64,000 bases of DNA from Hemileia vastatrix (lineage: Eukaryota > Basidiomycota > Pucciniomycetes > Pucciniales > Zaghouaniaceae): the NCBI GenBank assembly GCA_030280995.1, contig JASXTE010000007.1, positions 18,080,001 through 18,144,000 of the forward strand, written 5' to 3'. Below the pieces are notes generated by a model. The model searched no databases, had not been told where the DNA came from, and saw only the letters and a program-made list of their open reading frames with translations. The position numbers and the translations under genes are program-made. Positions 1 to 64,000 of this stretch are shown here, one piece after another (the first letter of the stretch is position 1; each line of letters starts with the position of its first letter).

Positions 1-26
1 AAAGGTGAATACAACAAAGCAAAATC

Positions 27-1420
27 TCAAATAAACATTCTTACATATGTACAAATGCCTAAAAACCCTCTAAATTCCGTAGTATTTATTGGTCTTGGCC
101 ATGTAAGTACCTTATTCCTCTGTTTTTCAGCAATGATTCTCCCTTCCTTGCATACCACATGTCCCACTATATCTAGCGCTGGAACACAACAAGCAAATTT
201 GGACCCAGAGATTGTTAATCCTGCCTCCTCTATCCTAAATAGCACTCTTTCCAGGGTAATTGCATATTCCCAAACAAACCTTCTAATTTACGGATTCTCT
301 TCTAACAACTCCCCATCATAATCACTAGCTGGTCCTTTTATACTGCCATCATAAATGAAAATTCCCACATGTTCTGGAATTTCATCTGTGCTTGATATAC
401 CGCCACAGAATTTGTTGCTCTTTGTGGTAACCTTGTCAACCTGAAGCGCCCCAGTGGTGTTTCAAACGTTGTCATGGGTCTGGATGATTCATCCAATTTG
501 CGCTCATCATATCCTCCCATAATATCACCTAATCCATAACATGCACGTCCCGCAAAATAATCCACAAACTTCTCTGGTGTTGGTGGCATCCCTGCATCCT
601 TTACTGTAACCTTGTTCATCTCCCTAAGATCATGAAAACCCTTAATTTACCATTATGTTTAACAACACAAAACACTGGACTTGAATAACTAGACATAGAC
701 TGTTCATACAAGCCAGACTTTAACTTTCCCCTAATTAATTCTGTATACTCTTCTCTTATAGCCGCTGGTATTGGAAAAACCTTCTTCTGCCACAGCGCAT
801 GAGGTATAACTTGAACAATATAAGTTTTACCATAAGAGTGTTTCAACAAACCTCTTTCCTCTTCTGAAAATGCAATAGCATTTTCCCTAAGAACCATAAC
901 ATGCAGCAATAACTTCTTTTCTTCCTGAGACAACCAGTCCTCTGGTCCAAAATTAATCATCTAAAGCCTTTCCATCGTAATCTTACTAGTAGGCGCAAAA
1001 TCAGGAAGAAACTTCGTTAAAGGAGTATCATAAGGATTCCTAGACGGCGCCGGCCTCTGCAAAGGAGGATTCAAATTGGGCATCACTACATTCACTGGTT
1101 TAACCTTAACAGCTACTGGTTTATACTTTGATGCAAAACAGCTTTTGCTTCTTCCTTCATTAATTAAAATCAAACACTTTCTAATATAACTATGGGTTGC
1201 ACCTAAATCCTGTTTTTGTCTTTTCTTTTTAATATAAGTATAACAATATCCATAATCATAGAAATCAAAAAGCTTAGGTATAATACATTCTACAGTAGTA
1301 TTCCCAAGACACCTATGAAGTACCGCTTTACGTATCCCTTCTTGTTGGACTGACTGGTCACTATCCGGGTTCCTCTCATCCTGGGAGATAGTAACACCTA
1401 AAATGCCAATTCATAATGAA
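27..1420 (-). pseudogene. pol fragment of element A: pol N-terminus and reverse transcriptase
   Basis: Reading leftward, 1174-1420 matches the start of the element B pol, 961-1173 holds the NPPLQRP-like linker, and 338-960 holds RT with YSSPVFCV followed by GKLRV and the LGDIMGGYDER block. The fragment 27-245 covers the palm-thumb region with the LTISGSKF and VCKEGRI blocks. At least two frameshifts (near 616 and 338) and several stops separate the pieces. At the catalytic loop, where B and C have F-I-D-D, the corresponding frame here reads F-I-Y-D, so one catalytic aspartate is lost. This is a dead polymerase relic, assigned by direct similarity to the open pol at 23514-27431. Confidence 0.85.
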
Positions 1421-1466
1421 AATGTTGGCACCTTCATGACGGTTTCCCTATCTCATCATCTGATAC

Positions 1467-2678
1467 TTACTCATAAAACTCTCTTTCTTTCTCTAACCGC
1501 GCAGCTCCAGAGTACTTAGTTTCCCAGCCACCATCCTTGGGCGCTACTAAGACTGCTGTTACTGGAACACCATCATCACCCATAATCCTTATTCCAATAG
1601 TCTTATTCAAACAAAAATTGATAGTTGCAGAATAATCCATTAAAAATGGTGTGCCTAAAACTGGTTTAACTACACCCATTGGAACATAAAAATGTATATC
1701 TCTTGTTGCTCCTGCAACTCTAGTGCCTACATACTCTGCTACACCAATAACAGGCAACCTACCTCCACCAATTTCTGCGACAGTTCCATCACCATCTTTT
1801 ACAGGAAAACCTAACTCCACCACATCATACACTGACACCACCTTAATTTGTGAACCTGTATCCACTAACACTTTAATTTGCTAACCATTTACAGTAATTG
1901 TTAAATACCCTAAGGGTCCTGCATAATGTGGCACTCTAGGTAATCCAATGACCAGATGAAATGACTGCTCTACAACATCAAACTCAGCACAATTAGCAAC
2001 CCTTTGCTTCCTGCACTTATCCACAATTCCATTCGCTACATCCAGCGCTACTTCTGTCAGAATCCCCAATGGAACAGAGACTGTAGTCTTCAAACATTGC
2101 CCAACTAAATCCTTGGCCGTCTTAGGAAAATCAGAGTGAACCAGGCTCTTCATTCTCCATTTAGGTTGAGTTGCCTTTTCACCAGCTTTCACTCTTCCAG
2201 GTGGGTTCTTTGGAGTATTATGCCTTGTTCCGGGCATTCTTTCAGCAGGTACCACTCTTTTCTGTACTGCCTCTGGCTCCTCCAACATTGCAGGTTGTTC
2301 TTTTTCCTGATGTTCCACACCATAACCAATTGATTCCATACCATCCATTTCAACATCCTCAATAGGTGCAGGTGTATTCTCTCTAGTAGTATACCCTACT
2401 TCCTTCATATCCTCTGTATTTGCATACCTAGCATCAGCCCTTCTTGGCCTAGTAATTGTAGGTGGGGCCATTTTCTTGTGCTTTGCTGCAAATATCTCCA
2501 AACGGGCTGCGGTAAGTGGCGCTGCAACTGCTCCTTCTTGTACTTTAAAATCCAAAACTGCGCAAGTAACTGCAAATTTTACTGACTTTGCATCCTTGCC
2601 TTTCTCTTTAATTTCAGGCTCTTTGCCCTTACTCAACCTGCCTTCCATAGAATTTTTATTAATATGATTGATGACCAT
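1467..2678 (-). pseudogene. gag C-terminus and retropepsin-like protease of element A
   Basis: Two minus-strand open stretches (1881-2678, then 1467-1871) are separated by a single in-frame TAG. The downstream part has the aspartic protease signature L-V-D-T-G-S and the later block GVVKPVLGTPFLMDY, which aligns with VKTVLGGPFLMDF in element B. The upstream 265 codons are lysine-rich and acidic, like a gag linker, and end in the GYLTITVNG strand that leads into the protease. In this lineage the protease sits at the end of gag, before the gag-pol frame change. The stop is probably a CAG-to-TAG change. Confidence 0.8.
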
Positions 2679-2750
2679 GGCTTACATCCCTAGATCCTTG
2701 TATTTAACAAGCTTAGTACAATCTTCCAACATAAGCATAGTCCCATCCTC

Positions 2751-2999
2751 CTAAACTACCCTTTCCTCTTTTTCCTTTTGAAGGGCATTACACCTCATCC
2801 TAGTATGCCCCTCCTTATTACAATAATAGCACACCATAGCAGCAAAACATGAAGGTTGAGGAGAATTCTTGGGCCTAAACAACTCTTTAGCCTTTTCGGC
2901 TTCAATTATTTTTTTCTCCAACTCATCAATCCTTGCCATTACTGAATCTGGCTCCTTAGTGAAAACTTTAACTTTAAGAGACGACATCTGAGGAGGCAA
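2751..2999 (-). pseudogene. gag zinc-knuckle segment of element A
   Basis: This minus-strand open stretch contains CYYCNKEGHTRMRC, a C-X2-C-X4-H-X4-C nucleocapsid knuckle that binds RNA. It is preceded by a coiled-coil-like stretch (ARIDELEKKIIEAEKAKEL). The Harbinger insertion begins just upstream in reading direction (3036), so the knuckle is separated from the gag N-terminus at 5865-6538 by 2.8 kb of foreign DNA. Confidence 0.8.
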
Positions 3000-3324
3000 T
3001 CGTACACCAGAATCATCTTAATTCATCTCCACATTAGGGGGTGTCAGTTCTGGCAAATCCGCACTTAAATTAAGTGCGGATTTCAAACCAAATCAGCACT
3101 TACAAATCAGCACTTAAATTTTGCAAAAAAGTCACTTATTTCAAAAAAGGGTGTCAGTTATGACCTCAAATCAGCACTTTTTTCCCGTTTTTTTTCACAA
3201 CCACATTTTGGCCACAAAACATCCCTTCCTTTCTTACCCCATCCCTGTCACATGTGACACACTGACCTTCCTCGCTACCTACCCATCAATCCTCTGCACA
3301 CACCCCTTCCTGACATTTTCAATA

Positions 3325-4370
3325 TTTTGACCAGGCATGTTTACATTCTTTTTTACTTATTTCTTCTACTTTTTAATCTTTTTTCTTGTTATGTGCCAGT
3401 TTCATAATGCCTCCCAGACATTCCAAATCTCAAAAGGTAACTCAAAAATCTGCTTCGTCACAAAAGTCTCCTCGTAAAGCAAGGATTACATAGAAAAAAA
3501 ATCAGTGACTTTTTCTATTACTTACAACTGTTTTTACAGAATTGAAAACTATGTTTCAGCTAATATTTTATGGAAGTGAACTCTGTTCTTCGCCCGAAGA
3601 ACAGAGTTCATCCTCCTATTTTCACATTCTGTTTGCACCAATCTCCAACATTTTCAATATTTTGACCAGGCATGTTTACATTCTTTTTTACTTATTTCTT
3701 CTACTTTTTAATCTTTTTTCTTGTTATGTGCCAGTTTCATAATGCCTCCCAGACATTCCAAATCTCAAAGGGTAACTCAAAAATCTGCTTCGTCACAAAA
3801 GTCTCCTCGTAAAGCAAGGATTACATATAAAAAAAATCAGTGACTTTCTCTATTACTTACAACTGTTTTTACAGAATTGAAAACTATGTTTCAGCTAATA
3901 TTTTATGGAAGTGAACTCTGTTCTTCGCCCAAAGAACAGAGTTCATCCTCCTATTTTCACATTCTGTTTGCACCAATCTCCATCCCTTTCAATTCTATCA
4001 ACACATGCTTGTCTTCCCTCCCCATGCCTTTCGCTATCCTCCCAGCCCCATTGTATGCCATCCTCTTTTAAAGGTAATTCAAAAATCTGCTTTGTCACAA
4101 AAGTCTCCTCGTAAAGCAAGGATTACATATAAAAAAAATCAGTGACTTTTTCTATTACTTACAACTGTTTTTACAGAATTGAAAACTATGTTTCAGCTAA
4201 TATTTTATGGAAGTGAACTCTGTTCTTCGCCCGAAGAACAGAGTTCATCCTCCTATTTTCACACTCTGTTTGCACCAATCTCCATCCCTTTCAATTCTAT
4301 CAACACATGCTTGTCTTCCCTCCCCATGCCTTTCGCTATCCTCCCAGCCCCATTGTATGCCATCCTCTTT
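3325..4370 (+). repeat. Three tandem units of about 300-335 bp inside the Harbinger element, each with a palindrome
   Basis: Near-identical blocks start around 3542, 3877 and 4179 (spacings 335 and 302). Each carries a hairpin with arms GAACTCTGTTCTTCG and CGAAGAACAGAGTTC; the first is at 3578-3609, and the second copy has one G-to-A change in its right arm. Each block is preceded by a stretch containing ATGCCTCCCAGACATTCC (first at about 3407), which opens a short basic reading frame (MPPRHSKSQK) that stops within 30 codons. That frame could be the start of the second Harbinger gene, amplified by tandem duplication, but I cannot show a complete gene. Confidence 0.75.
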
Positions 4371-4660
4371 TGATCCCCATTTCACCCCTCTCAACCTCTC
4401 CCAGACCCTTTTCATCATTTAAAATGCCTCGGAACCCTTAATCTTCCCTTCCAACTCTTTCCCAACCTTTGAGTGACTGAAAAAATATGCGTTTGCTGAA
4501 AATATGCGATTTCATGTTGAGTTGATGAAAGAAAACACAGAGAGAAAAAAAAATAAGACTTTAACAGCAAATTCAAAAACCAAAAAAATATGCAAAAAAA
4601 TTTACCATTCTCAGTGAATAATACATGCAAATTGATAATTTGAAGAGAAAGAGAAAAAAA

Positions 4661-5695
4661 TTAAAATTGCGTTGAAAAATGTTGGAGTGTTATTGGAAGG
4701 ATTTTTGCCCTTATACTAGTTGATTGAGAAATAGAAGTGTTGGATATAGTCGGAGGTGAATCAACTTGTTCATCTTCATACAGCTCTAACCATTGATCTT
4801 TGAGGTCAGCAAGTAGGTTATGAAGTATAGTGCAACACAGAATCCAGTTGATCACCGCCTCCATTTCAGATTTATTTCTAAGAGGACTTCTTAATTCCCT
4901 TAAACTAGAAAAACGGCCTTTCAAGATTCCAATAGAATGTTCAATACGGACTCTTGACTTTGCCAAATGATTGTTGAATTTGGCATTTTGACTGTCTTCT
5001 GAAGCTGCTCCCCAAAAAGCAGGAAGTACATACTTTCCATTCACATAAGCAGAATCTGCAAGAAGATACTGATTTTCATCAAAGAATTTTTCAGGTTCAT
5101 TTGAAATATGCATTCTTTGGAAGACGTAGGAGTCATGACATGAGCCAGGATAGCCAGCAAAGAATGATATAAATTTTTTGTTTACGTCATATATAAGCTG
5201 AACGTTAATTGAATATCTATAAAGAAGATATATTTGTTTGTGTTAGTTTCAAGGAGGATGAAAGGAGTTAAAAATAATCTACCTCTTTTTACGGTCAAAG
5301 TAATTGTTTCCACCTTGAGCAGGTTTCTGGATCAAAGGAATAGTAGTACCATCAACAAAACCAATACATCCTGGAAAGCCCTCTGCTTGCATAACCTGAG
5401 ATGATTCAAGTCGCTCTTCTTTTGTTGGCCAGGTGAGAAGTTGAGATTCCAAGGAGTTGATGGCAGTGATACATCGTTTGGTATAAGTGTTAACTGAACC
5501 ATACCCTAAATCAAAGACATTTTCTAAACGTTTCAAAGCGGCTCCATTACCATTTGAACCCAAACGACATAGTGTGATGGCCAATTGAATTGTACGATGT
5601 TTTGAGTTATGAAGTGTTATTCTGCAGAGTGCTGCGTATGAATGGGATGATGCTGACAAATCAGTGAAATGGGACTTGATGGTGAAATCAGCACT
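4661..5695 (-). pseudogene. Harbinger transposase (DDE_Tnp_4 type), N-terminus missing
   Basis: Two exons are joined by a 66-nt GT-AG intron at 5217-5282; splicing restores the frame across the sequence DRKK-R-YSIN. The RNase H-like catalytic core is complete: first D in GFVDGTTIP, second D in LLADSAYV, and the glutamate in RVRIEHSIGILKGRF. About 340 residues are present. Upstream the frame runs into the subterminal repeat without a methionine, so the N-terminal part of a normal Harbinger transposase (usually about 400 residues or more) is missing. The tail continues TILHNLLADL as in the family. The relics at 41213-43230 and 53440-53780 belong to the same family. Confidence 0.85.
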
Positions 5696-5864
5696 TTTGG
5701 TTGAGAAAGTGCTGATTTGAGTGAAATAAGTGACTTATTTCATTTTGAAATCCACCAGTATTGGGGCTAGTGTGTTTTGGAAATCCGCACTTATTTAAGT
5801 GCGGATTTGGTCAAATTTAAGTGCGGATTTGCCAGAACTGACACCCCCTATTATCCAAAGAAAC

Positions 5865-6538
5865 CTAAGCTGCGCGACGCTCAACTCGAAGAAACTTTAT
5901 TTCAGCTTCCACTTCCATTTCTACTTCTTCTAATCCAGGGTACTTATAATTTCTGTTCCTTTTTTTAACCAGCTTTCCTTCGTTATCCAAGCGCCTTTTC
6001 GCCCAGTCTTCAACTTCTGCCGCTAACGCTTCACAAAACCAAGGTAAAGACGCATTAGCATCACTAAAATCTTCATTACTAACTAAATATTCCACTATTT
6101 GATCGAAGTCTTCCCTAAAACTTTTAACTTCCTTTGTGTCTCAAACACCCCCTTTAGCTTTGACCCTTTTTACTAAGATATCCAGGTCCTTCATTGTATA
6201 CTTAGTTTCCTCGGTAACCTTTGGCCATCTCTTGAGCATCTGTTCTTTTAGCACTGGCCAATTTCGCTCTTTTTGCTCCTTTAGATCCTCTAAATTGTCT
6301 TTGCACTCATTAGCTACTAAGAATAGTACTTGACCCACCATATCATATTCAGTGCTCCATGAACTTCAGCTGCTTGTTCAAACCTGCGTAAAAACTTCTT
6401 GGTATTAATTCCCTCAAAACGCAAGCTTTCATCTTTACACCTAATTATTGTAGCTACTTTCTGTGGCAACAATGCTGAAGAATTGGGCGATTCAACCCTC
6501 TCCTGACATCTCTTAGATGTAGTCGCAGTAGGATCCAT
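5865..6538 (-). pseudogene. gag N-terminal part of element A
   Basis: It starts at the ATG ending at 6538 (MDPTATTSKR) and continues through FEGINTKKFLRRFEQAAEVHGA, which parallels FDGEEVKWFISRYEAAAAVDGA in the gag of element B. The next open stretch, 6141-6341, matches the RWPKVTEETKYTMKDLDILVKRVKAKGGV block, and 5865-6095 holds the acidic capsid C-terminus. Frameshifts separate the three. In Ty3 elements this region builds the particle capsid. It ends at the Harbinger insertion. Confidence 0.75.
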
Positions 6539-6758
6539 TCCCGAAATATAAAATTGAAACAGAGATCACAAAAACACACACTTGGTAATTAAACCTGACT
6601 ATATTCACGATACAGCCCTACGCTATCCTCTGATAACAGCTATTGATCCACTTGTTGTAGACCCTACGACTCTTCCGCTGAAGCGCCGGCTTGATTACGT
6701 CCTCTTGACCAAACCCTGAAAACCAAACAATCTAATCAAGAACACCAGTTACAATTAT

Positions 6759-6777
6759 GCCACTGTTGGGACACCAA
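6759..6777 (-). promoter_or_regulatory. Primer-binding site of element A
   Basis: On the minus strand this reads TTGGTGTCCCAACAGTGGC, directly after the LTR. It aligns with the PBS of element B (30151-30172) and of element C (34805-34826), which share the TGGYGYCCAAC core. A tRNA primer is inferred; I cannot name the isoacceptor. Confidence 0.6.
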
Positions 6778-7990
6778 TTTTAGAGAGTTCTAAAGTACTA
6801 AGCAGTATACACAATGCGAGATGGGTTGGTTCTCCTTTTTATATTTCTTAAAAGAAGCGCCTGCCACTCTTATTTCTAAAAACAGCGCAATAATGTGTAA
6901 CACAAATATCTGATTAGAAATTTATAAGTTGAGAGATAAGTTAAAGATCAGGAAAAATAAATATTACTATCTGGATATTTCTATTCTTAACAAGCGCTAA
7001 TATCCACAGCTACTCCCTCTTGAAGCGCTCTCTTTGAATATTCCTTATTATAGAAATAAAATAACTCTAATAATAGTTAATCCTACTGAATTTATATATT
7101 CTCAAAAAAATGACCACAGAAAAATTAATATCTTATACTTGACTTCACAATTATTAACAAATTGTATGTTAACTAGTTATTTGTCAATTGTTATTATTTT
7201 CCTACTAGATGTGATATCCCATCCCTATCAAATAGTCCTCCTTTTTTATATTTTTCCAGCACTCAAGACACAGTTCCCTAGTGGATCTCTAGCTCTGGCT
7301 CTAGTGCCACATTAGTAAAATAATAACTATTCTATTAGTAAACTACGTACACCGCTTGTAGCAACTACAGCACCTAATCTCACCCTATGCTTACTAACAC
7401 TAGTTTTTAACTTGTTTCACTCATACTCCATATACGTGCTCTTGACTATACCTTTGTTTTTTTTCAGGGATACTTCCAGGTTTGACCCATTCTAACGCTG
7501 ATCCTAGTTGCCTTGACTCTTGGGTAGTTTTCTTTTGTGATTGAGTCCCCATCCTCCTTGCCTCATTAATAGTCAATAGTCCTGGTAATTTACTTGACTA
7601 GTTAGACTCTGCAACTTACATTACTTGTCTCAGTAGTTATAGCACTTGCCGCCGTGCAGTATATTATGCACTTGAGCCCTCCTTAAGCCATAACTCCTTC
7701 CTTAATGTGCAACACCTAATTATTAGAAAATCCAAATCCATATTGTTTAGCGCTGGCAGTCCTAAATCGATAACACAAAATTCCCCATTGTGCGGCACAT
7801 CCCGCTGCAAAATCCAAGCGCACTGACCCTAAATCCTTTTTTGTGCTTATATTCCCCTTTCTTTGAAACACACAAATACATATTATATTTTAATACTATC
7901 TACGGCACTAACTCCCCTTTTGTTCTTCCTGGACTATGCATGCTGATTGGTCCAAAACCACACTTCCTGCAAGGAGTGTACCACAATGGG
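6778..7990 (-). repeat. LTR of element A (5' LTR in element sense), right edge approximate
   Basis: The inner edge is set by the PBS. The inner half, with GATGGGTTGGTTCTCC and the CCCTCTTGAAGC block near 7017, recurs at 63113-63500 in the same orientation and at about 9020-9345 in reverse. Small open frames in it are uninformative. The distal half is less similar to the other copies, so the outer end is a guess between about 7770 and 7990. Confidence 0.6.
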
Positions 7991-8569
7991 TGGAGAAGTA
8001 GTAATTGCTGTCCTTTGTGAATGGAAAATTTCATTGATGGTGTTGGTAATATTGTTTTTGCGATTCATAATAATGTAGAAGATAGAGGAATGAGAAAATG
8101 GTGCAAGATATGCACCTGGGGACAGTCATGAGTAGAGGGAGACTGTGGCACAAATCTAGCTGTAAAACATCAAAAGGCTCAATTCTCTAAAGTGCAAAAT
8201 CTTGGTTGTCAGGAAAGGATAGACTCTCCATGCACACTTTTTAAGGGGAAGTATGGATATTCCAGCTGTGGCAAGTAAAGAATAGAAGGAAATGCATACT
8301 GAACTATAGAATAAGATGATACGGTTTGTACTTGTGAAAGTTATGGTTAGCACTAGATGCATAATATGGAGTTATGAAGCAGCAATAAGTGATGGTATGA
8401 AAATAACGCTTAGATAAGAGTTATGCCTTTTAGGAAAGGCTGTGTCCTCCCAAGGAGATGAAAAACACGTCAAAGAAAGAAGATAGCGCTAGGAAGATAA
8501 ATAGGTTTCAAGTAGCACTCAAAGAAGGGATAAACAAGAAAGATGCATAATATGGAAGTCATTTTCTAA
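7991..8569. other. Unassigned stretch between two LTR relics
   Basis: I see no convincing coding frame and no clear repeat here. It may be the distal part of the LTR copy that follows (8570-9345), but I could not align it to another copy by eye. Confidence 0.4.
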
Positions 8570-9345
8570 GTGCGGATGGTTTCATTATTAGTAGGGACTC
8601 ATGTGGTGAGGGTGGGTTACACAATAGGTATGAAGGTGGTACAGTACCTACTAGTAAGTTAGGAATCTCAAGAAAAGTAGGGTATGTACAGGAAAGTGGA
8701 GCATCATGCACTAATGGTTGTTTTTGTCTAAATCTTTTAGGTTCTATTAGAACCAGACTTATGCTAACAAATGTACATAGCTTATTGAGATACTTAGTTA
8801 CTTTTTGATATTTTTTATTAGTGCTAAACTTGTGTAGGAAAGCTAGTAGGGGAAGGAAACATAGGAAAGGGGCTCTGAACATAGAAATGTATATAAGAGA
8901 ACTCACTTTTAAAGGTTTGGGGTGGCAAAGAAATAGAGTAGATATTTTTGATATTGACAAAAATAGATATAAATATTTTTTATTTTTTGTACATATCAGG
9001 TGTGAATACCAGAAGTAGTGCTGAAGAGTTATTCTATTTCTAGTGTAAGGATAGTATTAGATAGTGCACCTCAAAAGGGGGTGACTGAGAATACTAGCTC
9101 TTACTTAGAATGGATCTAGCCAACAGATTGGTTACTTATATTAAAGTATATTTCCCTTTTTCTTTAATAGATCTCTATAAACTTATCCTACTTTCTTCTC
9201 CAAAAAATTTAGATAAGCAAACTTATAATATGTACCTTCACTGTCTTTAGAATTAGAGTGGGAGGCTCTTCTTTTTTTATTCTTTTAAAGAGGATATCCA
9301 ACCCATCTCAGATTTTGTCTATAGATTATTATTATAAAACAGTAT
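8570..9345 (+). repeat. LTR relic of the element A family, plus orientation
   Basis: This stretch is the inverse of the LTR at the far end of the window. For example, GGTACAGTACCTA and GTTAGGAATCTCA near 8640-8670 match the reverse complement of about 63790-63830, and AGGATAGTATTAGATAG near 9050 matches the reverse complement of about 63420-63440. It ends near 9345 with the CCAACCCATCT block that marks the inner LTR edge in element A. No internal element follows; the next sequence is the Myb/SANT relic, so this is a solo or truncated LTR. Confidence 0.65.
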
Positions 9346-10180
9346 TCTTTCTACACTGCTCAGCTGAGAAATCAAAGACCATTCAATTAAAAAAATATGA
9401 TTACCTCATACTTATGAACTGGCTAAAAATTAAAGCTAATTATTATTTTTCTTATTTTACTGAGAGTTCAACTAAAATAGGATATCTCCCTGCATCAATA
9501 GTAAATGGATATCTTCTAATTGACAATTAATTAAGAAAAAAGATAATAGGAAGGATTGATCTTTTGCCTAAAAAGATGTCTGAATGCTTCAATCACTATC
9601 AATCCAAGTACAAGAAGGCTAAGAATCTTCAACTTCCACTGGTTTTTGGTATTACCAACCTTGATGTCACTAAGTGAATCAATTCTATAAAAAAAAACTT
9701 AATTCTTTATTTCCTTACCTTAAAGAGATGGACTCCATATTTGAAGAGTGAGGGTATTATAATCCTGAAAACATGTTGGATGGAGAAGATGATATCTTCT
9801 AAAATGATGTCAAAAGATATCTTTTTCCTTCCTCTTCTATTCAAGCCTTCCCTCATTTGACTTCCACAAATCAAGATATCTTTTTAATAGATCCTAATGG
9901 CAATATAAATCAACCTGGTCTCACTCAAGTGAGCTTTTATTTCTTGTTTAGTTGTTTTATTTACATATCTTTTTCTTATTTCTTAAAAGGAAAATGAGCA
10001 AGCGCAGGAGCCACAATTAAGCAAGTCTGAACCTAGCATTGATGATAAAGAGGAAAATTTTACCTCCAAATTAAGTTAAGACCATCAACTACTCTGAATT
10101 TCAACTTTCAATGATAACAAAACAGAGATAGTTTTTCCCAAACCCCTTTTTCTTCCATTTATTATTTTCTTGAGAAACAT
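9346..10180 (+). pseudogene. Myb/SANT-like DNA-binding protein relic, 5' part
   Basis: The reading frame, broken by stops, gives a tryptophan-centred helix block around NWLKIKANYY, then LLPKKMSECFNHYQSKYKKAKN, then FPYLKEMDSIFEE followed by GYYNPENM. This order (trihelix-like block, K-rich helix, and an FPYY-D-x-IFG-like motif before an acidic patch) is typical of fungal Myb/SANT-like proteins, often the second protein of Harbinger transposons. A probable intron (GT near 9930, AG near 9989) follows. The N-terminus is cut by the LTR relic on the left, and the 3' part was displaced to 35924 by element C. Assignment rests on motif order, not a search. Confidence 0.55.
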
Positions 10181-11274
10181 TTTAGACAATCTTATAGTAC
10201 TAGCTATAGGCCTTGACCAAGGGAGTTGGAGAAAACCCAGAGAGAAAATCCCCTGTCCCTTTAGAAAAATAGAGTGAGATTTACTTGCTAAAGTAAGTTG
10301 GTTCCTGTTTTGCTAAAGCCCCTTTTCAACACACTTGACTGCTTGATGAGCCAAGAAAGTAGTCACCAGACAGACTACAAGACCAAAGAACTGAAAGGTA
10401 GACCAATGTCCACACCAGAGACAGCAAAGATACTTGATGTAGGCTGCAAATCCACACCAGAGACAGCAATAATACTTGCTATAGCTTGCAAGACTATAAC
10501 AGAGAAAACAGTTGCCAAAGTTAAGTTAAATGAAGAACTTACTTGCAACAAACACAGCCAATTGTGGCCAGAAAGCAGTTAAAACTGAGTGAGGAACAAT
10601 GATATCAACTCCAGATGGTTGTATGATGATTAAGGTTGCCCCAAACTGTCTTATTCACTATGTACACACAGACCACTAACTAAGAGCCCATGCGCACCCA
10701 CCAATCTGGCGCCTGTACCCGCCAAATTGCATAAAAAACCCTCCTGAAGCGCTCCCCAACCTCCTAAAACAGAGGCGGGCAGGCCGCCTGACGTCGGAGA
10801 TGCCTTCTGAAGCGGCCCGGCCTCCCTGAAGCCAGAAAACCAATAAAAAACAACTAATCTACTTAGAAAAATTAGCTACAACTACTAAAACCTTTAAAAC
10901 ACGGAATTTCACTATAACAACATTGAGACATGAAATATAGAGAAAAATTAGCTCTATCCAATGGTACTAAGCACTTAACCCTAAAACTTAAGGTTAGCAC
11001 GTAAAACACAAAAAACAAAATTAAACAGCAATCTTTTATATATGAAAAATGAGGAAATGACCCCTTAAAACTCAGAATATGAAAAATGTCTACAAGACAT
11101 AAAATATAGAGAAAAACCAGGGCTATTTAATAATAGTACCCACATACCTGCAGACCCGATATCCAGGGAATAAAACCAGATAAATACCCAATTCCTTAAC
11201 AGATGTCAATTAAGACATGCACAAACAGTGCCAAATCACACAACAAAGGCCCCTGCCAATGTTGGAAGACCACA
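10181..11274 (-). repeat. 3' LTR of element C
   Basis: On the minus strand it starts TGTGGTCTTCC and ends near GTCTAAA, where the partner LTR has GTCTACA. It is colinear with 34830-35923. A GC-rich word of CpGs and GGCC repeats lies at about 10784-10825. Confidence 0.9.
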
Positions 11275-11290
11275 TCCTCCCTCCAATTGA
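11275..11290 (-). promoter_or_regulatory. Polypurine tract of element C
   Basis: On the minus strand GGAGGGAGGA abuts the LTR start TGTGG. The same tract precedes the LTR of element B at 20060-20075. It would prime plus-strand DNA synthesis. Confidence 0.75.
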
Positions 11291-11292
11291 GA

Positions 11293-11963
11293 ATGTCCAC
11301 ATTCTTTCTTCATCCAACCACCATGTTCAACCTTCTTCCCAATTCTGCCTCTGAAATGGGTCCTTGCCAATACTGCATCGACAATAATTTAATCTGCACC
11401 ATGACACCACCTGTCCATCCATACAGAACTTCCTGCGATGTCTGCCAATCTAGAAAGAAGACCTGCCACATACCTGGTCCACTATCTTCTGCAACAGATT
11501 CACCTCCACCGCAACCTGGTCCATCTTCTGCCAGCACAAAAAGGTCTAGGCCATCCATCCTGATACCCAGATTAATCAAAAAGCTTCACCCTTCCCAGAA
11601 GAGTGCCATAACCCATAAAACAACTAGTTCCACCATCCCTGGTCCATCTTATGGTAAAGAACTTTCATTTCTCCCTTCAACTTTAAAACTGATGACTTCT
11701 CAGTTCCTCCATCTTCTGATAGTGATGATAACAATGTAGGATCCATTCCACCACCAACACAAAACCACTTGCCCACTATCAAGGCCAAGTTCCAACAACA
11801 CACATCTCAACAGAAACAACTTCTGCTTCACTACTTCCAATCCACTCCTGCTAGAGATCCACAGGACATTGAGAACAGAAGACACCTCATTCACCAGTTC
11901 AAGGCTAATTCTGAACACTTCATTTCATCTCTTGATTCCCTCTATAATTCCACTAGTACTTGA
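11293..11963 (+). pseudogene. Antisense gene 1 of element C: protein with a Cys6 zinc-cluster-like motif
   Basis: The gene lies on the plus strand, opposite to the retrotransposon, just inside the 3' LTR. The first frame, with methionines at 11293 and 11323, contains CQYCIDNNLIC, then CDVCQSRKKTC: a CX2CX6C half followed 13 residues later by CX2CX5C. The spacing resembles fungal Zn2Cys6 clusters, and a basic RKK lies in the second half. A Pro/Ser-rich linker follows. Near 11660-11690 the frame shifts; the second part has DDFSVPPSSDSDDNN and the helical PTIKAKFQQHTSQQKQ region, ending at a stop at 11961-11963. The function is unknown. DNA or RNA binding is inferred from the cysteine pattern only. 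Confidence 0.55.
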
Positions 11964-12019
11964 GTTTGATTCAGAAAGAAAAATTGACCACACCCTCTAT
12001 AAGATGTAACCACAAAACA

Positions 12020-12790
12020 ACCCTCAGTTTTAAGTCTTGGGGGACCATCCTCATTTTATAGTCTTGGGGGACTCAAAAACCCTCAGTTTAAAGTCTTGGG
12101 GGACTCAAAAACCTAAATCATAAACCCAGAACCAGAGATCAACCACATTAAGACACAGAGGAAAACTTAAATTCTGGGGTAATTGTAAATAGAGTTGCCA
12201 GCCCATCAATTACCCCCAAACTTGCCTTTGCTGAATTCGGAGGCTCCTCCTGTGGATACCCTCCACCAATCTTTCAAAACCAATTCCAACAACAAAAACT
12301 CGTTCCTCAGTTTATAGTCTTGGGGGACTCACAACCCTCAGTTTAAAGTCTTGGGGGACTAACACAGTGTTCAGTTTAAAGTCTTGACGGACTAGTCTTG
12401 ATAAAATCTTGAAACCAGCCAGTTTAAATTCTTGGAGGACTAACAGAAACCAGATTTTAGTTTAAAGTCTTGATGGACTGCTCTTGATACCATAGATTTT
12501 TCAGTTTAGAGTCTTGATGTATTAATCTTGATAAAAAATATTGAAACCAGCCAGTTTAAAGTCTTGGAGGACTAACAGAAACCAGATTTTAGTTTAAAGT
12601 CTTGATGGACTGACAGAAACCAGATTTCAGTTTTAAGTCTTGATGGACTGCTCTTGATACCATAGATTTTTCAGTTTAGAGTCTTGATGGACTAATCTTG
12701 ATAAAAAATATTGAAACCAGCCAGTTTAAAGTCTTGGAGGACTAACAGAAACCAGATTTCAGTTTAAAGTCTTGATGGACTGACAGAATT
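12020..12790 (-). repeat. Mini-hairpin array in element C, about 15 copies
   Basis: On the plus strand each copy reads CAGTTTAAAGTC, a six-base loop such as TTGGGG, TTGATG or TTGGAG, then GACT and often AACAG. Copies lie near 12024, 12053, 12082, 12308, 12337, 12371, 12420, 12460, 12501, 12551, 12591, 12629, 12671, 12721 and 12760. AGTC pairs with GACT, and GTTT can pair with AAAC across a bulge. Spacing is irregular at first and near 40 bp later. The same family fills 20723-21790 in element B. Minus strand is given because that is the element's sense strand. Confidence 0.85.
12176..12216 (-). repeat. Hairpin module GGGGTAATTG / CAATTACCCC, copy 1
   Basis: The ten-base arms at 12176-12185 and 12207-12216 are perfect inverse copies around a loop containing TAGAG and CCAGCCCAT. 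Related copies are at 15303-15344, 15567-15607 and 22624-22664. Confidence 0.75.
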
Positions 12791-12932
12791 TTGCATAAAA
12801 TAGACGCAGCCAATTTCATACAGACCACCCCTACAGCCAACCTGCTAAACTTCCACCTTCACTTCATCATCTACCCATCACTGACAAAAATCTCCTCCTA
12901 TCCCTTTCCATCATCTTTTCTCACCACAGATC

Positions 12933-14484
12933 ATGGCTGGATCTCCTGATGTTAACCCTTCTACTCCCCCTTGCTTCACTGCTCCCAAGGACTATTCCTG
13001 CAAACAGTGCATCCACATGTGCAGACCTTGCACATTCACTCTTCCAAATCCTGAATCCAAATTCTACAACAGGGCTAGTGATTCTTGCTATTCCAAAAAG
13101 AAAAGATGTGACAGAGACACCAACTACCCTATTCCTCCGCCTTCTCCTTCTCACAAATACATCTCCAGATCCCCTACCAGATCCCCAGAGATTGGTCCTT
13201 CCTCTTCCTCTTTATCTTCAGAACCTTCCAGAAGATCCAGAAGCCCAGCTTCCAGAACTCTTCCCAAAAGACCAGCCTTAGCTTCCCAAGAAACTTCTTT
13301 TATCTCTGCAAAATTTGCTCCAAAAGCTTCAAGATCAACTCCCAGGCTTCTAGACCATGTCCAGGCGGCCTGCCGGCCTCACTGGACAGTGAAAATCCGG
13401 CTCAAAATCTCCAAAAACAACCGGAAAACAGCCAAATTCCATCAATCAACGAAAACAACTCTACACAATCACCTCCCACTGCTCCCAGAGCAATGAAGCC
13501 AACTCTTCCAAGGTACAAAAACTTCAAATTTTCCCAAACTTCTAGGAGACCTGCCAGAGAACCCCAAGAAGAAACCAGAACACCCCACACTGCACCCCAG
13601 CAACAACTTCGTCCCCAACTAAGACAAAGAAACTACACCTCTCCTCTGTCAGCCAACTATTCTTCTGACAGTTCCATCTCTTCAAAAGCTCCATCCAGAA
13701 GAGATCAATCTGCTTCCAAATCACCCTCTCCTGCTCCATCTTTTAACAACCCTGGTACTCCATCACCAGCACCTCCTCCATCTGAATCCAACAGAAATAA
13801 CAACCACAACAACAACAACAATCCCACTGCTCCAACTAGACCCCAGGAACATCAGCCTCCTAGTTCACCTTCTCAAAATCTTTCAGAGAAAGACCAAGAG
13901 AATCCATATCTTTCCCTAGTTGATCCACCCACTATGACCATTACAAAATTGTCAGAGATCCAAATTCCAGCTGCTTACAAATTTGATGAGCTTCCAATCT
14001 GTAAGTACAAAATTAATTATCCCATTTCTTCAACAAAAATAATTACTGATCCAATTCTTCTTTTCTAGTTGGCACCCCTCCTCCTGAATCTATTATTGGA
14101 GTTGGCCAACCTCTTGAAACTTCTTTGACCCTGGATTATGGAGACATGAAGAAACACCTAAGCACCATGTGTTCCAACATGCTAAAAGCCTTTGCCCTCC
14201 ATGGACCTTTGAATGACTTTGAAAAATCCCTGAGAAAGCGCCTGTTGGATGACCACTGGAAAATGTCTAGGATCATTAAAAACACCCTCCAGCACTCCAT
14301 TCCTGCCTCTTCTTCTTCCTCCTCTGAACTTCCCTCTAATCCAATTCCTGACCATTACAATCCCTATAATCTTTCCAGCAGGATGCACTTCAAAGAACAC
14401 AGTGCTTCCCACAATCCCAACAAAAAACAAAAACGTCATCACCATCCGGACCAGCCTCCAGAAGCTTCATCATCCAGACAATGA
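12933..14484 (+). pseudogene. Antisense gene 2 of element C: Cys-cluster, Ser/Pro-rich protein with one intron
   Basis: The plus-strand gene starts at the ATG at 12933 (MAGSPDVNP). Residues about 28-66 hold CKQCIHMCRPC, then CYSKKKRC, a cluster similar to antisense gene 1. A long Ser/Pro/Arg-rich disordered part follows, then an Asn run. The frame changes once, near 13340, between the two main open stretches (12933-13496 and 13493 on). A GT-AG intron of 68 nt lies at 14001-14068 and joins DELPI to FGTPPPES in frame. The C-terminal exon has a helical segment (DYGDMKKHLSTMCSNMLKA), then a basic tail with a nuclear-localisation-like KKQKRHHH. The clean intron and a single frameshift suggest recent coding function. 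The role is unknown. Confidence 0.6.
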
Positions 14485-14940
14485 GCTCCTGCAAAAAGAT
14501 TAGAAACATAATAATAATATAAAACAATTAATAAAAATAATTTCAGAATTTTTTTTTTTTTTTGGTTGTATCTACCAATATACTAAAATTAAAAATTAAT
14601 AAATGAAATGAAATGAAATAAGATAAATGAAATAAAATAAAATATAAAAAATAATACAAATGGTATCCCCCAGCCAATTGATGAGCTGATCCCCTGATAC
14701 CTTACCCACATCCAAGTGCACCTTGATGTGGATACACAATTTAATCTTTTAAATGATTAACAGAAATCAAAAATCAAAAAATTTAGAAATTCAAAAGATA
14801 ATAAAAATAATGAAACACAGAAACACATGAAATAAATAATAAATAAATAAAAAAAGAAAATAGCATTGCCCGGCCAATTGATGAGCCTTTCCCCACCAAT
14901 GCTTGCCCACATCCAGGTGACCCTGATGTGGTAACACCCT
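14485..14940 (-). repeat. AT-rich spacer with two copies of the CCACATC hairpin module
   Basis: Two copies of a module of about 80 bp lie at 14667-14745 and 14865-14935. Each has GGCCAATTGATGAGC or close variants, then CCACATCCAAGTG followed by CTTGATGTGG, which folds into a short hairpin. A third copy is at 22206-22286 in element B, also upstream of the other hairpin modules. The rest is simple A/T sequence. Confidence 0.7.
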
Positions 14941-15107
14941 ACATTTTTGATTTTATAATTTTAAACAACCCCCATAAAAAATTAAAAGAAAAAAAGAGAA
15001 AAAAGAAAATAATCTAAAACTGCTATCTAGCAAAAACATAACTGCAAAATCAAAGAAATTCCAGCTCCATAGATGGTTCAGTAAGGGAAAGTCCAATCCA
15101 TAGAAAT

Positions 15108-15163
15108 GATCACTGGGTGGGCTCCCTCCAATAAGTAAAAATGATGGGAGACCACCAGTGATC
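15108..15163 (-). repeat. Hairpin module GATCACTGGGTGG / CCACCAGTGATC, copy in element C
   Basis: The left arm at 15108-15120 and the right arm at 15152-15163 pair fully apart from one bulged G. A second copy is at 22347-22402 in element B, in the same relative position. Confidence 0.7.
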
Positions 15164-15206
15164 CACCACCAATCTGAAAGAACCAAAGATAAAGAAGCCA
15201 GTCCCA

Positions 15207-15753
15207 AACCAGTTTAAAGTCATAGTGGACTTGAAACCTGAATAATAAACAACAGAACTAGAATTCAACTAGGAAAAACAAAAGACTTGAGACAGACATT
15301 CTGGGGTAACTGTTCTACAGAGCAGCCAGATCATCAATTACCCCCACACTTGCCAAAATAAAATCTAGAAGCCCCCCCTGGGTACCTTCTAACAAAAACA
15401 CAACTTCCAACGCAAAAAAAAAACCAAAACCAATAAGATTGAAGAGACCAGCACATGAAAACCAGAGGAAATTCCAGTTTAAAGTCATAGAGGACTAAAA
15501 CCTGTGAAAAGAAACCAATACTAGGGTTCAACCAAATTAAGAGAAAGGGTTGGAAACAGACAATCTGGGGTAACTGTTGATAGAGCAGACAGCCCATCAG
15601 TCACCCCTACACTTGCCAAGATAAAATCTAGAAGCCCCACCCATGGGTACCTTCAAACAAAAAAGTTTCCAACACAAAAGTTGCTCTGCAACACCACAAA
15701 AATTCCAAAACAAAAAAAGAACGTTCCATAGTTTATCCTCATTTCGGAGTCCA
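15207..15753 (-). repeat. Mixed hairpin block: three mini-hairpins and two GGGGTAACTG modules
   Basis: Mini-hairpins lie near 15210 and 15476 (loops ATAGTG and ATAGAG) and near 15729 (TTTATCCTC type). GGGGTAACTG modules lie at 15303-15344, with right arm CAATTACCCC, and at 15567-15607, with right arm CAGTCACCCC. The second right arm follows the change of ATTG to ACTG in its left arm, a compensating pair. The last mini-hairpin overlaps the 3' end of the pol frame (RNEDKL). Confidence 0.75.
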
Positions 15754-18700
15754 TCTTCTTCATGCCTAGTGCCTCTGGGATAAAACCTCTTCAATTGGTC
15801 TGAAGCCACCCTCTTTTTCAAGACTGCACCATCCAACTCTTCCAAAACATAAGAACCTCCAGACGCCTGAGATCTGACTCTTTAAGGTCCATTCCATCAG
15901 TCAGCAAACATTTTCCCCCACTGACTCTCCAAACTTCTATTATACACCAAAACCAAACAACCAGGTTTCAAGGGATTCCTGAGTCTATGAGCCAACTTCT
16001 TGTCCCAGTACCTGACTGATTGATTCCTAATCTTTATCATTCTAGAGTATGTCTTCTCTTGACATTCCTCTCTACATTCCAACTGTTGCATCCTGGCACA
16101 GAGCAAATCTTCTGTTGAGTGCACGTCATCCCAATCAATTCCAAGATAAGAGACAGCTTCCAAGTCCACTGGTAGAATGGCTTTCTGACCAAACATTAAC
16201 TCATAAGGAGAATAGCCAGTTGTCCTCTTCACAGTGACCCTATCAGCAAATAACACCAAGGGTAAATAATGCCTCCACTTTTCAGCACTATCTCCACACA
16301 TCCTCACCAAAGCATTCTTGATAACTTGATGGCCTCTTTCAACCATGCCTTCAGCTTCAGGATAATACGGTGTAGCCACTCTAACCCTAGAACCAACACT
16401 AGCCACAGCTTCTTTAAATTCGTCACCAAACTCTGGCCCACCATCAACAGTCACCAACTTCATCAACCCATACCTATAAATCCACTCCTTCTTCAAAAAC
16501 TCTGCCACATTCTTGGCAGCCACATTAACCAGAGGCACTGCCTCAACCCAACCAGACAAATCATCCCTAGCAACAATCAAGTATTTATACCTGCCCTCTT
16601 TAATATGGACAGCATCCAGACTGACCCTTCCAAAAACAGTTGATTTTCCAGTAGCACGGCCTACCTCTTTAGGTTTCAAGTGACTTCTTCTTTGACATTC
16701 ATCACAAGATTGAACCCAACCCTGCACAGCCAACTTCATACCTGGCCACCAAAATCTGTCTGCTACTCTTCTATAAGTCTCCCCAAAGCCTCTATGACCT
16801 AGGTCTTCATGCAAAGACTTCAAAACCAATTCTTGACCCTTCTTCTGAGTCACCACCACTTGAGGATTAGGATGTCTCCTTCTCATCAACCGCCTTCCTG
16901 ACACATAAAATCCAGGACTCTTCTTCTTGATTGCCAACCAAGTATCATCATCACAACTATCTGGCCTCTCCAAGGTCAACAGATATTCCACCATAATAAA
17001 ATAAAGCCCAGACTGACCCCAGGTCTCATCTTCAAAATCCAACAAAACAACATCTAAGGGTACAACTCTGTCATCAAAATCACCAGTGTGAACATGAGCC
17101 AATTGACCAGCCCAACCAGAATACCAATCCTTAAATATTGGCACGTCCTTCTCTTTTCACTGAACCTTGTGGGAATCCAGTTCTCTAACAAAAACACCCT
17201 TTTCCAATTTTGAGCTGTCCCAAACAACAACTCCATCTTCATCAACAAAAACATCCTGATCACCAGAATCAAGATCAGATCCAGCCAGTCTAGCCTCTTG
17301 GGGGAGGTCAGAAAAATCTTCAGCACCCTTTGTGCTGGCCCTAACCACTGGAACATCCCCATAAAACTCTTCAGCATCAGAATCTTCATCTGTAGGTGGC
17401 CTCCTTGATAATCCATCAGGCATAGTAAAAGTTTTACCTGGTTTGTGTACCAGGTCAAAAGAAAAATGTTGAATAAATGCCACCCACCTATTCATTGGAG
17501 CATTTGGAAGACTAGGCGTATTGATCATCTGAACCAAGGATTTTGCATCCACCTGCAGCTCAAAATGATGCCCCCACAAAACCGTCTGTAGATTCTTAAA
17601 AATTTTTGCTACACCACACAATTCCAACTTAGGTTGAGAATACCTAGATTCCACCTCATTAAACACCACAGACTCATATCTTACTGGCCTGACCCTCCCA
17701 GTCTTATCCTCCTGAGACAAAACAGCACCAGCAGCAATATAACTTGAGTCCACTGCCAGATAAATTTTTCCAGCACCAACACCATAATCCAACTTGTGAA
17801 GAAAAATATCTTCACCAACCACCTTTTTTAACTTCTGAAAAGCTTCTTCACACTCTTCAGTCACTTCTCAATCTACATCTTTTCTGGTCAACCTCCTTAA
17901 AGTTGAAGCCAACAAAGAAAAATCCTTAATAAAAATCCTGACATACACACATACACCCAAAAATCCCCTGACTTCAGTAGTATTTTTAGGCCTTGGCCAT
18001 GACTGAATTTTATTAATCTTCTTCTTCGCCATAATCCTTCCCTCTTTACATACAACATGACCCAGAATTTCCAAAGCAGGAACACAACAAAAGAATTTTG
18101 ACCCTGAAATGGTCAAACCAGCCTCTTCAATCCTAAGCAACACTCTTTCTAATGTTATTGCATATTCCCAGACAAACCTCCTTATGCCAGGGTTCTCCGC
18201 TAACACCTCATTACCATAATCAGTGGATGATTCTTTAATTCCACCATCATCAATAAAAATACCACCATGAGTAGGAACCTCATCCTGTAAAATCCAATCC
18301 ATCTGTGCTTGATAAACTGCTACTGAATTAGTTGCTCCTTGAGGCAACCTAGAGAGCTGAAATCTTCCCAAAGGAGTCTCAAAAGTTGTGAGAGGCCTTG
18401 AATCCGTATGGAGTTCCCTCTCATCATAACCACCCATAATATCACCCAAACCATAACACACCCTTCCAGCAAAAGCTTCAAAAAAATCCTTTGCATTTGG
18501 TGGCATCCCAGCATCCTTGATAGTGACTCTATTCAAGGCTCTAAGATCATGAACCACCCTCAACTTTCCATTCTGCTTTTTTACGCAGAAAAAGGGACTT
18601 GAGTAGCTGGAAGTTGATTGTTTGTATAACCCAGTCCTGAATCTTTCCCTAAAAGTCTCCACAAAATCATCTCTAATAGTGGCTGGAATCGGAATAGGTT

Positions 18701-18891
18701 TTATTTGCCAAGGTTCATGACAAACCACAGGAATCAAGTAAGGTTCCCCATAAGAGTGTTTCAATACACCCCTTTCCTCCTCAACAAACACCACAGCTTT
18801 TTCCTTTAGCACAATAATGTGCAACAAAAACTTCTTTTCTTCTTCAGACAACCACCCATCAGGACCAATTTTAGCAACTTTCAACCTTTCC
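15597..18891 (-). pseudogene. pol of element C, 3' part: RT, RNase H, integrase, GPY/F
   Basis: Reading leftward from the element B insertion: RT with YSSPFFCVKKQNGKLRVVHDL and the catalytic F-I-D-D at 18247-18258; RNase H from KIYLAVDSSYIAAGAVLSQ; integrase zinc domain HEDLGHRGFGE then CDECQ; catalytic D in VSLDAVHI, D in VTVDGGPEF and E in AEGMVERGHQ; then the GPY/F-type tail with GGSYVLEELDG. In-frame stops are few: TGA at about 17865 where B has tryptophan, TGA at 17154-17156, TGA near 15894 where B has arginine, and a TAA soon after. The pol start lies across element B at 31343-32390. Apart from these single-base changes the frame is well kept. Confidence 0.88.
17286..17309 (-). repeat. 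Mini-hairpin copy inside the pol frame of element C
   Basis: On the plus strand it reads CAGTCTAGCCTC, loop TTGGGG, then GAGGTC; CCTC pairs with GAGG. On the coding strand it gives the peptide DLPQEARLAG. Confidence 0.65.
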
Positions 18892-18896
18892 ACGGT

Positions 18897-20059
18897 ATGG
18901 TAAGGTAAACTCTTACAGTCGCCTTGCTGTAAGCAGAATCCGGAGGAGATATGTGGATTTAGCTGAAAACCACGTCCTTCCAATAAAAATAACAAAATGG
19001 GTATTCTAAATCACTAAGCTAACCAATCTACTTGGATCCGATTGATGAAAATAATGAAACTCTAAAATAATTAACGCTTATTGAGATTAAAAGAAAGTGG
19101 CTGTTGATAAAAGAAATACTGATAACAACAATTAAGGTGTACCAGTGAAAGATCTGAAAAGATTGACTTTTATGTTTTTTATAATATTTTGAATTTTTAT
19201 GAGACAGCAATAATCAAGTCCCAGAGATGAAGACCTTTCTAAAGATACCCTGTATGAAGTGTTATTTTAATTGTTGAGTAGTATTTCTAAAATGTTATAT
19301 ATAAAATATAAAGTTATAAGGGTATTACAATTTTATTTAATTTGTTGAGTAATAAAAAATGAGACCGTGGTGGTTAAAGATTATGCTGTATGATGTGTCC
19401 CCCTTTCAATTTCGAGTTTGAGAGTCGCTTAAGTATTCCTAGTCACGTGCCTAAGTTTTCCCCTCCAGAGCTCTTCCAGAGTTAATCCGGAGCCCGTACG
19501 GAGTCCGTACGGAGCCGGAACGGAGTCCGTACGGAGTCCGTACGGAGTCAAAGCGGAGTCCGTACGGAGTCGAAACGGAGTCCGTCCGGACTTCCGGACT
19601 CAATTTAGAACCTTAAAACTATAATAAAAAATCTAGAAAAATTACACATAATAGAGCTACTTCCCCTTTACATACCAAACTAATTTTCGTAGTCTGCGCA
19701 GCTCTAATTACCCCGTGAAAATTCATCAAAGTTAAGTAATTTTTGAAAACGTAAATATTTCTATAAAACTTTAAAATTCATTTAATAATATAAGAAAAAT
19801 AGTAAAAATTCTGGGAAAATTTCCCAAGGTTCTTGAGTGACTTGACTTGATACTTATAAATTTTTAAGACCGTAAAAATAAGTTTTCTCCGTAAAATAAA
19901 TTGTATTGTGTAGGCATTCGCTCGTGACCAATTTCTTCATATTTTAAACTCCAATAAATTAAATAAAACCCTTTTATAAAAATAATAACGCCAATCTTGC
20001 ACGCTTGTAATAACTCCATTTACGTACTTAGGTGCCGTACTAAACTTTAGGCTACCACA
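18897..20059 (-). repeat. 3' LTR of element B
   Basis: It is colinear with 30175-31337. On the minus strand it starts TGTGGTAGCC directly after the polypurine tract GGAGGGAGGA (20060-20069). It contains a CpG-rich minisatellite. Confidence 0.93.
19484..19602. repeat. CpG-rich minisatellite in the 3' LTR of element B
   Basis: About ten repeats of 10-12 bp based on CGGAGTCCGTA, rich in the palindrome TCCGTACGGA, stand out in an AT-rich setting. The same block is at about 30757-30880 in the partner LTR, with few CpG losses. It may be promoter-associated; that is inference. Confidence 0.8.
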
Positions 20060-20075
20060 TCCTCCCTCCAATCGA

Positions 20076-20720
20076 GAATGTCCCCATTCTTAAAACTTTG
20101 CATAAGTGGTTGAGCAATTCCAAAAAAATTATCTTTTCTAATAAAATAATTTGATAAATTTGTTTTAGCTGGTCTTCTTTTAAATCTTTATAATAAAAAC
20201 GTTCTTTCTTCTTCTCTGGCTTGATATAACATAAAATAAAATAAAATAAATCTTGTGATGATTCCACTACTGAGAGCAAGGTTTGAATCCCTTCAGACTC
20301 CCATATACCAGTCTTCCTTCTTGTCACAGCATTGAGAGAGTGGATCTTCCTATGAGCCGAATACTCCTGATTCCAACCTCATAGGGCCCCCCACTGAGCC
20401 GAATTCTATGATTCCAATCTCGCCATAAGGTCCTCCAAGCTTCACACCAAAAAAAAATGGCCTAACTATGAGGCACTAAAAAAAATCATTCCCTAAAATC
20501 CAACTACCATCCTAACTTCTGATTCCTTCATCACAATTTTCAAACTTTGCTATACAGCAAACCCATAAAATACTTTTGCCAGGCTTCCAATAATAATTTT
20601 AACTTTAGACCATGTTAAAGCGCCACAAATTTTACCTAATTAACCATTATGCTTTCTTTAGCATCATCACCACCTAAAATTTTAACCTCCTAAAGCCTAT
20701 CAGCACCCAATTCCAGAAAT
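20076..20720 (-). other. Start of the 3' region of element B, with a tandem hairpin pair
   Basis: There is no convincing gene. At 20349-20385 the arms CCTATGAG and CTCATAGG enclose inner arms GAAT and ATTC. A second, related unit at about 20394-20430 keeps the GAAT/ATTC and GAG/CTC pairs. The remainder is AT-rich. Confidence 0.55.
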
Positions 20721-20722
20721 AA

Positions 20723-21790
20723 TTGAATAACCAGTTTAGAGTCATAGTGGACAGTGATAAATTAAAAGATTGAATAGAGTTATCCAAACAAGATTGACAT
20801 TCCAGTTTAAAGTCTTGGTGGACCAAAAATATAATTGATTGCCAGTTTATGGTCTTGGTGGACCAATGATCGTTTAAGTGCATAAATATCTTGATATATT
20901 CCTAAGTAAGGCCTAGGCTTGACCAAAGATTGAATAAATTTGATAATCCAGTTTAATGTCATAGTGGACCAAACATTTGATCGACAAGTAATCCAGTATA
21001 AGGCCATAGTGGTCCAATGAATGTTGAATTATCCTGCAGATATTAATTTTCCAGTTTAAAGTCATAGTGGACTAAACAATGAATGAACTACCAGTTTAAA
21101 GTCATGGTGGACCAAACAATTAATCGATAAGAAATCCAGTTTAAGGTCATGGTGGACCCAACAGCTTGATAACAGTCCAGTTTAAGGTCTTGGTGGACCT
21201 AACATTTGATAACACTCCAGTTTAAGGTCTTGGTGGACCTAACATTTGATTTATATAAAAAAAAAAATACGTCTCCGAAAATATCCATAAAATCTTGAAA
21301 ATCCTTGAAATTCAGTTTAAAGTCTTGAAGGACTAACAGCTCCATTATAAAATCTTTAATGAAAGTCTTGAAAATTAGCCAGTTTAAAGTCTTGGAGGAC
21401 TAAAAGATCCCAAATATGTATAAAAAAACCTTAAAGAACGTCTTGAACAGTAGCCAGTTTAAAGTCTTGGAGGACTAACAGATCCAAAATACGTGTAAAA
21501 AAAACCTTAAAGAATGTCTTGAACAGAAGCCAGTTTAAAGTCTTGGAGGACTAACAGATCCAAAATACGTGTAAAAAAAACCTTAAAGAATGTCTTGAAA
21601 AGTAGCCAGTTTAAAGTCTTGGAGGACTAAAAGATCCAAAATACGTGTAAAAAAAAACCTTAAAGAATGTCTTGAAAAGTAGCCAGTTTAAAGTCTTGGA
21701 GGACTAACAGATCCAAAATACGTGTAAAAAAAAACCTTAAAGAATGTCTTGAAAAGTAGCCAGTTTAAAGTCTTGGAGGACTAACAGATG
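20723..21790 (-). repeat. Main mini-hairpin array of element B, 17 copies
   Basis: Copies begin near 20723, 20803, 20843, 20948, 20995, 21053, 21091, 21137, 21177, 21216, 21314, 21380, 21456, 21530, 21606, 21688 and 21760. The left half has AGTC-type loops ATAGTG or TTGGTG. Some have GGTC paired with GACC instead of AGTC with GACT (21177, 21216). From 21380 the copies sit in a tandem repeat with a period of about 76 bp that includes a run of A. No reading frame is kept. Variation in stems is mostly pairwise, which is what structure conservation would give. Confidence 0.88.
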
Positions 21791-21839
21791 TCTTGAAGTA
21801 AAATCCCATATGTATTGAGTTCCCCTAGACCCTGTTTCC

Positions 21840-22059
21840 TGTCTAAACTAAATGAATAAAACTAAAAAAAAAATAGAATGAAGACCGAAAAATAAAACTA
21901 AGAAATATAATAATATTTTTGATTTAGTTAATTAATTAATTAATTATTTTTTTTATTTTTTTTTATTATTTTATTTTTATTTATTATTTTATTTTATTTT
22001 TATTTTATTTTTATTTTTATTTTTATTATTATTATTATTTTTTTTTTAATTTAATTTAA

Positions 22060-22090
<31 letters not shown>

Positions 22091-22205
22091 AAATAAAAGA
22101 TTTTAGAAAAGATAGTTTTGAAATAAAAGTTAAAATTTAATTTTAAAGAAAGTTAAATAAATGTGAAAAGAAAGATAAAAAAAGTACTAAAATAAAATTT
22201 TAAAA
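21840..22205. repeat. AT-only low-complexity tract
   Basis: Long runs of TTTAT and TTAAT repeats and poly-T lie here, with no gene. It lies between the mini-hairpin array and the other hairpin modules of element B. Confidence 0.85.
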
Positions 22206-22664
22206 GATGCCCCCCGGCCATTTGATGAGCCGTACCCTCGACATCATACCCACATCCAAGTGCAACTTGATGTGGTTACACAATTTTGAGAAATTGAAAG
22301 AAAAGAAAATAAATGAAAGTTTTTAGAAGATAATTTTTATAATGATGATCACTGGGTGGGCTCCCTCCAATTCATAAAAAATGATTAGAGACCACCAGTG
22401 AGCATCACCTTTATAATAATTCATAATATATATTAAAGAAAAGAAATCACAATCTAAAATAAAAAAATCAAAAACAAAATAAAATAAAAAGAATCTTGAA
22501 TCCGGCGTTGAGAGCGGTGTCTCTTGATTCGTTCCAGTTTATAGTCTTAGTGGACTTCCTAAAATTAAAAGACAAAGCCAGGATTCAACTAGAAACAGGG
22601 AAAATTTTGGAAACGAACATTATGGGGTAATTGTGTATAGAGCAGCCAGCCCATCAATTACCCC
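22206..22664 (-). repeat. Three hairpin modules of element B in series, plus one mini-hairpin
   Basis: In plus-strand order: the GGCC-ATTTGATGAGCC / CCACATC-GATGTGG module (22206-22286); the GATCACTGGGTGG / CCACCAGTGA module (22347-22402); a mini-hairpin near 22534 (loop TTAGTG); and the GGGGTAATTG / CAATTACCCC module (22624-22664, ten paired bases). Element C has the same modules in the same order between 14667 and 15607. The shared order shows a common ancestral 3' region. The arms are kept better than the spacers. Confidence 0.75.
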
Positions 22665-22874
22665 CACACTTGCCAATATTTAATTAAGAAGGTTCCCCTG
22701 TGAACACTTCTTCCAATAAATTTTAAAATTTTTCCAAAACTATCTTCACCCATATTTTAAGAATTTTAAATTTTGAAAATTTTCAATGAAGGTTTTCTCG
22801 TATTTCGTTATGTTTCATCATAGTTTCGTCGCCCATATGCAGTGTAACGATAGTAAATTATTTGATAAAAAAAA

Positions 22875-23285
22875 GAAGATAGTTTATCCTCGTTGCGGAG
22901 GTCGTCATAAGATTTTTATAAACATCATAGTTTATCCTCATTGCGGAGTTCGTCCATATAATTTCATAAATGTCATAGTTTATCCTCATTGCGGAGGATC
23001 CATAAAATTTAAGAAGTTTCATAGTTTATCCTCATTGCAGAGGATAATAAAATTTGATAATTGTCATTAAAATTGTAGTTTATCCTCATTTCGGAGTTGA
23101 TAAAATTTAAGAAATTTCATAGTTTATCCTCATTGCGGAGGAATCCATAAAGTTTCATTGATATCATAGTTTATCCTCATTGCGGAGGATCCATAAAATT
23201 TCGTTGATATCATAGTTTATCCTCATTGCGGAGGATCCATAATATTTAAGAAATTTCATAGTTTATCCTCATTGCGGAGGAATCC
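22875..23285 (-). repeat. Mini-hairpin array of the CCTC/GAGG type, nine copies
   Basis: Copies with GTTTATCCTC, loop ATTGCG, then GAGGAT or GAGG variants lie near 22881, 22929, 22975, 23018, 23074, 23119, 23166, 23212 and 23258, spaced about 45 bp. The rightmost copy forms the last codons and stop of pol (LRNEDKL). A coding-end hairpin and the non-coding array are therefore continuous. Confidence 0.85.
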
Positions 23286-26200
23286 TTCGGCACTCCTGGT
23301 GCCTCTAGGATAGAACCGTTTCACTTGATCAGCCGCTACCCTCTTCTTCAATACTACTCCATCCAACTCTTCTAGCACATATGAACCGCCGGAAACTTGC
23401 TCCTTGATTTTATACGGTCCATTCCACCTATCTGCAAACATTTTTCCCCATTGACTTTCCAAACTCCTATTATACACCAGGACCATATCACCTGGGTTCA
23501 AAGGTTTCCTTAATCAATGTGCCAACCGCTCATCCCAATATCTAACTGATTGATTTCGGATCTTCATCATCCGTGAATATGCCTTTTCTAAATATTCTTC
23601 TTTCTTTTCTAGCTGCATCATTCTTGCACACAATAATTCTTCAGTAGTTTTGACCGTGTCCCAGTCAACTCCAAGATATGATTCAGCTTCTAAATCAACC
23701 GGTAAAACTGCTTTCTGTCCAAAAACAAGTTCATAAGGTGAAAATCCGGTCGTCCTTTTGGCAGTGATTCGATCAGCAAATAAAACTAAAGGTAAATAGT
23801 GCCTCCATTTTTCGGCACTTGTCCCACACATTTTAACTAAAGCATCCTTGATAACTTGATGCCCTCTTTCAACCATGCCTTCAGCTTCAGGATAATATGG
23901 GGTCGCTACCCTAACCTTTGATCCAACTTTCAATACGGCCTCTTTAAACTCTGTCCCAAATTCAGGACCTCCATCTACCGTCACCAACTTCATCACCCCA
24001 TACCTATATACCCAATTATTCAAAAAGAATTCTGCCACATTTTTGGCAGTTAAATTAATAAGAGGCGCTGCCTCTACCCAACCAGATAAATCATCTCTGG
24101 CCACAATTAAATATTTATACCGTCCCTCTTTTATATGAACGGCATCTAAACTAACTCTTCCAAAGAGCGTATATTCACCGGTCGCGCGTCCAGGTTCTTT
24201 TGGCCTTAAATAACTTCGTCTTTGACATTCTTCGCATGACTGAACCCACTGTTTAACAGCCATCTTCATGCCAGGCCACCAAAATCGATCAGAAATTCTT
24301 CTAAATGTTTCTCCAACGCCTCTATGCCCGAGATCTTCATGCAGTGATTTCAAAACTAATTCTTGCCCCATCTGTTGAGTTATAACTACTTGAGGATTTG
24401 GATACCTCCTCCTCATTAAACGTCGACCAGATAGGTAAAACGTAGATGACTTCCTCTTGATAGCCACCCATTCATCGTCTTCACACTCTTCTGGCCTCTC
24501 TAAAGTCAACAAATATTTGACTAACAAAAAATAAAAACCAGTCTGACCCCAGACTTCATCTTGAAAATCGATTAATATAACATCAATAGGGACTTCTCTA
24601 TCACCAATATCACCTGCACATGAATGAGCCAATAATTGTTGACCCCTAAATAAATCTTTAATCGAGCTATGTCGACGTTTTTCTTCTGAACCTTTGGATC
24701 CTTCGAAAACCGTATTTGAAAATACCTCTTTCTCTTTATCCACCTTTTTATTTAAGTTCTCTAATTCTCCAACATATACACCATTCCTTAATTTACTACT
24801 ATCCCACACTACCAATCCATTTTCCTCTACATACACCACATCTTCTTCTACCTCCTCTCTGCCGAATTTATCTACACCTTTTCCAACACCTTTATTAACA
24901 TAAAAACTATTTTCCAGTTTATCCTCTTGGTGGAGGTCATCATCATCATAATCTAAACACAATAGTCCTGCCAGTTTAACCTCATGGGGGAGGTATGGAA
25001 AATCTTCAGCTCCTTTAGTGCTGGCTTTGATAATAGGTATATCTTCATCGAACTCTTCTGAGTCTGAATCTTCTTCAGTGGGTGGTCTCCTTGATAAACC
25101 ATCTGGCATAGTAAAAGTTTTGCCAGGCTTATGAACTAAATCAAACGAAAAATGTTGAATAAAAGCTACCCATCTTGTCATGGGTGCATTCGGTAAACTT
25201 GGGGAATTAATCATCTGGATTAACGATTTCGCATCCACTTGCAACTCAAAATGTTGCCCCCACAAAATATGCTGAAGTTTCTTCAGTATTTTTGCCACAC
25301 CACATAATTCCAATTTTGGTTGAGAATATCTTGATTCGACCTCAGTAAATACTACAGATTCATACCTAACTTGCCTGATGTAACCAGCTTTATCCATCTG
25401 AGACAAAACCGCCCCAGCTGCAACCTGACTTGAATCAACTGCTAAATAAATTCTGCCAGCATCTTTTCCATAATCCAACTTGTGCAGGACTAAATCCTTC
25501 CCCACAACCTCCTTCAACTTCACAAACGCCTTCTCACACTCTTCATCCCACTCCCAGTCTGCATCCTTTCTCGTTAACCGTCTCAATGGAGCTGCCAATG
25601 AAGAAAAGTCCTTAATAAACATTCTAACATATACGCAAACGCCTAAAAACCCTCTGACTTCGGTCGTATTCTTGGGTCTTGGCCAGGACTGAATTTTGTT
25701 AACTTTCTTCTTGGACATAATCCTACCCTCTCTACATACCACATGGCCTAATATTTCTAAGGCTGGCACACAACATGAAAATTTTGAACCTGAAATAGTT
25801 AAACCAGCCTCTTCAATTCGAAACAAGATTCTTTCTAAAGTAATTGCAAACTCCCAAATGAATTTGCGTATCCCGGGATTCTCTTCCAACACCTGGTTAT
25901 CATAGTCGGTTGTTGGTCCCTTAATTCCTCCATCATCTATAAAGATTCCAGCATATTGTGGAATTTCATCTTGAAGGATCCAAGCCATCTGAGCTTGATA
26001 AACTGCAACCGAATTTGTTGCTCCTTGAGGTAATCTTGTTAACTGTAAACGTCCAAGTGGTGTATCGAATGTAGTGAGAGGTCTTGAGTCCGGATGTAAC
26101 TCTCTCTCATCATATCCACCCATAATATCTCCCAAACCATAACACACTCTCCCTGCAAATGCTTCAACAAACTCCTCAGCACTAGGCGGTATCCCAGCAT

Positions 26201-27431
26201 CCTTTATTGTAACCCTATTTAATTCCCTAAGATCATGAACAACTCTAAGCTTGCCATTTGGTTTCTTGATACAAAATACCGGACTAGAATAACTTGACGT
26301 TGATTGCTCATACAGTCCAGTGCGTATCCGTTCTCTGACAACTTCGATATAAGCTTCTTTCAATGCAGCCGGAATAGGAATCGGTTTCTGCTGCCACGGT
26401 TCATGACATACCACAGGAATCTTGTAAGGCTCCCCATAGGAATGCTTCAACACACCCCTCTCCTCTTCTTTAAAAGCAATGGCCTTCTCTCGCTTGACCA
26501 TCACATCCAACAACAACTTCTTCTCTTCTCCAGACAACCAACCATCAGGTCCAAAATTAACAACACCCAGTCTCTCAAAAGTGATTCTTGACGTCTCAGA
26601 AAATTCAGGCGGATTCTTTACCAAGGGACTTTCATAAGGATCTCTTGATAACCTTGGTCTTCTCAAAGGTGGATTTAATTCAGCAGGTAGCGGCTCATTA
26701 ATAGGTCTAACTTTATTTGCTACTTTCTTATATTTGGCTGCGTCCACATCTAAATAAACTTGAGGTAAAACATCGCCATTAAAACTCTCATCAAATGAAT
26801 CTTCTTCATTGCCAGAATCAGAATAAGAAAAATTAGAAAAATATTTTATTTCATTTTTAAATTTTACCCTTTTCTCCTTTCCCTCGTCTAATTTATAAAC
26901 AGATTTTCCAACACCTTTGCTTCCCTTATCCAACAGTAAATCACCCGTAAAGAAAGTCGGCAGTTTAACCTCTTGCTGGAGGACCGGAATTGAATTTTCA
27001 CAAAAATTATTTTTTTGAGTTTTAATTATACTGAGATTTTTTATCGGATTTTGATGTGATTTTTGCAGTTTACCCTCTTGCTGGAGGTCCAAAATAGAAG
27101 GAGATACTTGCAGTTTAACCTCTTGCTGGAGGTCTGTAAACATACCCTTCCAATTTTTATCCAACCTAATTTGGCCCATTTTGCCTTTTTCACCGTTTTT
27201 AAATTTAATAGAAAAACCGGGTAAATCCAATAAACATATAGAAAAGTCCAAAACATATTTGCACTCCAAAGTAATATTAACAGAAAATAATTGAGAATCC
27301 ACTTGAATTATCTCCAAGTGAGCTGACCTATTGCAATCTGGGATCTCATCCTGAGGAGAGATTACAACATTAGAGCGATCAGCCCCAGCTACCCCAAAAA
27401 ATGAGGGCATCCATCCTTTTCCAACAAACAT
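23256..27431 (-). CDS. pol polyprotein of element B (RT, RNase H, integrase, GPY/F)
   Basis: 1,305 codons are open from 27431 to 23514, then a TGA, then 82 more codons (23501-23256) in the same frame with the GPY/F-type tail RWNGPYKIKEQ. Approximate residues in the ORF: Lys-rich linker with LQQEVKL repeats 90-170; RT 370-560 with the catalytic F-I-D-D near 497-500; RNase H from about 660 (LAVDSSQVAAG); integrase zinc domain HEDLGHRG to CEECQ near 1040-1067; catalytic D near 1094 (SLDAVHI), D near 1151 (TVDGGPE) and E near 1187 (GMVERGHQ). Pol is in the -1 frame relative to gag, overlapping it by about 43 nt, so expression by -1 frameshifting is inferred. The one stop lies where element C has arginine, a CGA-to-TGA change. 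No chromodomain is seen. Confidence 0.93.
24915..24994 (-). repeat. Two in-frame mini-hairpins within pol of element B
   Basis: At 24915-24938 the loop is TTGGTG and at 24972-24994 it is ATGGGG; both have CCTC paired with GAGG. On the coding strand they encode DLHQEDKL and YLPHEVKL. Confidence 0.7.
26961..27134 (-). repeat. Three in-frame mini-hairpins near the start of pol of element B
   Basis: Copies at 26961-26983, 27066-27089 and 27111-27134 all have loop TTGCTG and CCTC/GAGG arms. They encode LQQEVKL, LQQEGKL and LQQEVKL. The spacing codons differ, so the hairpin unit is what recurs. Confidence 0.75.
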
Positions 27432-29997
27432 AATTCACCAGAAGTCGTCCGTTTAATATGCCGCTTCTTGGTGCAAACGCAACACTGGCACAGAGTAGTA
27501 ATCCCTGGTTGTGTTTCCCAACCTTCATCTCCAGGAGGCGCTAACCGCATATGTAACCTCCGCATATCTTCACCAGTGATCTCCAAACTAATCCCCATTC
27601 CAGCTTGATACCCTATCCTGGCCTCAAAATCCATCAAAAAAGGACCGCCAAGAACAGTTTTGACTGCTCCTCTGGCCACATAAAAGTGAACCTTACCAAC
27701 AGATCCACCAATGCCTAACCTGACATGCTCAGCTGTACCCATCAGCTCTGTTGCATGCCCTCCAATACCTCTGAGGTTTCCCCCAGTTCCACTTTTAATT
27801 GGCAAGCCTATACTCGTCGCTTGCTCCAATGAAATTAAATTAATTTGAGACCCTGAATCGACCAAGGCCTTTACTTCTTTACCATTAAGAGTTACCACCA
27901 GGTAACCCAGGGGAGCGGAAAAATGTGTATCTACATCTTCCCCAAACTTTTCAGCATTTTCACAAATATATTCCACCTCTCCAGTGGAAACCCGACGCCT
28001 CGTCAAATGCTTCTTTTGCTTTTCAGCAAGCGCCGGACTAATCGTAAATAACTCCCCCAAAGATAAGGGAATCTGCAGTTGATTCACCCTATTCAAAACT
28101 GCGTCCATCGCATTAGCTTGACCAGAAACTACTGGCCGCTCATACTGGACCTTTGATTTAACAACCTTGGCCCTGGGTACCTCTTGAGGTCCAACCGAGC
28201 CATCTTCACCCCCCATTATAACATCTTCACTTTCTATAACCCTAACTCCGTCACCAGCTTCTTGCACTAATCCTGATCCATTGCTAGTCCTTCTTACTCC
28301 CTCCATTGGGATGGGACCGCTAAAACTTGGTCTGGGTAGAGACGCCAACGGTACGTCCTCCTCAGAATCCGAATCATCCTCTGGCATAGGCTCACCATTT
28401 AAATCAAACTTGCCATAACTAGGGGGCCCCATATCAGCAATCCCCTTCTGCATTTTATATAATTTGTCCTTAGAGTAAGGGTTCAATTTGTTGGCGGCAG
28501 TTTGAGCACTAGAAATCTTGTCCTTAGAGTAAGGGTTCACTTTGTTATTGGCCTTGCCAGGATTAGCCCTCAATTGGCTCTGAATGCTACTTTTTGCCTT
28601 AGTAGCGGCTGCTCTTCTAGCAGCATTAACATCGTATTCGCCAGCCATACAGCTACCCTCCACCTGGGCAACCGTCACCAGCTCTAAACCTCCAAAAGAA
28701 GTAGAAAATGTGGCTTTACTGACCTCTTTCTCCTTGCCCTTGTCAGCTTTACCACCATTACCATTACCATTTTTACCACTCTTGGCATTAACATCTTCAT
28801 CCGTCACCTCTTCAAATCTGGCTCTTCTTTCAGCCGTTAAACTTCTTCTGACCAAATCAGAAGGAGAATGTCCATCACTGGGCTTGATGAACAAACCATC
28901 GGGAAATTTATAAACTTTACCATCGAATAAAACTCGCCCAGCATCCATATCCTTATCAAGAGCAAAACAAACTGTTGCTCTGTGCCCTCTCCTATTACAA
29001 TAGGAGCACACCTTTGGCTCATCATAGCCACCTCTATAATTACTACCACCATTCCCACCATTTCTCCCATTGCCTGGGAAGCGGTTACCGTTGTTATTGC
29101 CATTATAATTTCGACGTTCATAACCTCTAGACTGATAAGAAGTCGACGTCGACGAAGAAGCGATTGGGGCCTTATTGGCCTTCTGGGTTTCTTGAACAAA
29201 TATTTTTAATTGTTTTGTTAAATCGGCCAAGTGATCGACCATCTTATTATCTACATTGCCCTCCACTTTAGCAGCAGGTAATCCCATTTGTGCCTTCTTG
29301 GCCTCCTGGGCTTTGACCATAATATCGTTGTTTTCGGCCAAAACTTCGCTAACCTTGCTAACATATTGAGTGCATGACTCTTGATATTTGTCCAACGCCA
29401 ATAACTTGAGATGGGCCTGAATGTTCTCTTTGATAACCTCCAGAGCCGGCAGTTTCTGCTCACCATTAGGCAGTTCCTTCATCAAATCTTTTCTTGAAAG
29501 ATCCTTCAAGACGTCCATCGAATATCCCTGCTGCATGCTGACCAAAACAAATCTTTTGCTTGGTTCTCATGCACTAACTCGTCCACCAGTATAAGATATT
29601 CCACCACTTCATCAAACTGAACACAGAGCTTTTTGAAGTCAGCCATAGAAGAAACTCCACCTTTTGCTTGCCAGTCTCCAACAATTTTATTGAGGTCCAT
29701 CATAGTAAACCTAACACCCCATCTATCAACCATAGCTTTAGAAAGCTTAACCCAATCCTTGTCCTTGAATGCCTGCATAGCAATAACCTCTTTTTCCACC
29801 TCCCTATCGGCAATAAAAAATCTAACTTGCTTCACCATATCCACATGGGAAGCACCATCAACAGCAGCAGCAGCTTCATACCTGCTAATGAACCATTTAA
29901 CCTCCTCCCCATCAAACTTTGGGCCATCCCAAGAAACAATTCTAACTGAGGGAGTAAGAGGGTTAGAAGATCCAGAAGCAACAGCAGAAGAAGACAT
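27389..29997 (-). pseudogene. gag-protease of element B, one frameshift
   Basis: It starts at MSSSAVASG (29997). Capsid-like helices run to FWSACSRDI near 29512, where a one-base indel shifts the frame; the second frame continues MDVLKDLSRKDLM (about 29520) to the stop at 27389. The nucleocapsid knuckle CSYCNRRGHRATVC lies near 28970-29010, after a Gly/Asn-rich stretch. The protease has L-V-D-S-G-S (about 27849-27866) and GGPFLMDF. The C-terminus is Cys-rich (CQCCVC) just before the shift site. Comparison with element C supports the single indel. Apart from it, gag is open over about 870 codons. Confidence 0.88.
27395..27401 (-). promoter_or_regulatory. Probable -1 ribosomal frameshift site of element B
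   Basis: On the minus strand the gag frame reads CAT TTT TTG GGG TAG. The heptamer T-TTT-TTG fits the X-XXY-YYZ rule, and the -1 frame leads straight into pol. A weak stem (CTGGG with CCCAG downstream) is possible. In element C the heptamer recurs at 32403-32409 just before its gag stop. Confidence 0.65.
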
Positions 29998-30150
29998 CCC
30001 AATAAGTAATGAAAAGCGTTAACAATCGATAAAATAACAAGCCTCTTGCAGGCCAATAACAAAAATCCAATTAGAGTTCCAGAAAATAAGCCTCTTGCAA
30101 GCTAATAACGTTCTTGATCCAAGTAAGTCTTTAAAGAAAGCTAGAGAAAT

Positions 30151-30172
30151 CGAACCCCACGTTGGGCGCCAA
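30151..30172 (-). promoter_or_regulatory. Primer-binding site of element B
   Basis: On the minus strand TTGGCGCCCAACGTGGGG plus TTCG starts two bases after the LTR. The match reaches the TTCG that would pair with the T-loop of a tRNA, so a long primer match is likely. The tRNA is not identified. Confidence 0.7.
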
Positions 30173-30174
30173 CT

Positions 30175-31337
30175 ATGGTAAGGTAAACTCTTACAGTCGC
30201 CTTGCTGTAAGCAGAATCCGGAGGAGATATGTGGATTTAGCTGAAAACCCCGTCCTTCCAATAAAAATAACAAAATGGGTATTCTAAATCACTAAGCTAA
30301 CCAATCTACTTGGATCCGATTGATGAAAATAATGAAACTCTAAAATAATTAACGCTTATTGAGATTAAAAGAAAGTGGCTGTTGATAAAAGAAATACTGA
30401 TAACAACAATTAAGGTGTACCAGTGAAAGATCTGAAAAGATTGACTTTTATGTTTTTTATAATATTTTGAATTTTTATGAGACAGCAATAATCAAGTCCC
30501 AGAGATGAAGACCTTTCTAAAGATACCCTGTATGAAGTGTTATTTTAATTGTTGAGTAGTATTTCTAAAATGTTATACATAAAATATAAAGTTATAAGGG
30601 TATTACAATTTTATTTAATTTGTTGAGTAATAAAAAATGAGACCGTGGTGGTTAAAGATTAAGCTGTATGATGTGTCCCCCTTTCAATTTCGAGTTTGAG
30701 AGTCGCTTAAGTATTCCTAGTCACGTGCCTAAGTTTTCCCCTCCAGAGCTCTTCCAGAGTCAATCCGGAGCCCGTACGGAGTCCATACGGAGCCGGAACG
30801 GAGTCCGTACGGAGTCCGTACGGAGTCAAAGCGGAGTCCGTACGGAGTCGAAACGGAGTCCGTCCGGACGTCCGGACTCAATTTAGAACCTTAAAACTAT
30901 AATAAAAAATCTAGAAAAATTACACATAATAGAGCTACTTCCCCTTTACATACCAAACTAATTTTCGTAGTCTGCGCAGCTCTAATTACCCCGGGAAAAT
31001 TCATCAAAGTTAAGTAATTTTTGAAAACGTAAATATTTCTATAAAACTTTAAAATTCATTTAATAATATAAGAAAAATAGTAAAAATTCTGGGAAAATTT
31101 CCCAAGGTTCTTGAGTGACTTGACTTGATACTTATAAATTTTTAAGACCGTAAAAATAAGTTTTCTCCGTAAAATAAATTGTATTGTGTAGGCATTCGCT
31201 CGTGACCAATTTCTTCATATTTTAAACTCCAATAAATTAAATAAAACCCTTTTATAAAAATAATAACGCCAATCTTGCACGCTTGTAATAACTCCATTTA
31301 CGTACTTAGGTGCCGTACTAAACTTTAGGCTACCACA
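30175..31337 (-). repeat. 5' LTR of element B
   Basis: This is the partner of 18897-20059, with about seven differences by eye. It carries the CpG-rich CGGAGTCCGTA minisatellite at about 30757-30880 and would drive the minus-strand transcript. Confidence 0.93.
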
Positions 31338-31342
31338 ACGGT

Positions 31343-32390
31343 CACCCTAGCGGTCTCTACAAATTCTGGAGGATTCTTCACCAAAGGAGTACAGTACGGA
31401 TCTCTTGACAAAGAGGTCTCTTCAAGGGCGGATTCAAACCCACCATCATAGGCTCATTAACAGGCCTAATCTTCTGCGCTACCTTCTTATACTTTGCCGC
31501 TCCACCTTCAACTTGAGGGATCTTCAGGAATTCTTCATCACCAGACCTGGAATAAAAACCAAGGGTTTCCTCATTGCTCACATGTGTGACCAAGGTAATG
31601 TTTTTTAAAGGTGTAGAAGAAACCCTAGCGGTGCACAGTTGGGAGGACTTACTTTTAGACCCCAATATCACCACTCCAAAACTTTTCCGCAATTCTACAT
31701 CTTCATCCTCACTTCCAACTTCCAAATATTCAAATCTTGATTCATCTTCTGAATCACATCTTCTAAAATTGTGCAGTTTATCCTCATGCTGGAGGCCCAA
31801 AGATTGATCTTGATGATCTTCTTTCTTCATAATTTTCTGCAGTTTAACCTCATGCTGGAGGCCCAAAGATTGATCTTGATGATCTTCTTTCTTTATTATT
31901 TTCATATTTTTTTCTTGATTTTCTTGAATTATCTTGAAATTTTTTTCTTCTTTTCTTGAGTTTTCTTCTGACCTACAAAAATAACCAGGGGTTTCCCCAA
32001 TGCTCACAGGTGTGGCCCAGGTAATGTTTTTGAAAGGTGTAGAAGAAAACCTAGCGGTGCACAATTGGGAGGACTTACTTTTAGACCCCAATCTCACCGC
32101 CCCAAACCTTTTCTGCATATCTTTCAATAAAGATATATAACCAATCTTCTTCTTTGAACTTGAATTAAAAATAATTAAGAATCTTGAGAGAGAAAAGAGA
32201 CTTGATAAAAAACTTGATGAATACTTGCAGAGAAGAGAAACATTAAAAAGAGAAAGTTGAAAATCCACTTGGTATATCTCCAAGGGAGCTGACCTACTAC
32301 AACCTGTGATTTCCTCATCTTGGGGAGAGGTTGTAGCACTAGGGTGATCAGCCCTCATTACTCTAAAAAAGACAGACTCTCAATAGAGCC
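31343..32390 (-). pseudogene. pol of element C, N-terminal part
   Basis: Reading leftward from the shift site, the pol frame has one early TGA, then MRADHPSATTSPQDEE (matches the start of pol in B), a Lys/Glu-rich linker with two LQHEVKL-type repeats, and KIRPVNEPMMVGLNPPLKRP. A one- or two-base indel near 31415 breaks the frame before the conserved KNPPEF block, which then runs into the ACGGT at 31338-31342, where element B begins. It continues at 18891. Confidence 0.82.
31774..31895 (-). repeat. Tandem duplication of about 66 bp carrying two in-frame mini-hairpins
   Basis: The sequence CATGCTGGAGGCCCAAAG with its following 40 bases occurs twice (near 31788 and 31850). Each unit has a mini-hairpin with loop ATGCTG and CCTC/GAGG arms. 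The duplication gives KEDHQDQSLGLQHE twice in the protein. Confidence 0.75.
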
Positions 32391-32396
32391 TGAGCC

Positions 32397-34739
32397 TCAC
32401 TCCAAAAAACCAGAGGCAGCACCCACCTCCTTCCTTCTCCTGCAGCAGTTCATGCACTGGCACATTGAATATAAACCAGGCCTGGTCTCCCAACCATCCT
32501 CTCCAGGGGATGACAACCTCATGTGAAGTCTCCTTTCATCTTCACCAGTCAACTCCAAACTGATTCCCAAATCAAATTGGTAACCAATTCTTGCCTGAAA
32601 ATCCATCAAGAATAGCCCACCCAAAACTGCTTTTACATTACCTTTATCAATGTAAAAATGAACCTTCCCTGAGGCTCCGCCAACATCTAACTTCACAAAC
32701 TCTGAAGTTCCAACCAATTCAGTGACATGGCCACCGATCCCTCTCAAATTCCCACCAATACCAGTTTTGATGGGGAGGCCCAAATGAGTTGCCTCAAACA
32801 AAGAAATCAGGTTTATCTGAGAACCTGAATCCACCAATGCCCTTGCCTCCCTGCCATTCAGAGTGACATTGACATATCCCAGAGGAGCGGAAAAATGAGT
32901 TTCCAACCCCTCACCAAGCTTTTCCGCAGAATCACAAATGTATTCTACTTCACCAGAAGAAACTCTTCTCCTGGTCAACAACTTTTTCTGTCTATCAGCC
33001 AACCCTGGACTGATAGCATACAATTCCCCATAAGATAGGGAAACCTGACCCTGATTCATCCTTTCCAGGACAGAGTCCATAACATTAACTTGACCAGACA
33101 CTACTGGCCTCTCAAAGTGAGCTCTATGCTTCACCACCTTGGTCCTAGAAGATTCTTGAGGACCAGCACCACCAACAGGTTTACCATTAACAGGAACCAA
33201 ACCAGATCCCTCACCAGAACCTTTAACTCCAGCAGGCTTTGGAAATGAAGCCAAAGAGACATTCTCCTCAGAGTCAGAATCCACCTCCATTGGCATTGGC
33301 TCACCATTCATGTCCAATGCTCCAAAACTAGGGGGGCCCATGTCAGCCATACCCTTCTGCATCTTGTACAGCTCCTCTTTGCTGTACCTCTTCCTAGCTG
33401 CACTCAGCTTAGGATCCACCTTTGAAGTATTTGGCTTTGGTTGGGCCTGAGAACTGCTCTTAAGCCTTCCCACCTTTCCTGCTTCCACATCATAAACACC
33501 AGCCAAGCATTCACCACTTGACTGTCCACCGCAAGAATACAACTCCAAACCCTCAAAGGAAGTAGAAAAAGAGACCTTATTGACCTCCTTCCCCTTTCCC
33601 TTGCCATCCTCACTCTCCTTACCAGAAGACTTCTCTTGATCAGGAATCTCCTCAAACCTTGGCCTCCTTTGATTGAGACCTCCCCTCTCCTGACCAAATC
33701 AACAGGAGCCTTCCCCTCACTGGGCTTAACAAAAGAACCATCAGGGAACTTGAAAACCCTGCCATCAAATTCCACCTTTCCTTCAGACATATCTCTGTTC
33801 AATGCCCAACAATCATTGGACCTGTGCCCCCTCCTGCTGCAATAAGAGCAAACCCAAGGATCACTCCTACCAGCCCTCCTTTCAAAATCTCTAGGCTGAG
33901 AAGGTGGCTTATTGACCCTTTTAGCCTCCTGAACAAAAATATGCAGCTGCTTTGTAAGATCAGCTAACTGCTCCACCATTGGGTCCCTCTCACGCTTGGG
34001 AACCTGCACCAAATTCTTCTCCTCCTTCTTCTCCCTAACTTCCTCTTCAGCCAAAGCCTCACTTACTTTGCTGACATACTTGGCACACTCTTCCTGATAG
34101 GTGTCCACAGCCAATAACTTCAAATGGGCCTCAACAGCCTCCTTCACCTTATCCAAGGCAGGAAACTTCTGGTCCCCATTAGAAAGAGTCTTCATCAATT
34201 CCTTTCTTGACAACTCCTTCAACACATCCATCCTGACATCTATAGCCAGGGCAGACCAAAAAACATCCTTGGCAGAATTTTCATGTGCCAGCTCCTCCAC
34301 TTCCACCAAATATTCCACCACAGGATCAAACTGTAGCAGAAACTTCCTGTAACTATGTAAGTTACAAACACCACCATAAGATTGCCATTAACTGACAACC
34401 TTGTTCAGATCCACCATAGTGAACCTGACACCCCATCTATCCACCATCTCCCTACACAATAACTTCCAATCCCTCTTCTTGTAGCCAGACATGGCCACAA
34501 TCTCCTTCTCCACTGCCCTATCACCAATGAAGAAGATAATCTGCTTCACCATGTCCAGGTAAGAAGCATCATCCACACCAGAAGCAGTTTCATATTTCTC
34601 CAGAAACCACTTCACATCTTCCCCATTAAACTTGGTACCATCTCAAGTTTTAATCCTAACACATTCCCTAACCATCACAGAAGGAGGACCATCCCCCCCA
34701 CTGACAGTCACCACAGGAATAGCAGAACCAGAAGCCATT
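32397..34739 (-). pseudogene. gag-protease of element C
   Basis: It starts at the ATG at 34737-34739 (MASGSAIP). A TGA at about 34645 replaces the tryptophan seen in element B. Further stops lie near 34387, with a frameshift near 33690. Capsid helices, the knuckle CSYCSRRGHRSNDC (near 33810-33850), the protease site L-V-D-S-G-S (near 32825-32840) and GGLFLMDF are all present. The end GFLE is followed by TGA right after the TTTTTTG shift site (32403-32409). The protein is colinear with the gag of element B. Confidence 0.85.
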
Positions 34740-34804
34740 CTTCCAGTCCAAAACACCAAAAAGAGCCAACCAAAGAAAACAGAGATTCCAAAGAACTAGC
34801 AAGT

Positions 34805-34826
34805 TTCACCCCATGTTGGGCACCAG
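34805..34826 (-). promoter_or_regulatory. Primer-binding site of element C
   Basis: On the minus strand it reads CTGGTGCCCAACATGGGG, about three bases from the LTR end. It has the same core as the PBS of element B with two C-to-T or G-to-A differences. Confidence 0.65.
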
Positions 34827-34829
34827 AAA

Positions 34830-35923
34830 TGTAGACAATCCTATAGTACTAGCTATAGGACTTGACCAAGGGAGTTGGAGAAAAACCAGAGAGAAAATCC
34901 CCTGTCCCTTTAGAAAAATAGAGTGAGATTTACTTGCTAAAGTAAGTTGGTTCCTGTTTTGCTAAAGCCCCTTTTCAACACACTTGACTGCTTGATGAGC
35001 CAAGAAAGTAGTCCCCAGATAGACTACCAGACCAAAGAACTGAAATGTAGAACAAAGTCCACACCAGAGACAGCAAAGATACTTGATGTAGGCTGCAAAT
35101 CCACACCAGAGACAGCAATAATACTTGCTATAGCTTGCAAGACTATAACAGAGAAAACAGTTGCCAAAGTAAAGTTAAATGAAGAACTTACTTGCAACAA
35201 ACACAGCCAATTGTGGCCAGAAAACAGTGAAAACTGAGTGAGGAACAATGAGATCACCTCCAGATGGTTGTATGATGATTAAGGTTGCCCCAAACTGTCT
35301 TATTCACTATGTACACACAGACCACTAACTAAGAGCCCATGTGCACCCACCAATCTGGCGCCTGTACCCGCCAAATTGCATAAAAAACCCTCCTGAAGCA
35401 CTCCCCAACCTCCTAAAACAGAGACGGGCGGGCCGCCCGACGTCGGAGATGCCTCCTGAAGCAGCCCTGCCTCCCTGAAGCTAGAAAACCAATAAAAAAC
35501 AACTAATCTACTTAGAAAAATTAGCTACAACTACTAAAACCTTTAAAACACGGAATTTCACTATAACAACATTGAGACATGAAATATAGAGAAAAATTAG
35601 CTCTATCCAATGGTACTAAGCACTTAAACCTAAGACTTAAGGTTAGCCCATAAAACACAAAAAACAAAATTAAACAGCAATCTTTTATATATGAAAAATG
35701 AGGAAATGACCCCTTAAAACTCAGAATATGAAAAATGTCTACAAGACATAAAATATAGAGAAAAACCAGGGCTATCTAATGATAGTACCCACATACCCAC
35801 AGACCCGATATCCACGGAATAAAACCAGATAAATATCCAATTCCTTAACAGATGTCAATTAAGACATGCACAAACAGTGCCAAATCACACAACAAAGGCC
35901 CCTGCCGATGTTGGAAGACCACA
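34830..35923 (-). repeat. 5' LTR of element C
   Basis: It ends GTCTACA on the minus strand and starts TGTGGTCTTCC. It is the same length as 10181-11274. Differences include several CpG losses, for example GCGCTCC to GCACTCC. Confidence 0.9.
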
Positions 35924-36312
35924 ACGTGAATCTGGTAAGTGATAGCATACCTCTTAATAATTACATGAGCTTTTCTTATATTTTGTTTATCTTCCTTTTC
36001 ACTCTAGGTAAAGTAGAAGTTTCAAGAGATACTCTTAACTTTTAAAAGTAACAATACAAGCTCTCTTTACAGAGGGGTGATAGGGCACAAGACTTGGAGG
36101 AGAAGAAATTCAAGCTTTCTTTATGGAGGGATAGGAGAGTACAAGACTTGGTGAAGAAGAAATTTGATCTTTCTTTACAGAGGGATGAGATGGAACATGA
36201 CTTGGAGGAGAAGAAATTCAAGATAAATAAAGAGGAGAAGGCTCTCAAGTATGATTTCCTATTGAATCAGATAAAACTTAAGTATCAACTTAGTAAGGGT
36301 AGTAATAGATGA
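35924..36312 (+). pseudogene. Myb/SANT-like protein relic, 3' part with tandem coiled-coil repeats
   Basis: After a GT-AG intron (35935-36007) the frame, with two stops at its start, encodes three tandem units of about 18 residues around LSLQRGDRAQDLEEKKFK, then KINKEEKALKYDFLLNQI and a stop. The strong E/K/L pattern predicts a coiled coil, as in the C-termini of fungal Myb/SANT-like proteins. It directly continues the gene interrupted at 10180; the two halves are now 25.7 kb apart. Confidence 0.6.
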
Positions 36313-36429
36313 TAGGTTGTATATAAAATGTAATAATAAGTAAGAATGGAATTAAAAAAATAGTGAGATTGAGAGGCCTTATATAGGTAAAAGGAGAGAA
36401 ACTACGGAACCACAAGTCATCAGGCACAA

Positions 36430-37969
36430 TGTAGAAAGACTCTTACAGCCTCCTTGCTGTAAGCAGAATCTAAAGGAGTTGGGTAATCCCATGAAAACCC
36501 TGTCCCTCTAAGTAAAGATAAGATTCAATTAACTAAGCTTGAAGATCTGCTTGAAGAGTTGGATGAGTTGAAATTCAAAGATTTAGACTTTAAATGCATT
36601 GGAAACCTACAATAAAGACAAATCTAAGTGAAACTAATGGCTACACCAGCCAACAAAATACCTAGTACTAGATTACACTGATAGAAGTCACAGAAAATAC
36701 TTAGAACAAGCCGCAACACTTGCCCCAGAGACTGGAAAGTACAGTTAAGTACTCAAGAAACTACCCTTAAAATGACCTGTTCAAAGGTGCCTTATTAAAG
36801 AACTGCCCCAGGTTCATCCAGTTTTCCACCAAAATTAAAGAGTGTACTTCATTATATTTTTATTTTAGTAATTTTATAAGAAAAGAAATAAATTTGAGTC
36901 ACCCTGGTTGAGAGATATCCAATTGTACCCAATATGTTGATATTTTTTATTATAATCATTGTTATATGTTAAAATATCTTGAATTATTAAAAAGACCCTT
37001 ATTATCAAAACTAAAGAGACAAAAACATGTGGAAGACTAATATTCCCCCTTTCTCAATCTGATTCTCTTGCTCCTGACCTTTCCAACAATACCTTACATG
37101 TATAGGATCTACAATAAACTACTGATCTAATAAGCATAATAAATTTCTAACCAAATTTTGCCACAATAGCCAAATTTTTCCACAGTGACCAAACTTTGGT
37201 ACAGTGACCAAACTTTGGCACAGTGACCAAACTTTGGTCCAGTGACCAAACTTTGGTCCAGTGACCAAACTTTAACCCAGTGACCAGACTTTCCCATGGT
37301 GAAAAAATTTTGCCACTATGAGCTCTTTTTTCCATAATGAGCTAATTTTGCCATATTGAGCTAATTTTTCCAGATTGAGCTAAATTTGCCACAGTGAGAT
37401 AATTATTCCACCATGACCAAACTTTGCCACAATGAAAGAATTTTTCCAGTACACTTTGCTTTTGCACTGGAAAATCACCAGGGCAAACCAGAGCACTGGA
37501 GCTCAGTGGCCATTCCATCAGCACACCATATCCACCAATAATACTAAAAGTCACTAAATCAAGTAAAACACTAAGAAAACAGTAAAATATGATAGAAAAC
37601 CATCAAGACATAAAAGATAGAGAAAAATATGGGCTATCCAATGATAATAATCACCTTCCAAAATTCCAAATATCCAGCCTTATAATACAGAAAATTGCTA
37701 CTAATCTTCAAAAAAATAAACCCAAAAGAGCCCCAGAAAATACCCAAAAGATATAGAATCACCCCGAAAATCCAATATTACCATTTCCAATCCATAAAAC
37801 AATCAAATCACAAGAAAAATAACATCATATATCCATTCCAAAATGCCACAAATCAACCTAAAAATATCCATAATAACCAAATTAACACCTGGTAACACCA
37901 AAATTTCCTTTAAACCAATATTCAATCAAATTTTCACCTAAGTGGCATACCCAGATGCAGAATGCCACA
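36430..37969 (-). repeat. Divergent solo LTR with a B-like inner end and a C-like outer end
   Basis: On the plus strand it begins TGTAGAAAGACTCTTACAG and continues GCTGTAAGCAGAATC, as the LTR of element B does. Near 37600-37660 it matches the LTR of element C (AAGACATAAAAGATAGAG, then GGGCTATCCAATGAT), and it ends ATGCCACA. It may be a mosaic or an older family ancestral to both. CACAA occurs just before the left edge and overlapping the right end, but I cannot confirm a target duplication. Confidence 0.6.
37165..37460. repeat. Minisatellite inside the solo LTR
   Basis: Irregular tandem copies of a unit of about 17 bp, CAGTGACCAAACTTTGG, pass into CATTGAGCTAATTTTTCC-like variants. Confidence 0.8.
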
Positions 37970-38164
37970 ACGAGTACCTTATAGAGAAAATAACCATAGA
38001 AATAGAAATTTCAAACATTCAAGTAAGTTCTATGAAGAATATTCTCATATATAGTATTTATCTTTACATGTCAAATTTTATAAACTTTATTCAATATACT
38101 TAGTCTTCTGTATATGTCAAAGTAAAATATAAATATTTGATTTGATTTTTAGTATTTTTTATAG

Positions 38165-38384
38165 TTTAATCTACTTTTAAGCTTTCATGAGGACTCTGTC
38201 AAGGAATAAAATATGAGTGAACAAATTAATTATATCATTACTTAACTTTACTTATTAATTAGTTACAATAGTGTAAGTAAATGGTAAATTAAGCTTTAAC
38301 TAATACAATGAGAGGTAAAAGGTGTAGCTCTACTCTACTAAATAATTAATTATTTACTGGGTAAGTCTAGTATACTGGCTGACA
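38165..38384 (-). repeat. Fragment of a D-family LTR, reversed
   Basis: On the minus strand it starts TGTCAGCCAG, then has CTAGACTTACCCAGTAAA and ATAATTAATTATTTA as at 44547 and 52224. Only the first 200 or so bases are recognisable. Confidence 0.65.
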
Positions 38385-38399
38385 CATGTAATATTGTCT

Positions 38400-39084
38400 A
38401 TGCTGCTGAAAGAGAACAAAAAAAATTAAAAAAAGTTAAAAAAATTATTAAAAAAAAAAGCAAAACTCACCTTAATCAAAGACCAAAGTCACTACAACTA
38501 GCAGTGAGTTTGTGGTCTTTTGATTCTAAAAACTCACAGGAAGAAAAAATGGTGCACCAGACGTCTGGTTCAGTTTTTGCTTTCAGGGCACACTTATGGG
38601 TTTGATTCAGGGAGTAATTCTGGTTGAGCCCAGTACATGATCTTAGTCCTGACTTTTTCCATTTTCCATTCTTTTTTTTATCTGTCATTATAATCTCACT
38701 GGTTTCCCACTTCTTAACTCCATATGTTCCTCCTCCTCCACCTCATTGCTTATGAGTGTTTTCTTGTTATATTTGTTACTTGTTTCCTATGGATTTTATT
38801 TTGTGCCTCTTCTGGTAGTATATTTTTTATATTTTTTCTTAGTAAATGTGGGTTTTTAGTTTAACTTTCACTTTCTACATTCCCCCTCCACAAATCTCAT
38901 TATGTTAAGTAATGATGCATGCTCAAAAAATTATTCTCATTTCTAATTTTTTCCACTCCTTTCATGCCTTTTCCTTCCTCCACTCTGCCCTCCCCTCCCC
39001 TCCCTTCCTCACCCATCATTTCTTTAAGATAAAAATAATAATAATAATAATAAAAGTAAAAATCAATATAAAAATAAATAATAA
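38400..39084. other. AT-rich spacer with one outlying hairpin unit
   Basis: At about 38462-38530 lies a diverged copy of the paired-hairpin unit of the following array (CACCTTAATCAAAGACC then AGCAGTGAG and GGTC). A 12-bp palindrome CCAGACGTCTGG lies near 38557. I see no gene. Confidence 0.5.
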
Positions 39085-39770
39085 AACTCACCTTAAAAAA
39101 ATGACCAAAGTTTCTGCAACTAGCAGCGACTTTGGTTCTCTCCCAGCCAGGACGACCCTGGCTGGGAGAGAACTAAAAAATTTAAAAAAAATTATTGAAA
39201 AAAGCACACACCTTAAAATTAAAACCAAAGTCTCTGCAACTAGCAGCAACTTTGGTTATCCCCCAGCCAGGAAAAACCTGGCTGGGAGAAAACAAAAAAT
39301 ACCAAAAAAAAATTAATAAAATAGAAAAAAAAAAGAATAAAAAAAACACACCTTAAAAAAAGTACCAAAGTTTCTGCAGCTAGCAGAAACTTCAGTCCTT
39401 TTCCAGCCAGGTTCTTCCTGGCTGCAAGGGAACTTAAAATTAAAAAAAAAAATTAAAAAAAAAACCCACCTTAAAATTGCAACCAAAGTTTCTGCTACTA
39501 GCAGCAACTTTGCTTCTCTCCCAGCCAGGTTCTTCCTGGCTTGTTGGGAACTTATAAATTAAAAAAAAACTCACCTTATAATCACAAACAAAGTTTCTGC
39601 TATTAGCAGGGACTTTGGTTCTCTCCCAGCCTGGTTCTTACTGGCTGGGAGGGAACTTAAAATTTTAAAAAAAGATAAAAAATCTCACCTTAAAATCACC
39701 ACTAAATTTGCTGTTACTAGCAGAAAATTTGGCTCTCTCCCAGCCAGGTTCTTCCTGTGTGGAAGCTTTA
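39085..39770. repeat. Tandem array of six units, each with two hairpins
   Basis: Units of about 105-130 bp start with a CACCTTA word. Each has hairpin 1, with arms CCAAAGTTTCTGC and GCAGCAACTTTGG, and hairpin 2, with arms CTCCCAGCCAGG and CCTGGCTGGGAG around a 4-5 base loop. In the first unit hairpin 2 extends outward to GTTCTCTCCC and GGGAGAGAAC. Poly-A tracts join the units. On the minus strand each unit carries AAGGTGAGTTT, a perfect-looking splice donor, but no exon is evident. Confidence 0.8.
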
Positions 39771-39920
39771 GCCCCCTTCCCCCACCAACAATAATATATG
39801 TTGGGTATTTAAGTACAGTTTTTTAGTTGTAGCCCCCCCCACCAATAAAAATAATTTTTTGGAAGATGTTTGTTAGGGTTTTTGTTTTTGTTTTTATTTG
39901 ATTTAAAGCATATTTTGTAT

Positions 39921-40912
39921 TACAAGAAGAGGAAATGGTCTTCCAAAGAGCTCTTATTTCAGAAGGGAGGGGAAAGCCTGGAGCAATGAGGTGCGAACTT
40001 ATTTTGAAGAGGTTTGGTACCAAACTTATCAATTTGAGGAGGGTGTTACGTCCCATGGCCCTATCCCTACATTCTCTGACTTTTACAACACTGGGACCTA
40101 TTGCATATCTCATGTCTCACCAAAAACTTCTGAAATTGAACCTTCTAATCATGAAATTCATCCAGTGATTGTGAAGTCCTTTCAACTTGAAGAATTGAAG
40201 AGCTTGGAGATATTAAAAGATTCCAGGAAATGTGGTGAATACCTAAGAATGTTGAAGCATACAATAAAAACTAATTCTGCTCATAAAAAATGAGGTGGTG
40301 AGGATAATATGTATTCTGCTGGGGAAAGAGCTTCTACTAAACATATATTTGACATCAGTAAGTAAATTCTTTAATTTTAAACTTCATTATACTATTAAAT
40401 CTCCATTTCTTTATATAAATTTTAAAAATAGATGATGAACAAGTACAGGAGGCTTTAGTATTCATCTTTTCTTTTTACACGTTTTTATTTAAGCTTCATG
40501 CTTCAAAGTACTATCATAAATCTCTGAAAATTGTGACTGAACTAGATCTTCCTTGCTATGATGGTGTTAATTTTTTTGGAGGTAACTTAATTTGGACTTC
40601 TGGGGGCTTTTCCTATTTCCCACACAAAGATATGGATTTCAGTAATATTAACCTGGGTTTTTGGTGGCCAACAGCTTTAGATGGACTTTTGTATGAAGAT
40701 TCTTGGAAGGAAAGAAAACCTAGACAACATGGAGGCCACTTTATCTTTCCAGAACTCAAGTATATGGTGGAGTTTGAGAAGTGTGATGGTTTATAGGTGG
40801 TTATTTGGCCCACTATCAAACTATATCATCAAACCACTCCTGTAAAAGAGTGTGGTAATTTTATAAGGCTAGGTTATTCAATTCAAATCAGTAAAGGACT
40901 ATCAAAATAAAT
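39921..40912 (+). pseudogene. Probable Tet-like 2OG-Fe(II) dioxygenase relic
   Basis: Exon 1 encodes NEVRTYFEEVWYQTYQFEEG and on to KHIFDI; a 74-nt GT-AG intron (40358-40431) joins it in frame to NDEQVQEALVF. Exon 2 holds iron-ligand-like H-x-D in YFPHKDMDF, then GGHFIFPELKYMVEF, a distal His in LYHQTTP, and Arg in NFIRLGYSIQI, the HxD...H...R order of 2OG-Fe(II) dioxygenases. Two premature stops break it: TGA at 40291-40293, probably CGA-derived, and TAG near 40795. The 5' end is uncertain. Tet-like oxygenases of this kind are known in basidiomycetes, often next to transposons. Substrate and activity cannot be told from sequence. Confidence 0.55.
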
Positions 40913-41212
40913 TAAAACATTAAAAAATTTTATACCTGATGTTGTAATTTCTGATTATATAAAAATGAAAGAAAAATGAAAGTTAGAATACTTATATGAT
41001 AGCTTTGTTCAAAAATTATTGGATAATACTGGTTTCTCAGAAATTGATAATTATTATTATAATTATAAAAAGGCATGTATATCATTAGAAAAATACATTT
41101 AATTTTATGGGAACAGGAAACTTTAATACATATAGGTTGAGGGATACAAGAGGAGAGGAGGAAAAGGATATGAGGGGTGAAAGAAAAAAATAATGAAATA
41201 TAATAAAAAAAG

Positions 41213-43230
41213 TTAAAGGAGTTGTGCTAAGAAATGATGGAGCTTGATTGGAATAATGATAGAGCATATCCCAGTGGAAATTAAGTTTTGTGATTCCAGG
41301 GGGGGAGCTGGTGCAGGTTCATGATCTTCTTCTTTATATAAATTATACCACTCACCTTTTAAATAAGCTAGGATATTATGGAGTATAATGTGAATCATTA
41401 TCTGATTTGAAGTTTTGACTTCCTTTTTTTTTGAAATTGGATTCTGAGTTCCTGAAGACTAGAAAATCTTCCCTTTAAAATCCCAATAGCATTTTCAATT
41501 CATACTCTTGATTGTGCAAGATGATAATTAAAATATGTTTCTGGGTAATTTTCTAAAGTTGCACCTTTGAAAGCAGTTATAGTGCATTTTTCACTTGCAT
41601 ATTCTGAGTCTCAAAGGAAGTACTGAGATTTGTCAAATTATTGGTCAGGATTTTGAGAAATCTTCACTTTTTTGAACACAGAAAAGTCATGAAATGAGCT
41701 GGGGCAGCCACTATGAAAAGTAAAAAAATTTTTATTGATATCACACACAAGTTGAACAGTAATAGAGTATCTAGAAAGAAGATTAAAATTTAGTTCTTGA
41801 AGAGAAATTTGAGAACATTTTGAAGAAACCTTTTTTTGCAATCAAAATAATGGTTGCTATAATTTTTAGTTTTTGAGACTTAAGCTCAGTTGTCTCCTTT
41901 GGACAACTTCTCTCTCTATTATTATTGATATTAGAATCACACAATGTCACTTCACATCACTCATTCAATTAAATTTATATACTCATAAAAGACTAATACA
42001 TACTTCTGCTATCATGATATCTCAAACATTGTTAAAAACTGTTTTACTTTCTAAACCTATAATGATGATAAATTGAGAGTATACATTGATTGTGACACTC
42101 ATTCTTTTTGCCATCTTTTTTGCTCCCAATTGTTATCAGGTTAGGTCATCTCTGAAATTATTATATTTTTTATACTTCACACTCTCTTTAGATATTTAAT
42201 AACATTAAATATACTCATCTCTTTTTGCTCCAAATTATTACAAGCCTGAGATCTGTTGCACTGTTGTATTGTTAACTTCTTAAAAGCCGAGTAGATTGTT
42301 CCTCTCAGTTCATTTCCAGGTCAAGGTTTATCCCTGGATTCAAAGTTGAGTAGATTGTTCCTCACATTTCATTTTCAGGTGTAGATTCATCCCTGGATTC
42401 AAAGTTGAGTAGATTTTTCCTTGAATTTTCTTACTGGGTGGAGAGTCTTCCCTGGATTGCAAGCCAAGTAGAATGTTCCTTGCATTAACCATATAGTTGG
42501 GAAGACTATTCCCCATTTCATTTTCATCTCACAGGTCAAGTATACTCCCTGTCTTGTCAATTTATCTGGGTTGAGTGGTCTTCCCACCATCATCTTTATC
42601 TCAGGTCAAATCTTCCCCATTCTATTTTATCACTTTATTCAACTATCTAACATCAAATTCTAACAATAATGAGAAGGATTTTGGATCAAAGGTATAGTTT
42701 TACCATCAGAAAAAAATACACAGTCAGGGAAACCTTAAGCTTGCATTACTTGAGAGGATACAATTTGCTGTTGTGAAGTTAGCCAAGCAAGTGTTTGAGA
42801 CTTGAGAGAAAGGATGGCAATCATACAGCACTTGGTGTATTATATGACAGTACCATATCCTATTGTAAAGAGATTATCTAAAAGTCTTAAAGCAGCACTA
42901 TTTCCATTTGAACCAAAGCAACATAGTGTGAAAGTAAGTTACAAGGCAGGATTACACTTTTTTTATGGAAATTATTGTGGAAGATAGGATGATTGGAGAT
43001 GAGTTGAGAAAGTTTGAAAAAGAATCAGGAAAGGTTCAAAAAAATTTTTGGAAGTTTAAATGAGGAATTTCAAGAGTTGAGGAAAGATCATATCTGGGAT
43101 CATTATAAATATTTGGCCCCATTAGAATTATGTAACAATTTTTAGAAATATATGATATATAAGCTAAAGTGTCTTTCAAACCAGAGTCAGAATCAGAGTC
43201 CAAAGCTAAATTTGAAGTTATAGCATTCAT
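41213..43230 (-). pseudogene. Second Harbinger transposase relic, with an internal insertion
   Basis: The N-terminal part is read at 43036-43230 (MNAITSNLALDSDSDSG), followed by a heavily mutated core at 42666-42990 and RYSITVQLVCDINKNFFTF at 41638-41841, then the tail IHIILHNILAYLKGEW at 41213-41398. Each block parallels the transposase at 4661-5695. Many stops are present. A foreign stretch (41875-42665) separates core and tail. Confidence 0.7.
41875..42665. repeat. Insertion in the Harbinger relic with four irregular repeats of about 62 bp
   Basis: Between 42280 and 42540 the words GTTGAGTAGATTGTTCCTC, TTTCATTTTCAGG and CCCTGGATT recur at about 62-bp spacing. No coding frame is seen. The flanks continue the transposase, so this arrived later. 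Confidence 0.55.
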
Positions 43231-43469
43231 AGCTGAGTGAAGCTACTTTCTAGTAGAGAGGTGCTTCATTATTTTTGATAGAAGGTTTATGAAATGAGTA
43301 GGAAGTGGGAATTCATCACCAAATGAGCAGGTGGGGTGTGTAGATAGTAAAAAAATTTTTTGTGTTTGGCACCAAAATTAAGTAGCATAGAGTGAAGAGA
43401 GACATAAGAATGACATCTGCAAGTGTGTGTCATGTGACTTTCTTACAAATTAATCATGGATGTGATGAG

Positions 43470-43622
43470 TTTGGGATCAGGAACTAGGAATGGAAATTGG
43501 GGTATAAGAGGCGGGATAATGCATTATTGTGGATTCCTTATCCACTAGCTCTGGAGCCAGTGGATAAGAATCTTCTACAATTAATAATGTTGGATGCAAG
43601 AAAAAGAATTCCTGACCCCAAA
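43470..43622. mobile_element. MITE-like foldback element
   Basis: The terminal inverted repeats are TTTGGGATCAGGAA (43470-43483) and TTCCTGACCCCAAA (43609-43622), with one mismatch. A central perfect hairpin has arms CTTATCCACT (43537-43546) and AGTGGATAAG (43559-43568). It is too short to code. A target duplication is not clear. Confidence 0.5.
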
Positions 43623-43724
43623 TTGCAGATCCATGAAAATTGATACCCCCTAATATGAGATTTTTACATCTGGAGAACATCTGGAGATTATCTCATCTAA
43701 TTTTTGTAGCCTGGATAACCCTAT

Positions 43725-44088
43725 TAACTGAGCTCAAAATCATCATTATTAAGTAAAATATCAAAAATGAAAAAAATCATAAAAACTTTATAAAATAATT
43801 AATAATATAAGATTAAAAGTAAAAATTCCTCAAAAGTGTAAAAAGGTTCTTGAGACTTGTCAATTTCATTTCCCCAAATTTTAAAGCCTATAGCTGCGAT
43901 TATTGACTGTTAAATATAAATTTCATCTTGAAACATTTATTAGACCAATTTTCATCATAAAATTAAACATTTTCTTTATAATAAAATTATCTTAAGTTAA
44001 TATAGACCTTCGAATCTCCATAATAAACGACTCATAATAGTTTCAAAACATCTTTTAGTGCCATACTAAACTTAAGATTGCCAAAATG
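43725..44088 (-). repeat. LTR fragment of the element B family
   Basis: It aligns with the outer third of the B LTR: AAGGTTCTTGAG near 43851, and GTGCCATACTAAACTTAAG just before the end at about 44088, where B has GTGCCGTACTAAACTTTAG. It stops where a C-family LTR begins. Confidence 0.6.
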
Positions 44089-44546
44089 TTCTTTTCATAT
44101 TTTTCATATTCTAGGGTTTAAGGGCTCATTTGGGTATATTTCAGTTTTCAATATAACTGTTAAATTATTTTCTTTGTGTTTTTGAGCTAGCCTTAATTTC
44201 TAGGCCTAGGCTCTTAGTACCGTATGATAGAGATATTTTTTCTGAATGATTTATTTCCTTTTGAATCTTTAGCATATTTTTAGGTTTAGGGTGTTTTCTG
44301 TTGTTTTTTTTCTGGTTGTATTTTGGTTCAAGGAGGTTGTCTGCTTCAAGGAAGGCTGCTTGCCTTGACAAAAATAGCCTGGGGAGTGCTTCTAGAGGGT
44401 TCCATGAAATTTCAGAGGCATTATAGCCATATTTTCAGGTATAGTTTTGAGTTTAGTATAGGTCTGTGTATAGATACTGAATAAGACAGTATGGGGCAAA
44501 ACTATTTATCATACAACCATTTAATAATTAGATCACTGTTTCTTAC
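44089..44546 (+). repeat. Solo LTR of the element C family, left part
   Basis: Plus-strand sequence matches the reverse complement of 10181-11274, for example GAATAAGACAGTATGGGGCA near 44481 and CATACAACCATTTAATAA near 44510. It is interrupted by element D and continues at 53025. Confidence 0.7.
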
Positions 44547-45309
44547 TGTCAGCCAGTCTGCTAGACTTACCCAGTAAAATAATTAATTATTTACTGGATG
44601 AAGCCACACCTTATTTTTTAATGACTTAATTATAAATTAGTTACATTAAAATTACCTATAATAAATTAAATAATTACAGAATGGTAAAATTAAATATAAA
44701 AATGTCCCTTATATTTTTATTCTCTAACACCATGCTGATCAACAGGTTGGAAGAAATAAAGAATTATATTAAAAAATAGATTTTAAATTAAAATAAAATT
44801 TTTATATTCAAATAAAAATAAATATATACAAAAAATTCAAATTTCTTATTTAAAATTGACATTTACAGTAAATATTAAATAAATTAACGTATTTCTGACA
44901 TACTCTGTAAATACATCTTTTTGACACCTTCTTTTTAGAACAAATTTATTATTTGAAAACACTTCTTCTGGAATATTCTTTTTCTCTCTCTCTCATACTA
45001 CTGTTTTTAGAATTTCATTGCCGTGCTTTCTCCCTCATTTGCCTATATTAGGCCTTCCTTTTGGTTGTTTTTTATTCATTCATTACTTACTTATTTTATT
45101 ACAACTATTTACAATCCCTTTATTACTATCTATAATTGCCTTAGTATTTACATTAAACGTAATTCTAATCCAACTTTTTACCTCTTTATATTGAGTAAAT
45201 AATCTATAAGATAGGAGAATATGTACCCAAGTTTGAATCCCTTAACTCCTGTTGTTACCACTATTGGACCTCCCTGTAAAACCTTCTAGACTTGAAAGAC
45301 ACCTTTACA
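44547..45309 (+). repeat. 5' LTR of element D
   Basis: It starts TGTCAGCCAGTCTGC, contains the palindromic AATTAATTATTTA near 44580, and ends CACCTTTACA. It is colinear with 52224-53024. Confidence 0.92.
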
Positions 45310-45673
45310 GTTGGGAAAATTTTCGAATCGTCGATGGCGCATTGTTATCTTGAGGACTGGAGACCGTGGAACCATTGCAATTGAGGTACCTATAAGGACA
45401 AGTGGAGGACAAAAATGAAGAACTTCATATATCACCTGACTTATTTTTATCTGAAAAGGTGAATCAAACTGCGCTCCAAAACTTAGGCTTATATATTAAC
45501 TAATAGTTATATATTTTGTGGTAATTATTGATTACTATTTGTGGGTCACTTTTCACTTTTCATACGGTATGTATTTCCTTTTACTCAGCACTCTGTAAGT
45601 GGCATTAATTTGCTCATTTTACAGGGGGAGGTGTCTGGTAAATTGAAATTTTTATTTTTATTTATTTATTTTC

Positions 45674-46049
45674 CTAGTTGACAAAGATAGAGCAATTTTG
45701 TTCTTAGTCCTAGAAGTAATAAATTTTTTATTTTTTTCATTGTAATTTTCAGTTGACTTTGTCCTGATAAATTAAAAAATCTTTTTTTTGTTCCAGTTGA
45801 CACATTGTCCTGACAATAAAATTTTAATAATTAATAAAAAATAAACTATATTAAATTATTTCAGTTGACATTGAGTCCTGGTAATTAAAAATCTTTCAGT
45901 TGATGTAAATCCTGACAATTATCATAAATTAATTTGTTAAATTAAAATTTATATTTATTTCTTCAGTTGATTGCTTTTAAATCCTGGTTATAAGATTATT
46001 TTGAATTAATAAATAATTGATTATTATTTTCAGTTAATTTTTTGTCCTG
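45674..46049 (+). repeat. Leader hairpin array of element D, seven copies
   Basis: Copies of CAGTTGAC, a short loop, then GTCCTG lie at 45674-45713, 45750-45766, 45794-45812, 45862-45880, 45897-45914, 45964-45986 and 46031-46049. CAG pairs with CTG and GAC with GTC, with two bulged T. In the fifth and sixth copies the inner pair is GAT/ATC instead, a compensated change; the first has CTAG/CTAG outer arms. AT-rich spacers separate them. The array lies between the LTR and gag. Confidence 0.75.
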
Positions 46050-46152
46050 AAGAATTTTATTTTCTTTTATTATTATTTTTCTTTTAAAAAGCAAAACTAA
46101 AACACATTCATCTTATTGTTTCCTTCCCTCACTTCAGGTCAGATTTAAAACA

Positions 46153-48450
46153 ATGACTGACCAAGGGTTTTCTGCTGCACATGAAGATGAACTGAATCTG
46201 ATTGATTATGATAAGGCTACTTCTGTGAGTTTTCCTTTAACTAAAAAATTAGCTCAAATTAATAAATCATTGAATAAATCAGGATGTGGAAATGGAGGAA
46301 GTGGAGATTCTGGTAGAGACAGATGCCCAAGAAGAAAAACCTTCAATAAACCCCCAAGAATAAGAGTTTCCCAAAGGGTTCAAGATAAAAAAGATGCCCT
46401 TAAACCAGCAGGTAAAAAAGTCTCTCTACTCACATCAAGGAGTTGAGGAGAGAAAACCTCAAGATGAGGTCAAGAATAGACTGCCTAAAAGAGAAGGTAA
46501 GAAACATAGAGTCTTTTCTTTAAGAGAAGAAGAAACCTCCTCCTCCAAAATCCCTTCCACAACTGGCCCCCCAAAAACAAGAAAAGGTGGAAGTCTCAAA
46601 GTGGCAGTGGGATTGGCTGAACACCCAGTGGGATTATCTGTCCCAACAGCAACAGCAACAAGCACCTAAGGCAGGTCCTTAAAGAATAAATCAGTTCAAT
46701 CCAACACCTTCTCATCCCTATCAAGGAGAAAGAAGGAGAAAGAACAATCACATCCATGTCTTTCACAAGCCATGGTAAGCCCCTCTATTGAATCTCAAGT
46801 ACAATTTCTTTTAACTGATTCAATTCCTTCAGGTAATTCTGGAAGAGGAGATGAGACTGTGAGACCTGTAGAGGCTGAGAACCATAGACAAATTTCTCAA
46901 ATTTAAATGAATCTAATCCTTTAATTCTAATTTCTACTTCAATGATAAATCCTGATATGGCTATTATTGATGAAACACTTGAGCCTGAGTTTTATGAGAA
47001 TCTGGAAAGTTACTCTGTTTCCCTATTGAGAAACACTCCAGATGTAGCTAAAATTAATGATGAATATTTGAGAGATATTATTTCTAAACAAATCACATAA
47101 TGAACAACATGCAATTGACTCAGAAATATAATAGTTTGTTTACTGAACAGGGTTATCAAGCATTGAAGAGTGAGTTATAGATATTTTCTGATGATTTGTT
47201 TCATTACAAAGAAACCCATGAAAAGAAAGTTGCTTTATGGCAAAATATAAAAAATGATTTGTCTAAACTTCAAGATACTGTATCTTCCTGTTGCCTGGAG
47301 CTAGAGGTAGATAAGATGAACCTGAAAAGATTGAGTGATCATTATTCATCTTTTCAAAATAAAACTCAATTATCTTTTGCAACAATCAATGAGAGTTTAT
47401 CTAGTCTTCCAAGGGTGAAAACCAGACTAACAACCATTGAAGAAAAATTGAATTCATTGTTTAATGATCAAAAATATTCTGAAACCTCTTTGAAGGAACA
47501 TATGGTACAGGATGCTCCAAGTTTACTTGTTGCTAGTTCATCTAAAGTAAAATTAGATTCAGAAATGCCTGTTGATACCACTGAGTTCCATCAAAAATTG
47601 ATGATGCACCAAGATCTTCAACAGAAGGATTAAACAATGAGATTAATGCACAATTGGAAAATTTACAGCTGCTTCTTACTCAGAAATAATCTAATACTAA
47701 GGAGGCTCCTTCAAATCAAAATAATTGGCCAAAACTTGTCCAGTACCCAACATTTGATGGTGAGTGATTCTTCTTCTTATTGGAAGCAATTCATTTGCAG
47801 AATTGATAACTTGAAAAATTCTTACAAACTCCCAGATGAGGAAATTGTGTCTAAGTTAATTTCTTTATTTACCAATGTAGCCCCAATGTGGTATAAATCT
47901 ATTCTCTTTGATAAGAATGACTACTCATGGGAAGATTGGAAGAAATTGATTAAAGCACAATTTGGTGGATCCAAGTTTAGGATGGCTCAACAAAGGCAGT
48001 ATGAGGAAGCTAGATATAGCTCTTCTACTGATAAGCCTATTGAGTTCTTAATAAAACTTGTAAAAATCTTGAGGGCAATGGACCCAAATATGGAGTTTCA
48101 GTTATGGAAGGAAAGGATCCTCTATAAATTACCAACGTCTTTGAGAGACTTGATAGTGGCCAGGACTGAGTTCTCCAGAGAACCTTCTTCCTTCATTAAT
48201 ACTTGTAATGAGATCCTTCTGAAAAAAAAGTATGATTCCAGAAGATTCATTCCTAGGACCTCTTCGGAGAAACCCTCCACTTACCAACAGAATTCTCTGG
48301 AAAAGGTTGGTAAACCTTCTGCCCCTGTTGTGCCAAAAAAGTATGTAACAAAAACTTAATTCTAGTATAACAAGCCTTGGCAGAAAGGCCATGTTTGTGA
48401 CAGAGGATAAATCTTGTTGAACAAACTGAGGAGCAGGCTGATGATATGAT
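46153..48450 (+). pseudogene. gag of element D
   Basis: It begins MTDQGFSAAHEDELNLIDYD. Frames change several times (46153-46446, 46394-46669, 47196-47633, 47637-48359). The middle has a coiled-coil-like part (VALWQNIKNDLSKLQD). 47770-48240 gives the capsid core (WKQFICRIDNLKNSYKLPDEE, then EDWKKLIKAQFG, then FLIKLVKILRAM), as in Ty3 gag. A decayed knuckle follows (KPWQKGHVCDRG). Stops are present throughout. Confidence 0.75.
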
Positions 48451-49124
48451 AGCACTGGATGATTCTTCAAGTGATTGTGCCAGCAATATTTCATATGAAT
48501 CTCAACAAGAAATCTTGATGCTGGAAGAAGATATTCATTATTTAAACACTATTTATATTGATAATAATGATTTATCTACAGTTGAGGATTCTGAGATCAT
48601 AAGGAGCATTGAGGATAGCTCAATTTTTATTTCCCCTCTCAAAGCACCAGTCTTGATCAATGGAACCAGCATTGAAGTTGCTCTGGATTCTGGAGCTGGA
48701 GGAAGTTTAGTATCTGAAAAAGCACTTGCTTCAGTGGATCAAGACTATAAATCAAAACTGATGCCTATCATTTCTGAAAATTGAAGAGGTTATGGCTCTG
48801 TTTTGTCTTCCATTGGTAAATACAAAGCCACAGTGTTTTTTAAAATATGACCATGGTTTTGTAAGAGCTATTTGTGACTTTGTTTTCATGAAAAATGATA
48901 ACTTAAGCAGTTGGTTTATTATAGGAAATGACATTTTAACCAAATATGGCATAAAATTAGATCCTTCAAACCAATGCTTCACAATGGGGATAAATGGGAA
49001 GAGAAAATTTAAGATCTCCTCCCCAAAAAAATTGTTAAAACCAGAATTTAACACATTTAATTTTGTGATTCAATATAAAGGAAGGTCTAAAAAGGAAATG
49101 CGTGCTCTTATATTTGAAATTTAA
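48446..49124 (+). pseudogene. Protease region of element D
   Basis: The aspartic protease site reads VALDSGAGGSLVSEKA (D-S-G), preceded by PVLINGTSIE. The frame shifts near 48784, and the second half has FIIGNDILTKYGIKLD, the flap-to-end region. Together they cover a retropepsin domain. Confidence 0.75.
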
Positions 49125-49178
49125 AATGCTTCTTTTGGAGAACAATATTCTGGTGAGGATAAAGACTCCATCATTTAA

Positions 49179-50730
49179 TTGATAAAATCTTTTCCTATGG
49201 CCTTTGCTCATGGGTCATATGAACTAGGATTAGTTAAGGAAGAAATGAAAATTTCATTATCTTGTCCATTAACTGACATACCATCTAGTTTGAAGAAGAA
49301 GCCTTACCCTGCTTCTCCCACAAAGAGAAAAGATATTGAGGATAATATCTCTATCCTTTTGAAAATGAATATTATTGAAAAGGTAGTTGAAACACTCAAA
49401 TATTGTTTTATCTCACCTTTCCTTATTTCTTATGAGAAAGATAAAGCCAGGTTATGTGGTGATTATAGAGCATTGAATACTTATACTGTTGATTATATCT
49501 ACCCTTTACCTAGAATTAGCTCTATACATGCTACCTTAAAAGGTGCTAAATATATAAGCTGCTTGGATGGTAACAAGGGATATCACCAGGTACCTGTTGA
49601 ATAGAATTCCCAGAATTTTCTAATGATTGCTACTCATATGGGTATTAATAAGTATGTTAGGATGCCATTTGGCCCTAAAAATTCCCCTTCAGTTTTTTAA
49701 AAATTTATGGATAACACATTCTATCAGGAGATAATTGAAAGATGGATGATGGTTTATATTGATGACATCATTATATTCTCAAAAAATTTGAGGACCATCT
49801 CAACCACCTGTGTAAAGTGTTCCACAAAATGGATGAAATAAATATAACGCTTGCTTTGAAGAAATGTAGATTTGTTTTTCATTCCTTAAAATGTGCTGGG
49901 TCATGTTGTTTCAGTGTTACAGATATGTGTTGACAAAAATAAAGTGGCAGCCATACAGCAGTTGAAGGCTCCTACCACAGTTAGAGAGCTCCAGAGTTTT
50001 TTGGGAATTTGTGGATACTATAGACAGTATATTAGAAATTACTAAGTCATAGCTTTACCACTTACCCAATTGACTAGAAAGGATGTTGCTTTTGTCTGGA
50101 ATAGTGAATGAAAGAGAGCTTTTGACATTATGAAAGACTGTTTGATGTCAGCACCAATTCTTGCTTTACCTGACTTTAATCAGCCATTTGTTTTTATACT
50201 GATGCCAGTTTTATTGGTCTTGGTGCTTCCCTCCATCAAAAACAAGTGATGAATGATAAAGTATCAGAAGTAGTATTTGTTATTTTTAAAGAACCTTGAG
50301 AAATAGTGAATTGAAATATTGTTCCACTCAGCTTGAATGTTTAGCCGCAGTGTGGGCTCTAGAAAAGCTACATTATTATCTAGATGACCAGAAATTTTAA
50401 CTTGTCACTGACTTCAGTGCAGTTAAATCCCTTTTAAACTTGAAAACACCTAACAGACATATGTTCAGATGGCAGTTAGCTGTTCAGGAATACAGAGGGA
50501 GAATGACAATTATTCATAGGGCTGGTATTTCTCACTCAAATTTGGATATGTTATCAAGGTTACCTTTACCAAATGATGACTTTAATCCTGCTTATGATCC
50601 TGAAGATGAAATTATTCATATTCATGGGATATATGTGGTTGATATAGAGGAAGAGCTATTACAGCTTATTCTGGATTCATATGATAAGGACACTGAGTTA
50701 AAAAGTTATGCACCATATAAAATGATTTAA
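49179..50730 (+). pseudogene. Reverse transcriptase and RNase H of element D
   Basis: RT has ISPFLISYEKDKARLCGDYRALN (49410-49480), YPLPRIS, and the catalytic MMVYIDDIIIFS near 49750. RNase H includes the LEKLHYYLDDQKF region near 50360, and 50440-50730 ends with HRAGISHSNLDMLSRLP. Stops occur near 49602, 49700 and others, plus a frameshift near 49790. Y-I-D-D here contrasts with F-I-D-D in elements B and C, so D is a different Ty3 branch. Confidence 0.85.
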
Positions 50731-50741
50731 AAAATGCTTCA

Positions 50742-52190
50742 ATGCAAGCATTAATTAAAACCCTTCCAACAAAGTACCAGAAGGCTTTGGAGAAAGGTAA
50801 ATTTTCAATTGATGAAGGATATCTATATTATAGAAGAAAGTTGAGTAATGTCATTGTTATTCCTCCTTCTATGAAAGAACTCATCTTGAAAATTTGTCAT
50901 GATGACATATTTGCTGGAAATTTTGATCTTCAAAAAATAATTATCAGAATTAAGAACACTGCTTGGTGGGTTAATATGTCTGAAGACACCAAATTATATG
51001 TTGAATCTTGTGATTCTTTCCAAAAATCAAAAAGATTGACTGGTAAGAGATCAGGATTAATGCAACATATTGAACCTCCTGATGCACCATGGCAAATAAT
51101 AAACATGGATTTTGTAACAGGATTACCTATTGCTGGAAAATACAGTTATAACTCTTGTTGGGTTATTGTGGACAGATTCACAAAAATGTGTAAATTTATC
51201 CTTACTCATAAGGATGTTTCCACTAAGAAATTAGCTTTCTTATTGTGGTCTCATATGTTTGATACTGCTGGTTTTCCTAAAGCCATAATCTCTGACAGAG
51301 ACCCTAAATTTACTTCTGAATTTCGGATGTCTCTGAAGGATGTTTGTGGTTGTGATCTGAAACTATCTACTGACCATAACCCTCAGACTGATGGATTAGC
51401 TGAAAGAATGATTCAGACTCTAGAGGACATGATAAGAAGGTACTGTGCCTTTGGCCTTGAGTATAAAGACAATTACAGTTTCATTCATGATTGGGTTACC
51501 TTACTGCCTGGATTTGAATTTGCTTATAATAGCACTGTTCATTCTGTTACTCAAAGAAAGCCTTTTGAGCTCTGGCTTGGATATGTTCCAAATACTCCTG
51601 CTCAAATTATCAATAATAAAATACTCAAATTGGATTTACATCCTGGTGTATAATATTTTCTTCAAATGCAACAACTTTGCAGAATTCATGCTCAAAAATG
51701 TATTGAAAAATCATTTGAATATGAGAAGAAAAGATGGGACAAATCCCATAAAGAATACACTTTTAAAAAGGGTGATGAGGTGTTTATTTCTACAGTCCAC
51801 TTCAATTTACAAGTTAATAACAAATTTAAAGACTCATTTGTTGGTCTATTTGTTGTAAGAAGAATGGTTGGTGATAATGCAGTTGAAGTCATTTTGTATT
51901 CTCCATATGACAGAAAACATCCTGTTTTTCCAATATCTCTTTTGAAACCTTACACATCCAATAGTGATTTATTTCCTAAAAGGAGGGGAAGACTAAAAAA
52001 GAACCCTAATGAAATCACTGAGACAGCAGAAGTTGATAAGATTCTAAATGACAGAATAGTTACTGCTGAAAAAGGTACAGAATACTTATTGAGATTCAAG
52101 AATAAATCTTCCAAATATTATTCTTGGATACCTGGGAAGGAGATATCAATTCTTCCTACTCTGCTAAAGAAATATAAAAAGAAAAAATGA
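50742..52190 (+). pseudogene. Integrase of element D with a chromodomain-like C-terminus
   Basis: The catalytic residues are present: D in NMDFVTGLP, D in IISDRDPKF, E in GLAERMIQTLED. A single stop near 51651 separates 50742-51653 from 51666-52190, which continue in another frame. The second part has a GPY/F-like region (FVGLFVVRRMVGDNAVEV), a basic PKRRGRLKKNP stretch, then VDKILNDRIVTAEKGTEYLL and YYSWIPGKEI before a K-rich end. The spacing (VxKIL, EYLLRFK, W) resembles a chromodomain, which would steer integration to heterochromatin. The chromodomain call is by pattern only. Confidence 0.8.
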
Positions 52191-52223
52191 TAGCATTTTT
52201 TTTTGTTTTTTAGAGTGAGGGAG

Positions 52224-53024
52224 TGTCAGCCAGGCTGCTAGACTTACCCAGTAAAATAATTAATTATTTACTGGATGAAGCCACACCTTATGCTTTAATT
52301 ATTTAATTATAAATTAGTTACATTAAAATTACCTATAATAAATTAACTAATTACAGAATGGTTAAATTAAATAAAAAATTAAAATTAAATATAAAAATGT
52401 CCCTTATATTTTTATTCTCTAACACCGTGCTGATCGACAGGTTGGAAGAAAAAAAGAATTATATTAAAAAATAGACGTTAAATTAAAATAAAATTATAAT
52501 ATTCAAATAAAAATAAATATATACAAAAAATTCATATTTCTTATTTAAAATTGACATTTACAGTAAATATTAAATAAATTAATGTATTTCTGACATACTC
52601 TGTAAATACATCTTTTTGACACCTTCTTTTTAGAACAACTTTATTATTTGAAAACACTCCTTTTGGAATATTCTTTTTCTCTCTCTCTCATACTACTGTT
52701 TTTAGAATTTCATTGCCGTGCTTTGTCCCTCCTTTGCCTATATAAGGCCTCCCTTTTGGTTGTTTTTTATTCATTCATTACTTACTTATTTTATTACAAC
52801 TATTTACAATCCCTTTATTACTATCTATTATTGCCTTAGTATTTACATTAAACATAATTTTAATCCATTATATATAATAATAATCCAACTTTTTACCTCT
52901 TTATATTGAGTAAATAATCTATAAGATAGGAAAATAGGTACCCAAGTTTGAAACCCTTAAATCATGTTGTTACTGCTACTGGACCTCCCTGTAATACCTT
53001 CTAGACTTGAAAGACACCTTGACA
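52224..53024 (+). repeat. 3' LTR of element D
   Basis: It is preceded by the purine tract AGAGTGAGGGAG (52212-52223), starts TGTCAGCCAGG and ends CACCTTGACA. Confidence 0.92.
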
Positions 53025-53434
53025 CTTACACTTCTTTTACTGTCTTTTGGCCACAAGTGGCTGTGTATGTTTCAAGGCTAGTTGTTCATTAAACTCAACT
53101 CTTGTAACTGTTTTCTCTGGTGTAGCTTTGTAACTTGCATCAAGTATTATTGCTGTTTTTCTGTGCAACAAGTGCACTGTCTCTGGTTTATGCTTTGTAT
53201 TTTCTCTGCATTAAAGGGTTTTTTTTTGTTTTTAATCATCTGGGCTACTTTCTTGACTTGTTAAGCAATCAAGAAGTGTGTTCAAAGAGGTATTGGAACA
53301 GTCTCTAATTTGCTTTTACAAATTAATCTCACCTAGTATTTCTTAAAGGGACAGGTGTTTTTCTTTCAAGTTTTCTACCAAATCCCTTTTTCAAGGCCTA
53401 TAAAAGTACTTAATTATTTTTTAAAATATTACCT
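53025..53434 (+). repeat. Solo LTR of the element C family, right part
   Basis: It continues 44089-44546 after element D: GGCCACAAGTGGCTGTGT near 53050, CAAGTATTATTGCTGT near 53140 and AAAGGGACAGG near 53345 all match the reverse complement of the C LTR. Its end near 53434 is diverged. Confidence 0.7.
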
Positions 53435-53439
53435 GCATT

Positions 53440-53780
53440 TTAGAAAGCCTCAAGTACTTCATAGCCCCAAGTACACCATCCATATTCCTCTTGACCTATA
53501 TTTGCCTAGTGTTAGACAGTTGTTCAGGACTTACCAGGAATTTTTTCCTAAATTGTTTTAGATTATTCAGGATCACCCCATTTTTAACTAAAATTCTAAA
53601 AAATAACAAAATTATTCTTTGATTCAATTAGACATCATGTTATGTTTTGGGCTCCAATGTTAATGGATCTGCCTTCAAATTTTTAGAAAATAACTTTAAT
53701 TCAGGGTATGGTTCTGTTAATACTTATACAAAATGATATCCTTTTGCTTTATAGTGTCTCTAATTAGATGAATAGGAGGT
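53440..53780 (+). pseudogene. Harbinger transposase N-terminal relic
   Basis: The frame with stops reads IPLDLYLPSVRQLFRTYQE, then FPKLF, IIQDHPIFN and NSKK, then IQLDIMLCF. This pattern (short helix, DHPIF-N-NSK, then IQL-LC) matches the N-terminal region of the Harbinger family, for example the ILHNSKHRTIQLAITLC-like part at 5560-5640. No catalytic core follows. Confidence 0.5.
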
Positions 53781-54509
53781 ATGACTCATTTAAATAGATT
53801 CTAAAGAACAATTTGAGAATTGAAATATTTCTTTCAACAAAAGAAGTGAAGCATTGATTTCTGATTAAAGAATACCAATTTTTTTGTTCACCAGATATCT
53901 TTCATTCACAAGATAATTTCATTACTTGGACATGTTTTTGTTATTAAAAGATAATTAATTACTATTGAAGTTTGGTACATTTTTCATATAATGTGCTTAA
54001 TTTAAGATGCATACATTAAAGTGTAAAGATTTTTATTTGTATAATTGGATAATTACATTTCTTTCAATTTTCTACATGTAAAATATGATGAATTGCTTTT
54101 TTTCAAACTTTTTTTCTAAAATTTTTATGTCAAAAAATTGGAAAACATTTCTTTGTATTTTATCCTAGCGGGGGATCTGTCTTGCCAAATTTCAATTTAA
54201 ATGCATAAATAAAAAAATAAACAAATCATATAGGTCAAGACACAAAGATAAAGTAATAAACTTCAAGAAAATAAATGTAAATCATAAATGAATTCAATAA
54301 AAAAAGCCACAAATTAATTTTGACATGATACTGTAGCAGTATGGGCCAATATTCTAAAATCTCAAGTGAAGTATATAATTGACTTTTACATATTAAATTA
54401 TGACATTAAAAGAGAAAATTAACATACTTTCTTTGATAAAATACTTTGCATGTCAAATTTAAAGAAATATAATACTCACTTTTTTTAACATAATCCCTCA
54501 ATGATAAAC
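53781..54509. other. Unassigned AT-rich stretch
   Basis: I see no coding frame, repeat or LTR similarity. The motif TATCCTAGCGGGGGATCTG near 54162 is the only GC-rich word. Confidence 0.4.
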
Positions 54510-55981
54510 TTTCAGGCTGAGTTCAAGTACAAAGACATGAACTAGATTGAATGTTCAGCTGTCTAGAAGATTATAATGGTCCTATATGAAATGTAGTACA
54601 AATCCAATTAGTATTAAAATAAAACTCAATATAAGGGACTCAGTAATTCTAATCTCACTAATTATATATGGCTTACAATCTTTATAGTTGGTAGAAAAAT
54701 AGATTTAATAAATTCAGATACTATTCAAAGACTTTATAAGTACTATTAATATTTATTGTAATTGTATTGGTTATATGTTTAATTTTAATGATAAATAATG
54801 TATAAAATAAGACCAAAAACCTCCTCCTTTTATACACAATTACTTCCCCAATGACCCCTATGTTTTACCAGCTCAATAAAAAGTTAATGGTGCCTCATTC
54901 TAGCCAATAGAAATTTTCAGAACCAAAAGAGTGACTAGTAACATAATTAGAATTATATAACCTTCCAAAATCCTTTAGTAATAGGGAAAATCCATCAAAA
55001 AAAGAATAAGCAAAAAAGAGAGTATATGTGTATTATACATTAATATAAAAGTCCAAAAAGGGGTAATTAAAACTAATTAAAACTTAATAATAAGGGGGAT
55101 TAACAGTAGAAATATTGGGGCTAATCATGACATTATACTATGTGAAATCCCCATTCAAAAATAACCAAAATTGACTGAGAAACTGCCTAAAAACCCAATA
55201 AAGGGTGTGAGATGTGTGGTAGCTACATGCAGTCCTTGGAAGGCACTTGCACAGGTAAATCCTTGACTAATTTAGGCAAATTTAAGCATGGTAGTGAATT
55301 AAAGTTCCAAAAATGAGGTTATTAATGAAATTGGTGCATATAAAGAGGGTCAATGCATTTATAATTAAGCTAGGACACTAAATAAGTGCCTGTCACCTAT
55401 TTTAGTGTTTTTCCCCAAAGTGGGCGTAGAATGTGGGGTAATTATAGTGTGAAAAAGCTAACTTTTCTAAAAATGAAGCTATTCATATGGGAAAAATGCA
55501 GGCAGTATGTGGCCAGTACAAAGAAGCCATTTCTGGCATAAAAGACACCAAATTTGAAAATTTTTATTTTTATGCATTTAAGTAGTTAAATCAATAGTCC
55601 TAATTAAGACGAATTGATCTGTCAGAGCGCATTTTAAATATTATTAAATTTATAGCGCATATAATCAACTTTTAAGTGATTTAAAGCCCATTTCTTGTTT
55701 TTTTACATAAAACAATGAAAAGAACAGCTTTAAGTGTACTTAAAAATTATGTAGCCTTATATTTAAGGTTCTAAAGGTTACCCTAAAATATTTCAACTTA
55801 ATATTAAGTACATAAGACTTAAAAAAGGTGGATACATGCGTGTATATAAGGTTTTATAATGGGATATATTGTATATTATCATAATTTTACTTATGTATAC
55901 TATTTGTGTTCTCTAATTTATTTTTCCCATGTATAGTCCATGTGTTTTTTTTACTCAGTCCTGGCAATATTCAGGCTGACA
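54510..55981 (+). repeat. Chromovirus LTR, left copy (probable 5' LTR)
   Basis: It aligns over its full length with 58961-60463. It begins TTTCAGGCTG, where the partner has TGTCAGGCTA, and ends TTCAGGCTGACA. CpGs present in the right copy are often TpG or CpA here. It is followed by rearranged sequence, not by a PBS I can recognise. Confidence 0.85.
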
Positions 55982-55994
55982 CTCACCCACCCAA

Positions 55995-56730
55995 AAAAAA
56001 TAATAAAAAAATGATAAGTTATACACTTTTTTTATTTTATATTATTTTTCAGGTATTCAGAAAATTCTGTAGAATTAAAGATTAATTCATTAAAGAAATA
56101 AAACATAACAAAATATTATGAGTACTGGTTTTTTAATACCTCAGCTTCTTGAACAGAAAGTCATTTCTGGTTAAATTTTTTAAGAAGGTAGGATAGATTT
56201 GAAATTTCTTTTTCAGGTATCCATTTATCAAATTCATTTGATTTCCCCTTAAATCTTAATAAATACTCAGTTGCTTTCTCTTTAGTAAGAATTCTTTGCT
56301 TGAGTATTTATTTAATCTCTTCCTTATCAAAATTTCTTCAGGTTTCTTTTTAGGCCTTCCTCTTCTTTTTGGAAATAAGTCAGGATCATTTGCATGGTAA
56401 GGTTATAATAATGAGAAAGGAAAAACTGGATTTTTCCTATCATATGGGGCATATAATATGACTTTCACAGCATTATTACCAAGCATTTTGATTACTACAA
56501 AAGGTCCTAAAAACGGATCCTTCAATTTAACATTACTTTGTAAGTTAAAATGTAGTGTTGAAATTAGGACTTCATCTCCTTTTTTGAATTCATATTCTTT
56601 ATGAGATTTATCCCACCTTTTCTTTTCATATTCAAATGCTTTTTGGATGCATTCCTCTGCATGCTTTTGACAAATTTGTTACATATGAATAAAGGATTTA
56701 GTACCAGGGTGTATATCTAGCCTTGGTTAT
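55995..56730 (-). pseudogene. Reversed fragment of a D-like integrase C-terminus
   Basis: On the minus strand it reads FEYEKKRWDKSHKEYEF-like and KRRGRPKKKPEEI blocks that match 51720-52030 of element D, ending with the ISNLSYLL-like tail. It is joined directly to the chromovirus integrase on the plus strand near 56730, a rearrangement junction. Confidence 0.7.
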
Positions 56731-56732
56731 TT

Positions 56733-57880
56733 ATTTAAATGATTTACTGGGGTATTTTGTACATATCCCAGCCAGAGTTCAAATGGTTTTTTCTCTGTTA
56801 CAGAATCCCTCTAAACCTTGGGAATCTTTATCGATGGATTTTATTTCTCAACTTCCTCTTTCTAGTAATTTTGATGCTATATTAGTAATAGTAGATAGAT
56901 TTTCTAAAATGTCTATTTTCATTAAAACCACTACTACTGCTACAGCAGAAGATTTGTCAAAATTGTTTTTAGAATATGTATTTTCCAAACATGGCTTACC
57001 TAATGATGTTTCAGATAGAGGCTCATTGTTTGTATCCACATTCTGGACTCAACTGTGTCAACAACTCAATATCACAAGGAATCTCTCCACGGCTTATCAT
57101 CCTGAAACCGATGGGCAAACGAAAAGGGTCAACCAAATTCTCGAATAATACTTTCGAATGTATGTCAGTTACCAACAAGACGATTGGACCACATGGTTAC
57201 CATTGGCAAAATTTGCTTATAATAACTAGACTCATTCTTCGACACAACAATCTCCTTTCAAAACTGTTTATGGAATACATCCTTGATTCAACTCAATCCA
57301 CATAGGAACTAGTCATCCTGCTGAAAATTATCTTTGAACCATATCATGACTCCAAGAGGAACTTAAATCAAATTTGGAATTAGCGATACGAAGGTACAAG
57401 GAACATGCCGACAAACATTGACAATCTGCTCCTTCTTTTAAACCAGGTGACAAAGTATGGCTTGATACACAAAACATTTGAATGACTTGACCATCAAAGA
57501 AACTGGTGGAAAAATGCTTGGGACCATTCGAAATTGACTCTGAAGTCTCTAATACTGCATTTTGACTCAAGCTACCTCCTAAATGGCAGGCTATTCACCC
57601 TGTTTTCCACGTATCTCTCCTGGAACTGGCTCAAGAAACATACCTGGGAAAGAACCAACCTCCTCCGGAACTGGTCAAAGTAGAAGACCATCTAGAGTGG
57701 GAAGTAAGCCGTATCCTTGATTCAAGAATACGCAAGGGTAAACTCCAATACCTCATTGAATGGGAAGGCTTCCTCGATGATTCAGACAAAACATCCTGGG
57801 AACCAGCCATCAATGTTTCTAACACCCCTGAACTCCTAAAATCTTTTAATCTTAAATATCCTTTAATACCAAAACCTTAA
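56733..57880 (+). pseudogene. Chromovirus integrase with a C-terminal chromodomain, 5'-truncated
   Basis: Integrase core: first D in SMDFISQLP, second D in DVSDRGSLF, then YHPETDGQTKRVNQ, where the catalytic E of the usual TDGQTERVNQ is K. A GPF-type region (KCLGPFEID) is followed by HPVFHVSLLE and a chromodomain, HLEWEVSRILDSRI then LQYLIEWEGF and TSWEPAINV (57690-57820). At least nine stops are present, most of them TGA where arginine (CGA) is expected. Gag, protease, RT and RNase H are absent. It lies between the two related LTRs and reads toward the right one. Confidence 0.88.
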
Positions 57881-58945
57881 AACTGTCTTTTTTTTCTTTC
57901 TTCTTTCTCTTTTCTTTTCTTCTCTTTAAAATCTAAAACATCTTTACTTCTAAAAAATTCCTTAATTTTGTTTCTTCTTTATTCTTTTTCTTTTCAAAAT
58001 TTTTCAACCTTCTTTAAAATAAATAAAATTAAATTAAAATAAAATAAAATCAAACTAAAATTAAATTAAATTAAATTAAAAAAATAAAACAAATAAAATT
58101 AAAACCTTATTTCTTTAAAATTTTTCTTTTCCCTTTTCAATTTTCTATATACATTCTTTCCTTAAACTTTCTTTTTTTTCAAACTATCAAAATTTTGCAC
58201 AAACGCAACACGGCCATCTTCTTGAACTTCACTTCAACCTCTAAATATCTCTTTTAAAATTCTTCAAACAAATTACTTCTTTTCTTTCAAATTCTTTTTA
58301 AAAAAATTATTATTTCTTCTTTTCTTCTTTTCTTTTAAAATAACTAAAATTCCTCAAAACTTCAATAAATAAACTTTCAAAAATAACAAATTTTTCTTTC
58401 ATTAAATTTTTATTCCCAAAAAAATTATTTCAATCAACTATTTCTTTCTTTTTCTTCTTTCTTCTTACTTAAATCTTTTTCTTTTTTGAAATTTAAAACT
58501 AAAACTCCTTCAATCAAATATTCTTTCTTTTCTTCTCTCATTTAAACTTCTTCTTTCAAAATTTAAAACAAAATTTTATTTAATCTTTTTTCTTTTTCTC
58601 TCAAAATCTTATAAAAATAAAATTTTAAAAATTTTAAATAAAACAACAAAATAAAATAACGAAATACAAATTGTTTCTATTTTTCTTTTCTTTCTTTTTC
58701 TTTTCTCCTTCCATTTTAAATTCTCTCCTTTATTTTCTCCCGAACCAATCCCTTCATCTTCTCCAAAATCTCCCTTATTTCCTTCCTACATTTCTCAAAA
58801 CCTCCCCCTCTCCTACCGGTACCACTTCTTCAATTACCAGTAATTCCTCGGCCATGTCAAAGGAGGCGGCATCAAAAATCTTATTTATTTCGCTGCTTAA
58901 ATCTTCAATAAACCAAGCTCGCGAATCCTGGTGAGGTTTTTTTGA
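57880..58945. repeat. Pyrimidine-rich low-complexity tract before the 3' LTR
   Basis: About 1 kb of CTTTCTTTT-like and AAATTAAA-like sequence. A short plus-strand frame at 58671-58934 is a shadow of it. It ends near GATTGAGGG (58951-58960), a candidate polypurine tract. Confidence 0.75.
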
Positions 58946-58960
58946 CCACACCTGATTGAG

Positions 58961-60463
58961 GGTGTCAGGCTAGGGTCAAGTACAAAGACGTGAACTAGCT
59001 TGAATAGTCAGTTGTCTAGAAGATTTTAATGGTCCTATATGAATACTGTAGTTCTAATCCACTAAGTTGTAAAATATAATCAAATATAAAGGTCTCAGTA
59101 ATATGATTCTCACTATTCTTATATATGGCTTACAATCTTTATAGTTTGTAGAAAAATAGATTATATAAATTCAGATACTATTCAAAAGTCTTATAAAAGT
59201 ACTAATTGATATGTATTGTAATTGATTTGGTTATATTGGTTAAATTGTAATGATAAAGAATGAAGAAATACAACCCAAAAACCTCCTCCTTTTATACACA
59301 CTGAGTTCCCCAATGATTCCCTTGATGTACCACCCAATACACAGTTAATGACGCCTCTAAACAACTAATAGACATGCCCATAAACATTCCCAGTAACCCA
59401 TGACATAATTAGAAGAGTAACAACCGCCAAAATCCTGTAATAATAAGGGAAATCCATCAAAATTAAAGAAAAAGACAAAAAGAGAGTATATGCGTATAAA
59501 ACAATAATATTAAAGACTAAAGGAGACTTTTTAAGGTTAATAATAGCTTAATAATAAGAGGGATTGACTGTAGAAATAATGGGGCTAATCCTGACATTAT
59601 ACTACGTGAAATTCCCATTCAAAAATAACCAAAATTGACTGAGAAACCACCCAAAAACTTAAAAAAGAGCGTGAGATGTGGGGTAACTACATGCAGTTCT
59701 TGGCAGGCTCTTGCACGGGTAAATCCTTGACTAAAATTAGGCGAATTTAAGCGTGGTGATGAAATAAAGTGCCAAGAGTGAGGTTATTAATGAAATTAGT
59801 GCATATAAACAAGGTCAATGCATTATTAATTAAGCTAGGACACTAAATAAGCGCCTGTCGCCTATTTTAGTGTGTTTCCCCACAGTGGGCGTAGAATGTG
59901 GGGTAATTATAGTGTGAAAAAGCTAACTTTGCTAAAAATGAAGCTATTCACACGGGAAAAAGGCAGGCAGTATGTGGCCAGTACACAGAAGCCATTTCTG
60001 GCATAAAAAACACCAAATTTGAAAAGTGTTATTTTTATGCATTTAAATAGCCAAATCAATAGTTCTAAATGAGCCCAATTGATCTGTCAAAGCGCAATTT
60101 TGATATTCTCAATTTTATAGCGCATATAGTCAACTTTTAAGTGAAATAAAGCGCATTTCTTGTTTTTTGCATAAAACAATGAATATAACAGCTTTAAGTG
60201 TACTTAAAAATTATGTAGCCTTATACTGAAGGTTCTTAAGATTACCCTAACATATTCCAACTTAATATTAAGTACATAAGACCTATAAAAGGTGGATATA
60301 TGCGTGTATATAAGGTGTTATAATGGCATTTTTTGTGTGTTATCATAATTTTACTTATGTATACTATTTGTGTACTCTTATTTATTATTCCCATGTATAG
60401 TTCATGTGTTTAACATAACTTATAATTACTTTTTACTCAGTCCTGGAGATATACAGGCTGACA
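58961..60463 (+). repeat. Chromovirus 3' LTR
   Basis: It starts TGTCAGGCTAGGG directly after the purine tract and ends ATACAGGCTGACA. It is longer than the left copy by about 30 bp and richer in CpG. It cuts the reverse-strand gene that follows. Confidence 0.88.
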
Positions 60464-61222
60464 GAGGGTTTCTTCATTTTCCTCCCTTGAGGCAATCACT
60501 GGTAATGGTTCTTTGGTCGGGATTGATAAGGCCACTTCCACAGCAGTGGGTTCCACAATGGGAGCTTCCACATTCCAAGTTTCGGCCGTAGGGGCTTCCG
60601 CCATGACATCTAAATTCTAAATCACATAGTCATCATTAAAATTCTTCTTTGAAAAAACAAAATTAAAGTGAAGTAAAATAAAACAAACTTACTTCAAACA
60701 TTGGGTCAGCCTCTAGGAATAATTTTGATTTGGTTTCCACCACCACTTCTTTCTCTTCCTCTTCATCTTTGATGACCATCCGCTGTTTTTTCGGTGTTTG
60801 CCTTGAAATGGGGACTTCTTCCTCATCTTCCTCCACTAACTCATCCACCTCCTCTTCTGCCCTTTGTTTACCCAGGGTGTTGTATCATCTTCAACTTCCT
60901 CTTCAGCTGCTTCTGACTGGTCATCTCCGATAGATACGTCCCATATGTCTTCCACCACTTCTTTTGTCTTCGGTATTACCCAATATTTAGTCTTGGTAAA
61001 CCGCTGTTCAATATCTGAATTTCTTGTTAAGGCATTGCACGCCACCTGTCTCCATCAACAAAACTCACATTTCTGGCGAGGACCTCGAGTAGCTGTGCTT
61101 TCCACACAGAAATATTCTATGGATTCACAAGCCGTGCATGCTTGAGAATATTGTCCAGTGACGAGCCCACCATCTGCTTTGGGGTGAGGAGGTGTGGGAG
61201 CTGGAGTTGGACAAGCTGACAT
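60464..61222 (-). pseudogene. Reverse-strand gene relic with a Cys6 cluster and acidic domain, cut by the LTR
   Basis: It starts at MSACPTPAPTPP (ATG at 61220-61222; the frame is open to 61312). The cluster CTACESIEYFC, then CEFC, one TGA, RQVAC follows the CX2CX6C-X12-CX2CX6C pattern also seen in the antisense genes of element C. An acidic helix-rich part follows (EVVEDIWDVSIGDDQSEAAEEE), then a one-base shift and a second acidic stretch with KKQRMVIKDEEEE. A GTAAGT donor near 60690 starts an intron, and the last exon (to 60464) reads MAEAPTAETWNVEAP and ends abruptly at the LTR. Its relation to the transposons is unknown. Confidence 0.55.
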
Positions 61223-61313
61223 AATAATAAATAAATAAAATTTGAATGAAGGGAAACTAGTGTGGGAAGTATGTCTTACGCTCAACGGAGCCTGCGTTCT
61301 TATACCGGGCATC

Positions 61314-62122
61314 TGTCACACGCCATGTGACTCTCGAGGCAAAAGCAGCTCATTAAATTAATAATAAGAGGTTTAAATCCATACTTGAAGCGCAGAAAGC
61401 AATTCTCCATAGCAACTGCGACTTTCCTTTGTGTACTCGCTATTCAACCGCGCTAGTCTAAACTCTAAATCTAAATTATTCAATCTCTCAATAGTGTGTC
61501 TTAGTCTTTTTCTCAATAAGCAATGCACCGCGCAATATTCAATGTAATAGTACGCTAAAAGGTTTATGAAATGTCTGTGGATTATTTAAAGGGGTAGTGA
61601 GCATGGAGGGAATGGTTAGTGGAGGACTAAGGGGTTAACAGATGTTAGTGAGGAGGGTCCAGGTGTAACGGGTGTATTTTAATGGTCTGTGATGTGTGGA
61701 ATAGTGGATGGGTATGAGGTCAATGCGAGGAGGAGTAAAGATATAAAAGGGGTTGGGTTTTTGGTTTGATACTCTTTAGAATTAAATTATAGAACGTATA
61801 TATAGTTAATAGTGGTAAAACTTTAGGTTAAATCATTATTGTTGTATCTTTCCTTATTTGCTCAAATAATCATTTCTAAATCCTAAATCTTTTGATTATT
61901 GAGTTTCCAACCCTTCGTGAGATTTTAAGAATTTTAATATTACCTTTAAATTATATTAGAATCCTTCTTGAACATATTTCAAAGCAGTAGCTCTTCCTTC
62001 GAGTCATCTTCGAATCACTTCCTAGAACATTTCTTCTGTGCATCAAAGAAGTTTCTAAACTCCTCCCTCCATCTCACTTCCAGGAACACCCTCAACCTTT
62101 GTGCGTAGGTCGTCCGGTGACA
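61314..62122 (+). repeat. LTR of another family, copy 1
   Basis: It starts TGTCACACGCCATGTGACTC and ends GTCGTCCGGTGACA, with the TG-CA type ends of an LTR. A TATAAAA box lies at 61742-61748, then GGGGTTGGG. The second copy begins about 220 bp on. No coding region separates them. Confidence 0.7.
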
Positions 62123-62343
62123 GTATAATTGTCCAAGTAGCTCAGGGTAAGACATAAGGTATGGTACTTGGTATCTTTTGTAAAGTTCACTGGAAATTTT
62201 CAGGTTTTTAAAAATGATAATTTAACTTTTTTTTATTAAAGGAAAACAAGCTAGAAGTTAGCTGTAGTAGATGGTAGTAGGATGTGAGGTTAAAATGAAT
62301 ATGTTATCAATAAAATATGCAAGCTTTAAAGAATTGGGAAATG

Positions 62344-63112
62344 AAACGCGCCATGTGACACTCAAAGAAAAAGTCAATCTTTTCATCCATAAATCAGTAC
62401 ACAAATTCATACTCAAAGCGCAGAAATAAACATTCACCTATTTACTGCTTTTTCCCTTTGTTGTCTTGATTTGAATGTGCTAATAATTGCACTATTCAAA
62501 ATATAAATCTAAATTAGTCAATCATCTTCTTATACTTTTCAAATTTAAGCAAACGTGCAATGTATTAGTTCTAGGATCAATAGTATATTTTCAATTTTAG
62601 GTTATTGTGTATCTAAGGACAATTAAAGGTCTGTGAGTAGGTATACAAGTGAGGTTAAAGGATCTGTGGGTTATATTGGAGGGTCAGTGATGAATTAAGG
62701 GCCATTTATGAAAGAGGTCGATTTGAGATGTAGTTGTCTATATAATGGGGGTGGATTTTGTTCAAAATTCTTTAGAATTAAATTAAAATATTGTTGTGAT
62801 AGTAGTTAAATTTATATAAACTATTATTGTTTCCTAAATTTCTTAATAATTTATTTTTTTTCAAATTCTTAAACTTCCAAATCTCTTTTTGATTATTAGT
62901 TTCAAACCTTTGTGAGACTCCTTGAAAATTAGTGCTACTCTACCATGCATTATTATTTACCTCAAACTTATCTCAAAGTAAGTAAATTATCTTTGATGCA
63001 TCTTTGAACCAATCCCACAAAGTATTCCTTTGTACTTTGAAGGTGTCTTAAATAATCTTTTCCAATCTGACTTACTCAGGAACAGCCTGGCCCTTGTGCA
63101 TAGGCTGTCCGG
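62344..63112 (+). repeat. LTR of the same family, copy 2, truncated on the right
   Basis: CGCGCCATGTGACACTC near 62349, TATATAATGGGGGTGGA near 62739 and GCATAGGCTGTCCGG near 63099 match copy 1 in order. Its last bases are replaced by the A-family LTR. It has lost most CpGs. Confidence 0.7.
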
Positions 63113-64000
63113 TTTAGAAAAAGAAAAGCTCTATAATACTAAGCTATAGACACAATTACCAGATGGGTTGGTTCTCCTTTCTAAATTTAATTCTAATAAA
63201 AAGAAGCTCCTTCCACTCTAACATTTAAAGACAGTGAATTCACATGTTGTAAGTCTGGTTATCATGTTTTTATGGAGGAGTAAGTAGGATAAATTTGTAG
63301 AGATCTTTTTAAAAGAAAAGGGGAAATATATTCTAAAATATGCAATAAAAATGTTGGCCAGATATATTCTCAGTAAGCTCTAGTATTCTCAGTCACTCCC
63401 TCTTGAAGCATTCTATCTAATACTATCCTTACTGTAGCAATAAAATCACTCTACAGCACTACTTCTGGTATGCCCCCTCAATATGCACAAAAAAATAAAG
63501 CATATCTATTTCACCTTTTATTTAAAAGAAAATATCCACTTTTATTTATTTTCTAACTTTTTTCTACTCCCCTCTACCACACTATTTACAAGTGAGTGCT
63601 TATATACATTTATATGATCAGAGCCCCTTTTCTATGTTTCCTTGCCCTATGGGTATTCCTACATAAGCTCAGCGCTAATGCAAGCATATCAAACGGTATC
63701 TAAGTATCTCATTAGTCTATGTACAACTGTTGTGTAAGTCTTGGTTCTAATAGAACCTGAAACTCCACTCTCCTGTACATACCCTAATCTTCCTGAGATT
63801 CCTAACTTAAATAATAGGTACTGTACCAACTTCATGCATATTGTATAACCTACACTTTCCACATAAGTCCCTGACACTACACAATATAGGGGGTGAACTC
63901 TCTAGCAAGTCCTCGACCTGAACTCAGATGGAACTCAGATGGAACTCAGACTGAACTCATACTTAACCCATACTGAGCTCTACTTGAACACCCACATAAA
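63113..64000 (-). repeat. A-family LTR running off the window end
   Basis: It has the inner-edge block AGATGGGTTGGTTCTCC near 63160 and the CACTCCCTCTTGAAGC block near 63401, as in 6778-7200. The far part matches the reverse of 8570-8800. The last 60 bases contain four GAACTCAGA-type repeats. Confidence 0.7.

What the first reader, a model, noticed from the sequence alone, without database searches (positions are those of the whole stretch)
20723..23285. A dispersed mini-hairpin family with compensated stem changes
Seen in sequence: over fifty copies of a unit of about 26 bp in elements B and C (12020-12790, 15207-15753, 20723-21790, 22534, 22875-23285, plus copies in pol). The frame is CAGTTTA, a four-base arm, a six-base loop of WTNNNG type, and the matching arm. 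Arms occur as AGTC/GACT, GGTC/GACC and CCTC/GAGG. Some copies have AGTC with GACC: that is A-C on the plus strand but a G-U pair in the minus-strand transcript, which is the element's sense. Paired change with wobble on one strand suggests selection or copying of an RNA hairpin. I know of no named family like it; that is memory, not a search.
Basis: partly seen in the sequence, partly recalled or inferred. Interest (0 to 1): 0.88.

Follow-up and report, generated by a model that had tools for sequence, protein, structure and literature searches.

The report
Hairpin repeats in rust-fungus retrotransposons
A rust fungus's abundant retrotransposons carry many copies of one 22-letter stem-loop, always facing the same way, both inside the polymerase gene (in one reading frame) and as non-coding repeats behind it, which suggests a signal in the element's RNA, though its job is not yet shown.

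Summary
The window is rust-fungus DNA with two related, nested Ty3/gypsy elements (B, C; minus strand). Positions 9500-36500 hold 52 copies of a 22-bp unit, (C)AGTTTA-N-arm4-loop6-arm4, all on one strand. With AGTTTA alone as detector, 40 of 41 array copies have at least 3 of 4 pairs; opposite-strand control 4 of 40. One common form occurs 15,817 times in the genome. In 20 sampled stretches units occur only with this lineage: in two Pol linkers and between integrase and the 3' LTR. Inside open frames 52 of 53 share one reading frame, [LV]xx[ED]xKL. A peptide-only search finds just CTC..GAG or GTC..GAC stems in 50 of 53 matches. At stem pair 2 all 34 recurrent hairpins pair, in two states. Three of three sampled copies of a gag-like-only element keep 15-16 units. 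So constraint acts on nucleotides, not only on peptide. The one-strand wobble claim fails: few founder sites, reversed in another family. Best guess: a redundant cis-acting RNA recognition signal; function unproven. Main rival: a slippage-grown palindromic coding repeat.

The parts
18896..31337 (-). Element C: Ty3/gypsy retrotransposon inserted in element B; LTRs 18896-20059 and 30174-31337 (about 98% alike), ACGG on both sides, PBS-like TGGCGCCCAACGTGGGG
   Evidence: exact edges, PBS and flanking ACGG read by eye
10183..35923 (-). Element B: related Ty3/gypsy element split by C; LTRs 10183-11274 and 34832-35923 (about 95% alike)
   Evidence: edges read by eye
12025..12781 (-). Element B 3' non-coding array, 15 units (mostly AGTC/GACT)
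15210..15231 (-). unit AGTC/GACT, B 3' non-coding region
15475..15496 (-). unit AGTC/GACT, B 3' non-coding region
15729..15750 (-). unit CCTC/GAGT (pair 1 broken), just after integrase of B; in register with 23260 of the C array
17286..17307 (-). in-frame unit in B RNase H-integrase linker, peptide LPQEARL
20732..21782 (-). Element C 3' non-coding array, 16 units (AGTC/GACT, GGTC/GACC, AGTC/GACC and mismatched forms)
22535..22556 (-). unit AGTC/GACT
22880..23280 (-). Element C post-integrase array, 9 units CCTC/GAGG or GAGT; 3-7 units in six sampled close relatives
24915..24936 (-). in-frame unit, RNase H-integrase linker of C, peptide LHQEDKL
24972..24993 (-). in-frame unit, RNase H-integrase linker of C, peptide LPHEVKL
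26961..26982 (-). in-frame unit, protease-RT linker of C, peptide LQQEVKL
27066..27087 (-). in-frame unit, protease-RT linker of C, peptide LQQEGKL
27111..27132 (-). in-frame unit, protease-RT linker of C, peptide LQQEVKL
31774..31795 (-). in-frame unit, protease-RT linker of B, peptide LQHEDKL
31840..31861 (-). in-frame unit, protease-RT linker of B, peptide LQHEVKL
23514..27434 (-). Element C pol ORF (RT, RNase H, integrase) that hosts five units
27389..29566 (-). Element C gag-protease ORF with a CCHC zinc knuckle; no unit called in it

Best explanation
A 22-nt stem-loop unit (element sense: NNUC-CNNNAW-GANN-N-UAAACUG) belongs to one lineage of rust-fungus Ty3/gypsy retrotransposons. It is kept at nucleotide level in two settings: in-frame in the linkers between Pol domains, and as non-coding arrays between integrase and the 3' LTR. 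Shown by computation: the unit, its single orientation, single reading frame, sharp 22-bp edges, stem complementarity with compensated changes at the two outer pairs, and its retention in gag-like-only elements without pol. Inferred: it acts in the element's genomic RNA as a redundant cis-acting recognition signal, bound many times over by the element's own Gag nucleocapsid or by a host RNA-binding protein, to select, export or package that RNA. Copy number grows and shrinks by slippage or template switching, which selection tolerates or favours because signals are additive.
For: One orientation relative to the element in every locus examined: 52 to 0 in window 9500-36500, and L035, with two opposite elements, has units on both strands accordingly. 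Restricted to this lineage in the sample: of 20 evenly spaced 10-kb stretches 8 carry units, six with C-like gag or pol, L024 being the 3' part of a B copy and L026 a pol-less relative; the stretches with only distant gypsy elements carry none. Nucleotide constraint in coding copies: 53 ORF-embedded units, 52 in one frame; Glu is GAG in 44 of 44 and Asp GAC in 9 of 9, although GAA (66 to 48) and GAT (65 to 14) are commoner in C pol; the base before the motif is C in 43 of 44 Leu-Glu units across eight amino acids, although C-ending codons are 9% of C pol. The detector selects the last two letters of CTC/GTC, so a search by peptide alone was run: of 53 [LV]xx[ED]x[KR]L matches in sense frames, 40 are CTC..GAG and 10 GTC..GAC, with no mixed stem among these; the 3 others (TTG..GAT twice, TTA..GAG) are not units. 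CTC is 9 of 121 Leu codons in C pol and 5 of those 9 are the units. Non-coding copies keep the same letters at spacings that are not multiples of three. Pair 2 has the highest mutual information of the column pairs tested. Three of three sampled copies of a pol-less family (at least 91 copies) keep 16, 15 and 16 units between the gag-like ORF and the 3' LTR. Gag of C and of B carries a CCHC knuckle. In yeast Ty3, RNA localisation and packaging is reported to depend on UTR or POL sequences (PMC4974528, passages), where the units sit here.
Against: No transcript, structure-probing or binding data. Stems are short: -1.9 to -4.7 kcal/mol in the sense strand, z from -0.07 to -2.77 over 12 folds of both strands; antisense folds are of similar or greater strength. 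No strand preference in wobble pairs; one family points the other way. No unit was called in gag or the 5' UTR of C or in the gag frames of B, the classical place for packaging signals. The gag-like ORF of the pol-less element has no CCHC knuckle by regular expression. The same review passages say most of the Ty3 interior is dispensable when proteins are given in trans. Copies are related, so counts are not independent: column pairs that do not pair also have high mutual information (x1-y3 0.66, -2 with loop base 4 0.61, against 0.79 at pair 2 and 0.53 at pair 1), a sign of founder structure. Within the C-G class pair 1 is not better than shuffled (p 0.20), and the post-integrase unit is mismatched at pair 1 in five of five B-like loci.
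Confidence: 0.4

Rival explanations
1. A palindromic coding micro-repeat that spreads for its own sake: a 22-bp (or 33-bp) block multiplied inside retroelement RNA/cDNA by reverse-transcriptase template switching and slippage. Arms stay complementary because quasi-palindromes are corrected by template switching (recalled mechanism), not because the hairpin is selected; the in-frame sites are simply those that Pol tolerates.
For: Array size is 3, 5, 6, 6, 7, 7 and 9 among C and six close relatives; 33-bp, 46-bp and 76-bp blocks are tandem; the RNase H-integrase linker of A. psidii relatives and of L037 has no unit, as if units were gained. Template-directed correction would give compensated arms and no strand preference, as seen.
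Against: A freely inserting palindrome should land in both orientations and outside this lineage; neither was seen in the sampled loci. The AGTTTA part, loop bases 2 and 6 and third codon positions are conserved, which arm correction alone does not explain. Retention in pol-less elements is not predicted, though it could be mere descent.
Confidence: 0.3
2. [quoted passage not shown]
For: Element B has antisense ORFs (window 12885-13496 and 13112-14068, +) directly after the 12025-12781 array; the related L024 frames show Cys-rich, basic stretches.
Against: A DNA-binding site needs no compensated arms (pair 2: 34 of 34 recurrent hairpins paired, two states). Element C has no antisense ORF of 200 codons and the pol-less L026 none of 120, yet both keep arrays; units also sit inside Pol. 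Pfam gives no hit for the two antisense ORFs at E 1.
Confidence: 0.15
3. A peptide motif [LV]xx[ED]xKL selected in Pol linkers (short linear motif); the 3' arrays are decayed coding repeats.
For: 52 of 53 ORF-embedded units share one frame and a common peptide.
Against: In the 44 Leu-Glu units the codon after Glu always starts with G while its second base varies (Val, Asp, Gly, Ala); third positions are frozen, including the base before the motif (C in 43 of 44, across eight amino acids). Spacings in the 3' arrays are not multiples of three. No relative of the protease-RT linker (residues 60-260 of C pol) was found in the protein database at E 0.001.
Confidence: 0.1

Closest known systems
Retand-type plant Ty3/gypsy elements with tandem repeats and antisense ORFs between pol and the 3' LTR (PMC11963269; passages and Discussion seen)
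   Same: Long pol-3'LTR region, family-specific tandem arrays there, antisense ORFs (here in B), non-autonomous relatives; the paper says origin and function of the repeats remain unknown.
   Different: The word hairpin has 0 hits in its main text; here the same unit also lies in-frame inside Pol; fungal host; no TRP28 domain found.
Rickettsia/Wolbachia palindromic elements inserted in-frame in protein genes (seen only as described in passages of PMC2996958)
   Same: Short palindromic units as in-frame insertions, placed in non-structured segments of proteins.
   Different: Here the carrier is one retroelement lineage, one orientation and one frame, 22 bp, with non-coding arrays as well.
[quoted passage not shown] abstract and passages seen)
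   Same: Tandem repeats whose coding DNA shows dyad symmetry, in some taxa linked to mobile elements.
   Different: The PARCEL unit is 25 residues / 75 nt in ORFs of unknown function and membrane proteins; here 22 bp (11-residue period in one family) in Pol linkers.
Multiple dispersed RNA packaging signals of viruses (search listing with starts of abstracts only)
   Same: Many short stem-loops dispersed through a genome with a shared recognition motif.
   Different: Binding and assembly are not shown here; the listed cases are RNA viruses, phage MS2 and hepatitis B virus, not an LTR retrotransposon of a fungus.
Mitochondrial repetitive hairpin-forming elements of sponges (PMC2800124; abstract seen)
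   Same: Dispersed repeated hairpins proliferating in a genome.
   Different: Mitochondrial, intergenic; here nuclear, tied to one retroelement lineage and orientation.

Membership tests
Ty3/gypsy LTR retrotransposon (the carriers) | PR-RT-RNase H-integrase order with LTRs, PBS and purine tract | tested here: met
   domains; LTRs; PBS and purine tract read by eye
Retand-type pol-3'LTR tandem repeats | tandem arrays of at least 3 copies between pol and the 3' LTR | tested here: met
Retand-type pol-3'LTR tandem repeats | antisense ORF with TRP28 domain | tested here: not met
   antisense ORFs of 200+ codons exist in B only; Pfam gives no hit
Rickettsia-type palindromic elements | in-frame insertion in protein genes | tested here: met
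   52 of 53 in one frame; the peptide pattern is in none of the A. psidii proteins among the 110 hits. Insertion itself is inferred: no empty/occupied pair within one family was examined
Rickettsia-type palindromic elements | spread over many unrelated host genes | tested here: inconclusive
   only the C-like retroelement lineage in 20 sampled stretches; host genes were not surveyed
MITE or other inserting DNA palindrome | found in both orientations | tested here: not met
   single orientation relative to the element in the loci examined
MITE or other inserting DNA palindrome | target-site duplications at the unit's edges | not tested
   -
Dispersed RNA packaging signals | stem-loops with common sequence in sense RNA | tested here: met
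   by sequence and predicted folding only
Dispersed RNA packaging signals | bound by the element's capsid or nucleocapsid protein and needed for packaging | not testable with these tools
   -
Curated RNA family | match to an Rfam model at gathering score | tested here: not met
   window 9500-37000: one sub-threshold hit, MIR8024, 28.5 bits against 57.3 needed
PARCEL | 25-residue DUF285-type amphipathic repeat | tested here: not met
   Pfam scan of C pol at E 0.001 shows only retroelement domains

The most novel reading that the evidence does not exclude
A retrotransposon lineage carries a distributed, redundant code of near-identical RNA stem-loops that works in the same RNA as protein-coding and non-coding sequence, and its pol-less parasites keep only this code and a gag-like gene: the first packaging- or export-signal array of this kind in an LTR retrotransposon, with pair 2 of the stem locked to synonymous codon positions.
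Probability: 0.3. Interest if true: 0.85.

Novelty: new variant of a known kind. Interest (0 to 1): 0.62.

Why it matters
The function of tandem repeats between pol and the 3' LTR of gypsy elements is stated to be unknown (PMC11963269, Discussion). Here the repeat has a defined 22-nt hairpin core, a second home inside Pol with a fixed frame and frozen synonymous positions, and natural pol-less carriers. That makes the question of whether such repeats are RNA signals directly testable, in a lineage that puts at least 15,817 copies of one common form into a 748-Mb rust genome.

Tried and rejected
Wobble as proof of strand: rejected. Genome counts 5357 (AGTC..GACC) and 283 (GGTC..GACT) look decisive, but all but about 7 of the first 100 listed places of the former have one of two loops and many come as pairs about 289 bp apart, i.e. 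founder sites. In a second family, 81 of the first 100 of 829 listed places with T at the free base, the antisense-wobble form is 22 and the sense-wobble form 3; the pair-1 association there is p 0.008 over 81 copies but 0.35 over 28 distinct strings.

Rare arms: [GT]CTC..GAG[AC] has 68 places, among them a paired form (TCTC/GAGA) and a recurring unpaired one (GCTC/GAGA); not used as evidence. [CT]GTC..GAC[AG] has 829 places and led to the 33-bp in-frame family D (L049-L051). TGTC and CGTC with GAC give 3406 places, mostly one recurring TGTC/ATAGTG form in the first 100 listed. (other arm changes, 1114 and 3042 places) hide the last letters and were not used.

First scan used a wrong offset and missed the units; one search replaced it. 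Units elsewhere: genome contigs by protein P0001 and by pattern found none; viral contigs by protein none; 8 single-pattern viral matches were not analysed. Protein search with the protease-RT linker: none at E 0.001. Rfam: none at threshold. Literature searches behind 'not described in the held library': one paper by listing, Heterobasidion; none; unit letters, none; subscription journals are not covered.

Programmed -1 frameshifting (sense UUUAAAC in the AGTC class, heptamer recalled) was dropped: the stem lies upstream of the heptamer and those units are non-coding in the window.

Rows dropped and biases: units were selected by at least 6 of 7 features (AGTTTA, the letters T, C, loop T, loop G, G, A), so their conservation and the CTC/GTC ending are partly by selection; others (AGTTTA alone; peptide alone) are the checks. 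L001, L005 and L007 were left out as overlaps. L052 and L053 were counted apart and are not in the 268; only the 3' side of their ORFs was fetched. Two of 44 Leu-type units read TTC, and one of 53 ORF-embedded units is out of frame. L037 has one imperfect match after integrase. No tree-aware covariation test (R-scape) was available. The RNase H tree leaves D, L023, L037 and A. psidii unresolved.
Full report
What the window is. The RNase H frame at 17157-17867 (minus strand) matches Ty3/gypsy proteins of the rust fungus Austropuccinia psidii at up to 74% identity, and the genome has 747.6 Mb in 791 contigs. Two related gypsy elements lie on the minus strand. Element C (LTRs 18896-20059 and 30174-31337) sits inside element B (LTRs 10183-11274 and 34832-35923) (edges by eye). 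C has a gag-protease frame with a CCHC knuckle and a 1306-codon pol.

The unit. On the plus strand it reads (C)AGTTTA-N-NNTC-WTNNNG-GANN; the element's sense is the reverse: NNUC-CNNNAW-GANN-N-UAAACUG. Window 9500-36500 holds 52, all on one strand. Conservation is an island of 22 bp: most flanking columns have about 1.6-2.0 bits of entropy, the core near zero except the free base, the two outer stem pairs and loop bases 1 and 3-5 (with AGTTTA as the only selector). First-order Markov simulations give 0.025 exact motifs per window against 46 seen.

Where it sits. Three places in the elements: the protease-RT linker, the RNase H-integrase linker, and from just after integrase to the 3' LTR. None was called in gag or the 5' UTR of C or in the gag frames of B. 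In 20 evenly spaced 10-kb stretches of one contig, 8 carry units: L021, L023, L024, L026, L027, L028, L033, L035. Six of these hold C-like gag or pol (mostly 45-80% identical, down to about 33% in places), L024 is the 3' part of a B copy, and L026 is a pol-less element. The stretches whose only gypsy matches are distant (about 23-38%) carry none. Orientation relative to the element is constant; L035, with two opposite elements, has units on both strands accordingly.

Coding copies. Of 53 units inside open frames of at least 120 codons, 52 share one frame and give [LV]-x-x-[ED]-x-K-L, with a few departures. In element D copies (L049-L051, 56-72% to C pol) units form a 33-bp, 11-residue tandem in the RNase H-integrase linker. 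Codon choice is frozen: GAG in 44 of 44 Leu-type units, GAC in 9 of 9 Val-type units, CTC in 42 of 44 (two TTC), GTC in 9 of 9. Because the detector asks for some of these letters, a search by peptide alone was made: of 53 matches in sense frames, 49 are called units and all of those are CTC..GAG (40) or GTC..GAC (9); a 50th is an uncalled GTC..GAC copy in L051; the other three (TTG..GAT twice, TTA..GAG once) are not units. In C pol, CTC is 9 of 121 Leu codons, five of them in units; GAA is commoner than GAG (66 to 48) and GAT than GAC (65 to 14); C-ending codons are 9%. Copies are related, so these are not independent draws. Still, the base before the motif is C in 43 of 44 Leu-type units across Gly, Asp, Tyr, Val, Phe, Ile, Ser and Leu codons, which peptide selection does not ask for. 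None of the A. psidii proteins among the hits shows the peptide, and L037 has no unit in that linker.

Non-coding copies. Array spacings are not multiples of three. The post-integrase array has 9 units in C, 3, 5, 6, 6, 7 and 7 in six elements with pol 96-98% like C, and a single unit in five B-like elements. So array size changes quickly by tandem gain and loss, and most copies are not independent.

Covariation. Of 122 distinct units (268 in all), pair 2 is Watson-Crick in 107 and pair 1 in 91; the inner pairs hardly vary, partly by selection. Shuffling the 3' letters gives 58.3 and 48.3 expected. Within the G-C class, pair 1 is paired in 47 of 66 against 34.5 (p at the floor, 5e-5); within the C-G class 30 of 41 against 27.9 (p 0.20). 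Among 34 hairpins seen in at least two loci, pair 2 is paired in 34 and pair 1 in 23. Pair 2 tops the mutual-information list (0.79), but unpaired columns follow closely (0.66, 0.61), so founder structure is strong. Shuffles ignore descent. A cautious reading is a small number of compensated changes: the swap G-C/C-G at pair 2, and A-T, G-C, C-G, T-A at pair 1. At the homologous post-integrase site L023 has ACTC/GAGT, B-like elements CCTC/GAGT (broken) and C mostly CCTC/GAGG with some GAGT, a path through a mismatch. At the RNase H-integrase site D and L023 have GTC/GAC while the B+C group (support 91/96) has CTC/GAG.

Strand. Folding energies are modest: -1.9 to -4.7 kcal/mol in sense, -3.0 to -5.7 in antisense, where a U-G pair often closes the loop. 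That the sense RNA is the acting strand rests on orientation and location only.

Pol-less carriers. L026 holds a complete 5.9-kb element (LTRs 2380-3313 and 7339-8235, 92.7% alike) with one 465-codon frame whose start resembles C Gag (39% over 54 residues, E 6e-7), no pol match, and 16 units. At least 91 copies of that frame at 88-100% exist (91 scored of 15,249 first-look candidates). Two more copies from that list keep 15 and 16 units on the 3' side of the frame with no pol match of note there; their 5' sides were not fetched. An element that needs others' enzymes but keeps this array is what a cis-acting signal predicts; descent from a B-like element without selection is the alternative.

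Mechanism. Most likely a redundant RNA recognition signal for selection, export or packaging of genomic RNA (0.4). Shown: unit, frame, orientation, nucleotide constraint, partial compensation, retention without pol. Inferred: that RNA is the acting molecule and that a protein binds it. Review passages report that Ty3 RNA localisation and packaging depend on UTR or POL sequences, though most of the interior is dispensable in trans assays (PMC4974528, passages). The main rival is a palindromic coding repeat that multiplies by template switching and slippage (0.3).

Novelty. [quoted passage not shown] In-frame palindromic elements are known in bacteria (PMC2996958). Rust genomes are known to be swollen by LTR-gypsy elements (PMC12210899, abstract). 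The combination in one retroelement lineage did not turn up in the searches named: a new variant of known kinds.

Noticed in passing
P0001: A protein filed under Xanthomonas sp. A2111 is a gypsy fragment with the same linker peptide as element C up to a point (LPHEVKLAGLLCLDY): probably a bacterial record contaminated with rust DNA of this or a very close species.
   Followed up: partly
window 19488-19590 and 30757-30874: Arrays of an 11-bp near-palindrome CGGAGTCCGTA in both LTRs of element C: a second kind of palindromic repeat in the same element.
   Followed up: no
window 39089-39757: Tandem blocks of about 105-140 bp whose consensus shows by eye two long inverted repeats (AAAGTTTCTGC..GCAGAAACTTT and CCAGCCAGG..CCTGGCTGG) with differing loops.
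   Followed up: no
window 12885-13496 and 13112-14068 (+); [quoted passage not shown] no Pfam hit for the window versions. The hairpin array ends about 100 bp before the first.
   Followed up: partly
L026 (G000:C2:16750001-16760000), 2380-8235: A non-autonomous LTR element with only a gag-like ORF; at least 91 copies.
   Followed up: partly
window 37150-37448: A 19-bp tandem repeat ACCAAATTTTGCCACAGTG, about 15 copies, some 1.2 kb outside element B.
   Followed up: no
unit position -7: Seven bases before AGTTTA an A stands in 82 of 122 distinct units, an isolated conserved base outside the 22-bp core.
   Followed up: no
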